Shown: positions 1 through 40,662 of the stretch, one piece after another | How positions within the stretch are numbered: position 1 is the first letter of the stretch | Layout: each line of letters begins with the position of its first letter | Source: Desulfobacteraceae bacterium | Lineage (GTDB): Bacteria; Desulfobacterota; Desulfobacteria; Desulfobacterales; JAABTS01 | Length of the DNA: 40,662 nt | NCBI GenBank assembly: GCA_011389735.1 | Contig: JAABTS010000033.1 | Span: 1-40,662, forward strand | Direction of reading: 5' to 3' | Made by a program: the position numbers and the translations under genes | Notes under the pieces: generated by a model | Seen by the model: only the letters and a program-made list of their open reading frames with translations | Told to the model about the DNA's origin: nothing | Databases searched by the model: none

Positions 1-34
1 ATTTTTGTGCCAAAACACATTTTTTTCTCCTAAA

Positions 35-125
35 GCGGGCTATGCCCGCAACCCAAAATCGGGATCGGGATCGGGATCGGGATCGGGATCGAATTCTTCG
101 ATCCCGAACCCGATAGCGAACCCGA
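35..125. repeat. GGGATC hexamer run with opposing inverted arm
   Basis: Five perfect GGGATC units occupy 61-90. An opposing, less regular arm of GATCCC/AACCCG units follows around 99-127, so the strand could fold back on itself. A short perfect hairpin (GCGGGC-TAT-GCCCGC) sits at 35-49. The same hexamer is the core of the elements at 1201-1344, 1398-1526 and 11106-11255, but I do not see their GGCATCCTTCAT ends here, so this may be a decayed or different copy. Open frames across it give low-complexity Asp-Pro or Gly-Ser peptides and are not credible genes. The rest of 128-534 shows no gene, only a candidate operator at 347-360. Confidence 0.8.
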
Positions 126-346
126 TTTCTTGTTTTTTATTGCAGATCTTTATCGATAAGACACTAACATTTAAAATCACGTTAACTTCCTCCGTAAAAT
201 CCTGCAAAAAGGCGCACCTATCCTGCATGGAGGAAAATGTTACATTGGAAAAGTTCCTTAAACGATCAATCGCATCGAAAGATTATCCGACTCTTTTTCC
301 TGTCTTCGATTCTTGATTACAATATTGTTCAAAACCCCTTTGCGTA

Positions 347-360
347 TTAGATATTTCTAA
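347..360. promoter_or_regulatory. DtxR-type operator palindrome, distal copy
   Basis: TTAGATATTTCTAA is a palindrome of the form TTAGA-N4-TCTAA. It matches the palindrome overlapping the dtxR-family promoter at 1137-1150. The TTAG-N6-CTAA core resembles known DtxR/IdeR boxes. No gene start is visible next to it in the window, so its target may lie beyond the left edge. Assignment to the local regulator is inference. Confidence 0.4.
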
Positions 361-534
361 CTTTGTATGTATAAAAAATACCGCCCCCTCGCCCATCACC
401 CTTAAAGACGGCTATTCAGATATGCTTATTTTCACCGACAGGACTCAAAGCCCTATAAGCAGTATCGAGTTCTCCTGTTTGCATTTTCAACCATTAATTT
501 TCATAAGCAACAGCAAAACAAGACCGATTCCGAA

Positions 535-1101
535 CTATGATAGGCCGCCCGAGGGGTTTGTATCCTCCTGGGCCTGCACCTGACTTTCGAATTCACGAGA
601 AAACGTTTGGCTACGCGCCTGGCATTTTTCAGGCCTGTGCCCATCAACCAGGTATTCTTTGAAAAACTTCAGCCAGCTCTCCCCGGCGCGAGGGCACGTT
701 TGTATAAATTCCATGAAACCGGTCAGACGATCCAGAGTGGCGGAACTTAGGGTATGTTCCATCTTGCACGCCTCAGCATCCGCGATGTCGAATTCAATTT
801 CCAGAATTTCGGTCAAAAACTTCAAAAAAAATTCATGCCGCCGGCGCATTTCTTTCCCGACGTCCTCGCCGTCTTTCGTCAGTTCCACGTATTCGTATTT
901 TTCGTAGTTCACCAGCCCCCTGTCATTCAACGTTTTGAGCATACTGGAAACAGTGGGCATTTTGACATCCATCCGTTTGGCGATATCTTTAACACGAATG
1001 AACTTTTTTTCCTGGTCCAAATCGAAAATGGCTTCCAGATAATCTTCCATAACGGAAGTCAAAGGCTTCTTTTTGATATTGTCTTTATTGGGGGCAACCA
1101 T
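535..1101 (-). CDS. DtxR/MntR-family metal-dependent transcriptional regulator
   Basis: This 188-residue protein has the layout of the iron/manganese-dependent DtxR family. Residues about 15-75 form the winged helix (motifs EDYLEAIFDL, RVKDIAKRMDVKMPTVSSML and NDRGLVNYEKYEYVELT). Residues about 80-135 form the metal-binding and dimerisation region, including RRRHEFFLKFL and EACKMEHTLS, whose Glu, Cys and His residues resemble family metal ligands. There is no SH3/FeoA-like third domain; the C-terminal tail is polar and possibly disordered. The family represses metal uptake or activates export when loaded with Fe(II) or Mn(II). The promoter carries a palindrome over the -10 region, suggesting autoregulation. 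The metal and the regulon cannot be told from the window, since no feoAB or mntH is present. Confidence 0.9.
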   Translation of the reverse strand: MVAPNKDNIKKKPLTSVMEDYLEAIFDLDQEKKFIRVKDIAKRMDVKMPTVSSMLKTLNDRGLVNYEKYEYVELTKDGEDVGKEMRRRHEFFLKFLTEILEIEFDIADAEACKMEHTLSSATLDRLTGFMEFIQTCPRAGESWLKFFKEYLVDGHRPEKCQARSQTFSREFESQVQAQEDTNPSGGLS

Positions 1102-1136
1102 TATTCGATCCTTTTTATTAGATTTACCGTGACATA

Positions 1137-1150
1137 TTAGAGGTTTCTAA
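1137..1150. promoter_or_regulatory. DtxR-type operator palindrome over the dtxR promoter
   Basis: TTAGAGGTTTCTAA is a TTAGA-N4-TCTAA palindrome 36 bp upstream of the regulator start. It abuts and partly overlaps the proposed -10 hexamer at 1147-1152. This position fits repression by the gene's own product. A second palindrome of the same form is at 347-360. Confidence 0.55.
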
Positions 1151-1176
1151 TAACATCATGATCCACAATATGTCAA
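1147..1176 (-). promoter_or_regulatory. Promoter of the DtxR-family regulator
   Basis: A perfect -35 (TTGACA, 1171-1176 on the minus strand) is followed after 18 bp by TATTAG (1147-1152), a weak -10. The operator palindrome overlaps the -10. Start codon at 1101. Confidence 0.45.
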
Positions 1177-1200
1177 CCCATTTTTAATGAGACGGGATTT

Positions 1201-1344
1201 GGCATCCTTCATAAACCCAGGAAAGTGGTTGACACTTTCCAAGTCGGGATCGGGATCGGGATCGGGATCGAAACGATTCGCTCTCGATAGCGATAGCGAT
1301 CCCGATTTCGATTTCAAAGTGTAAACTGACAGATGAAGGATGCC
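1201..1344. repeat. MITE-like element, family A copy 1
   Basis: A 144-bp non-coding element bounded by perfect 12-bp terminal inverted repeats, GGCATCCTTCAT and ATGAAGGATGCC. Inside are about four TCGGGA units on one arm and a complementary arm with CGATAGCGATAGCGATCCCGA, so it can form a long hairpin. It is nearly the reverse complement of the copy at 11106-11255, including the flanking stretches read as AGTGTAAACTGACAG and AAAGTGGTTGACACTTTCC. No transposase is encoded. Confidence 0.85.
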
Positions 1345-1397
1345 CGAGATTTCCTTGAAAATTTTTCACGAATATAAGGTAAAATATAGAAATATTG

Positions 1398-1526
1398 GGT
1401 ATCTTTCATAAATGCTGATAAATAGTTTACACTTCCCAAATCGGCATAGGTATCGAATTATTACGATCCCGATCCCGATCCCGATCCCGATTTCGATGAA
1501 ACTGCATACAAGAAATGAAGGATGCC
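1398..1526. repeat. MITE-like element, family A copy 2 (diverged)
   Basis: About 129 bp, ending in ATGAAGGATGCC and starting with the degenerate mate GGTATCTTTCAT. It contains AGTTTACACTTCCCAAATCG and four GATCCC units near 1466-1490. It lies only 53 bp from copy 1 and is more diverged, pointing to an older insertion. The remainder of 1527-1775 up to hsp20 holds no recognisable gene. Confidence 0.75.
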
Positions 1527-1775
1527 AAATATTGGAATTTTATTACAGGTTTTCAGATATTGCATTTCAGAAGGTTATGGGGGGAGGAGATAATACCTGA
1601 AATTTTATATCCGGAAGGCTATAAATTGAATCTCTGAAAATCTGTATGCTTTACAAAACGTTCTGACAATGGTATTTCAGGTATATGTTTTTTTTGAAAC
1701 AAGCATTCGCGAAGCGTTTATGATCTTTATATTATGCTGATTTAACAGAGTCTTAATTTTTTCAGGAGTATTGAA

Positions 1776-2222
1776 ATGGACTACATCAAGATTCGATTTT
1801 CGAGTGATTTCGATCATCCAGAACCCAAATTCGAGAAAACGCTGGAGGACATTTTCAGAAACGTCAATCCGGTTTTCACAATGCCGGAACGGATATGGAA
1901 ACCTCAAATGGATATTTATGAAACGCTGACGGATATTTATATTATTGCGGAAATCGCGGGCGTTAAAAAAGAAGAGCTTGATATTGAAATCAACCGGAAA
2001 GCAGTCAAGATTCAGGGGTCTCGAAATGAATTCCTCCGGTCGGAAAAGGGGACTTACCGTCTGGCGGAAGTTCAGTATGGACGTTTTGAACGAACATTGT
2101 ATCTCCCCTCCCCTGTCGATACGGAAAATGTGCAGGCGTTTTGCCAGGAAGGCTTTTTAAAAATTCGTTTAGGTAAAATTCACCGGCGCAAGACGCATAA
2201 GATTCAGATCACCGGTGATTGA
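1776..2222 (+). CDS. Hsp20/alpha-crystallin small heat shock protein
   Basis: The 148-residue protein is a typical bacterial small heat shock chaperone, which binds unfolding proteins without ATP and holds them for refolding or degradation. After a short N-terminal arm, the alpha-crystallin domain spans about residues 45-145. Visible marks are the start WKPQMDIYET, the strands IYIIAEIAGVKKEELDIEI, the RFERTLYLP motif, and the strand GFLKIRLGK, which replaces the usual G-x-L-x-I-x-[LV] box. The usual C-terminal I-x-I anchor may be IQI. The start has a good ribosome site (CAGGAG). lon follows after 89 bp, so both are probably heat-stress genes in one unit. I see only a weak sigma-32-like match upstream (TTTTGAAAC near 1692). 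Confidence 0.92.
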   Translation: MDYIKIRFSSDFDHPEPKFEKTLEDIFRNVNPVFTMPERIWKPQMDIYETLTDIYIIAEIAGVKKEELDIEINRKAVKIQGSRNEFLRSEKGTYRLAEVQYGRFERTLYLPSPVDTENVQAFCQEGFLKIRLGKIHRRKTHKIQITGD

Positions 2223-2311
2223 TAAACCAATTATCCGTATTGGAATTAGAGTCTTCTTTACCCTGTTCGGTTTGATAATGATGCGACGGATACCATGATT
2301 AGGAGGTATTA

Positions 2312-4684
2312 ATGACAAACCAGCAACCCATACTGAATCCAAAACAACAAGACACATTACCTGAAACCCTCCCGATTCTGCCCTTGTTCGAGGCGGTATT
2401 GTTTCCTAAAATGGTGCTTCCGCTTCTGGTCACTCAGGAAGATTCCATAAAATTGATCGATGAATCGATGTCAAACGACAGAATTATCGGCATCGTCGTC
2501 GCCAAAGAGCAGAAATCCGACAATACTTATGGTGTTGACGATCTATACGAAGTTGGAACGAGCGCTCTCATATTAAAAATGGCGAAAACCGAAGACAATA
2601 AATCTCATTTGCTTGTTCAGGGATTAAACCGTTTCAAGATCAAGGAATCTGTCGGCGGGAAATCATATCTTCAGGCGAAAGTCGGATATCCCAAGGAAGA
2701 ATATGAGGAAGGCAAGGAAATCGAGGCGTTGATGACGAATATTATCAGCCTTTTCCTGCGTATTGTGGAACTGTCTTCTGGAATGCCCAAAGAGATCGGC
2801 GAAGTGGCCCAAACCCTTCAGGATCCGGCGACCCTCGCCGATATGGTTTCATCGACAATCAACGCAAAGATCGAAGAAAAACAGCAGGTGCTTGAATCGA
2901 TGAACATTAAAAAGCGTCTGAAACTGGTCAACAAACTGGCCAGCTATCAAGTGGAAATACTCGAACTCGGAAGTAAAATTCATAACCAGGTCAAGGGCGA
3001 TATGGATAAAAGCCAGCGGGAGTATTATCTGCGACAGCAGCTCAAGGCGATCCGCGAAGAACTCGGTGAAAAGGACGACACGGCTTTTGAAATCGAGGAG
3101 TACAAACAAAAGATAGAGAGCAAAAATCTTCCCGACCAGGCGAAAAAGGAAGCTGAAAGAGAATTGAGCCGTCTTGCGCGGATGCATCCGTCATCTTCGG
3201 AATACACGGTCACGTCAACCTACCTGGACTGGTTGACCTCGCTGCCCTGGAAAGAAAGCACGCCCGACAATCTAAATATTAAAAAAGCCCGGAAGGTGTT
3301 GGACGAAGATCATTATGGACTTGAAAAAGCGAAAAAGAGGATCATCGAATATCTGGCCGTCCGAAAATTGAATCCTGACTCCAAAGGCCCTATTCTTTGT
3401 TTTGTTGGCCCTCCTGGGACCGGCAAAACATCTCTGGGGCGTTCTATCGCCCGGGCTCTGGGACGGCAATTCATCCGAATTTCCCTGGGCGGGGTTCGGG
3501 ACGAAGCGGAAATCAGAGGACATCGCCGTACCTACGTAGGCGCTCTTCCCGGAAGAATCATTCAAGGCATTCGCCGCGCTGAATCCAATAATCCGGTGTT
3601 CATGCTGGATGAAATCGATAAGGTCGGGAGTGATTTTCGAGGCGATCCGTCATCAGCGCTTCTCGAGGTGCTCGACCCGGAACAGAATTATACCTTTTCG
3701 GATCATTATCTCGATGTGTCGTTTGATCTGTCGAAAGTCATGTTCATCACGACCGCCAATATCCTGGATCCGATTCCTCCGGCCCTCAGGGATCGTATGG
3801 AAACACTGAAGCTGACGGGATATATTCAAGAGGAAAAAATCAAAATCGCCAAAAAATATCTGATTCCCAGACAACAGAAAGAAAACGGGTTGAAAGACGG
3901 TCAGATAAAATTCACCAAAGGCGCTATCAAGGCGATTATTACAGGGTATACCAGGGAAGCCGGCCTGCGGAATTTGGAACGGGAAATCGCCTCGGTCTGT
4001 CGCGGCGCCGCCGCCGTAATAGCTCAAAACGAAGCGGAATCCATAAGTATCAAGGCCGCCAATGTCTCCAAATATCTCGGACCCGTAAAATTTACGGATG
4101 AAACGATTGACCGGGTTTCCACGCCCGGCGTTGCATTGGGCCTCGCATGGACTCAATCGGGCGGAGAGCTGCTTTTTGTGGAAGCCACCGCCATGCAAGG
4201 TAAAAAGGGGTTGACGCTCACCGGCCAGTTGGGGGAAGTAATGAAAGAATCCGCCACCGCCGCTCTGAGTTTTATCCGGTCGAACGCCGCCAACCTTGGC
4301 ATAGCTGAAGACTATTTTGAAAAGCATGATATACATGTCCATGTTCCTGCGGGCGCCATTCCGAAAGACGGACCATCGGCTGGAGTCACCATGATGACGG
4401 CGCTGGCAAGTCTTTTAACGGACACGCCCATTAAACAAAACCTGTCGATGAGCGGAGAAATCACGTTAAGAGGAAGGGTGCTGCCGGTCGGGGGCGTGAA
4501 GGAAAAGGTGCTGGCCGCTCACCGCGCAGGCATCAAAACGATTGTATTGCCGAAACAGAATCGAAAGGATCTCGATGAAATCCCTCCCAAAGTTCAAAAG
4601 GATCTTAAATTTTTGTTCGCGGATAAAATGCTTGATGTTTTAAAGTATGCGCTCGACAAAAACATAGTGAAGTTCGATTCCTGA
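2312..4684 (+). CDS. lon: ATP-dependent serine protease Lon
   Basis: The 790-residue length and order fit LonA. The N-terminal substrate-binding domain (about 20-215, starting LPILPLFEAVLFPKMVLPL) is followed by a coiled-coil segment (QREYYLRQQLKAIREELGE). The AAA+ module has Walker A GPPGTGKT at residues 366-373 and Walker B in VFMLDEIDK. The C-terminal protease domain has catalytic Ser689 in PKDGPSAG and Lys732 in GGVKEKVLAAHR, 43 residues apart as in E. coli Lon (Ser679/Lys722). Lon degrades misfolded and selected regulatory proteins in the cytoplasm. Its ribosome site is TAGGAGG. Pairing with hsp20 is functionally coherent. No lesions are seen. Confidence 0.98.
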   Translation: MTNQQPILNPKQQDTLPETLPILPLFEAVLFPKMVLPLLVTQEDSIKLIDESMSNDRIIGIVVAKEQKSDNTYGVDDLYEVGTSALILKMAKTEDNKSHLLVQGLNRFKIKESVGGKSYLQAKVGYPKEEYEEGKEIEALMTNIISLFLRIVELSSGMPKEIGEVAQTLQDPATLADMVSSTINAKIEEKQQVLESMNIKKRLKLVNKLASYQVEILELGSKIHNQVKGDMDKSQREYYLRQQLKAIREELGEKDDTAFEIEEYKQKIESKNLPDQAKKEAERELSRLARMHPSSSEYTVTSTYLDWLTSLPWKESTPDNLNIKKARKVLDEDHYGLEKAKKRIIEYLAVRKLNPDSKGPILCFVGPPGTGKTSLGRSIARALGRQFIRISLGGVRDEAEIRGHRRTYVGALPGRIIQGIRRAESNNPVFMLDEIDKVGSDFRGDPSSALLEVLDPEQNYTFSDHYLDVSFDLSKVMFITTANILDPIPPALRDRMETLKLTGYIQEEKIKIAKKYLIPRQQKENGLKDGQIKFTKGAIKAIITGYTREAGLRNLEREIASVCRGAAAVIAQNEAESISIKAANVSKYLGPVKFTDETIDRVSTPGVALGLAWTQSGGELLFVEATAMQGKKGLTLTGQLGEVMKESATAALSFIRSNAANLGIAEDYFEKHDIHVHVPAGAIPKDGPSAGVTMMTALASLLTDTPIKQNLSMSGEITLRGRVLPVGGVKEKVLAAHRAGIKTIVLPKQNRKDLDEIPPKVQKDLKFLFADKMLDVLKYALDKNIVKFDS

Positions 4685-4705
4685 ATTGACGTTCTATGGG
4701 TTTTC

Positions 4706-4977
4706 GCCATAAATTAAATTTCACCAGGCGGCAGGCCGGGATAATATTTTTCATATATCGCGGCGGGCCTGGTTCTAATTTCGGCCATAATTTCTCGGGT
4801 TGCTCTGGAGCGCCAAAGCCGGAGACCGCGCTTCGTAAGTCGCGGGTTACGAACCCGCTCAGAGCAAGAGACCCGCTCAGAGGGGGTTTGCAACCCCCGG
4901 CTTACCCTGGCGCTCCGACCGATCTTAGAATCAAGCCCTATCGCGGCCGATAACGCAATGAAATTTAATTTCTGGAA
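4706..4977. repeat. Composite inverted-repeat element (family B ends, family C core)
   Basis: The ends read ATAAATTAAATTTCACC near 4709 and GCAATGAAATTTAATTTCTGG near 4957-4975, the terminal motifs of family B. The interior contains CGCGGGTTACGAACCCGCTC at 4841-4860 with GGGGGTTTGCAACCCCC at 4883-4899, palindromes like those in the element at 38490-38707. It also contains a 24-bp stretch (4765-4788) that recurs exactly in inverse orientation at 11310-11333. It looks like one repeat inserted into another. The frame open across it is judged non-coding. Confidence 0.65.
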
Positions 4978-5052
4978 GGCGTATTTATCGGAAATAACTA
5001 CGGATTAATAGGATACGGCTTTATATTGTCAATAAGAAAAGAGGAAACAGCA

Positions 5053-5853
5053 ATGAAATATGGAAAACCGGGGAGGGCTCAAAGGCCGCCCTTTTTTATC
5101 GCTATAATCATACTCATGATGATCGGATTCAATTTTGGGTGTTCGAGCACGGAAAAAAAGACGCCGTCAGCCGATCCCACGGATAAAAATTATATCGGAC
5201 CGTACCCCAAGCCATACAAAGTACTCGGAAAATGGTATCAGCCTCTACCTCACGCAAAAGGTTTCAAGGAAACCGGCCTTGCTTCGTGGTATGGGGAAGA
5301 TTTTCACGGAAAACCGACTGCCAGCGGCGAAATATATGACATGCATAAGATATCCGCCGCGCATAAGACTTTGCCGTTAGGAACTTATGTCAGAGTTATC
5401 AATTTTGATAACAACCGTACAATCGATGTTCGTATCAATGACCGGGGGCCTTTTGTCGACGGCCGGGTGATCGATCTGTCATACGCCGCCGCAAAAAAGT
5501 TGAGAATCATCGGCCCCGGAACGGCTCAAGTCAAAATAATCGCGCTAGGGGCCGCACAAAAAACGGACACGGAATTTGGAAAAGTCCGAACCTATACTCC
5601 GGTTAATTATTATCGCGGCAAATTCAGAATTCAGGTCGCCGCGTTCAAGGAAAAAAGCAACGCCGAACGATTGCTGCAGAACCTGGAAAAATCGTATAAA
5701 TATACGACTCTATCGACATTTCACAGCCATGACACCGGTGAAACCCTGTACCGGGTTCTGGTCGGCAAGTGCCATAACCTCGAAACCGCCGAAAAGTACA
5801 GAATGGTTCTCGAAAGCCACGGCTTTAAAAAAGCCTTTATTATCGCGGAATAA
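5053..5853 (+). CDS. rlpA: RlpA-family lipoprotein with C-terminal SPOR domain
   Basis: Starting at ATG 5053, which has the ribosome site GAGGAAA (an upstream TTG at 5026 is less likely), the protein has 266 residues. Residues 1-30 are a lipoprotein signal ending at Cys30 (GFNFGC). Residues about 74-165 form the double-psi beta-barrel: GLASWYGEDFHGKPTASGE, His104 in AAHKTLPLGT and Asp130 in RINDRGPF, the catalytic pair proposed for RlpA lytic transglycosylases. Residues about 189-266 form a SPOR domain (FRIQVAAFKEKSNAERL), which binds denuded septal glycan. RlpA proteins cleave glycan strands lacking stem peptides during cell separation. It is monocistronic between a repeat element and tRNA-Asn. 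A second RlpA-barrel protein lies at 9787-10845. Confidence 0.93.
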   Translation: MKYGKPGRAQRPPFFIAIIILMMIGFNFGCSSTEKKTPSADPTDKNYIGPYPKPYKVLGKWYQPLPHAKGFKETGLASWYGEDFHGKPTASGEIYDMHKISAAHKTLPLGTYVRVINFDNNRTIDVRINDRGPFVDGRVIDLSYAAAKKLRIIGPGTAQVKIIALGAAQKTDTEFGKVRTYTPVNYYRGKFRIQVAAFKEKSNAERLLQNLEKSYKYTTLSTFHSHDTGETLYRVLVGKCHNLETAEKYRMVLESHGFKKAFIIAE

Positions 5854-5983
5854 ACAACATCGGAGCCCCTCATAGCTTCTTTTCCGGCGTTGATTTCCCA
5901 AATGATCTACATAATCAGTGGATTATATCGAACCTGCTGTCTTTTAGTTCCTGAAAAGCTATTTTTTTTAAGAGCTTATCAAC

Positions 5984-6018
5984 AAAAAAGCCCGATCCGG
6001 CGAATACCGAATCGGGCT
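5984..6018 (-). terminator. Intrinsic terminator after tRNA-Asn
   Basis: On the minus strand an 8-bp stem AGCCCGAT/ATCGGGCT (5989-6018) is followed by TTTTTT (5984-5989). It starts 8 bp past the tRNA 3' end. A run of T residues on the plus strand just after 6020 may let it also stop transcription from rlpA. Confidence 0.85.
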
Positions 6019-6026
6019 ATATTTTT

Positions 6027-6102
6027 TGGCTCCCCAGCACGGACTTGAACCGCGGACCCGATGGTTAACAGCCATCTGCTCTGCCTACTGAGCTACTGGG
6101 GA
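6027..6102 (-). tRNA. tRNA-Asn (GTT)
   Basis: 76 nt including an encoded 3' CCA. The acceptor stem pairs TCCCCAG with CTGGGGA. The D arm contains GCTCAGTAGGCAGAGC, the anticodon loop CTGTTAA carries GTT, and the T arm has CGCGG-TTCAAGT-CCGTG. All four arms pair. A terminator follows directly. No integrase gene or duplicated 3' end is nearby to suggest use as an attachment site. Confidence 0.97.
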
Positions 6103-6180
6103 TCAGCAACAACGAATAGAAATATTATACATCGTTTTCAAAGTTTGTCAAGCCGGAAATTTGCGCCGGATCAATTTTAA

Positions 6181-6205
6181 TTTTTAGTGGACTGCCACTT
6201 TTTAA
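6181..6205 (+). terminator. Possible terminator hairpin
   Basis: A short stem AGTGG-ACTG-CCACT (6186-6199) is followed by TTTTT and lies within complementary A/T runs. It could end transcripts in either direction. No obvious gene feeds it, so the role is uncertain. The remaining sequence up to 6330 shows nothing else. Confidence 0.35.
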
Positions 6206-6333
6206 AAATTCGATTTAGCCGTGCGGCCGACCCGGAATGGTATAAGTTTTCAGAACCCCCAACAACAGGATAAATTCGCCGCATGTGTAAAAAACTTCGT
6301 CTGCAAACATATAATTTATTTTTAATATTGGAA

Positions 6334-6362
6334 TTGACACTTCGTCAATAATTATTTAGGCT
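6334..6362 (+). promoter_or_regulatory. Candidate promoter of the S1-domain gene
   Basis: A perfect -35 TTGACA (6334-6339) is followed by a 17-bp spacer and the weak -10 TAGGCT (6357-6362). The resulting leader of about 70 nt contains two small hairpins, TTGCA-AAAG-TGCAA and CCGG-TTTT-CCGG. Proteins of the S1 type often regulate their own translation through the leader, but nothing here proves it. Confidence 0.35.
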
Positions 6363-6436
6363 TTTCTCTATCCTTGCAAAAGTGCAAATGAATTCACCGG
6401 TTTTCCGGCGACAAAAAAAATTCGGGAGCGTACAAA

Positions 6437-7948
6437 ATGACAAACGAAGATCAAAGTGACAAAATCATTAAAAAAGACAAACAATTTTCGGAAGCTATCA
6501 GTTCGTACTTTGATGAACCAAGAGACGATGACGAAAAAAGTTTTGCGGAATTATTGAATGATTTCGAATCGGACATCAAAAGCGATGTTCAGGTCGGAGA
6601 GCGGGTTCGAGGCGAAATTATATCAATCGGTATGGATACCGTGTTCGTCAACACCGGCACGAAAATCGACGGCTCCGTGGACAAAGCGGAGCTTCTGGAT
6701 AAGGAAAAAGCCTTTCCGTATAATGTGGGCGACATCATCGAATTATTCGTGGTTTCAGTCGATGAAAACGAGATTAAACTGTCAAAGGCCCTCTCGGGCG
6801 TCGGCGGTCTGACGTTGCTTCGCGAAGCACGTGAAAAATCAATGCCGGTGGAAGGCAAGGTTCAGGAGGCGTGCAAGGGCGGATTCATTGTTGATATTTT
6901 AACACGCCGCGCATTCTGCCCCATCAGCCAGATGGATCTCAAATTTGTCGAAAATCAAGATGATTACATCGGAAAAGCTTACCAGTTCCTGATTTCAAGG
7001 CTGGAAGAAAACGGTAAAAATATTGTGGTCTCCCGTCGGGAATTGCTCCAGCGGGAACAGGACGCGGCAAAGCAGGAATTTTTGAAAGAGATCGGCCAGG
7101 GATCGGTCGTGAACGGCAGAATCACTCGTTTAACCCCGTATGGCGCATTTGTGGAATTGTTTCCAGGGCTGGAGGGAATGATTCACATTTCCGAAATGAG
7201 CTGGTCGAGACTCGAAAAACCCGAGGATTTTTTCAAACCGGATGATGTGGTTCAGGTAAAAATTATCAACCCGGTGGAAGCGGATGAATCCGGCAGATAT
7301 AAGATTGCGCTTTCAATAAAGGAGCTTACCGGAGATCCCTGGGAAAATGAGGCGCAATCATTTCAGGCCGGGCAAAAATTGAGAGGCAAAGTAACGCGGT
7401 GCGCGCCTTTCGGAGCGTTCGTGGAGCTTACGCCCGGCGTGGAAGGGCTTGTTCATATCAGCGAAATGAGCTACAAAAAGCGGATTGTGAAACCTGAAGA
7501 AATAGCGAAGCCCGGCGATATGGTCGATGTTCTGATTAAAGATATCGATCTGGACAACCGTCGAATATCACTCAGTATCCGTGACGCTGAAGGCGACCCG
7601 TGGATCGATGTGGCTGAAAAATACAAGATCGGATCGATCGTGAACGGCCTTGTTGAAAAAAAAGAAAGCTTCGGATACTTTGTTTCCCTTGAACCCGGCG
7701 TAACCGGGCTTTTGCCCAAATCCAAAATCAAGGATGGCGGATCGCCCGTTGAAATCGAAAAAGCCAAAGAAGGCGCCAGTATTGCGGTCATTGTCGATTC
7801 TATCAATATGGAAGACCGAAAAATAAGCCTGTCCCCCGGAACCAAAGGAGAAGCGGACGACTGGCGGACATACGCGCGATCCAATCAAAATGAAGCCTTG
7901 GGCTCACTGGGTGACAAACTTAAAGAGGCGCTCAACAAAAAAGGATAA
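6437..7948 (+). CDS. S1 RNA-binding domain protein (ribosomal protein S1-like)
   Basis: The 503-residue protein is built almost entirely of S1 OB-fold repeats. An acidic N-terminal tail of about 50 residues precedes five repeats at about 53-118, 133-201, 215-290, 303-375 and 389-455. The third and fourth are the most canonical (TPYGAFVELFPGLEGMIHISEMS and APFGAFVELTPGVEGLVHISEMS, both with the F-G-A-F and H-I-S-E signatures). Ribosomal S1 usually has six repeats and about 550-580 residues, so this may be the housekeeping S1 of this lineage or a paralogue acting in translation or RNA turnover. The ribosome site GGGAG is well placed. The SpoIIM-family gene follows after 61 bp. Confidence 0.85.
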   Translation: MTNEDQSDKIIKKDKQFSEAISSYFDEPRDDDEKSFAELLNDFESDIKSDVQVGERVRGEIISIGMDTVFVNTGTKIDGSVDKAELLDKEKAFPYNVGDIIELFVVSVDENEIKLSKALSGVGGLTLLREAREKSMPVEGKVQEACKGGFIVDILTRRAFCPISQMDLKFVENQDDYIGKAYQFLISRLEENGKNIVVSRRELLQREQDAAKQEFLKEIGQGSVVNGRITRLTPYGAFVELFPGLEGMIHISEMSWSRLEKPEDFFKPDDVVQVKIINPVEADESGRYKIALSIKELTGDPWENEAQSFQAGQKLRGKVTRCAPFGAFVELTPGVEGLVHISEMSYKKRIVKPEEIAKPGDMVDVLIKDIDLDNRRISLSIRDAEGDPWIDVAEKYKIGSIVNGLVEKKESFGYFVSLEPGVTGLLPKSKIKDGGSPVEIEKAKEGASIAVIVDSINMEDRKISLSPGTKGEADDWRTYARSNQNEALGSLGDKLKEALNKKG

Positions 7949-8009
7949 TTGGGCCGGCTTTTGAAAATCCGGAAAAGATATGTAGTCTCGAAGAGTTGAA
8001 AAAGCCCTT

Positions 8010-9041
8010 ATGATCATTGATTTGGAAAAATTTATCCGGGAAGAAAAACCGTTCTGGAGCGAACTTGAATCGCTGCTGGATCGTCTTGAAAAACAACCCG
8101 ACTTCCGAATGAACATCGATACGGTAAAACGGTTTCACTATCTTTATCAACGGGCGTCGGCGGATTTGGCCAAAATCATGACATTTTCATCCGAAAAAGA
8201 GATCCGGCGGTTTCTTGAATCTCTTGTGGGCAGATCCTATGGCGAAATTTATGAAACTCGTTCCGAGGAGCGCCGGTTTTCACCTCTCTATTGGTTCTTT
8301 TCGACATTCCCGATGACATTCAGAGCGCATATCGCGGCCTTTTGGGTCAGCCTGATGGTTCTTCTCAGCGGCGCCGTTTTCGGCGGCGTATCGGTATATG
8401 CGGACCCGGAAGCAGGACGGATACTCATGCCGTATCCGCATCTGACTGTTACACCGGCCGAACGCGTGGCTGAGGAAGAACAAGACCGGGGACGCCGGCT
8501 TGAAAATGTAAAAGCCGGCTTTTCCTCATTTTTAATCGTCAACAATACAAAAGTGTCCATATACGCCCTTGCATTGGGAATGACCTGGGGAATCGGCACG
8601 GTGTTGATTCTTTTTTTGAACGGCGCTCTTCTTGGCGCCGTTTGCGCAGACTACCTCACCGCCGGCCAGGGGACTTTTCTGGCGGGTTGGCTGCTGCCCC
8701 ACGGTTCCATCGAAATTCCTTCCATTCTGATCGCCGGCCAGGCGGGACTTGTCCTCGCCAAAGCCGTTATCGGATGGGAAGGCGAATCTCTGACGATCGG
8801 AAACCGGTTGCGTAAAATCTCCCCGGATTTGACAACGCTCATTTTTGGCGCCGCCGTTTTGCTGGTCTGGGCTGGACTTGTTGAAGCCTTCTTTTCCCAA
8901 TACCACGAACCGGTCATTCCTTATAACGCCAAAATCGGATTCGGAATAATCGAATTCATCCTGCTCTGTTTGTTTTTAACCAGATCCGGCCAACGCGATG
9001 CGTCTGAAAAGAACCAATACGCTCACGATCAATACGCCTGA
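8010..9041 (+). CDS. SpoIIM-family (stage II sporulation protein M-like) membrane protein
   Basis: A 343-residue integral membrane protein. The soluble N-terminal region (about 1-105) matches the usual start of the family: a helical stretch with FWSELESLLDRLE and TVKRFHYLYQRASADLAKI. Membrane segments are at about 108-130, 178-205, 215-250 (small-residue-rich, with the HGSIEIPSILIAGQAGL motif typical of SpoIIM/DUF95 proteins), 275-295 and 308-328. In non-sporulating bacteria these proteins pair with RDD-domain proteins, often with MoxR ATPase and DUF58 genes, in uncharacterised envelope functions. Here it overlaps an RDD gene by 44 nt, but no MoxR or DUF58 gene is in the window. Its molecular role is unknown. 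Confidence 0.88.
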   Translation: MIIDLEKFIREEKPFWSELESLLDRLEKQPDFRMNIDTVKRFHYLYQRASADLAKIMTFSSEKEIRRFLESLVGRSYGEIYETRSEERRFSPLYWFFSTFPMTFRAHIAAFWVSLMVLLSGAVFGGVSVYADPEAGRILMPYPHLTVTPAERVAEEEQDRGRRLENVKAGFSSFLIVNNTKVSIYALALGMTWGIGTVLILFLNGALLGAVCADYLTAGQGTFLAGWLLPHGSIEIPSILIAGQAGLVLAKAVIGWEGESLTIGNRLRKISPDLTTLIFGAAVLLVWAGLVEAFFSQYHEPVIPYNAKIGFGIIEFILLCLFLTRSGQRDASEKNQYAHDQYA

Positions 9042-9771
9042 AGGAATCCGGTTTTCACTGATCCTGGCGGGGCCTGTAATGCGCTTTTCCGCATGGCTGA
9101 TCGACTTTTTGATTATCATGACCGTCGTCATGCTGATCGAATCTTTTATGTTCGGAATCATCGGCGCATTGTCATGGGATCTGGCGACCGCGGCGGCTGC
9201 GTTGACAACGTTTATCGCCGGAATCGGCTACGGCGTTCTTCTGGAATGGAAATGGCGAGGCCAAACCATAGGCAAACGAATATTTCATATTCGCGTAATG
9301 GACGCTCAAGGCCTGAAACTCCGGTTCAGCCGAATCGTAATCCGGAACCTGCTTCGGTTTATAGACCAACTCCCCGCTTTATACGCGCTTGGCGGAATCA
9401 CCTGTTTTTTGAATTCGAAGAACCAACGGCTGGGCGATATCGCCGCCGACACAATCGTTGTCTGGCATCCGGCCATTCCCGAACCGGAATTGAACCACAT
9501 ATTGCCGGACAAATACAATACATTGCGTAAATATCCCCATTTGGCCGCCAGGCTAAGACAACAAGTCTCGCCGCATGAAGCCGGAATCATCCTTGACGCT
9601 TTGATACGTCGAGATCGGTTGAATCCAAAAGATCGGGTGCGCCTGTTCAAATCAATTGCAGGCCGATTCCAAGCAATGGTCGAATTTCCTCAGGAGGCCG
9701 TGGAAGGGCTGTCGGACGAACAATACATACGAAACGTCGCGGATATCGTCTTTAGAACGGCTTCGCTATGA
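8998..9771 (+). CDS. RDD-family membrane protein
   Basis: This 257-residue protein carries the RDD fold in residues about 9-160. Its start TINTPEGIRFSLILAGPV and MRFSAWLIDF (the Arg and Asp that name the family) is followed by two or more membrane segments, RGQTIGKRIFHIRV, and the RFIDQLPALYALGG/NQRLGDIAADTIVV end. The C-terminal 90 residues are soluble and charged. The reading frame overlaps the end of the SpoIIM-family gene by 44 nt. Because the conserved domain begins only a few codons after ATG 8998, the overlap looks real and suggests translational coupling. The function is unknown; some RDD proteins act as ion antiporters or as partners of SpoIIM-family proteins. Confidence 0.88.
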   Translation: MRLKRTNTLTINTPEGIRFSLILAGPVMRFSAWLIDFLIIMTVVMLIESFMFGIIGALSWDLATAAAALTTFIAGIGYGVLLEWKWRGQTIGKRIFHIRVMDAQGLKLRFSRIVIRNLLRFIDQLPALYALGGITCFLNSKNQRLGDIAADTIVVWHPAIPEPELNHILPDKYNTLRKYPHLAARLRQQVSPHEAGIILDALIRRDRLNPKDRVRLFKSIAGRFQAMVEFPQEAVEGLSDEQYIRNVADIVFRTASL

Positions 9772-9786
9772 GCCGTCAGAGGATTT

Positions 9787-10845
9787 TCAATTTGCTCGCC
9801 GGAATTCGACCTTGACTTTCACTGTCCCTTTCTCGATCATACCGATCTTTTCAGCGGCCGATTCGGAAAGATCTATAATCCGGTGTCTTGAATACGGCCC
9901 CCGATCATTGATCCGAATCACAACGGATTTATTGTTTTCCAGGTTGGTGACGCTGACCCTGGTTCCGAAAGGAAGCGTGGGATGAGCCCCGGTCATTTTC
10001 GATGAATCGAAAGGCTCCCCGCTCGCAGTCGGCTTTCCATCAAATTGAACTCCGTACCAGGCGGCCATGCCTGTTTGAACAAACCTGGAACCGCTGTCGG
10101 CGTACATGTTCATCTCGGAAAAATTTCGCACGGCGGGCTTTTTGAAACCATTTTGAATCGCCTTGACGGAAATAAAATTGGAACATGCAATCCATTGCTG
10201 GTTGCCGTTTCCCAAAGGAGGGTACTCGGGCCGGGTGGGAATTCGAGTATGGAATCGAGTCGCTTTGGCAGGCTTGAAACGCGATCTTCCATGAAACAAT
10301 TCATAGGAATCAACCCTTCCCCCGGCCCCCCGGGCCACTCTAACCACAACCCCGATATGTTCGGCTTCGGCGACGACAATGTGAAAAGATGGATTTGAAT
10401 ACCGCCTCCTTTGTTTGCCGTAAAACATGATTGTCCCTTCACGGATATGCCGATCATCCGTCAATGGATCGCTTATGACGATCAGACCGCCTTTGCGGCC
10501 GAACCATCCCGCTATTGTCCCGGAACTGCGGCATGTGCTTCGGGGAGGGCGCTGAATATGCGGAAAATCATCCTCGAGCATATCCATCAAACGATGAAAA
10601 ATACCTGAACAATCTCTGTAGTCCTTTGGATTCGAACTGTATATCAGATTTCGCCGTTCTAAACGCACGGCGGCGTCGAGAAGACGTTCCACCACCGGAT
10701 CTTGCTTATAACCGGATTCGTAATCAATAGGGGTTGAAACAGAGTCAATGTGCTTTTTCCCGGATCCGCATCCAAGGTGGATAATCACCAGGGCGACAAT
10801 CCATACCCAGAATAAAAACGCATATCGCCGGCCTGAGGCTGACAA
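9787..10845 (-). CDS. Lipoprotein with NlpC/P60-like domain fused to an RlpA double-psi barrel
   Basis: A 352-residue putative two-domain cell-wall enzyme. Residues 1-26 are a lipoprotein signal ending at Cys26 (IIHLGC). Residues about 50-235 resemble an NlpC/P60 cysteine peptidase: Asp-Cys79-Ser-Gly in YRDCSGIF, GTIMFYG where the family has a G-D-x-x-F-F box, and His163 in EHIGVVV where it has H-V-G-I-Y. Residues about 255-350 are a clear RlpA barrel (GMAAWYGVQFDGKPTASGE, His288 in GAHPTLPFGT, Asp314 in RINDRGPY). The barrel would cleave glycan strands and the first domain possibly peptide stems. There is no SPOR domain, unlike the protein at 5053-5853. The NlpC assignment rests on motif spacing by eye. 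It converges on the RDD gene with a 15-bp gap. Confidence 0.8.
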   Translation of the reverse strand: MSASGRRYAFLFWVWIVALVIIHLGCGSGKKHIDSVSTPIDYESGYKQDPVVERLLDAAVRLERRNLIYSSNPKDYRDCSGIFHRLMDMLEDDFPHIQRPPRSTCRSSGTIAGWFGRKGGLIVISDPLTDDRHIREGTIMFYGKQRRRYSNPSFHIVVAEAEHIGVVVRVARGAGGRVDSYELFHGRSRFKPAKATRFHTRIPTRPEYPPLGNGNQQWIACSNFISVKAIQNGFKKPAVRNFSEMNMYADSGSRFVQTGMAAWYGVQFDGKPTASGEPFDSSKMTGAHPTLPFGTRVSVTNLENNKSVVIRINDRGPYSRHRIIDLSESAAEKIGMIEKGTVKVKVEFRRAN

Positions 10846-10900
10846 AATGTTATCCCCCGTTATTTTTCATGAAAGAAGAATCCATAGCCTTGCCTAAATC

Positions 10901-10982
10901 ACATTTCAAAATGTCGCCGGCACGGGAAATACGAATAGTATGATCTCAGGTTTGCTCTTTTGCGAAATTTCATTTCTCAAAA
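10901..10982. repeat. Degenerate family B inverted-repeat element
   Basis: The pattern ATTTCAAAATGTCGCCGGCACG near 10903, with GCGAAATTTCATTTCTCA near 10962-10979, follows the family B plan (AATTTCAC...GCCGGC...GTGAAATTTCATTTCTGA) but is well diverged. The rest of 10846-11105 shows no gene. Confidence 0.4.
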
Positions 10983-11105
10983 AACCATACCCTGGGAATC
11001 AAAATCCGATGCTCGAAAGGATCGCAGTTGAATGACAATGAGGGTTTTGGTTCGAAAACCGGCCGATTATATTTTGGATACTTCCACGAAATATACGAAA
11101 TTGCT

Positions 11106-11255
11106 GGCATCCTTCATCTGTCAGTTTACACTTTGAAATCGGGATCGCTATCGCTATCGAGAGTGAATTGTTTCGATCCCGATAGCGATCCCGATCCCGA
11201 TCCCGATCCCGACTTGGAAAGTGTCAACCACTTTCCTGGGTTTATGAAGGATGCC
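11106..11255. repeat. MITE-like element, family A copy 3
   Basis: A 150-bp element with perfect 12-bp ends GGCATCCTTCAT and ATGAAGGATGCC. It is the inverse of copy 1, and most positions match when one copy is reverse-complemented. The interior has the (GATCCC)n arm near 11175-11210 and the GGGATCGCTATCGCTATCGA arm near 11140-11160. The frame open through it is judged non-coding. Confidence 0.85.
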
Positions 11256-11259
11256 ACAT

Positions 11260-11480
11260 TGCTGATGAAATTTTTTCGTGTGTTTCGTGTATTTAGTGGT
11301 TTTATTAAAATGGCCGAAATTAGAACCAGGCCCGGTAATGCAAAGCCCGGATACGCCGTTTAGCCGGGAACATAATCCCGGTCCCTTGGTGAACACGTTT
11401 CCGCAAAACCAATAAATTTGGAAATCATATCCAAATATACCAGGTAAACAAAACACCCGGGCTCGTATTTCATTCAATGC
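11260..11480. repeat. Repeat-rich intergenic stretch
   Basis: 11275-11305 is a low-complexity stretch built on TTTCGTGT units. 11310-11333 is an exact inverse copy of 4765-4788. 11363-11380 contains a small hairpin CCGGGA-ACATAA-TCCCGG. I see no gene in it. Confidence 0.5.
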
Positions 11481-11500
11481 CGTTTCAACTCATCGCATTT

Positions 11501-12709
11501 TTACGCCGCTACATAAACGCCCCGGGCCATGCGTTTTATCTTGTCCATTTTATGAAGCCTGAAAATCACGTTTCGGACTTTAATGACGTCAAAGCCGGTT
11601 TTTTCTTCTATGTCAGCCACTGTCATTCCTTCAGAAGAATCGGCGATAACATCCATCACGGTGTCAATTGCGCTCTTGGTCTGTCGTTTCTGCTTCCGGG
11701 GTTGAACGCTTTGCACCGGTGATTCAGCGGTCAATAGACGCTCTATGCGATCCAGCTTGACATGAAGTTTTTCGATATTTTCCCGCGTGGGGATATCGTA
11801 GGACTGCATAAAATAGTGCATAAAAGCATCGAAATTAAATTTTTTCTTTTTTCGTCTTTTATTATTGGGATGCCTGACATTCTGAATTTCCGAAAAAGTT
11901 TCATTGTCTCTTGGATTACCATTATCCTGGTCGTTCTCATAACTCATAGCTTCACCTCTATCATCTTCAATTTCATACTTACTTTCAAATATCTTGCCTA
12001 AATCAACATCATCTTCCATGTCGATATCAAACACATTCTGGATTTTGGAATGGTCTATCACCCTGGACCGATTTGTTCCGGCTTTTTCCAGCAGATTTTT
12101 GGTTCGGTCTTCCACAGCCCGGGACACAAGATCCGAAATATTCACCTTTCTCAGCTTGAAAAATTTACCCGGATCTTCGTCGATCCGGACGCCGACACCA
12201 TATAAAGCCGCCGCCACATGTTTACACATGCTGGCCCAGTCGGGGCAACCGCAACTGAAAGTGATTTCATCAAGCGATGGGAACATGCCGCTGCCCGGGT
12301 TGGTAAAAATCTCAGCCAGATCCTGGGGAAATTCTCCTTCGAGCAATTGAGACATCGATTCCAACTTGCCTTCACACGATTTTACGATATTATTCCAAAG
12401 ATCTTCCCGAAGATCTTCGACCCAGATCGAAACCGTGTAAGGTTTTGCTGTTCGGCCTTGAACCAGCGCTTTGACCACGCCATTACCGATTCTGAGATCG
12501 ACCACCGCGCCATGCCTCACATAACTCCTGCCTCTGTCGATACGGTTGGTGTAATCGGCGTACCGTTCAAGGTTCACATTCCATGCCTTTCCCCACCATG
12601 TTTGCACAAGACTTTTGCTTTTTACAATGATCGGTTTGTGATCCTTTTTCATGATAACGACCTTCTTGGGTCTTTTCTCCTTTATTACTTCCGATTTTGC
12701 AGTGTCCAT
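11501..12709 (-). CDS. SWIM zinc-finger protein with C-terminal winged-helix-like region
   Basis: A 402-residue protein paired with an SNF2 helicase. Residues about 35-110 begin with the WWGKAWN motif common at the start of bacterial SWIM proteins. The SWIM finger is at 153-164, CxC-x6-CxH (Cys153, Cys155, Cys162, His164), a zinc-binding DNA or protein interaction module. Residues about 225-290 are acidic, then strongly basic (NNKRRKKKK). Residues 291-327 (FNFDAFMHYF, DIPTRENIEKL) resemble the P-[ST]-R-x-[DEN]-[IV] helix seen in phasin/PhaE-like proteins. Residues about 344-402 look like a winged helix (MTVADIEEKTGFDVIKVRNV, then IKRMARGVYVA). It starts 29 bp after the helicase stop, so the two are co-transcribed. 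It probably targets or regulates the helicase; the biological process is unknown. Confidence 0.88.
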   Translation of the reverse strand: MDTAKSEVIKEKRPKKVVIMKKDHKPIIVKSKSLVQTWWGKAWNVNLERYADYTNRIDRGRSYVRHGAVVDLRIGNGVVKALVQGRTAKPYTVSIWVEDLREDLWNNIVKSCEGKLESMSQLLEGEFPQDLAEIFTNPGSGMFPSLDEITFSCGCPDWASMCKHVAAALYGVGVRIDEDPGKFFKLRKVNISDLVSRAVEDRTKNLLEKAGTNRSRVIDHSKIQNVFDIDMEDDVDLGKIFESKYEIEDDRGEAMSYENDQDNGNPRDNETFSEIQNVRHPNNKRRKKKKFNFDAFMHYFMQSYDIPTRENIEKLHVKLDRIERLLTAESPVQSVQPRKQKRQTKSAIDTVMDVIADSSEGMTVADIEEKTGFDVIKVRNVIFRLHKMDKIKRMARGVYVAA

Positions 12710-12738
12710 TTTTACCTCGCCTTAATTAATGATCAGTA

Positions 12739-15399
12739 TCATATATTCAATGTAAATAGTTCGATTAAATCCTCATTCTTCATTTCCGTTATCCATTTTT
12801 CGCCGGGACGATCAATAATCTCTTCGGATAAAGAAGATTTTTCTTCGATCATCGTACTTATCTTCTCTTCAATCGTTCCCTTGGTTAGAAATTTGTGAAC
12901 TATCACATTTTTTTTCTGACCTATTCGAAACGCCCGATCCGTGGCCTGATTTTCCACAGCCGGGTTCCACCATCGATCAAAATGAATCACATGGCTTCCT
13001 TCCGTCAAATTCAATCCCACCCCGCCTGCCTTCAATGTCAGAATGATAAACGGAACATATGCATTCCCCTGAAACTTTTCAACAATTTCTTTCCGGCGGC
13101 CTATCGGCGTACTTCCATTTAGAATCAAACCTTCCCTTTCAAAAATACTCGCCATGAAATCCGAAAGCGGCTTTGTAATTTTCTTGAATTGAGTAAACAC
13201 CAAAACCTTTTCCCGTTTCTGATAAATGGTTTCGCAAATCTCTTTCAATCGCTGAAATTTACCGCTGTCCTCCTCTCGGAAATCTTCCTCTCCAAGATAC
13301 TGATCAGGATGATTGCAAATTTGCTTAAAACGCATCAAGGAACTCAAGATCAACCCTTTTCGCTGAATTCCTTCCGCTTTTGGAATCTCATCTTTTATAT
13401 ATTCAATCAGGTTCTGATATAAAGCAATCTGCTTTTTACTGAGAATCGCATACGATTTCATTTCCACTTTTTCAGGCAAATCCGATATGACGGATCGATC
13501 CGTTTTCATTCGACGCAAAATATATGGCCGAATGATTTTTTTAAGCTTTGCATAACCTGACGTGTTGTTCCTCAACTCTCTGGAAAAGGCCTTAAATTCA
13601 AGAGGAGTTCCCAGAAGCCCGGGATTGATGAAATCAAACAAGGACCAAAGATCAGTCAGCCGGTTTTCGATAGGCGTTCCCGTCATAATGATACGATTTC
13701 GGGATTTTAATTTTTTTATTCCTTTTGCTTGTTTTGTATCGGGATTTTTGATGGCCTGAGCTTCGTCGAGAATGACATAACTCCATTGATACTCATGCAA
13801 CCATTCGTACTTATATGCAAGCATATAGGTTGTGATTACGAGATCATACTTGTCTATTCGGTCAGGCTCGAGTTCGACGCCGTGTTTCCCGCGAGATTTA
13901 TCCGAATGGGCGATATAAACTTTCAAAACCGGAAAAAACCGGCTAATTTCATTCATCCAGTTGGATATTAACGAAGCCGGAATAATCAATAAGGATGCTT
14001 TATCCGGTTTTTCAGCTTTAAGCAAATTCAGAAAAGCCAGTAACTGAATGGTTTTTCCAAGCCCCATATCATCCGCCAGACACGCCCCAAAAGATAATTT
14101 ATGCATGAAGTAAAGCCAGTTAACCCCCTCCTTTTGATAGGGCCTTAAAACAGCTTTAAAATTTTTATCGGGAACGACGGATTCAATCGTTTGAGGATTC
14201 ATTGTTTTACGGAAAACGGATTCAAGCCAGTCTCCATTGCTGACGCCCACATCGTCAATAGACACGGAATCTCCAAGCAATTTTTTCGGATTGAGCTGAA
14301 GCCGCATGGCGTCCTTTAAACTTAACCCGTTCCTACCGATGACGGATTTGGCTTTTTTCAGGGCATGCAATGTTTGCTTCAGTTTATCATGATCCATCGG
14401 AACCCATCTATTCCTTATATATGCAAGCCCGCGGGATTCTTTCAGCAAGCGTTTTATTTCCTTTTCTGAAAGTTTATCTTCCCCGACACATAACTTCACT
14501 GTAAAATTTAGGATGGCGTCCATGCCGACATAAGATGGAGCGTTGTCGCCGATAACGAAATCCAGCCGGAATTTTGGCCTGGCGCCGTTCCACCAGTTGG
14601 GTATTCGGCACAAAATTCCGGATTTTTCATAAATGGGGGTTTCTTCCAGGAATGTACACGCTTCATCGGCGGTCCACGCCAGAGGCAAAAAAAGATCCCC
14701 GGATTCCAGGAGCCCGGATATCAAGCGGCTGTCCCTCGCCGCCTGATGAACAGTGGACATTAAATTAAGCATTTTGCTCTGGTCATGCTCATATTCTTCG
14801 AGAGCGTATTTCAGCGGCAAATGCTTTGATTTCCCTTCCTTGCTAAATCTGGTTGAATAGGTCGCCATAAAGGCGAACGGAAACTCACGATTATCATTTT
14901 CCACCAGATGAAAAAACACCCTTCCGATCAGATATATTTTGCGGCTGTAGTTCTGAATGAATTCTTGAACCGACCCGTTATACGACTTTATTTTTTTTCG
15001 GAAAACAGAGAGTAATTTGTCCCATATGCTTTTGAGCGTTTCAGGGCTTACGTATTCGCCCCCGGTCATCGGCGGAATGGATTCATGAATTATCCGGAGT
15101 TCATGGTCGTCGATATTAACATCGGCCTTATCTCTTATAGTTTCAAGCTCGGGAATTTTGGTCAGGCGCCTTGCGAAAAGATTTGTGAATCTTCTCCAGT
15201 AATCGAGTTCCGGAGGTAAAGGAACGTCATGATCGCTGAATGACAAATAAAGGAGCCATGATTCAGGATCTGAAGTAAATTGTTTATATATTTCCTCCTG
15301 CAAAAGTTGGGCGCTTTTACTTCCCTTTTCCTCCCCTTTTCGCCATTCAAGACGGATAGCGCCGGCAGGCAATATATAAGTCGTCAATTCTTTGTTCAT
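12739..15399 (-). CDS. SNF2/RapA-family DEAD-like helicase (ATP-dependent DNA translocase)
   Basis: The 886-residue protein has a long N-terminal region (about 1-420) of the type found in bacterial SNF2 proteins paired with SWIM genes, followed by a complete SNF2 motor. Motif I is LADDMGLGKTIQ (near 440-450), motif II DEAQ (near 545), motif III MTGTPIENRL, then LRRMKTD, motif IV VLVFTQFKKI, motif V TLKAGGVGLNL and motif VI ATDRAFRIGQ (near 820). All catalytic motifs are intact. Such proteins translocate on duplex DNA and remodel protein-DNA or polymerase complexes. The SWIM gene follows directly. By eye, both genes are richer in A+T than their neighbours. A defence or repair role is possible but unproven. 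Confidence 0.95.
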   Translation of the reverse strand: MNKELTTYILPAGAIRLEWRKGEEKGSKSAQLLQEEIYKQFTSDPESWLLYLSFSDHDVPLPPELDYWRRFTNLFARRLTKIPELETIRDKADVNIDDHELRIIHESIPPMTGGEYVSPETLKSIWDKLLSVFRKKIKSYNGSVQEFIQNYSRKIYLIGRVFFHLVENDNREFPFAFMATYSTRFSKEGKSKHLPLKYALEEYEHDQSKMLNLMSTVHQAARDSRLISGLLESGDLFLPLAWTADEACTFLEETPIYEKSGILCRIPNWWNGARPKFRLDFVIGDNAPSYVGMDAILNFTVKLCVGEDKLSEKEIKRLLKESRGLAYIRNRWVPMDHDKLKQTLHALKKAKSVIGRNGLSLKDAMRLQLNPKKLLGDSVSIDDVGVSNGDWLESVFRKTMNPQTIESVVPDKNFKAVLRPYQKEGVNWLYFMHKLSFGACLADDMGLGKTIQLLAFLNLLKAEKPDKASLLIIPASLISNWMNEISRFFPVLKVYIAHSDKSRGKHGVELEPDRIDKYDLVITTYMLAYKYEWLHEYQWSYVILDEAQAIKNPDTKQAKGIKKLKSRNRIIMTGTPIENRLTDLWSLFDFINPGLLGTPLEFKAFSRELRNNTSGYAKLKKIIRPYILRRMKTDRSVISDLPEKVEMKSYAILSKKQIALYQNLIEYIKDEIPKAEGIQRKGLILSSLMRFKQICNHPDQYLGEEDFREEDSGKFQRLKEICETIYQKREKVLVFTQFKKITKPLSDFMASIFEREGLILNGSTPIGRRKEIVEKFQGNAYVPFIILTLKAGGVGLNLTEGSHVIHFDRWWNPAVENQATDRAFRIGQKKNVIVHKFLTKGTIEEKISTMIEEKSSLSEEIIDRPGEKWITEMKNEDLIELFTLNI

Positions 15400-15653
15400 A
15401 TTTTATCGGCTACCTGTTGATCATGTCTGAATAGTGTAGTGAATGTAGTTTATCAGCATTGCACATTTAGGCGTATTCAAGCGAATTCATTTACGCCTCG
15501 ACGCGCCGGCCGCTTAAACCGGCTCCGGCTCGAATTCCAAGCATCTCGATCTTAACGCCGTTTTCAGTAATACCCGACGCCTTCGTTGCAGGCCGATGTT
15601 TTAAATGGTCTTCCATATTGAAACATGTATTATAATGATTCTATACTCTTCAA

Positions 15654-15800
15654 GAAATCAATTTTCACTGCGTTGTGAACCCGGCATATACAAATAGTAT
15701 TATTCCACGCACGCCGCCTTGTGAAATTCAGGCCCCGAAAATGCATAATATCTTAAAAGCTATAGAAATTAATTTTCATGAAGTTTCGTTCCCCGCCCTG
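15654..15800. repeat. Family B inverted-repeat element(s)
   Basis: Left arm AGAAATCAATTTTCACTGCGTT (15654 onward), right arm CACGCCGCCTTGTGAAATTCAGG (15708-15731). A further half-like stretch, AGCTATAGAAATTAATTTTCAT, follows at about 15759-15780. No coding potential. The remaining intergenic DNA (15400-15650 and 15800-16148) holds no gene I recognise; it includes a G5/C6 stem-loop at 15968-16003 without a T-run. Confidence 0.6.
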
Positions 15801-16148
15801 AAACAATACTTTTTGTGCATCCCAGAGACGCTCTGCCACATGAAACCACTCGAAGATTGGATATACGCCATTTAAATGTGGTAAAGCCCAATCAACAAAT
15901 ACGATCACTATTAAAAGCTTTTATTCCATCAACTTTCAAACATTCAATTGCAGTGCATTATCGACATAAGGGGGTAATCCTGAACTATCTCATCCCCCCT
16001 TAGCCTTTAAAAGAAAAAATCTGAAAACCGTATAAAGACGATTTAGAAAAATTAAAATTCAGGTTCAAAACAGGAATACTTTTATTCCAATTGCTATTTC
16101 AAAGCAAAAACGAATTCCAAAATTTGAGTGTTAATTTTTTTACCTGGA

Positions 16149-16177
16149 AGAATAGTGATAATAATTTATATTGTCAA
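16149..16177 (-). promoter_or_regulatory. Candidate promoter reading toward the SNF2 gene
   Basis: On the minus strand TTGACA (16172-16177) and TATTCT (16149-16154) are separated by 17 bp. This is a good sigma-70 match, but it lies about 750 bp upstream of the helicase start at 15399. It could produce a long leader or a separate non-coding transcript. Confidence 0.4.
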
Positions 16178-16348
16178 GCAATTATTTTCTTTTCTGCTCA
16201 TTTTGTTCATTAAAAACAAACGTTCGGACATCCGCCTTACCTTTTATCAACCCTTTCGCCACAAGCGTCTCCGCTCTGCCTGCTTCGATCCGGCAAGTTG
16301 AAAACACAGCGGGGCGCAATCAAGTTGCTTGGCTATAAAGTGTTTGGT

Positions 16349-17602
16349 TCATTCCGGAACCCGTTCAATTTGAGCTCCTATTTCAGCAAACTTCTTTTCA
16401 ATCTTCTCATAACCTCTATCCAGATGATAAACTCTATGCACTTCAGTAACTCCTTCGGCGGCCAGGCCGGCGAGGATCAATGAAGCACTGGCGCGTAAAT
16501 CGGTGGCCATAACCGGCGCCCCGGATAATTTTGGGACGCCTTTTATCATGGCGGCGTTGCCGGAAACCACCACATCCGCCCCCAGCCGCCGTAGTTCACT
16601 GACATGGATAAATCGATTTTCGAAAACCGTTTCGGAAATAATACTGAGTCCGGAAGCAAGGGACATCAACACCATAAACTGAGCCTGCATATCGGTCGGG
16701 AAGCCCGGATAAGGCAGTGTTTTCACGTCTACGCTCTTTATCGTTTCCGGTCCCTTCACAGTAACGCTGTCGTTTCCCAATTCGATTTGAGCTCCGGCAA
16801 GTTGCGCCTTATGAATGACCGCCGACAAATGTTGCGGCGTACATTCGGTCAAGGTGATGTTCCCCCGCGTCAGGGCCGCTGCGGCGATAAACGTGCCCGT
16901 TTCTATCCGATCCGCGATAATGCGAGTGGTGATCGGATTCAAAGACGAGACGCCATGAACAGTGATTACGGATGTGCCCGCCCCTTGAACATTTCCTCCC
17001 ATTTGATTCAAGGTGTCCGCAAGTGCGATAATTTCCGGTTCCCTGGCGGCGTTTCGAATGATGGTGACGCCTTCGGCCAGAACGGCCGCCATCATCAAAT
17101 TTTCCGTGCCGGTAACAGTTGGAAGATCAAGAAAAATTTCATTACCAGTCAATTTCTTCGCCGTTGCTTCAATGTACCCATGATTTAGCTCAACTTGAGC
17201 TCCCATGCGATGAAGCCCTTTGATATGGAGGTTTACGGGTCTGGCTCCGATTGCGCATCCGCCCGGGAGCGACACCCGAGCTTTTTTCATTCTGGCGACC
17301 AGCGGACACAGCACCAAAACCGACGCCCTCATTTTACGAACAAGTTCGTAAGGCGCTTCATGGTTTGAAAAGCCTGTGGTGTCAATAGTCACCACATGGT
17401 CTTCCATGCGACATTCAGCCCCAAGATGTTCCAATAACCTTAAAATGCTGGCAATATCCATCAGATTGGGGACATTATGATAGGTGCTGACGCCGTCCGC
17501 CAGCAAGGATGAAACCAGTATCGGAAGCGCGGCGTTCTTTGAACCGCTTATTTTGACCGTTCCATTCAGAGGCTTTCCGCCGGTAATACGCATTTTGTCC
17601 AT
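16349..17602 (-). CDS. murA: UDP-N-acetylglucosamine 1-carboxyvinyltransferase MurA
   Basis: The 417-residue protein is a full-length MurA, which transfers enolpyruvate from PEP to UDP-GlcNAc in the first committed step of peptidoglycan synthesis in the cytoplasm. Lys22 and Asn23 in ISGSKNAALP and the nucleophile Cys116 in LPGGCAIGARP are present; the Cys predicts sensitivity to fosfomycin. The Asp of GFPTDMQAQF (general acid/base region) and the C-terminal HLDRGYE arginine are also there. The ribosome site GAGGATG fits ATG 17602. It is transcribed alone, downstream of the qrc terminator, so it should have its own promoter in 17603-18009. Confidence 0.98.
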   Translation of the reverse strand: MDKMRITGGKPLNGTVKISGSKNAALPILVSSLLADGVSTYHNVPNLMDIASILRLLEHLGAECRMEDHVVTIDTTGFSNHEAPYELVRKMRASVLVLCPLVARMKKARVSLPGGCAIGARPVNLHIKGLHRMGAQVELNHGYIEATAKKLTGNEIFLDLPTVTGTENLMMAAVLAEGVTIIRNAAREPEIIALADTLNQMGGNVQGAGTSVITVHGVSSLNPITTRIIADRIETGTFIAAAALTRGNITLTECTPQHLSAVIHKAQLAGAQIELGNDSVTVKGPETIKSVDVKTLPYPGFPTDMQAQFMVLMSLASGLSIISETVFENRFIHVSELRRLGADVVVSGNAAMIKGVPKLSGAPVMATDLRASASLILAGLAAEGVTEVHRVYHLDRGYEKIEKKFAEIGAQIERVPE

Positions 17603-17740
17603 AACATCCTCAACAGGCTGTATGAGTATTGTTTTTCAAAAATTTGTTTCAGAAAATCATTGGGATCGGGTTTCCGGATAAAATCCATGATTTCCGACAA
17701 AAGGCGACTCACCAAAAGGAAAAAGGCCGGATATCGGTTT

Positions 17741-17826
17741 TCAGGAATTTACGTCACAAAGCTGCGGGCCTGGATAATAGTGTTCCTATACCCATGCCGG
17801 CAAGCAGTGCAATTAATTATCTGAAA
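17741..17826. repeat. Family B inverted-repeat element (diverged)
   Basis: Left arm TCAGGAATTTACGTCACAAAG (17741 onward) with GCGGGCCTGG; right arm GCCGGCAAGCAGTGCAATT and AATTATCTGAAAAGC to 17829. It matches the plan of the copies at 24561-24653 and 27541-27630. The rest of 17603-18009 contains no recognisable gene. Confidence 0.5.
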
Positions 17827-18009
17827 AGCTATAGCATACCGCTTCCGAGTTTTATTGTACTTTGGGCGCAATATCGGAATTTGCATAAACAAAACGCCTG
17901 ACCTGCATCCCCTGAATCAACCCTTAGATCCGTTTAGCGCCGTCAATATTGAAAAGTCTGAAGCAAAGTTTTCCGGCTCGCGCCATTGTGGAAACAAATT
18001 TTTTGAAAG

Positions 18010-18055
18010 CAAAAAAAATAAAAACGCTTTCCTAAGCATTATGCATAGGAAAGCG
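18010..18055 (-). terminator. Strong intrinsic terminator of the qrc operon
   Basis: A perfect 10-bp stem CGCTTTCCTA/TAGGAAAGCG (18025-18034 with 18046-18055) has an 11-nt loop. On the minus strand it is followed by TTTTTATTTTTTTT (18011-18024). It lies 137 bp after the stop codon of the small ORF at 18193 and marks the end of the qrc transcription unit. Confidence 0.92.
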
Positions 18056-18192
18056 CCTTTTCGTCAGAGTATTATATGAATCAGTGTGTGCAGTTTTATG
18101 AAACTTCGCTTCGCGCCGGCGGGTACATACATCACATATTCTCTCCCACACCGGCCGTCTTGAAAAATTGTTTTCCGATAAATAGATATTAT

Positions 18193-18351
18193 TTAGTGAT
18201 CGTGCCCGCCTTTTCCCTGAACCGTATCGACAGCAGCTTTTACAATACAATAGGTCATGCCCAGCCCGATGATTCCAAGAGCGTACCATAGTCCGCCCAT
18301 AAAGACCATATGTGATGGATCCCAAATCCACTCAAAAATAAATGGAAACAT
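18193..18351 (-). CDS. Small membrane protein (52 aa) at the end of the qrc operon
   Basis: A 52-residue open frame with a strong ribosome site (AAGGAGG, 7 nt before ATG 18351), 20 bp after the qrcD stop and before the operon terminator. The N-terminus MFPFIFEWIWDPSHMVF is aromatic. One membrane segment spans about residues 15-37 (MVFMGGLWYALGIIGLGMTY), followed by a short charged tail ending GGHDH. The single-helix architecture resembles small accessory subunits of respiratory complexes such as CydX or CcoQ; I recognise no homologue. It may be a structural or assembly subunit of Qrc. The translation signals and position make it a credible gene despite its size. Confidence 0.75.
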   Translation of the reverse strand: MFPFIFEWIWDPSHMVFMGGLWYALGIIGLGMTYCIVKAAVDTVQGKGGHDH

Positions 18352-18371
18352 AAATCATCCTCCTTATACGT

Positions 18372-19613
18372 TTACCCGTCAATCGGGTTTAATGCCTTTT
18401 CCTGCGGAAAAACAGGCAAATACCGGTAAGACAGGGCAACCAGAATAACGCCGTAAGCGACCGGCAAAATGGTGGTCGCGACTTCCTGCCAACTTGGGAA
18501 GTATAGATTCCAGGATTCAAAGGGGAGTACGGGAACGGCCATGACCTGAAGCACCATTACCCATCTGTTCAAAGACGCGCCCAGCACCGCCAGGATTACC
18601 GCCGAAATCAACAGGAATCCGTTATTCCGCCCTTTTTTCGTCACCAGTATAAGCGCAGGCACGAATCCGAAAAGGCCGATCTCCAAAAAGAGAAAGTACA
18701 TCTTGTAAAGCGCGTTATCGGAGTAAAATTCCGCCAATGTCTGGCCTAACTCGGGAACCGTGACATTCGCCCAATATAAAGTGTCTATTGTTTTGGCGAT
18801 GATATAAGTCAAAAGCATCCATCCCGCAATCTTGGCCAGCAAATCAATCACATTTTGCTTTACCAGCTTCTTACCCGTGACCTTTTCGATAAGCCGCGTC
18901 AGCATGATCGTGAAGCACGGGCCACAGGCTGCGGCCGACCATGTGAACAGGAAGAAGGTTGTCGGCCAGATGAAAAAGGCTTCTCGATATGCGAAAGGTC
19001 TTCCAAAAAGAACGCCGGCGACGCCTCCTAACGATCCCTGATGAAAAAACGACAGGAAAGCCCCGGTTGCAGCGAAAACCGCCATGACTTCGTGCATGTT
19101 GTGAGACAGGTTGTGGAAAAAAGGAACCTTATCGAGCTGACGGTTTTCGAGAATCAGAGGAATATACTCGATCGTCAAAACCGCAAAATAGCATGACAGG
19201 CAGAAGGCGACTTCCGTCAACATGGAATGAACGTTCGCATGCCAGAAAATGAACCACCCTCTCAGCGGCTGGCCGATATCGATGGCCAAAATGAGCAGGG
19301 CGGAACTATAGCAGATAAAGCCTATCAAAACAGCATAATTGATGATGTTTTTCAGCTCATCCTTGCCGACTATATATTTTAGAAATCCAGTAAAGAACGC
19401 GCCTCCGCCAAGGGCTATTACCGCCAGATCAGCCCAAATCCAGAGAGCGAATCCGTATGCGTCGTTCATGTTTGTCTGATTTAGCCCTTTTAACCAAATC
19501 AGCAGCATGGCTAAAACGCCCCAAAGCAGGACAACGCCGACTGCGCCGATAAAAAGATAAAATTGCCAAAACGAACACCGTTTGACCCCATTCGGTATAA
19601 GTGCTGAATCCAT
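18372..19613 (-). CDS. qrcD: Qrc menaquinone reductase, NrfD-like membrane subunit QrcD
   Basis: An integral membrane protein of 413 residues from ATG 19613, which has GAGGAG about 10 nt upstream; an alternative ATG at 19631 lacks a well-spaced site. It is of the NrfD/PsrC type with about ten hydrophobic segments. The first is FYLFIGAVGVVLLWGVLAML; others include FALWIWADLAVIALGGGAFF and a conserved charged helix around FWHANVHSMLTEVAFCLSCY. In Qrc this subunit holds the menaquinone site and links electrons from QrcABC to the quinone pool. In sulfate reducers, Qrc passes electrons from periplasmic hydrogenases or formate dehydrogenases, through cytochrome c3, to menaquinone. It sits in the canonical order after qrcA, qrcB and qrcC. 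Confidence 0.93.
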   Translation of the reverse strand: MDSALIPNGVKRCSFWQFYLFIGAVGVVLLWGVLAMLLIWLKGLNQTNMNDAYGFALWIWADLAVIALGGGAFFTGFLKYIVGKDELKNIINYAVLIGFICYSSALLILAIDIGQPLRGWFIFWHANVHSMLTEVAFCLSCYFAVLTIEYIPLILENRQLDKVPFFHNLSHNMHEVMAVFAATGAFLSFFHQGSLGGVAGVLFGRPFAYREAFFIWPTTFFLFTWSAAACGPCFTIMLTRLIEKVTGKKLVKQNVIDLLAKIAGWMLLTYIIAKTIDTLYWANVTVPELGQTLAEFYSDNALYKMYFLFLEIGLFGFVPALILVTKKGRNNGFLLISAVILAVLGASLNRWVMVLQVMAVPVLPFESWNLYFPSWQEVATTILPVAYGVILVALSYRYLPVFPQEKALNPIDG

Positions 19614-19683
19614 AGACGATGTACTCCTCATCCTATGCAGTTAATAAATTGCCACATATGGAAACGGCTCCGTCCGTCCATCG

Positions 19684-20484
19684 TTAATGATGTACTTTTT
19701 GACGCGCCTTTCCCGTCTCCTCATGTTCGAGATAGTTATCCCCTTGCCGTCTAACCCATTCACGCGAGGAAAGGTAATAGACCTTGGGATTCGTGCCGAG
19801 CCTTTCCAGAAGACGAAACGCCCGCGGATCGCTCTTCAGTTTGTAAACAGCGTGTCCCTTATTGTTTAGATCGCCGAAGACTATCGCCCCAGCCGGACAA
19901 GCCTCGGTGCACGCCGTCTGGTATTCGTCTTCTTCAAGATCCTCACGTTCTTCAAAATACGCTTTTTCCATCGCCAATTGATATCGATGATAACAAAAGC
20001 TGCATTTTTCAACAACACCCCGCATCCTGGGGGATACGTTAGGGCTTAGCATTTGTTCCATCCCGGTGGGCCACACCGGGTCCCACCAATTGAAATACCT
20101 TGCGTGATACGGGCAGGCCGCCATGCAGTACCGGCAGCCGAAACAGCGGGTATAAATCTGGCTGACGATACCGGTCTCAGTACTGTAATCCGTAGCCGTA
20201 GCAGGACAGACTGAAACACAGGGGGAATGGCCATGTGAACCTTCACAGTGCATACACGGCCTGGGAAGGTAACAAATTTCCGTGTCGGGGTAAGGCTTAT
20301 TGTTTGTCAATTTGTAAACGCGCAGCCAGGTGATACTGTCAAGCTTGTTCGACTCATCCTTCTTGAACGGCACATTGTTTTCGGCCATGCATGCCACCAT
20401 ACATGCGCCACAGCCCGTACATTTATCGAGATCGATGACCATGCCATACTTTTTAGGATTTTTGTGTTCGTGTCCTTTTTTCAT
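19684..20484 (-). CDS. qrcC: Qrc iron-sulfur subunit QrcC
   Basis: A 266-residue periplasmic ferredoxin-like subunit with four cysteine clusters. They are CTGCGACMVAC near residue 22, CMHCEGSHGHSPCVSVCP, CFGCRYCMAACPYHARYFNW, and CSFCYHR paired with CTEACPAGAIVFGD. This pattern is typical of the HybA/NrfC/PsrB subunits of complex iron-sulfur molybdoenzyme-type complexes. It has no signal peptide of its own and probably crosses the membrane with Tat-exported QrcB. It would carry electrons from QrcA/QrcB toward QrcD. The ribosome site is GAAGAGG. Confidence 0.95.
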   Translation of the reverse strand: MKKGHEHKNPKKYGMVIDLDKCTGCGACMVACMAENNVPFKKDESNKLDSITWLRVYKLTNNKPYPDTEICYLPRPCMHCEGSHGHSPCVSVCPATATDYSTETGIVSQIYTRCFGCRYCMAACPYHARYFNWWDPVWPTGMEQMLSPNVSPRMRGVVEKCSFCYHRYQLAMEKAYFEEREDLEEDEYQTACTEACPAGAIVFGDLNNKGHAVYKLKSDPRAFRLLERLGTNPKVYYLSSREWVRRQGDNYLEHEETGKARQKVHH

Positions 20485-20560
20485 CAGAACCTCTTCACAT
20501 GTTTCGAAATTAAGGGATCAGACCATATTCATGGATCATGTTACAATATTTACCAAGACA

Positions 20561-22765
20561 TCAAGCTCTCGTCAGTTTTGCTCGGATTCCCCAGGCGCCG
20601 TCGAATCCGGATTGAGGATCCGGTATGGGACCAATCAATTCGTTGACGTTAACGCCCTTTTCCGCGAGATATTCGTCGGTTCCGCCATGTCCCAGCCCCC
20701 GCGGCATTGCAATGACTCCCGGCTTGATTCCATCATAATGGTTCACCCTTACTTTCACCTGGCCTTTCGGCGTCGATAAAGTCGCATAGCCGCCGTTTTT
20801 GACACCAATTTTTCCGGCGGTTTCCGGGTTGACTTCAACAAAGGAATCTCGTTTCTTAAGAACAGTGTCTTCAACGGTTTTAATCACGAACGGAGGGTCT
20901 CCGATATAGCCTCCGGATAAACGAAGCGTATCATAGGGAACAAGAATCAATGGATAACTTCCATCATCGCCTTCGGGAACGATCTCCCGAACCGAATCGA
21001 GAAAACCGGCCGACGCGAAATTAAATTTACCGGAATCCTCTTTAAAGGCCTCTTCCCATGACCGGGGGGAAAAATCGGAATCCGAAGTAAAGCCTTCTTC
21101 TTCGAGTGTGCCCCATTCCTCTCCGAACGTTTCCTGCAGACAGGTTTCATAATCTCCCCAGGGAAAAGACTCCGCAACGCTTCCACCTATCTTGCCTGCA
21201 AGTTCGATGACGGCGTCGCCCGTGTTGCGAGTGTTATACAAGGGGCTTACGACCGGCCGGGTTATCCCCCTAACGGGCTTGCCCATTCCCCTGGGAGCCG
21301 GAACGTCTTCATATCTTTCAAGATAAGTGTGGTTTGGAAGCACAAGACTGGCGTATTCAACCGTTTCATCCATGTATGATGAAAAGCTCACGATGAAGGG
21401 TATTTTCTCAAAAGCAGCTTTTACGGCGTTACTGTCGGGGAAGGAATAGCAAGGATTGGCCCCGGCGATAAACAGCGCTTTCAATGGGTATTCGCCCGAC
21501 ACGGCCAGCTCGGAAAACCGGCTGACCAGGCTTCCGGGATCTTTTTCCGATCCGGGGTCTAGGCCGTCAATACGAGGCGATTTGAGTCCTTTTTTGGCGA
21601 TTTCATCCATTTGTATGGCGGGCCAGTCGTTATCGTCGGTCTGTTCCACCGCCCACACACCGCCGGGTCTGTTGACGGCGCCCACAATGGCGTTAAGCGC
21701 ATGCACCGCCATGGCCTCAAACAAAGTCCCCGGTTGGGAGCCGTTACCTCTTCCGTACAGCGCGACAGGTCTGGATGCGCCGGCGAAGTCTCTCGCCAGA
21801 CTTTCGATTACGGACGAAGGAACGCCCGTTATGGATGCGGCCTTATCCGGTGAATAAGCATCCAGAAGCATGTTCCGGAATTCTTCGAACCCCCGGGAGT
21901 AATTTTCTACAAACGCCTTATCGTAAAGAGACTCCTTCACGATAACAGCGGCGATTCCCATGGCCAGAGCCGCTTCCGCGCCCGGATTGACAGGGATCCA
22001 TTTATCCGCCTGGGCGGCTGTATTGGACAGCCTCGCTTCCATTTGAACGAGCTTCGCTTTCTTTTCTTTCCAAACGCTGTGCGCCCGGATCATTCTTACC
22101 GGCGACCACCATCCTTCGATCACCCCGGAACCAAAGCTCAATATAAAATTGGACTCCTCGGCGTCGATTCCCGCCGTCATACGCCTGCCGTGCATGCGGC
22201 TAACCGCAAGCTCGTATGCGTCATACGAGGACGGTATGCTCATATAGTTGGGAGATCCCAGGGAGAGGAGAAATCTTTCCAGGAGCTGCGACGTCGTACC
22301 TTTGCGGAGCCCGGAAATACAACCGATGGCTTGAGCCTCCCCGTTCTTCCGCAAGGCGTCTATCTGATCCGACACAACAGCTATAGCCTCCTTCCAGGAA
22401 ATCTTGACCCACTTTCCGTTTTCCTTCTTCATGGGCGACTTTATGCGCCTGGGCCCGTATAACAACTGAAGCCCGGAAAGCCCTAAAGGGCAAATTCCGC
22501 CGTCGTTCACCGGATGACCGTCCATGCCTTCGATCTTGATCGCTCTATCTTCCACTTTTCGAACGGTTATTCCACAACCTCCCGGACAGATGGCGCAGGC
22601 TGAATTGACGTAGGTTGTTTCGCCGTCTTGTGGAACCGGAGTCCATGGCCACATCTGCGTCCAAATAGAAAGGTCATCCGTCAATTTCCAGGGCAAGGGC
22701 GTTAACGCCGTACCGGCTGCTGCGCCGAGTCCAAGTGACAAGAAACTTCTTCTGTCAATTTTCAT
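20561..22765 (-). CDS. qrcB: Qrc molybdopterin-oxidoreductase-like subunit QrcB
   Basis: A 734-residue member of the DMSO reductase family. The N-terminus has a Tat signal (DRRSFLSLGLGAAAGTAL). An iron-sulfur cluster motif follows at Cys57, Cys60, Cys64 and Cys92 (CAICPGGC, then GGICPLG). The fourth Cys is followed by Pro-Leu-Gly rather than the lysine- or arginine-containing box of catalytic family members. The C-terminal region (YVTL-like cofactor cap, starting near VNPETAGKIGVKNGG) is complete. In the characterised Desulfovibrio complex, QrcB carries no molybdenum and acts structurally or in electron transfer. The assignment rests on the fold signatures and the qrcA-B-C-D order. Confidence 0.94.
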   Translation of the reverse strand: MKIDRRSFLSLGLGAAAGTALTPLPWKLTDDLSIWTQMWPWTPVPQDGETTYVNSACAICPGGCGITVRKVEDRAIKIEGMDGHPVNDGGICPLGLSGLQLLYGPRRIKSPMKKENGKWVKISWKEAIAVVSDQIDALRKNGEAQAIGCISGLRKGTTSQLLERFLLSLGSPNYMSIPSSYDAYELAVSRMHGRRMTAGIDAEESNFILSFGSGVIEGWWSPVRMIRAHSVWKEKKAKLVQMEARLSNTAAQADKWIPVNPGAEAALAMGIAAVIVKESLYDKAFVENYSRGFEEFRNMLLDAYSPDKAASITGVPSSVIESLARDFAGASRPVALYGRGNGSQPGTLFEAMAVHALNAIVGAVNRPGGVWAVEQTDDNDWPAIQMDEIAKKGLKSPRIDGLDPGSEKDPGSLVSRFSELAVSGEYPLKALFIAGANPCYSFPDSNAVKAAFEKIPFIVSFSSYMDETVEYASLVLPNHTYLERYEDVPAPRGMGKPVRGITRPVVSPLYNTRNTGDAVIELAGKIGGSVAESFPWGDYETCLQETFGEEWGTLEEEGFTSDSDFSPRSWEEAFKEDSGKFNFASAGFLDSVREIVPEGDDGSYPLILVPYDTLRLSGGYIGDPPFVIKTVEDTVLKKRDSFVEVNPETAGKIGVKNGGYATLSTPKGQVKVRVNHYDGIKPGVIAMPRGLGHGGTDEYLAEKGVNVNELIGPIPDPQSGFDGAWGIRAKLTRA

Positions 22766-22820
22766 ATATAGACCCCTTATTCTAATTATTTAGTCATTTC
22801 CCATCAGCAACGATAGTTCA

Positions 22821-23525
22821 TTACTTATGGCAAACGAAACAGGCATCCTTTTTGGTTTGCACACTGGATTCCATGCCGGCTTCCTTATGGCAGTCCGCGC
22901 AATCATCCATTTTCATACTTTCCCAAATATGCTTTTTATTCAAGCCGGATATGCTTTTACCCCAGATATCTCTGCTGTATCCCGTAATGACGTTTTCCTC
23001 ATACGGTTTCAGAGAATCGGATTCTCCGATAGGTCCGTGGCAAGTTTCACAATCCATTTCCGCTTTAACCACATGAGCCGCGTGAGAGAAAAAAACGCAA
23101 TCGGGCTGCTTTGAATATATGCGCCAGGGAACTTCTCGATCATTCCAAACGTATTCATATACGAAGGTTTCTTCATCGGCGGTTCCTCCCTGAACTTCTT
23201 CATGGCAATCCCTGCATAACCACAGTTTGGGAACCCCCGCGAACGTCCCGTCATCACGGAAATAATGACAGCTTTCACATCCGTCGACCAGGTCGTTATG
23301 GACTTCATGGCTGAAATCGAACGGCTGCTCTTTCTCCGAGTACAATAACGCCGGAAAGACAATCCAACCGATAATTAAAGCGATAGCCAGACCAATAACA
23401 AAGGATACGATGATACTGCCCTGAGCCAACCCCGGTTCGATTTTTTCCGATTCTTTTTCAGGCGCCCCGGGTTCCTTAACAGCGGCGTCCACAGAATCCT
23501 TAGTGTTCTCCTCTATTGTGCTCAT
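22821..23525 (-). CDS. qrcA: Qrc multihaem cytochrome c subunit QrcA
   Basis: A 234-residue membrane-anchored cytochrome. A polar N-terminal tail of about 35 residues precedes one membrane segment (residues 38-60, IIVSFVIGLAIALIIGWIVF). The periplasmic domain has five CXXCH haem motifs at 83-87, 104-108, 159-163, 209-213 and 229-233, plus free histidines suited as distal ligands (FSHEVH, FFSHAAH, KKHIW). Characterised QrcA is reported as hexahaem; only five canonical motifs are visible here, with an isolated Cys143 (DCVFFSH) as the only leftover cysteine. It would accept electrons from type I cytochrome c3. It is the first gene of the operon, with promoter at 23599-23627. Confidence 0.93.
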   Translation of the reverse strand: MSTIEENTKDSVDAAVKEPGAPEKESEKIEPGLAQGSIIVSFVIGLAIALIIGWIVFPALLYSEKEQPFDFSHEVHNDLVDGCESCHYFRDDGTFAGVPKLWLCRDCHEEVQGGTADEETFVYEYVWNDREVPWRIYSKQPDCVFFSHAAHVVKAEMDCETCHGPIGESDSLKPYEENVITGYSRDIWGKSISGLNKKHIWESMKMDDCADCHKEAGMESSVQTKKDACFVCHK

Positions 23526-23598
23526 GGAAACTCCGTAAATTTGTGTTGATGGTTACAATCTACTTTTAAAACCGATTCCCGAAAACCTATTGCGAATC

Positions 23599-23627
23599 TG
23601 TGTACACGTAGATCTTGCATTTGTCAA
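23599..23627 (-). promoter_or_regulatory. Promoter of the qrc operon
   Basis: On the minus strand TTGACA (23622-23627) is followed by a 17-bp spacer and TACACA (23599-23604), preceded by TG two bases away. It lies between the ccsB stop and the qrcA start at 23525, so qrc need not depend on read-through from ccsB. Confidence 0.5.
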
Positions 23628-23634
23628 GCCAAAA

Positions 23635-24480
23635 TCATTTTGCGTAGCTATGTAATCCCGGAAGGTAGTTGACGCCGAAAAAAGTGAACAGCACCGCCAT
23701 GAATCCGATGATCGATATATAAGCGATTCTCGAACCCGTCCAGCCTCTCATCAACCTTGCGTGCAATAGAAACGAATAAATGAGCCACGTAATAAGCGAC
23801 CAGGTTTCCTTGGGATCCCATGACCAGTAACTTCCCCACGCTGAATTCGCCCATACGGATCCCGTAATAATACCGATGGATAAAAATAAAAAACCGAACA
23901 TCACCATCCGATGCGTCAAGTCATCCAAAATATCGCTTTGCGGCAATATGCCGGAAAGTTTGCCGGCAATGGCGGGCAGATAATTTTTGACCATATACAT
24001 GAGGCTTACCCCAAACGCAATAGCGAATCCCGCATATCCCAAGAAGCAGGTCACCACATGAGCGATCAGCCAATTGCTCTTCAGCGCGGGAACCAGGGGT
24101 TTAATCCCCTGGTTGGGGGATAAGGCGGCATAGGCCATTATTAAAAACACCATCGGCGTTACGAAAGCTCCGATAATCCGGCTCTGGTATTTGAATTCGA
24201 CAAACAAATAAATCACGGTAACGACCAGGCCGAAAAATATCAGAGATTCATACATATTCGATAACGGCGCATGTCCTAAGCCGTAATTGTAAGATTCGAC
24301 CCACCTCAGTAAGATACCTGCGCTATTGCCGATAGCCGCGGCCACTGTAACCCATGTCGCGATCCGGCCTGCGCGGCCGTTCTTGAAAATCCAAGAAACG
24401 ATATATAACACGGCGGATAAAAAATACACAAACGTGATAACGGACAATACCATTGATGAATAAATCGGTTCATTTCCCAT
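23635..24480 (-). CDS. ccsB: Cytochrome c biogenesis protein CcsB/CcsA type (System II haem handling)
   Basis: A 281-residue integral membrane protein with about eight hydrophobic helices. It contains the tryptophan-rich WWD signature WGSYWSWDPKETWSLITW near residues 218-235, which binds haem at the outer membrane face, and conserved histidines in LGHAPLSNMYE and LIAHVV. With ResB it forms the System II synthase that exports haem and ligates it to CXXCH motifs. This fits the neighbourhood: qrcA lies directly downstream, and resB is two genes upstream on the same strand. No system I (Ccm) genes are seen. Confidence 0.94.
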   Translation of the reverse strand: MGNEPIYSSMVLSVITFVYFLSAVLYIVSWIFKNGRAGRIATWVTVAAAIGNSAGILLRWVESYNYGLGHAPLSNMYESLIFFGLVVTVIYLFVEFKYQSRIIGAFVTPMVFLIMAYAALSPNQGIKPLVPALKSNWLIAHVVTCFLGYAGFAIAFGVSLMYMVKNYLPAIAGKLSGILPQSDILDDLTHRMVMFGFLFLSIGIITGSVWANSAWGSYWSWDPKETWSLITWLIYSFLLHARLMRGWTGSRIAYISIIGFMAVLFTFFGVNYLPGLHSYAK

Positions 24481-24560
24481 TTTGAAGCACCTGTATTTTA
24501 TATTCTGTCATATACGATCATCCGATTCGCTTCCGTATCGCCTTTCAGAAAACGACTATA

Positions 24561-24653
24561 GTCTTCCGGGAATCAAATTTAATTGCGTCGCCGGCCTGGA
24601 ACATTTTTTGTGGATTGTTCCGGGCCGCCGCATTGTTCGGTTTAATTCCTGAA
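24561..24653. repeat. Family B inverted-repeat element
   Basis: Left arm TCTTCCGGGAATCAAATTTAA leads to GCCGGCCTGGAACA; right arm TGTTCCGGGCCGCCGCATTG leads to GGTTTAATTCCTGAA. The two arms pair imperfectly. The stretch ACTATAGTCTTCCGG before it recurs at the copy at 27541. It occupies the gap between ccsB and the AMIN-domain gene; the rest of 24481-24819 has no gene. Confidence 0.65.
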
Positions 24654-24819
24654 GCGCAATAGGAGCGAACACCCTCTATAAATTAATCGTAATGTTTTAG
24701 CCGGTTGATATTGATTTTCAGTAATAACGCCTGTACGCCGTGTTTTCCTCAGACACGAAGAAGCTCTTTAATATTTACAGCGAAGAATTTCAATAGGAAA
24801 ATTTTATCTCCGAACAATT

Positions 24820-25737
24820 TCATCCATTTTTTGTCATAATCAGTTCCAATCCTTTGCCGGATTCTTTGACATCTAGGGTGTAAGGGCCGGGATCGTTCAA
24901 GTCAAGGACAACGCTGAGATGGTCGTCATGTTCGCCGATCCGGATTTTTTCTACAAATTTTCCGGATATCGGAATATCGGGATTTCCGGGATTATCCCAT
25001 TTTCCTGCAAGATTTATGACCAGCCGGGGAGGGCTTTTCATAAAAAAATATTTATAATCAGTTACCTGCTGCTCGGAAGCGATCATCATTCTGAAATCGG
25101 TCTCGCCTTCTTTATTCCATATATTGGTCACCGTTTTAAACGGCGTGATGGTCGCCTCGCCGGACTCTTCGCCGGGACTCTTCTTTTTAGTCCCCTGAGC
25201 TTTACGCTTGACGACAGTCCCGGAACCATCGTCCGGTTCGGGCGGACGTTCCGGATCGGCTGCGGTTTTATCGGACAAAGCGTCATCCAAAGGCTCGATC
25301 GGTTTAATATCCCGGCGTTTCGGTTCCGTATCCGGAGAAGCGCCCTTATCCTCGGGGGCGGAGGCGGTTTCGCCGGTTTCCTCGTTCGGTTTTTCGACAA
25401 TAATCGGTTGTTTTTCCCCGGAACCGATCAGCCTTTTCGGCTTCTCTTCAATCCGGCGCTCCATTTCGGGCTGCATGTCGAATCTTGCGACTTTCTCTTT
25501 TTCGTCCCTTGTAAAGATCAGAACAATAATTACAACAACAATAAGGACACCCAGAACCGGGGCCAAAATTTTCAACCAGGGGCCTCCCACGGGATTTTCG
25601 AATTTCCAGAAACGCGTCCAACATTCCTTGCATCGATAGGGCACGCGAGGAACGACATACTTAAAAAGTTTCTCGATTCCTCGCCGATGTGACACGGTGA
25701 TATCTTTACTTCCGCATCTCGGGCATTCGTGGTTCAT
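24820..25737 (-). CDS. Zinc-ribbon membrane protein with C-terminal AMIN domain
   Basis: From ATG 25737, which has an excellent AAGGAGA site, the protein has 305 residues (an upstream TTG at 25758 is less likely). A cytoplasmic zinc ribbon occupies residues 5-39 (CPRC and CKEC). One membrane helix follows at about 56-76 (WLKILAPVLGVLIVVVIIVL). A long Pro/Glu/Lys-rich linker spans about 80-210. The last 90 residues form an AMIN domain, with SPPRLVINLAGKW, VEKIRIGEHDD and LSVVLDLNDPGPYTLDV. AMIN domains bind the cell wall or localise envelope enzymes and secretins. The gene sits between resB and ccsB, an unexplained place for such a protein; a role in cytochrome maturation is only a contextual guess. 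Confidence 0.82.
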   Translation of the reverse strand: MNHECPRCGSKDITVSHRRGIEKLFKYVVPRVPYRCKECWTRFWKFENPVGGPWLKILAPVLGVLIVVVIIVLIFTRDEKEKVARFDMQPEMERRIEEKPKRLIGSGEKQPIIVEKPNEETGETASAPEDKGASPDTEPKRRDIKPIEPLDDALSDKTAADPERPPEPDDGSGTVVKRKAQGTKKKSPGEESGEATITPFKTVTNIWNKEGETDFRMMIASEQQVTDYKYFFMKSPPRLVINLAGKWDNPGNPDIPISGKFVEKIRIGEHDDHLSVVLDLNDPGPYTLDVKESGKGLELIMTKNG

Positions 25738-25876
25738 TTCTCTCCTTTCGATTTTCAATTGTATTCAGAATCGTGTTCCGGAATAACGGGTTTTTATATC
25801 ATTGTTTTCATGAGATTACAACGAATTCCTGTTTTAACCGTCATCCCCGGAGAGCACCGATCCATGTTCGGTTCTT

Positions 25877-27265
25877 CTATTGATCCAGTCTTTCCAATTT
25901 TTCCGCCAGATTTTTGATATTCAACACCATTCCTGTTTCGTGTTTGTTGGAAAGGCCGAATACAATGATCCGGCGATGAGCGCCCTCGTCCAGGATATCC
26001 AGCCGAATACGCTGATGAAATACAAAAAAAGTGATGATAAAACCGGCGATCATGATTATAAAACCGGCGTACACGACTGGAACCCCGGGATCTTTGGTGA
26101 TCTGCAGCCCGGTCATGTATCGCTGTTCAAAATCTTCCACGGAAACTATAAAATCGCCCCCGCGCATGTGGTCAAACCTTGGATGCTGAAGCGGGATTAC
26201 GATTTCGACGGCCTCGCCCTGATCCGGTACGAAATCAGCGATAAAACAAGGGCCGATATCACGAACTCCGCCAAACAAAAATCCGGAACGGTAATCCTTC
26301 AGTATAAAAGTTCCCGTATTCTCCGGAGCCTCGACGGCGTCTCCAATTTTCGCCTTTTCAACATATTCGAACCCTGAATCCTTCATTTTGAATTTAAGAC
26401 TGATTTCCCTGTCCTTGAAATATTCAGCGTCAGGCGTATCGGGCCTGTAGCTGGATTGGTAGAAAGACAGTCCTTTGTATCTCAGTGGATCGTTCACGAT
26501 GATGGACCTGGTTAAAACCTCCTTTCCGTCTTCAACAACGGTCAGGGAGGATCTGAACTCTTCCGGCTGCCCTGTTTCATAAAAGCCGACATGAAAATCG
26601 TTGCAGCGAATGTCGAATCCAAGGGAAATTTCCTCTCCGGTTTTCATTATTTTAGCCACCCCCCTGGATTCGCCTTCCGGAATCATCATAAACGCTCGAA
26701 ATCCCATAACCCCGCCCAACAGCCCGCCAAAAAGCAATAATAACACACTCAAGTGGATAATGTAAACCCCGAGCCGGGACCATCTCCCTTTTTCGGCATA
26801 AATCCGATACGAATCGCCTTCTTTTAAACACTTCACAAATTTGAAACGCCGCCGAATATACGGTTCATAACGCTCCATAAGAGTATTTCGAGGGGATTCA
26901 ACCTCAAACGACGCCTGAGCCCGGCTTTTTTGGAACAAAGAATCCGGAAACAAAGGAGTCTTGGGAAATATAATTTTGTAATTCTTTTTGAACCTGTCGA
27001 TGGAACAGATAATGATATTGATCGTCAATAAAATCAACAGGAAGGTAAACCATCTGGAATGATAAAGGTCAAAAAATCCAAGCCTGTAAAAAAGGGTGAA
27101 GAGTCTTTCCCCATATGTGTGGAAATAATCATCCAGCGGCTTGTTTTGGGGAATGAACGTCCCAATGACCGATGATGAGGCGATAGACAACAATAGAATC
27201 ACGGAAAGCTTTACGGATGCGAAAAACTTCCAAAGGTCGTTAAAAATTAGTTTTATGCTGTTCAT
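25877..27265 (-). CDS. resB: Cytochrome c biogenesis protein ResB (Ccs1)
   Basis: The 462-residue protein matches ResB. A first membrane helix (FFASVKLSVILLLSIASSSVIGTFIPQ) is followed by a second (WFTFLLILLTINIIICSIDRF), a third (IYIIHLSVLLLLFGGLLGGVMGF), a periplasmic domain of about 220 residues (with LSFYQSSYRPD, typical of the family) and a last helix (VVYAGFIIMIAGFIITFFVFHQR). ResB works with CcsA/CcsB in System II: it receives apocytochrome and haem at the outer membrane face. It is the first gene of the resB, AMIN gene, ccsB run; the ribosome site is GGGAAC. Confidence 0.94.
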   Translation of the reverse strand: MNSIKLIFNDLWKFFASVKLSVILLLSIASSSVIGTFIPQNKPLDDYFHTYGERLFTLFYRLGFFDLYHSRWFTFLLILLTINIIICSIDRFKKNYKIIFPKTPLFPDSLFQKSRAQASFEVESPRNTLMERYEPYIRRRFKFVKCLKEGDSYRIYAEKGRWSRLGVYIIHLSVLLLLFGGLLGGVMGFRAFMMIPEGESRGVAKIMKTGEEISLGFDIRCNDFHVGFYETGQPEEFRSSLTVVEDGKEVLTRSIIVNDPLRYKGLSFYQSSYRPDTPDAEYFKDREISLKFKMKDSGFEYVEKAKIGDAVEAPENTGTFILKDYRSGFLFGGVRDIGPCFIADFVPDQGEAVEIVIPLQHPRFDHMRGGDFIVSVEDFEQRYMTGLQITKDPGVPVVYAGFIIMIAGFIITFFVFHQRIRLDILDEGAHRRIIVFGLSNKHETGMVLNIKNLAEKLERLDQ

Positions 27266-27360
27266 ATGTTCCCTTTCTCCATATGCATATATCCTTTCAA
27301 ATGTTAAATTTTTGTGCGTTATCGGTCTGAGAGATACGAGACCTGTCTTGCAGGCCGCCG

Positions 27361-27454
27361 GAAATTGATTTCACTGCGTTGTCGGCCCGGGGCGGGGTAT
27401 GCCGACGGAACAGTAGTGTCCCAGCCCCGCCGATTGTGAAATTTAATTTCTGAA
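27361..27454. repeat. Family B inverted-repeat element
   Basis: Left arm GAAATTGATTTCACTGCGTT with CGGCCCGGGGCGGGG; right arm CCCCGCCGATTGTGAAATTT with AATTTCTGAAA. The arms pair over most of their length. It is one of two copies in the divergent gap between resB and the ABC operon. Confidence 0.7.
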
Positions 27455-27540
27455 ACCCGATATCTCCTCCTTAATACGCCGTTGAAATGTGATGTTTGAA
27501 AACCTATACCACAAAGCGGGGATTTTGCAAAACTATAGTC

Positions 27541-27634
27541 TTCCGGAAATCAAATTTCACTGTGCTGTCTGCCGGGGCTTATGAAAAGCATTACCCCAGG
27601 CCTGCCGCCTTGTGAAATTTCATTTCTGAAAACC
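27541..27634. repeat. Family B inverted-repeat element
   Basis: Left arm TTCCGGAAATCAAATTTCAC and right arm GCCTTGTGAAATTTCATTTC, followed by TGAAAACC; the centre GCCGGGG/CCCCAGGC also pairs. Preceded by ACTATAGTC as at 24554. The sequence 27455-27540 and 27635-27750 holds no gene. Confidence 0.7.
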
Positions 27635-27755
27635 TGTTCAAAGATTCTCCAGGCTTGAAGGATCAAGGGTTTCGGAAATTCGTTTTTTGCAGGGCGCGGC
27701 AAAGAATCTCCTGAACGTGATAACAAACCGGGTTAATTAAAATAAATTTTGGCTC

Positions 27756-27782
27756 TTGACAATAGAGAAAATGGAATAATTT
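27756..27782 (+). promoter_or_regulatory. Candidate promoter of the Gld-like ABC operon
   Basis: TTGACA (27756-27761) is followed after 15 bp by TAATTT (27777-27782). The -35 is perfect but the spacing is short. It would give a leader of about 100 nt before ATG 27889. Confidence 0.4.
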
Positions 27783-27888
27783 TTGAATAGTTTTTTGTCA
27801 GTATCCGCTGAATCGCCGGAGTCTTTATTCCGACTCTGTTTATGCCGGAATACATGGTCATTCAAATGCAAAAGGAGTTGAAATCCAA

Positions 27889-28836
27889 ATGATTGAAGTC
27901 AGAAATCTAACAAAGTTCTTCGGATCCCGCAAAGTTGTGGATGATATCTCTTTTGGGGTTGAGAAAGGGGAGATTCTGGGATTCCTGGGACCAAACGGCG
28001 CCGGAAAATCGACCACCATGCGGATGATCACCGGTTTCATTCCGCCCAGTTCCGGGGCCGCCGTTATCGGAGGCTGCGACATTTCCAGAGAACCAATTTC
28101 AGCCAGAAAACAAATCGGCTATTTGCCGGAAAACGCTCCTGTATACCCGGAAATGCTGGTGACGGGATTTCTCGAATTTGTCGCTGAAATCAGAGGGTTT
28201 CGTGGTTCGGAAAAAAAACGGAAGGTGGATGAAGCGATCGAGAAATGTTTCTTGACCGATGTCCGGAGCCAGAGCATTCAGACCCTGTCCAAAGGGTTTA
28301 AACAGCGTGTCTGTTTCGCTCAAAGCATTCTCCATGATCCGGAGTATCTCATTCTGGATGAACCCACCGACGGCCTGGATCCCAACCAAAAACACGAAGT
28401 CCGCCAGATGATACGGAAAATGAGCGAAGAAAAAGCTATCATTCTGTCCACCCATATCCTCGACGAGATGGAAACCGTTTGCACCAGGGCCATCATTATC
28501 GCGGGCGGTAAAATAGTTTCCGACAATACGCCGTATAACCTCAGGACACAATCATCCCTTCACGGCGCCGTGTCTCTAACCTTGAAAGCTCCCAACCCGG
28601 ATGAGGCCGCGGCCCTTATTCAAACCATTCCGGGCGTAAAATCGATTAAGGTGCTCGATCACAGCCTCGATGATTTTCGGGTTCGAATATTTCCGGAAAC
28701 CATTGTCAATCCAATCGCCGGAACGATCCTGTCAACCCTGGGGGAAAAAAATTATGAAATCAAATCGATCTTTGTGGAGCAGGGCCGGCTCGATGAGGTG
28801 TTCCGAAACCTGACGGCCGTAACGCCGCAGTCCTGA
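27889..28836 (+). CDS. ABC transporter ATP-binding protein (GldA-like)
   Basis: A 315-residue ABC ATPase. Walker A is GPNGAGKST at about residues 35-43; the Q-loop region is IGYLPENAPVYPEM; the signature is LSKGFKQR; Walker B is YLILDEPTDGLD, followed by the switch His in ILSTHILDEME. The C-terminal 90 residues are the extension usual in ABC-2 exporters of the GldA/NatA type. It is the first gene of a four-gene operon with an ABC-2 permease, a GldG-like protein and a DUF4340 protein. In Bacteroidetes, GldA-GldFG support gliding, but homologues are widespread in non-gliding bacteria, where the substrate is unknown. Confidence 0.95.
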   Translation: MIEVRNLTKFFGSRKVVDDISFGVEKGEILGFLGPNGAGKSTTMRMITGFIPPSSGAAVIGGCDISREPISARKQIGYLPENAPVYPEMLVTGFLEFVAEIRGFRGSEKKRKVDEAIEKCFLTDVRSQSIQTLSKGFKQRVCFAQSILHDPEYLILDEPTDGLDPNQKHEVRQMIRKMSEEKAIILSTHILDEMETVCTRAIIIAGGKIVSDNTPYNLRTQSSLHGAVSLTLKAPNPDEAAALIQTIPGVKSIKVLDHSLDDFRVRIFPETIVNPIAGTILSTLGEKNYEIKSIFVEQGRLDEVFRNLTAVTPQS

Positions 28837-28904
28837 CAATAGGAATTGTGCGGATTTGCAATCATTCCAAAATTTTGTACAAAAAAACGGGAAGAGAATA
28901 AACC

Positions 28905-29657
28905 ATGAGAACCAGTGAGATAATGAGAAATATCAAAACAATCATGAAGCGGGAAATAAAGGGTTATTTCGAATCGCCCCTGGCTTACGTGTTCATCGTC
29001 ATTTTTCTTTTGCTGATCGGATTTTTCACGTTCAACGTGACGAGTTTTTATGAAAACGGCCAGGCGGATCTACGAGCATTCTTTTACTGGCACCCCTGGC
29101 TGTATCTGTTTCTGATTCCTGCGGCGGCCATGCGGTTATGGTCGGAAGAGATGCGAATGAAAACCATCGAACTGCTTTTAACTTTTCCGGTCAGCGTCGG
29201 GGAAGTCATTTGCGGTAAATTTCTGGCCGCGTGGTTATTTATCGGGATTTGTTTGTCTCTGACATTTCCGATGGTGTTAACGGCCATGTACCTGGGCGAT
29301 CCGGATCTTGGAGCGATTCTATGCGCCTACATCGGCAGTTTTCTGATGGCCGGGGCGTATTTGAGCGTGGGCCTCATGACATCATCGTTCACGCCTAGCC
29401 AGGTGATCAGTTTTGTTTTGGCCGTGGTTATCTGTCTGTTTTTTTTGCTGGCCGGTTTTTCACCCGTCATCGACATCGTTTCCGGATGGACTCCTCAGTG
29501 GTTTGTGGGGATTGTCACCAATCTCAGCTTTTTGACCCATTATAATTCCATCCAGCGAGGCGTGATCGATTTCCGGGATATTCTATATTATTTTTCGGTT
29601 ATTGTTTTCATGATTTTCGCCAACGCCCTTGTGATCCAAAACCGCAAGGCCGCGTAG
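28905..29657 (+). CDS. ABC-2 type permease (GldF-like)
   Basis: A 250-residue membrane protein with six hydrophobic segments. The first is LAYVFIVIFLLLIGFFTFNV after an amphipathic start (IMKREIKGYFESP); the last is YYFSVIVFMIFANALVIQN. The motif LRLWSEE-like MRLWSEEMRMKTIELLLTFP after the second helix is typical of GldF-type permeases. It would form the membrane channel driven by the ATPase at 27889-28836. A 68-bp gap separates the two, and the GldG-like gene follows after 54 bp. Confidence 0.92.
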   Translation: MRTSEIMRNIKTIMKREIKGYFESPLAYVFIVIFLLLIGFFTFNVTSFYENGQADLRAFFYWHPWLYLFLIPAAAMRLWSEEMRMKTIELLLTFPVSVGEVICGKFLAAWLFIGICLSLTFPMVLTAMYLGDPDLGAILCAYIGSFLMAGAYLSVGLMTSSFTPSQVISFVLAVVICLFFLLAGFSPVIDIVSGWTPQWFVGIVTNLSFLTHYNSIQRGVIDFRDILYYFSVIVFMIFANALVIQNRKAA

Positions 29658-29711
29658 CCCTGTTTTCCATATTCATTTTAAACTTATACAATAATACTGG
29701 GGGTTATTCAT

Positions 29712-31607
29712 ATGTCGGAAATGGGAAAGACGAATTCAACGTTCAAGGGAAAATCGATTTTTTCTCTGGGCGGACTGCTTCTCGTATTGATCATTCTGAT
29801 TCTGGTAAACGTCATTTTTTCCGGTGTAAACTGGAGGGTCGACGCCACTGAAGACAGAATCTATTCTCTGTCCCAAGGGACAAAAACCATTTTGTCCAAT
29901 CTTGATGAAAATGTCGTGATCAAGGTTTTTTATACCAAGGACAACGTAAACACGCCTGTACAAATTAAAAATTACGCCCAGCGGGTGCTGGACTTTTTGG
30001 CTGAATACGACCGTTACGGCGGAGATAAATTGGAGATTGAAGTTTATAATCCCCAACCGGATTCCGAAGAGGAGGAATGGGCCCAAAAATACGGAATCGA
30101 AGGCGCCAACCTGCCGGGCGGCGAAACCCTCTATTTAGGCATGGCCGTAACCTGCATGGATCAGGAAGAAAGCATAAAGATGCTCGATCCAGCCAGGGAA
30201 GAAAGTCTCGAATATGACATCACCCGTATGATCTCCCGGGTCCGGAATCCCGAAAAACAAAAAATCGGCGTTATCAGCCCCTTGCCGGTGTTCGGATCGA
30301 CCCCGGGTTCATTCAATCCGCAAACGGCTCAGCAAAATTCGCCGCCGTGGACGTTTATAACGGAACTCCAAAAAACCTATGAGGTTAAAGAGATCAAAAC
30401 CGACGCCGGAAACATAGATGAAGACCTGGATCTGCTGGTGCTGATCCATCCGCGAACTTTGAGCGACAAACTTCAATACGCGGTGGATCAGTACGTCCTG
30501 AAAGGAAACAACGCGGTCGTTTTTGCGGATCCGTTGTGTTTTTCAGATCAAACCCCGTCCCGGAACAAATCGTCTTCGATCGAAAAACTCTTTCTCTCAT
30601 GGGGGATAGAAATGGACCCCACAAAGGTGGTCGTGGATTTTGACTACGCCACCGAGCTTGTAATGCAGAACAACGTGCGGGAACGGAATCCAACCTGGCT
30701 GCTGCTGGACGAAAACGCATTCAATTCCGAAAACATTATCACCTCGAACCTCGAAACAATGCTTCTGCCTATCGCCGGAGCTATCAGCAAGGTTCCGGAC
30801 AGCGAAAACAATTATGAACCGCTCCTTCAGTCCTCTGAGAATTCAGCTATGGACGACGCTTTCAAAATGCAGTTCGGGGCCCAAAACATTCGCCGTGATT
30901 TTTCACCGACCGTGAAAAATTACGATCTGGCCGTTCAAATAGACGGTAAATTCAAGACCGCTTTTCCCGGCGGCCCCCCTAAAGACGATTCGGAAACAGA
31001 GGAAGGTGACAGCGAACCCGCCGCAAAGAGCGAACCCGTCTCCGAAAGCCGAGCCGAATCCACAATCATTGTTATTGCGGATGCGGACATGATATCTGAC
31101 ATCGCATATGTACGAAAGCAAAGCATTCTGGGCCATAGCTTCAACCGCATCATCAACGACAATTTGAATTTCATGCTGAATGTCACCGAGGTGCTTACAG
31201 GAAGCCGGGAATTGATAGGTATCCGGTCCAGGGGAAAATTCAGAAGGCCGTTTACAAAGGTTCAGGAGATAGAGAAAGAAGCTGAAAGCAAATGGCTGGA
31301 AAAAGAACAGGAACTGGCTCGAAAATTTGAAGAAATGAACCGGAAACTGAATGAACTCGAACGGCGCAAGGATTCATCCCAGCGGCTCATTATCAGCGAA
31401 GAGCAGGAAGCTGAAATCAACCGGTTTAAAGATGAAAAACTGGAAATCCAGAAAGAACTTAAAATCGTTCGGCGCAATTTGCGTAAAGACACCGAAATGC
31501 TGGGACTGAAGCTGAAAATAATCAACATCGGGCTCATGCCGTTAATTGTTTGTCTTTGCGGAATTTTTTACGCCGTTTACAGACGAAAACGAATCAATCG
31601 ATCCTGA
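29712..31607 (+). CDS. GldG-like ABC-type auxiliary membrane protein
   Basis: A 631-residue protein. An N-terminal membrane helix (about 14-37) precedes the conserved WRVDATEDRIYSLSQGTKTIL motif of GldG-like proteins. A large extracytoplasmic domain follows (IGVISPLPVFGS; LDLLVLIHPRTLSDKLQYAVDQYVL), similar to the uncharacterised ABC transport region PF09822. Residues about 510-595 are a highly charged predicted coiled coil (KEAESKWLEKEQELARKFEE). A second helix at about 603-622 anchors the C-terminus. It probably acts with the permease as an accessory subunit reaching the periplasm. The acidic insertion near residues 418-445 is low in complexity. Confidence 0.9.
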   Translation: MSEMGKTNSTFKGKSIFSLGGLLLVLIILILVNVIFSGVNWRVDATEDRIYSLSQGTKTILSNLDENVVIKVFYTKDNVNTPVQIKNYAQRVLDFLAEYDRYGGDKLEIEVYNPQPDSEEEEWAQKYGIEGANLPGGETLYLGMAVTCMDQEESIKMLDPAREESLEYDITRMISRVRNPEKQKIGVISPLPVFGSTPGSFNPQTAQQNSPPWTFITELQKTYEVKEIKTDAGNIDEDLDLLVLIHPRTLSDKLQYAVDQYVLKGNNAVVFADPLCFSDQTPSRNKSSSIEKLFLSWGIEMDPTKVVVDFDYATELVMQNNVRERNPTWLLLDENAFNSENIITSNLETMLLPIAGAISKVPDSENNYEPLLQSSENSAMDDAFKMQFGAQNIRRDFSPTVKNYDLAVQIDGKFKTAFPGGPPKDDSETEEGDSEPAAKSEPVSESRAESTIIVIADADMISDIAYVRKQSILGHSFNRIINDNLNFMLNVTEVLTGSRELIGIRSRGKFRRPFTKVQEIEKEAESKWLEKEQELARKFEEMNRKLNELERRKDSSQRLIISEEQEAEINRFKDEKLEIQKELKIVRRNLRKDTEMLGLKLKIINIGLMPLIVCLCGIFYAVYRRKRINRS

Positions 31608-31640
31608 TAATAGTCGGATCATAAAACGGATGAGGGGATT

Positions 31641-32798
31641 ATGAAACTGAAATCATTTATCATTCTTCTGGTTGTGTGCGCGGTGCTGGGAGTCGCCGCA
31701 TACTTCACGCTGATGAAAAAAGAACCCGAAGCGACTGGACCGAAAATGGGAGATTTGTTGTTCGAAGATTTTCCCGTCAACGATGTGGCTCGTATATCCA
31801 TCACCAACGACGAAGGAACTGTCACGCTTCAAAAGGACAAGGTCTGGGGAGTCGTCGAACGGTATAATTATCCTGCGGATTTTGACAAGATCCGGACTTT
31901 TGTCAAAAAATTCCTTGATCTTAGACTAGGCAATGTTTTCAAGGGATCCAAAGACTCGATATCCCGGTTGAAACTCGCGGCCCCGGACCAGGAAGGCGTC
32001 CCGCAAGAATCGAAAGGCGCTCGCATAACCCTCGAAGATAAACAAAATAAACCGGTTATTGACATTATCATCGGCGCCTCCCGTAAATCCGGAACAGGCG
32101 GAGGCCATTATCTTCGAATGGCCGATGAGGAAAAAGTGTATCTCGTTGCCGAAAATTTCAGATACATAGACGACACGCCCAAAGATTGGATTGAAAAAGA
32201 TCTGCTGAGCGCCGACGCCGCCGATATCAAATCCATGGCCTGCTATCCTCCGGAAACAGAGGAACCGCTGTATTCCTTGAAAAGATCTGAAAAAAACAAG
32301 GACGCGGAATTTGTCGCCCCTCCGGAAGACAAAAAGATCAAGGATTCAAAAATTTCCAGCGTTATGCGGGCAATCGCGTCGATCCGGACCGAAGACATCG
32401 CCGATCCTGCAAAAGGGCTGGACGAAATCGGCATGGAATCCCCACACCGCTTCGAATACAGAACTTTTGACGGAACCGTGTATAAAATCCGAACGGGAAA
32501 ATCCGGCGAGGGAGACTCTGCCGAACATTATCTGAAGCTTGAAGTTTCGTTTATGGCCCCGGAAGAAACCGAAGAATCGGAAACCGAGGGCGAAACCATG
32601 GAAACGGAAGCGGAGGGAGCGGAATCAGCTCCGGCGGCGGCTGAAACAGACAGTAAAAGCCCCGAAGAAATCGCCAAGGAAGCCGAGACTCTGAACGAAA
32701 AAGTCGAACCGTGGACCTATATTATTTCACAGTGGAAGTATGAAGCCTTTGAAACGGATTTAAACGAATTTTATGAAGAAGAAACGAAGGCCGATTAA
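31641..32798 (+). CDS. DUF4340 domain protein
   Basis: A 385-residue protein with an N-terminal signal or anchor helix (SFIILLVVCAVLGVAAYFTL). Two related segments follow, each in the DUF4340 style: VARISITNDEGTVTLQKDKVWGVVE, then KIRTFVKKFLDLRLGNVF, and later IASIRTEDIADPAKGLDEIG with RFEYRTFDGTVYKIRTG. An acidic, low-complexity stretch (about 310-350; Glu, Thr, Ala, Ser) precedes the C-terminus. DUF4340 proteins regularly follow GldG-like genes and are thought to be extracytoplasmic partners of that ABC system; the molecular function is unknown. The ribosome site is GAGGGGATT, and the hairpin at 32813-32841 ends the operon. Confidence 0.85.
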   Translation: MKLKSFIILLVVCAVLGVAAYFTLMKKEPEATGPKMGDLLFEDFPVNDVARISITNDEGTVTLQKDKVWGVVERYNYPADFDKIRTFVKKFLDLRLGNVFKGSKDSISRLKLAAPDQEGVPQESKGARITLEDKQNKPVIDIIIGASRKSGTGGGHYLRMADEEKVYLVAENFRYIDDTPKDWIEKDLLSADAADIKSMACYPPETEEPLYSLKRSEKNKDAEFVAPPEDKKIKDSKISSVMRAIASIRTEDIADPAKGLDEIGMESPHRFEYRTFDGTVYKIRTGKSGEGDSAEHYLKLEVSFMAPEETEESETEGETMETEAEGAESAPAAAETDSKSPEEIAKEAETLNEKVEPWTYIISQWKYEAFETDLNEFYEEETKAD

Positions 32799-32812
32799 TT
32801 TCCTGATTGATT

Positions 32813-32841
32813 CGATGCTCCCGGTTTTTCCGGGAGCATCG
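32813..32841. terminator. Bidirectional terminator hairpin between convergent genes
   Basis: A perfect 12-bp stem CGATGCTCCCGG/CCGGGAGCATCG with a TTTTT loop lies between the DUF4340 gene stop and the pyrF stop. No long T-run follows on either side, only GATTTT on the plus strand, but the stem is very stable. Confidence 0.75.
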
Positions 32842-32848
32842 GAAGATT

Positions 32849-33571
32849 TTAAAAGCTTACCGCGGAGTCAATTTCCGCCGCAATCCTGGCGGCCGCTTCG
32901 GCCGGATCATCCGCTGTTCGTATGGGCCTGCCGATAACAAGATAATCGGCGCCGTCTTTCACAGCGGCTGAAGGCGTGACCACCCGTTTCTGATCGTCCT
33001 CGGACAGGTTCCATAATGGACGTATTCCGGGAGTTACGGCAAGAAAATCCGAACCGAATTCCGTTTTTATCATCCGCGTTTCCCGGCCGGAACATACCAC
33101 TCCGGCGCATCCCGCAGAATTAGCGTCACGAGCCCTGGCCAGCACCAGCTTCATCAGATCGGTATATTCCTCTCTAAAGCCGGCGGCCCGAACATCTCCG
33201 CCCGATACGCTGGTCAGGACGGTGACTCCCAAGACTCCGGCCCGCCCTTCTCCAGCTTCCACCGCAGCTTCGAGCATCTTCCGGTTTTCGCCGCAATGAA
33301 CTGTGACCAGCGATACGCCAAGATCTTTAACGCTTTTCATGGCGTGATACACCGTGTTCGGAATGTCATGAAGCTTTAAATCGAGAAAGATCCCGGTGTT
33401 AGACTCATCCCTGACCCGGCGGACAATATCGGGGCCGCAACGGAAAAACAGCTCAAGCCCGATTTTGAACATCCCTACGGAACCGGATAACAATTTTACA
33501 TAACGCATCGCTTCCTCGCCGGACGAAACGTCCAGAGGAAAAACAATATGTTCTTTTCCACTTTTTCTCAT
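32849..33571 (-). CDS. pyrF: Orotidine 5'-phosphate decarboxylase PyrF
   Basis: The 240-residue protein decarboxylates OMP to UMP, the last step of de novo pyrimidine synthesis. The catalytic DxKxxD box is Asp64-Lys66-Asp69 in FLDLKLHDIPNTV. Phosphate-binding segments GIRPLW and YLVIGRPIRTADDP are present near the C-terminus, and length fits the group I bacterial enzyme. The start has a weak ribosome site and lies 20 bp after the ABM gene stop, so it is probably translated from the same mRNA as the chemoreceptor and hydrogenase genes. That placement is unusual for a pyrimidine gene and may reflect simple hitch-hiking. Confidence 0.97.
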   Translation of the reverse strand: MRKSGKEHIVFPLDVSSGEEAMRYVKLLSGSVGMFKIGLELFFRCGPDIVRRVRDESNTGIFLDLKLHDIPNTVYHAMKSVKDLGVSLVTVHCGENRKMLEAAVEAGEGRAGVLGVTVLTSVSGGDVRAAGFREEYTDLMKLVLARARDANSAGCAGVVCSGRETRMIKTEFGSDFLAVTPGIRPLWNLSEDDQKRVVTPSAAVKDGADYLVIGRPIRTADDPAEAAARIAAEIDSAVSF

Positions 33572-33591
33572 TACGGGCCTAGACGATCCGG

Positions 33592-33897
33592 TCAGACGAT
33601 ACGCATATAGGTGCTGAAATCAGGATTCGCCGCCATAAGATCCTTCAATTTTCCGGCTGTTTCATTGAAATGGCCGGAAAGGATATGAGCGTTCATGGAC
33701 TCCTCGCTTTCCCATTCATGAATAAAGGTGAAAATAGCGGGATTGGTCTGGTTTTGATACATATTATAACTAAGACAACCGGGTTCTTTACGGGTTGGTT
33801 CGACCATCCCGGAAAGTATCGATTTAACCGTGTCGATTTTATCCGACAGCGCTTCAATGTGGGAAATCATCGTGATTGCACCCTCTTTTTGCTCCAT
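33592..33897 (-). CDS. ABM-domain protein (YgiN-type quinol monooxygenase family)
   Basis: A 101-residue dimeric alpha-beta barrel-type protein of the antibiotic biosynthesis monooxygenase family. Marks are KIDTVKSILSGMVEPTRKEPGCLSY, with the family's E-P-G-C turn; FTFIHEWESEESMNAHILSGHF, with the strand-His pattern; and the final strand. Members act on quinols or aromatic polyketides or are of unknown function. No cofactor motif is expected. The start has the ribosome site GGAGGAG. It follows the chemoreceptor by 18 bp and precedes pyrF by 20 bp. A quinone-related role would be consistent with the redox neighbourhood but is not shown. Confidence 0.85.
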   Translation of the reverse strand: MEQKEGAITMISHIEALSDKIDTVKSILSGMVEPTRKEPGCLSYNMYQNQTNPAIFTFIHEWESEESMNAHILSGHFNETAGKLKDLMAANPDFSTYMRIV

Positions 33898-33915
33898 ATT
33901 CTTCTCCTCCTTAAT

Positions 33916-35604
33916 CTAAACTTTGAATTGATCAACGATTTTTTTCAGTTTTCCCGAAAGGCGCAGCAATTCCTCCGAACTCTTTTTCACGGTCAAGCTG
34001 TTTCTGGACGCCTCTTCGATATTGTGATTGACCTCTCCGATCTCCCTGGCTGTGTTTGCTGATACGGATGAACTTTCCGACACGTTACGGTTCACGTCCG
34101 ATATACCTTCCGACACCTGAGCGATGCTTCGGGCTATTTCCCGCATGGTCACGGATTGTTCTTCAACCGCCGTGGCGATCACGGAAACTATGTCATTCAC
34201 ATTGTCGATCACCTCGGACACCTGGCCTATTTCGGATATGGCGGATTCAGTCGTAGTTTGAATCCCTTCGATTTTTTCACGGATTTCATGGGTCGCGCCC
34301 GCTGTATTTCTCGCCAGATCCTTTATTTCATTCGCTACAACGGCGAATCCTTTACCGGCGTCCCCGGCGCGGGCCGCTTCGATGGTGGCGTTTAACGCCA
34401 GAAGCTTCGTTTGATCGGAAATTTCAATAATGGTTTCGGTCACTTTTCCGATATCATGAGCGGCCTGGCCCAATTCTTCGATCCTGGCCGATGCGCTCCC
34501 GGCTTTGGCCACGGCTTCATTGGAAATGATACGGGCGTTTTCCGAATTCTTTGCGATTTCAATAATGGTGCCCGACATTTGTTCGGTCGATGTCGCCACC
34601 ATATCGACATTGGTGGACGCCTCCTCCATCGACGCGGCGACTGAAGCCATGTTGGCGCTCATTTGTTCAGTGGCGGCAGCGACATTATTCGATTTGACAA
34701 GGCTGTCTTCGGCGCTTTGGGACATTTTGCCGGACAAACCGGACAGGTTTTCGGAAGCCTGGGCCAGAATATCCGCATTTTTAGCAATATGGCTGATCAT
34801 TCCCTGAAGGTTTTCAATAAAAATATTGAACCATTTGGCCATTCGGCCTGTTTCGTCATTGGCGTCGATCAGGAGCCGCACCGTCAAATCCCCCTCCCCT
34901 TTCGCGATGTCTTCAAACATGACGGAAATTTTTTCCAGTGGATGGCCGACCATGTTCTTGACCAAAAAATAGGAAACCAGGATCAACACCAGAACAACCG
35001 ATGCGACCGATACAACGGAAACCCAGAGGGACGCTTTTCGAAGCCCGGCCATGGTGTTGGCGACCTCACGTTTTGCATCCTGAAGGGCTTTCAAGGAAAA
35101 CCGGAAATACGACACCCCGCCGACCTCGCCGAGTTTCCAGTCCATGTGGCATCGAATACAATCGTTATTGACAATGTGCGGCTGATAGATTTCCATAAAC
35201 TTGTCATCAAAAAAGTTCAGCCGTTCCTTGTCCTGATAAACCGGTTTCGCGAGATCCGGGGGCAACCTTTTATTAATGAAGGACGCATCAGAGGAATGTG
35301 TGACGACTCCCTTATTATCATACAAGGAGAACTCGGTAAGTCCTTTGACTCGCCGTTGAGCATCCAGAAGCCTGGAAAATTTTTCCATCTCGCCTCGTTC
35401 AAGCGATCCGGCGACCGCCTGCTCAAGAGATATGAAAATATTATGCGCATTCTTTTCTTCCCGATCCTTGAGTAGATCCATATTGATGTCGGTCAGTTTG
35501 GAAATCTCACGGGTGACGATCCTGTGTTGCACTATTTGAGCCGCCGTCACGGTCAAAATCAGCCCGGATAGAAGCCACAAAGTGAGTTTGACATGTATAC
35601 GCAT
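33916..35604 (-). CDS. Methyl-accepting chemotaxis protein with periplasmic haem c motif
   Basis: A 562-residue transmembrane chemoreceptor. Helix one (about 7-25) and helix two (about 193-216) bracket a periplasmic domain of about 165 residues with a c-type haem motif, Cys149-x-x-Cys152-His153 (DCIRCHMDW), followed by [16 protein letters not shown] domain (about 215-270) joins the cytoplasmic signalling rod, whose tip reads [31 protein letters not shown] and keeps the conserved Glu and Arg. No C-terminal CheR pentapeptide is seen. A haem-bearing receptor of this kind, DcrA in Desulfovibrio, senses redox or oxygen. The start is 38 bp after the hydrogenase small subunit stop, suggesting co-expression with the hydrogenase. 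Confidence 0.93.
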
Positions 35605-35642
35605 CGCTTTTCAATCCTGTTTTGATGACTAAAAGAAAAATC

Positions 35643-36566
35643 TCATTTTAATCCGTCGAGTATTTCGCCTTTGCGATAAAAAGGGAAACCCGCCTTTAAC
35701 GCAAAGGTGTCGGAAGTACACCCGATACACGGCGCACCTGCGTTGATGCATGAATTAATCCCGGAATTCCATTGCCGTATGGTGCAATCCCCAAAAGTGT
35801 TGGGCCCGACACATCCCAGCTTGAACAAACATCCCTCTCCGGAAAACATGTCGGCGAAACTCTCTCGTTCGTAATCCGCGAATCGCGGACATTGATCGTG
35901 AACATACCTGGCGTAAAACATCAGAGGCCGGTTTTTGCCGTCCAAAGCCGGCTTTCCGAATTTCAACAAATGCGCCAATGTCCCCGTGATCCATTCCGGA
36001 TGGGCTGGGCAGCCGGGTAAATTGATGGGATTGGCTTTAACGCCTTTTCGCTTGAAAAATTCCATTACCCCGACCGCTCCGGTCTGATTGTTTTCAGCCG
36101 CAGGAATACCGCCGAACGCCGCACAAGTCCCGACCGCAATAATCGCTTTGGCGTTTTTGGCGGCCCGGATAATTTGGTCGGCCACCGGTTCCCCGCCCAT
36201 CATACAGGCCTCCGGCATATCCGCGGGAACGGCGCCTTCCACAACAAGATAATACCCTCCCCGGTCTATGCTCGCATTGATCAAATCAAGGCTCACTTCC
36301 CCCGTAGATGCGGTTATGGCGGTATTAAAGAGCATGGAAATATACCGGGTCATCAATTCCACCGGATTGGGATACGAATTGTTCAACAAGGACACCGTGC
36401 ATCCCGAACAACTTTGTCCCTGAAGCCAAAGAACCTTCGCGTTTCCTGAATACATCGTTTCCAAAGCCCCGGCCAAATCCGGAACGGCTGAAGCGCCCAA
36501 TCCCATCATAGCGGCCAGTTTTCCGCTTATAACCAAAAATTCCCTGCGTGTGAATTCATTCTTCAT
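35643..36566 (-). CDS. Periplasmic [NiFe] hydrogenase small subunit
   Basis: A 307-residue protein with a Tat signal (FTRREFLVISGKLAAMMG) and a signal-peptidase site near PDLAGALE. The mature part has proximal-cluster ligands (QGQSCSGCTVSLL, GTCAAFGG, LPGCPAHPEW) and ligands for the distal (VHDQCPRF, GEGCLFKLGC) and medial (GDC, PCIGC) clusters. There is no C-terminal membrane helix, so the enzyme should be soluble in the periplasm, probably coupled to cytochrome c3 and then Qrc. It follows the large subunit by 31 bp, whereas the usual order in this family is small then large. The ribosome site is weak. Confidence 0.95.
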   Translation of the reverse strand: MKNEFTRREFLVISGKLAAMMGLGASAVPDLAGALETMYSGNAKVLWLQGQSCSGCTVSLLNNSYPNPVELMTRYISMLFNTAITASTGEVSLDLINASIDRGGYYLVVEGAVPADMPEACMMGGEPVADQIIRAAKNAKAIIAVGTCAAFGGIPAAENNQTGAVGVMEFFKRKGVKANPINLPGCPAHPEWITGTLAHLLKFGKPALDGKNRPLMFYARYVHDQCPRFADYERESFADMFSGEGCLFKLGCVGPNTFGDCTIRQWNSGINSCINAGAPCIGCTSDTFALKAGFPFYRKGEILDGLK

Positions 36567-36597
36567 CGTTCAAAGACCCCATTTTAATGACCTCATT

Positions 36598-38112
36598 TTA
36601 ATGAACGGCGCATGCAATACATGGATCAAAGGACCGGACAATTCTGACCGCCTCCAGAGGATTCTCGCTGTCTGCAATCGCGGTTCCGGCAAGAGCGTGT
36701 TCCACGGGTCCCGGAAGGCCGTTGTCGTCTCTCGGTGAACAATTCCATGTAGTAGGTATAACGCATTGATATGACTTTATTTTGCGATTCTTCAGCTCAA
36801 TCCAGTGCCCCAGCGCTCCCCGCGGCGCTTCAGTCAATCCAAAGCCCCGCCCTGAATCCGGAATTATAAAATCCGTGAAGGTTGGATTTCCTGGAATCAA
36901 AAGATCGACCCACTCTCTGCAACGATCCGCGATGATTTTGCACTGAATCGCCCGGGCGATATGCCGCCCCATCGTCGATTGCATATCCTGATGTGTCCTG
37001 CCGATCTTTTTCAGGACACCGTCGAGCAGCGCCCGTATTTGCGATTTTTCGTCACGCAGATACCCGGCCATGACGGTCGCCAGAGGTCCCGCTTCCAGAG
37101 GCCGGCCTCCGTAACGCGGGGCCTTGAGCCATGAATACGCCTTGTTTTTTTGAGGGTCGGGGATGGTGCGGCTTTCAAAGGGATGCGCCGCCGATGACGA
37201 TGAATAGTGGGAGTATCGGACATCCTCCCGGATTCCGAACAGATCCACATCGTTAACCTCCCCTTTGGTGACGATTCCGGACGGCAACAGTGTTTTGTCG
37301 CCGGCGTCCGTTTCCGGATAAGCGCCGAAAGCAAGTAAATCGCCGTATCCCTTGCCGATGAGCATATAATCCGGAAACGCCGTCGCCAGCTCGATCACAT
37401 CCGGAATATAAACCGTGTCGATAAACGTTCGAATTTGATTCAGCATGTTCGCAAATTGAAGAATCTTATGCGCGGTCGGCGGTTGCGTCACGCCTCCCGG
37501 AACAATCGACGGCGAATGAGGCAGTTTCCCGGCGAAAACAGCGCCCATCCGATGAGATAGAGATCTGATTTTGAAAGCATCCATATAATGCTTGACGAAC
37601 ATGATATTCAATTCAGGATCGGTTATATAATTCCCTGAGTATTTGGGTAAAAACGGAGCAAACGGATAGAGCCCGCCGGAACCGGCCCCGCTTTCAATCC
37701 ATTTTTTCAAACCCGCCAGATCCGGATCGTTCCCCTTATATTCAGCCACCGGCTGCACATCGATATAATCAAGCGCGGCCAGATGATAAAAATGAAGGAT
37801 GTGGGACTGTATGGTGTTGGCGCCCTGGATCAAGTTTCTCAAAAGCCGTCCGTTTTCCGGGGGAACAATTCCATATACGGCCTCTTGCGCGGCGCACGAA
37901 ACAATCCCGTGGGAAATGGGGCACACTCCGCAGATTCGCTGAGTAATCTGCTGGGCGTCCATCGGATCCCGCCCCTGGAGGATCGCTTCGAATCCCCTGT
38001 ACATTTCTCCTGCAATATAGGCGTTTTGAATTACGCCGCCGTCGATATCCAGACGGACAGCCAGATGCCCTTCAATCCGGGTGATCGGATCGATCTTTAC
38101 ACTCACCGCCAT
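36598..38112 (-). CDS. [NiFe] hydrogenase large subunit lacking a C-terminal extension
   Basis: A 504-residue catalytic subunit. The N-terminal metal ligands are Cys61 and Cys64 (QRICGVCPISHG) and the C-terminal ones Cys498 and Cys501 (DPCIACAVH). Other family marks include PHSPSIVPGGVT and EAPRGALGHWIELK. The protein stops immediately after the His of DPCxxCxxH. Ordinary large subunits carry a further peptide of about 15 residues that a HyaD/HupD-type protease removes after nickel insertion; here nothing needs removal, as in H2-sensing HoxC/HupV proteins. Bases after the stop do not encode a lost extension. The ribosome site AAGGAGG is good. A 56-residue ORF lies directly upstream, and the small subunit follows. 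Confidence 0.96.
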   Translation of the reverse strand: MAVSVKIDPITRIEGHLAVRLDIDGGVIQNAYIAGEMYRGFEAILQGRDPMDAQQITQRICGVCPISHGIVSCAAQEAVYGIVPPENGRLLRNLIQGANTIQSHILHFYHLAALDYIDVQPVAEYKGNDPDLAGLKKWIESGAGSGGLYPFAPFLPKYSGNYITDPELNIMFVKHYMDAFKIRSLSHRMGAVFAGKLPHSPSIVPGGVTQPPTAHKILQFANMLNQIRTFIDTVYIPDVIELATAFPDYMLIGKGYGDLLAFGAYPETDAGDKTLLPSGIVTKGEVNDVDLFGIREDVRYSHYSSSSAAHPFESRTIPDPQKNKAYSWLKAPRYGGRPLEAGPLATVMAGYLRDEKSQIRALLDGVLKKIGRTHQDMQSTMGRHIARAIQCKIIADRCREWVDLLIPGNPTFTDFIIPDSGRGFGLTEAPRGALGHWIELKNRKIKSYQCVIPTTWNCSPRDDNGLPGPVEHALAGTAIADSENPLEAVRIVRSFDPCIACAVH

Positions 38113-38134
38113 GAAACCTCCTTACAGGATGGGG

Positions 38135-38305
38135 CTATTCCCCCTCCCTCCGCTTATAAACACCTTTTACCATATTCACGGCGCCGAAATCGGAAAGGCG
38201 TCCGCCGTATTGTGTCATGATTGCAGGAACCCATTTTTCACCAACCCGCTCCAACCTGATCCATTTCCGCCCATCGTCAAAATGATATTGAATCAAAAAT
38301 TTCAT
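38135..38305 (-). CDS. Small ORF (56 aa) upstream of the hydrogenase genes
   Basis: An open frame of 56 residues that begins 28 nt from the proposed -10 of the hydrogenase promoter and ends 22 bp before the large subunit. The peptide starts MKFLIQYHFDDGRKWIRLER and ends with a basic stretch, VKGVYKRREGE; it has no cysteine and no membrane segment. No strong ribosome site precedes ATG 38305, which is the main reason for caution. I recognise no family. From its position it could be a hydrogenase accessory or a regulatory leader peptide. Confidence 0.55.
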   Translation of the reverse strand: MKFLIQYHFDDGRKWIRLERVGEKWVPAIMTQYGGRLSDFGAVNMVKGVYKRREGE

Positions 38306-38332
38306 AAGATTATTTTACATATAACGTTCTTT

Positions 38333-38361
38333 AGTTTATTGTAAAAAGAAAACAGTGTCAA
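38333..38361 (-). promoter_or_regulatory. Promoter of the hydrogenase-chemoreceptor operon
   Basis: On the minus strand TTGACA (38356-38361) and TAAACT (38333-38338) are separated by 17 bp. This is a good sigma-70 match placed just ahead of the 56-residue ORF. No further promoter or terminator is evident between here and pyrF. I see nothing distinctive in 38362-38489. Confidence 0.6.
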
Positions 38362-38489
38362 TGCCGAATTCGGTAACTATCCCATATTCGTAGACTTTTT
38401 AGTAACTTCCGTCACTGGACGAGGATACTGTTTTCACATTCCCGGGCTTTTGGAAAAAATAATCTTGCAATGGCGAACCGGATTCAATA

Positions 38490-38707
38490 GATAGTGGCTG
38501 AACGAAAAACGCCTCACGCTCCCAGAGGATTTGCAATCCCCTTTGGCCAAGAGAGGAACACGCGGGTTACAAACCCGCTCAGAGCCGTGGATCGAAAAAC
38601 TCATCTCGCTCACAGGGGATTTGCAATCCCCGTTGGCCACGAGATGAACACGCGGGTTACAAGCCCGCTCAGAGCTGGGGTTTGCGGCTTTTCGTTCAAT
38701 CACTATC
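38490..38707. repeat. MITE-like element, family C, with tandem palindromic units
   Basis: A 218-bp element with imperfect terminal inverted repeats: GATAGTGGCTGAACGAAAA at the left, and at the right the complement of GATAGTGATTGAACGAAAA. Inside are two direct repeats with a 90-bp period. Each contains GGATTTGCAATCCCC and CGCGGGTTACAA[AG]CCCGC, palindromes that would form hairpins. Related units occur inside the element at 4706-4977. Frames open across it give arginine- and proline-rich peptides of a kind often misannotated as hypothetical proteins. Confidence 0.8.
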
Positions 38708-38780
38708 TTAAAATTGGGATGCGGGCAAAGCCTGCTTTGGTTTGAATCAAATTAGCGTTTAAATGCAATGGAGGTTTCAA

Positions 38781-38966
38781 ATGAACAAAGAAAGAATCAA
38801 TGAGTTGTTCAGGAGTCTGGAAAGAATGGTCAATTCAGGTCAGGAACACGCCAGAGGTTATATGGATCGTGAGCCGAGCCAGAAAATGCAGAATAACTAT
38901 TGGAGGTATGTATTGCAGGATCTCAGGGAATTGAAATCCCTTGTTTTGGAAGACGAACAAGTTTAA
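38781..38966 (+). CDS. Small conserved-looking hypothetical protein (61 aa)
   Basis: From ATG 38781, preceded by ATGGAGGTTTCAA with a clear GGAGG site, the frame encodes a 61-residue, highly charged and probably all-helical protein. It has helices around KERINELFRSLERMVNS and YWRYVLQDLRELKSLVLED and no cysteine or membrane segment. The earlier ATG at 38764 lacks a ribosome site. It stands alone between a repeat element and a terminator hairpin. I do not recognise the family. The codon use, translation start and helical pattern suggest a real gene. Confidence 0.65.
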   Translation: MNKERINELFRSLERMVNSGQEHARGYMDREPSQKMQNNYWRYVLQDLRELKSLVLEDEQV

Positions 38967-39018
38967 TATTTTTGCAGCCGTCGATGTTTTTTTACATCGG
39001 GTAGTGAAAACCGGTTTT

Positions 39019-39046
39019 GTAAGGGCGGAAAAAGATTCGCCCTTAC
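39019..39046. terminator. Bidirectional terminator hairpin
   Basis: A perfect 9-bp stem GTAAGGGCG/CGCCCTTAC with a 10-nt loop lies between the 61-residue ORF and the convergent chemoreceptor. It is flanked by AAAACCGGTTTT and by AAAACCG, which can extend the pairing. A smaller hairpin, CGATGT-TTTTTT-ACATCG, lies near 38982-38999. Confidence 0.6.
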
Positions 39047-39072
39047 TACTTTCACAGTAAAACCGATAGCGT

Positions 39073-40656
39073 TTACCTGATTAGTTTTTCGATCTGGGAC
39101 GCCAGATGAGTCAGGTTTTCCGCCTGATATTTTATCCTGGCTGCGCTCCTGGATGTTATATTGATCGATTCGGTAACGCCGACAATGCTTTGTGTGACCC
39201 GTTCGGTTTGTTCGGACGCCATGGCGGCGTCTTCAGCGATATCTTCCGCCGATTTCGCCAGTTCGTCAAGGCTTCCTGAAACATCCACGCCGAATTGCAC
39301 CGCTTCCCGAATTCGTTCCGACGTCACAGACGAACTTCTGGCCGCCTCGAAAAGATTATCGGACACCGATTCAGCGGCGGTGACCGTTCCCACAATGCTT
39401 TTGGATATCTCATTCGTTGTGGCGGTCTGCTCTTCAACGGCGCTGGCGATGTTTTCCATGATCAGATTAATTTCCGAAATGACTTTTACGATAACCTCGA
39501 TAGCCTTGACCGCGGCTTTAGTGTTGGTTTGCATACTGAGTATTTTTTTACGGATTCCCTCCGTAGCGCCGGTGGTTTGACGCGCCAGATCCTTTACTTC
39601 ATTGGCGACCACACGGAATCCTTTTCCGGAGTCTCCGGCGCCGACCGCTTCAATCGTCGCATTCAACGCCAGAATATGCGTTTGAGAGGCGATCCCCTTG
39701 ATCAGTTCAATCACATCGCCGATTTTTTCCGCATCGGCGCCCAGAGTGTTGATGATTTCGGAAGCCGTTTCGGCTTTTTCCGACGCATCGCTGGTGACGC
39801 TTGCCCCGCGGGTGGAATTTTTGGACACTTCGTTCAACGACGAGTACATCTGTTCGATTGCGGTTGCAATCACGTTTACCGCTTTGCACATCTGTTCCGC
39901 GTTATCGGAAACAGTGCTCAAGTGGTCGGAAACAGTACTGGTGGCTGTTTCTATTTCTTTTAAATTTCCGGACAATTCGTTCGACGCCGAAGCCACTGAA
40001 TTGACGCTGCCGCTGGCTTTGCCCGCCGAATCCGCCATATTCTTGATGTTCACAAGCGTTTTTTTGCTTTCTTCAGACGCATTCATGGAAAGCGAATTCA
40101 TTTCGCTCGATTTGTCTGAAAGTTCTTCCGCCGTGGTGTCCAGAACGGTAGACGCCTGCAATATTGCTTCTCCTGTTTCTCCGATGCTGTCGAACATATC
40201 TTCAAGTCTCTCGACAGTATCGTTTTGCAGCTTCAACGATTCCTTCTGCCCCTCGAAAGCCTGCCGCATTCCGTTATTAAAAAACCACCCCGAAATGAAC
40301 ACCGCGAGAAGGGGCCCAAAATAGTTGGCGATCTGAGCCTTGACGACTTCCGTTTCCGATAAGCTAATAGTGGGCAACGGATAATCGATCAGTTTTAAAT
40401 AGTAGAATATGAGCAGAGCAATCAGTAAAAACGAAGTCCAGAACATGGAAAACCAGTTTCCAAAGTACATGGACGACAAGAGCGGAACCACAAGCAGCCA
40501 TGTGATAGCCGTGGAATCGAATCCGCCGGTCAGATGAATCAAATATATAAAATGTAAGTTCAGGGCGCCCATCATGCAGTACCCGGGAATCGTAAGTTTC
40601 CCGCTTTTCCGGAAAAGAAGCGTCATCAAGAATACGACAATCGCGACTCCCGCCAT
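39073..40656 (-). CDS. Methyl-accepting chemotaxis protein, 5' end at the window edge
   Basis: At least 527 residues; the frame remains open to the right edge, so the true start may lie outside. The N-terminal 135 residues are hydrophobic, with about four to five membrane helices ([78 protein letters not shown]) and little periplasmic sequence. This layout suggests sensing within or at the membrane. The rest is a cytoplasmic signalling rod with the tip [33 protein letters not shown]. The usual A-A-R-A-G is V-G-A-G here, losing the highly conserved tip arginine. No HAMP domain or CheR pentapeptide is obvious. It is separated from the hydrogenase operon by a repeat and a small plus-strand gene. 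Confidence 0.88.
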
Positions 40657-40662
40657 GCTAAG

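Follow-up and report, generated by a model that had tools for sequence, protein, structure and literature searches.

The stretch of DNA analysed here (the window; 40,662 nucleotides of a Desulfobacteraceae bacterium genome) carries a [NiFe] hydrogenase large subunit gene (LSU; 36598..38112, minus strand, 504 aa, Pfam NiFeSe_Hases), followed on the same strand by a small subunit gene (SSU; 35643..36566, 307 aa, Pfam Oxidored_q6 and NiFe_hyd_SSU_C) and a chemoreceptor gene (MCP; 33916..35604, 562 aa, Pfam HAMP and MCPsignal). Upstream lies a 56-aa ORF with no Pfam family match (38135..38305, minus strand), and downstream an ABM-domain protein as a local neighbour (33592..33897, minus strand, Pfam ABM) and the housekeeping gene pyrF (32849..33571, minus strand, Pfam OMPdecase). 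The ORF coordinates confirm that all six genes share the minus strand, with gaps of 22, 31, 38, 18 and 20 bp. The original prediction had placed them behind one good promoter with no internal terminator. A sigma-70-like match, TTGACA-17-TAAACT, is present at 38333..38361 on the minus strand and agrees at 10 of 12 positions, but a scan of positions 32600–39100 returned 6 such sites against 6.5 in shuffled sequence. Terminator-like sites in the same region numbered 9 against 8.6 in shuffles, and two weak ones on the minus strand fall within the LSU and MCP genes. Since both signals stand at chance level, neither the promoter match nor a lack of terminators counts as evidence for a single transcript; the adjacency exceeds chance because it is conserved in other genomes.

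Both NiFe-binding CxxC pairs are present in the window LSU, as RICGVCPISH (RxCxxCxxxH) and DPCIACAVH (DPCxxCxxH). [NiFe] hydrogenase precursors usually carry a C-terminal LSU extension, but the window LSU ends in DPCIACAVH, with His504 directly followed by the stop codon TAA. It matches NF033181 with 630.9 bits (cut-off 600), and its closest solved sequences are periplasmic [NiFeSe] hydrogenases; selenocysteine was ruled out, as the motif codon encodes Cys and the stop is TAA. The SSU begins with the Tat-type sequence TRREFL and has the Fe-S ligand sequence CCCCHCCCCCCC. All 12 checked positions, which we take to be Fe-S ligands from the numbering of hydrogenase structures, are filled, the medial cluster having four Cys. 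A Tat-like start was found in all 87 SSUs outside the extension group and also in 14 of the 20 within it, and is hence unspecific; we infer that the window hydrogenase is exported by Tat.

Extensionless LSUs account for 90 of the 114 LSU places with readable ends (115 places in total); 24 are extended, one of them (L217) by just four residues. An MCP gene adjoins 77 of the 90 extensionless places, while seven are cut by contig ends and six lack it; beside extended LSUs none was found at the 19 places with at least 2.5 kb of downstream sequence. L164 and L202 are extensionless LSUs truly without an MCP nearby, and L216 lacks one and lies outside the paired clade. L159 is a second LSU without a counted MCP that adjoins an MCP-linked LSU, the SSU and MCP of L115 are apparently on another contig, and the MCP of L176 is frame-broken and hence uncounted. 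Viewed from the receptor, the 46 sensor places in 389 genomes from the order comprise 39 that adjoin hydrogenase genes, five that do not and two at contig ends. The pair occurs on contigs labelled Desulfobacterota, Verrucomicrobia, Planctomycetes, Magnetococcales, Riflebacteria and Krumholzibacteriota, at least; the contig scan took the best 80 of 537 confirmed loci, so this taxonomic spread is a lower bound. The unit is also present on a contig labelled Desulfobacula (L218). Ten loci judged identical to others already fetched entered neither the union nor the tree, correlation and sensor counts.

The hydrogenase–MCP adjacency, on whose conservation in relatives the original prediction had staked its reading, is thus kept across many lineages. 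Its wider gene list is not: none of the 56-aa ORF, the ABM gene and pyrF turned up at any of the 236 loci fetched, where the SSU, used as control, was recovered at 201, which rules them out as parts of the unit. Nor did a cytochrome c3 relay encoded nearby find support: no same-strand ORF with at least three CxxCH motifs occurs within 4 kb at any of 76 linked loci, as far as the contigs reach, and none was found among the window's ORFs at 32.8–38.3 kb. Other chemotaxis genes do join in: CheA was confirmed by Pfam in the clusters of the four relatives tested, with CheW or a second MCP in some; BLAST located CheA or CheW in further clusters from several lineages; and in some relatives a receiver protein joins the LSU–SSU–MCP cluster. 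It might be supposed that the neighbourhood has no function, an inherited order kept by chance or by block transfer. Most named records are metagenome-assembled contigs, whose bin labels may be wrong, and they come from one enzyme clade, so that the rows are not independent. Against this stand the gene order, retained although the LSUs differ by a median distance of 0.49, the presence of CheA and CheW in the clusters of several lineages and the 0 of 19 extension-bearing relatives with an MCP, and we regard a functionless neighbourhood as very improbable.

The window MCP comprises a transmembrane segment from about residue 7, a putative periplasmic haem-c sensor (~26–190), a second transmembrane segment (~190–217), HAMP (220–267) and MCPsignal (360–514). 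The structure predicted for the segment used for alignment (residues 24–192; 35029..35535, minus strand) has a PAS/Cache-like fold (pLDDT 91.9, pTM 0.83), with CIRCH at residues 149–153 and Met73 as candidate haem residues. The haem-c MCP sensors GSU0935 and GSU0582 are among its Foldseek matches (E 1.1e-5, rank 6, and E 1.7e-3, rank 34); both are absent from the 50 matches listed in the VIA structure list. Ordinary Cache sensors make up most of the structural neighbours, and the fold therefore says little about haem. Superposition on GSU0935 was poor (TM 0.39, rmsd 13.7 Å), possibly owing to the domain-swapped GSU0935 structure. Sequence profiles gave a mixed result: a five-sequence profile found no solved relative, a 73-row profile placed GSU0935 at E 0.065, below engineered helical proteins, and a 17-row profile, chosen after this weaker result and including three receptors that do not adjoin a hydrogenase, had GSU0935 as top match (E 7.4e-4). 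Sensors of the GSU0935/GSU0582 type have a Met as axial ligand once reduced; Met73 aligns four to five residues away from the GSU0935 Met pair. The family PF21563 (Mcp40H-20_sensor) did not match the window sensor at E 0.01, and matched 15 of 73 sensor rows, judged by E alone (best E 2.2e-5). MCPsignal was found in all 42 sensor proteins scanned, which rules out a histidine-kinase output for the short receptors. The window's genome has 12 H-kinase_dim and two flagellin matches.

To trace the history of the pair, an LSU tree was built from 117 rows (109 plus eight outgroup rows), LSUs shorter than 470 aa being left out here and in the correlation. A single clade of 84 (SH-aLRT 90) takes in the MCP-linked LSUs, in a tree in which the outgroup does not lie on one side of a branch, an ordinary LSU of the window's genome is among the outgroup rows and four rows, the window LSU included, have long branches. 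Across 68 loci, sensor distances follow those of the SSU (r 0.90) more closely than those of the receptor's own signalling domain (r 0.42), in a set of receptors with a BLAST-matched sensor part, which favours similar sensors. The values are 0.91 and 0.32 in the window's group; the second main group shows little contrast (0.76 and 0.66).

Conceivably, what the receptor detects is O2 or the overall redox state of the periplasm, as has been proposed for DcrA, and a metabolic hydrogenase is co-expressed with it for use under the same conditions. Haem-c MCP relatives without an adjoining hydrogenase do exist, including a paralogue in the window's own genome (C31), and the MCP-linked enzyme is the sole PF00374 match in 3 of 16 genomes searched (G244, G164 and G071), where no PF02906 ([FeFe]) match was found either, making an energy role possible. 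Such energy or redox taxis is nevertheless improbable in our judgement, given that the pairing, which spans many phyla, hardly occurs outside a single clade of extensionless LSUs, that none of the 76 linked loci has a gene for a multihaem cytochrome within 4 kb and that in the window's group the sensor tracks the hydrogenase rather than its own output domain.

How the receptor would read the hydrogenase depends on the haem. Among 89 sensor rows, 75 have both Met73 and CxxCH, ten have neither, three have Lys with CxxCH and one is cut short; the three Lys receptors have no hydrogenase beside them. Met73 thus covaries with CxxCH, and their joint retention in 75 of 89 rows suggests that the haem is under selection where present. 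The ten receptors without CxxCH occupy the same gene position, and a frame-broken receptor of Desulfothermus okinawensis likewise lacks the motif; haem reduction therefore cannot serve as the signal in every case. Haemless receptors are predicted to fold in a similar way. Because the haemless rows all belong to one subclade of the LSU tree, a single event may account for the covariation of Met and CxxCH. These haemless receptors, together with the joint divergence of SSU and sensor expected for contact partners, would also fit a docking sensor, in which the hydrogenase binds the periplasmic domain and signals through a shape that depends on H2 or redox state, the haem being a tuning element or an ancestral extra. 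Such an action has been proposed for the hydrogenase HoxBC on the kinase HoxJ (PMC6978683). With CxxCH and Met73 so consistently kept together, we consider docking as the general mechanism rather unlikely.

We favour, as the probable reading, a periplasmic H2-sensing chemosensory unit of LSU, SSU and MCP, in which the haem-bearing receptors are most likely reduced by electrons from the hydrogenase. The extensionless enzyme, exported by Tat, would oxidise H2 and pass electrons along three Fe-S clusters, most likely to the c-type haem of the sensor (His153, with Met73 as candidate sixth ligand). H2 can reach potentials of −156 and −251 mV. Haem ligation in the GSU0935 and GSU0582 sensors changes on reduction, at −156 and −251 mV (PMC8396549). 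A change of this kind would alter the Cache/PAS-like domain and be relayed through HAMP and the signalling hairpin to CheA, which would then couple swimming, or some other Che output, to H2; haemless receptors would have to be signalled to by contact. The sequences themselves show the conserved gene order, the motifs, the near-exclusive link to the extensionless clade, the Met/CxxCH covariation and a sensor that diverges together with the hydrogenase. That the enzyme is exported, that the haem is attached, that the partners touch and exchange electrons, that H2 is the stimulus and that taxis is the output is our inference. The original idea of one H2- or redox-taxis module thus keeps its core, the conserved pair with CheA, CheW or a receiver sometimes alongside, and is strengthened because the LSU extension is missing, Met and CxxCH covary and sensor and hydrogenase diverge jointly; the nearby c3 relay and the three flanking genes drop out of it. 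The haemless receptors at the same position speak against haem reduction as a general signal.

By its motifs and nearest solved relatives, the window LSU appears to be of group 1 type, a group headed "respiratory" in HydDB Table 1 (PMC5037454). It resembles periplasmic group 1a enzymes and their [NiFeSe] variants (HysAB type), the closest solved ones, in the Tat-type SSU, the four-Cys medial cluster and the Cys motifs, but differs in lacking the C-terminal extension, in having the LSU gene first and in its MCP neighbour. A signalling partner is shared with the H2-sensing group 2b (HoxBC/HupUV) and the putative, diguanylate-cyclase-linked group 2c; the missing LSU extension is a further likeness to 2b, H2-sensing hydrogenases being described without one (PMC7294309). 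Unlike in group 2b, whose HoxBC is called cytoplasmic (PMC6978683), the SSU here is of Tat type, the LSU is nearest to group 1 structures and the neighbour is a transmembrane MCP, not a histidine kinase. [FeFe] group C2, "Chemotactic (putative)", is also proposed to work via MCPs (HydDB Table 1, PMC5037454), but is an unrelated enzyme: the window LSU belongs to PF00374, and no PF02906 match was found in the five genomes searched (the window's and four relatives). GSU0935, GSU0582 and DcrA likewise have a periplasmic CxxCH sensor, a PAS/Cache-like fold (predicted here) and MCP output; the available passages describe them as redox or O2 sensors and mention no hydrogenase partner, and the Met position differs. 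Hydrogenotaxis in Methanococcus maripaludis is behaviour of the kind the unit would explain, but this is an archaeon, and no receptor is named in the available text (PMC4266047).

In the open-licence PMC literature, which leaves out bioRxiv and most subscription papers, no [NiFe] hydrogenase–MCP pair was found described, including in the available parts of PMC10116758, PMC11247825, PMC11887813 and PMC6702916. The HydDB table of 2016 has a putative chemotactic class solely among [FeFe] enzymes (PMC5037454), and reports or suspicions of H2 taxis name no receptor in the text available (PMC4266047, PMC12004927). For Fibrobacteres, putative sensory hydrogenases, of a type unstated in the part available, have been hypothesised to let cells orient themselves along gradients of H2 (PMC4704652).

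The recurrence of a hydrogenase beside a haem receptor in many distant bacteria suggests an H2-sensing system that steers cells. We hold it slightly more probable than an even chance that this is a dedicated [NiFe] chemosensory system, in which an exported extensionless clade in several phyla reads H2, the sensor evolves jointly with it while output domains are swapped, and the receptor is driven by electrons from H2 in its haem form and by contact in the haemless branch. If so, this would be a receptor that leaves the reading of its ligand to a separate enzyme, by way of electron transfer, and the natural haemless branch would offer a comparison for the role of the haem. If the clade is sensory, three genes would suffice to make bacterial H2 taxis testable, and hydrogenase gene counts in surveys of sediments, aquifers and H2 storage would overstate H2 respiration.

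The original prediction's order, strand and gaps for the six open reading frames at 32849-38305 (minus strand) were confirmed, namely a 56-aa ORF, the [NiFe] hydrogenase large and small subunits (LSU, SSU), a chemoreceptor (MCP), an ABM gene and pyrF, and Pfam supported the families of all except the 56-aa ORF. The one good promoter and the absence of a visible internal terminator, taken as signs of an operon, carried no weight, as promoter and terminator matches were both at chance level. The LSU ends in ...DPCIACAVH directly followed by TAA, and therefore lacks the C-terminal extension usual in [NiFe] precursors. The SSU has a Tat-type start, and the receptor carries CIRCH (residues 149–153) flanked by two hydrophobic stretches, with HAMP and MCPsignal domains after them. 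Periplasmic [NiFeSe] hydrogenases are the nearest solved relatives of both subunits, although the motif residue in the window enzyme is Cys. Upstream of the unit, segment 38489-38708 contains a 90-bp repeat present twice in tandem (38500-38679, 87% identical) with inverted 20-bp arms around the copies, and a further MCP on the same strand (39073-40656, minus) has a hydrophobic N-terminal part and no CxxCH.

Hydrogenase–MCP adjacency, sought in related genomes as had been proposed, is conserved. Among 58 genomes of the order, the LSU found a match in 35, with 55–56% identity in three besides the window's own (one partial) and 51% in one more. The first 219 residues of the receptor matched in five: the window's genome, the same three, each with LSU, SSU and MCP in a row, and G039 (28%), with no hydrogenase beside it. 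Across 389 genomes of the order, a sensor profile identified 46 places spread over 42 genomes; for an LSU profile, at E up to 1e-170, the corresponding figures were 39 places and 38 genomes, and 36 genomes had both. LSU and/or SSU genes adjoin 39 of the 46 sensor places, counted by hand from the annotation table of the fetched stretches; five have no adjoining hydrogenase (contig C31 of the window's genome, G257, G039, G211 and one of two in G127), and two lie at contig ends (G096 C443 and G388).

Beyond the order, named contigs of bacteria and archaea were scanned with an LSU alignment, and the best 80 of 537 loci were kept. Those with LSU-SSU-MCP lie in contigs whose labels are Desulfobacterota lineages, Verrucomicrobia, Magnetococcales, Riflebacteria, Planctomycetes and Krumholzibacteriota, taken from record titles that mostly belong to metagenome bins; a contig labelled Hydrogenedentes stops within the sensor. 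Combining both sets and removing 10 duplicates gave 115 LSU places. An extensionless LSU occurs at 90, with an MCP beside 77, cut short at seven and none at six, and an extension-bearing LSU at 24, with an MCP in none of 19 and the other five cut; one LSU end was unreadable. In 83 of the 90 places without an extension the SSU lies ≤300 bp downstream, and in 20 of the 24 with one it lies upstream. In G248 and G096 the MCP is instead directly upstream of the LSU. Among extensionless places without a counted MCP, L164 has an SSU followed by a sulfate adenylyltransferase-like gene (by inspection), L202 has no MCP within 8 kb downstream, L159 is a second LSU-SSU pair divergent from an MCP-linked one, L115 (G165) has an SSU and MCP on a separate contig, and L176 (Desulfothermus okinawensis) has a frame-broken SSU and MCP in draft sequence. 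L216 is extensionless yet outside the MCP-linked clade, with the order SSU-LSU and methylene-THF-type neighbours (by inspection). Within 5068-13777 of the Verrucomicrobia-labelled L159 contig, two hydrogenase pairs diverge and two haem receptors lie in tandem. A quick-method tree of 117 LSU rows groups its MCP-linked rows into a single clade of 84 (SH-aLRT 90, not starred, or 86 with the long-branched L195 left out). On this tree there are two changes of state in the extension and six in the MCP link.

Distances at 68 loci with LSU, SSU and MCP all present correlated at 0.95 (LSU-SSU), 0.90 (SSU-sensor) and 0.86 (LSU-sensor), versus 0.37 (LSU-signalling domain) and 0.42 (sensor-signalling domain), although receptor classes differing in length may depress the signalling-domain values. 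Almost every correlation exceeded all 1000 permutations, an outcome that relatedness alone would also yield, so the weight rests on how the two domains of the same receptor differ. In the 35 loci of the window's group the values are 0.91 for SSU-sensor and 0.32 for sensor-signalling; in the 32 loci of the other group they are 0.76 and 0.66, a small contrast, and we therefore hold slightly less firmly our best reading, that the extensionless exported hydrogenase is the H2-reading part of the chemoreceptor, probably via the receptor haem.

Haem-form sensors typically share the motifs S-L-x-R-G-[EQ]-M and C-x-R-C-H. Met73 (window receptor numbering) and CxxCH are both present in 75 of 89 sensor rows and both absent in 10; three rows, all receptors not adjoining a hydrogenase, combine CxxCH with Lys in the Met73 column, and one is cut ahead of the motif. 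We propose Met73 as a candidate axial haem ligand, although the Met pair of GSU0935 aligns 4–5 residues from it. The haemless receptors occupy the same gene position (L175, L177, L178, L181-L184, L186, L187, L192, and frame-broken L176 as well). All 10 fall within one 13-row LSU subclade, so the joint absence of CxxCH and Met73 may rest on a single event. In three of their 10 SSU partners, Asp/Glu replaces the second Cys of the first CxxC. Predicted folds of both forms (pLDDT 91.9 haem, 85.2 haemless) resemble extracytoplasmic Cache/PAS sensors. With the haem form as Foldseek query, WalK-type sensors outscored GSU0935 (rank 6, E 1.1e-5, TM 0.39, rmsd 13.7) and GSU0582 (rank 34, E 1.7e-3). The window's own genome encodes another receptor with this haem sensor (L122, contig C31, 6342-8381, plus strand; CVRCH, sensor 44% identical); no hydrogenase was found on its 16-kb contig, and it might read the window's hydrogenase too.

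Electrons would most simply pass from the distal cluster of the SSU to the haem of the receptor; receptors of the haemless branch imply that the signal must have another route as well. The suggested cytochrome c3 relay found no counterpart among the neighbouring genes: in 76 linked loci, as far as the contigs extend, no multihaem cytochrome gene was found on the same strand within 4 kb. About 10 kb away, the window carries an NrfD/ferredoxin/molybdopterin/class III cytochrome gene set (18372-23525), which we take to be Qrc-like, and genes for cytochrome c assembly and ResB-type proteins (23635-27265). Of the 16 genomes searched, 13 have PF00374 matches beyond the MCP-linked ones; the other three, G244 (one contig), G164 and G071, have the MCP-linked hydrogenase as their sole match and yielded none for PF02906. 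These counts fit sensory and energy use alike and do not decide between them.

Pfam identified CheA in the clusters of G013, G236, L209 and L169 (Hpt, dimer, ATPase and CheW domains, with a receiver in three of the four). The G013 and L209 clusters also include CheW, and those of G236 and L209 another MCP. G013 adds a receiver protein and has the order CheA, CheW, LSU, receiver, SSU, haem MCP, MCP. The window has no CheA next to the unit, and its genome gave 12 H-kinase_dim and two flagellin matches. At L121 (G257, 4471-9402), a sensor of this type, with CGVCH in place of CIRCH, lies beside CheW, a CheA-like protein (BLAST) and a receiver, and no hydrogenase was found there.

Table 1 of HydDB assigns H2 sensing to [NiFe] 2b, possible sensing to [NiFe] 2c and [FeFe] C1-C3, and a putative chemotactic role to [FeFe] C2; that table has no chemotactic [NiFe] class and heads group 1 as respiratory (PMC5037454). 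The prominent extensionless [NiFe] enzymes named in PMC7294309 are 2b, 2d, 4c, 4e and 4g, with group 1 not among them. We found no description of a [NiFe] hydrogenase–MCP pair in open-licence PMC papers. Judged against the classes in that table and list, the unit is akin in concept to [FeFe] C2 or [NiFe] 2b and a member of neither, and we consider it somewhat probable that it constitutes an H2-sensing chemosensory system.
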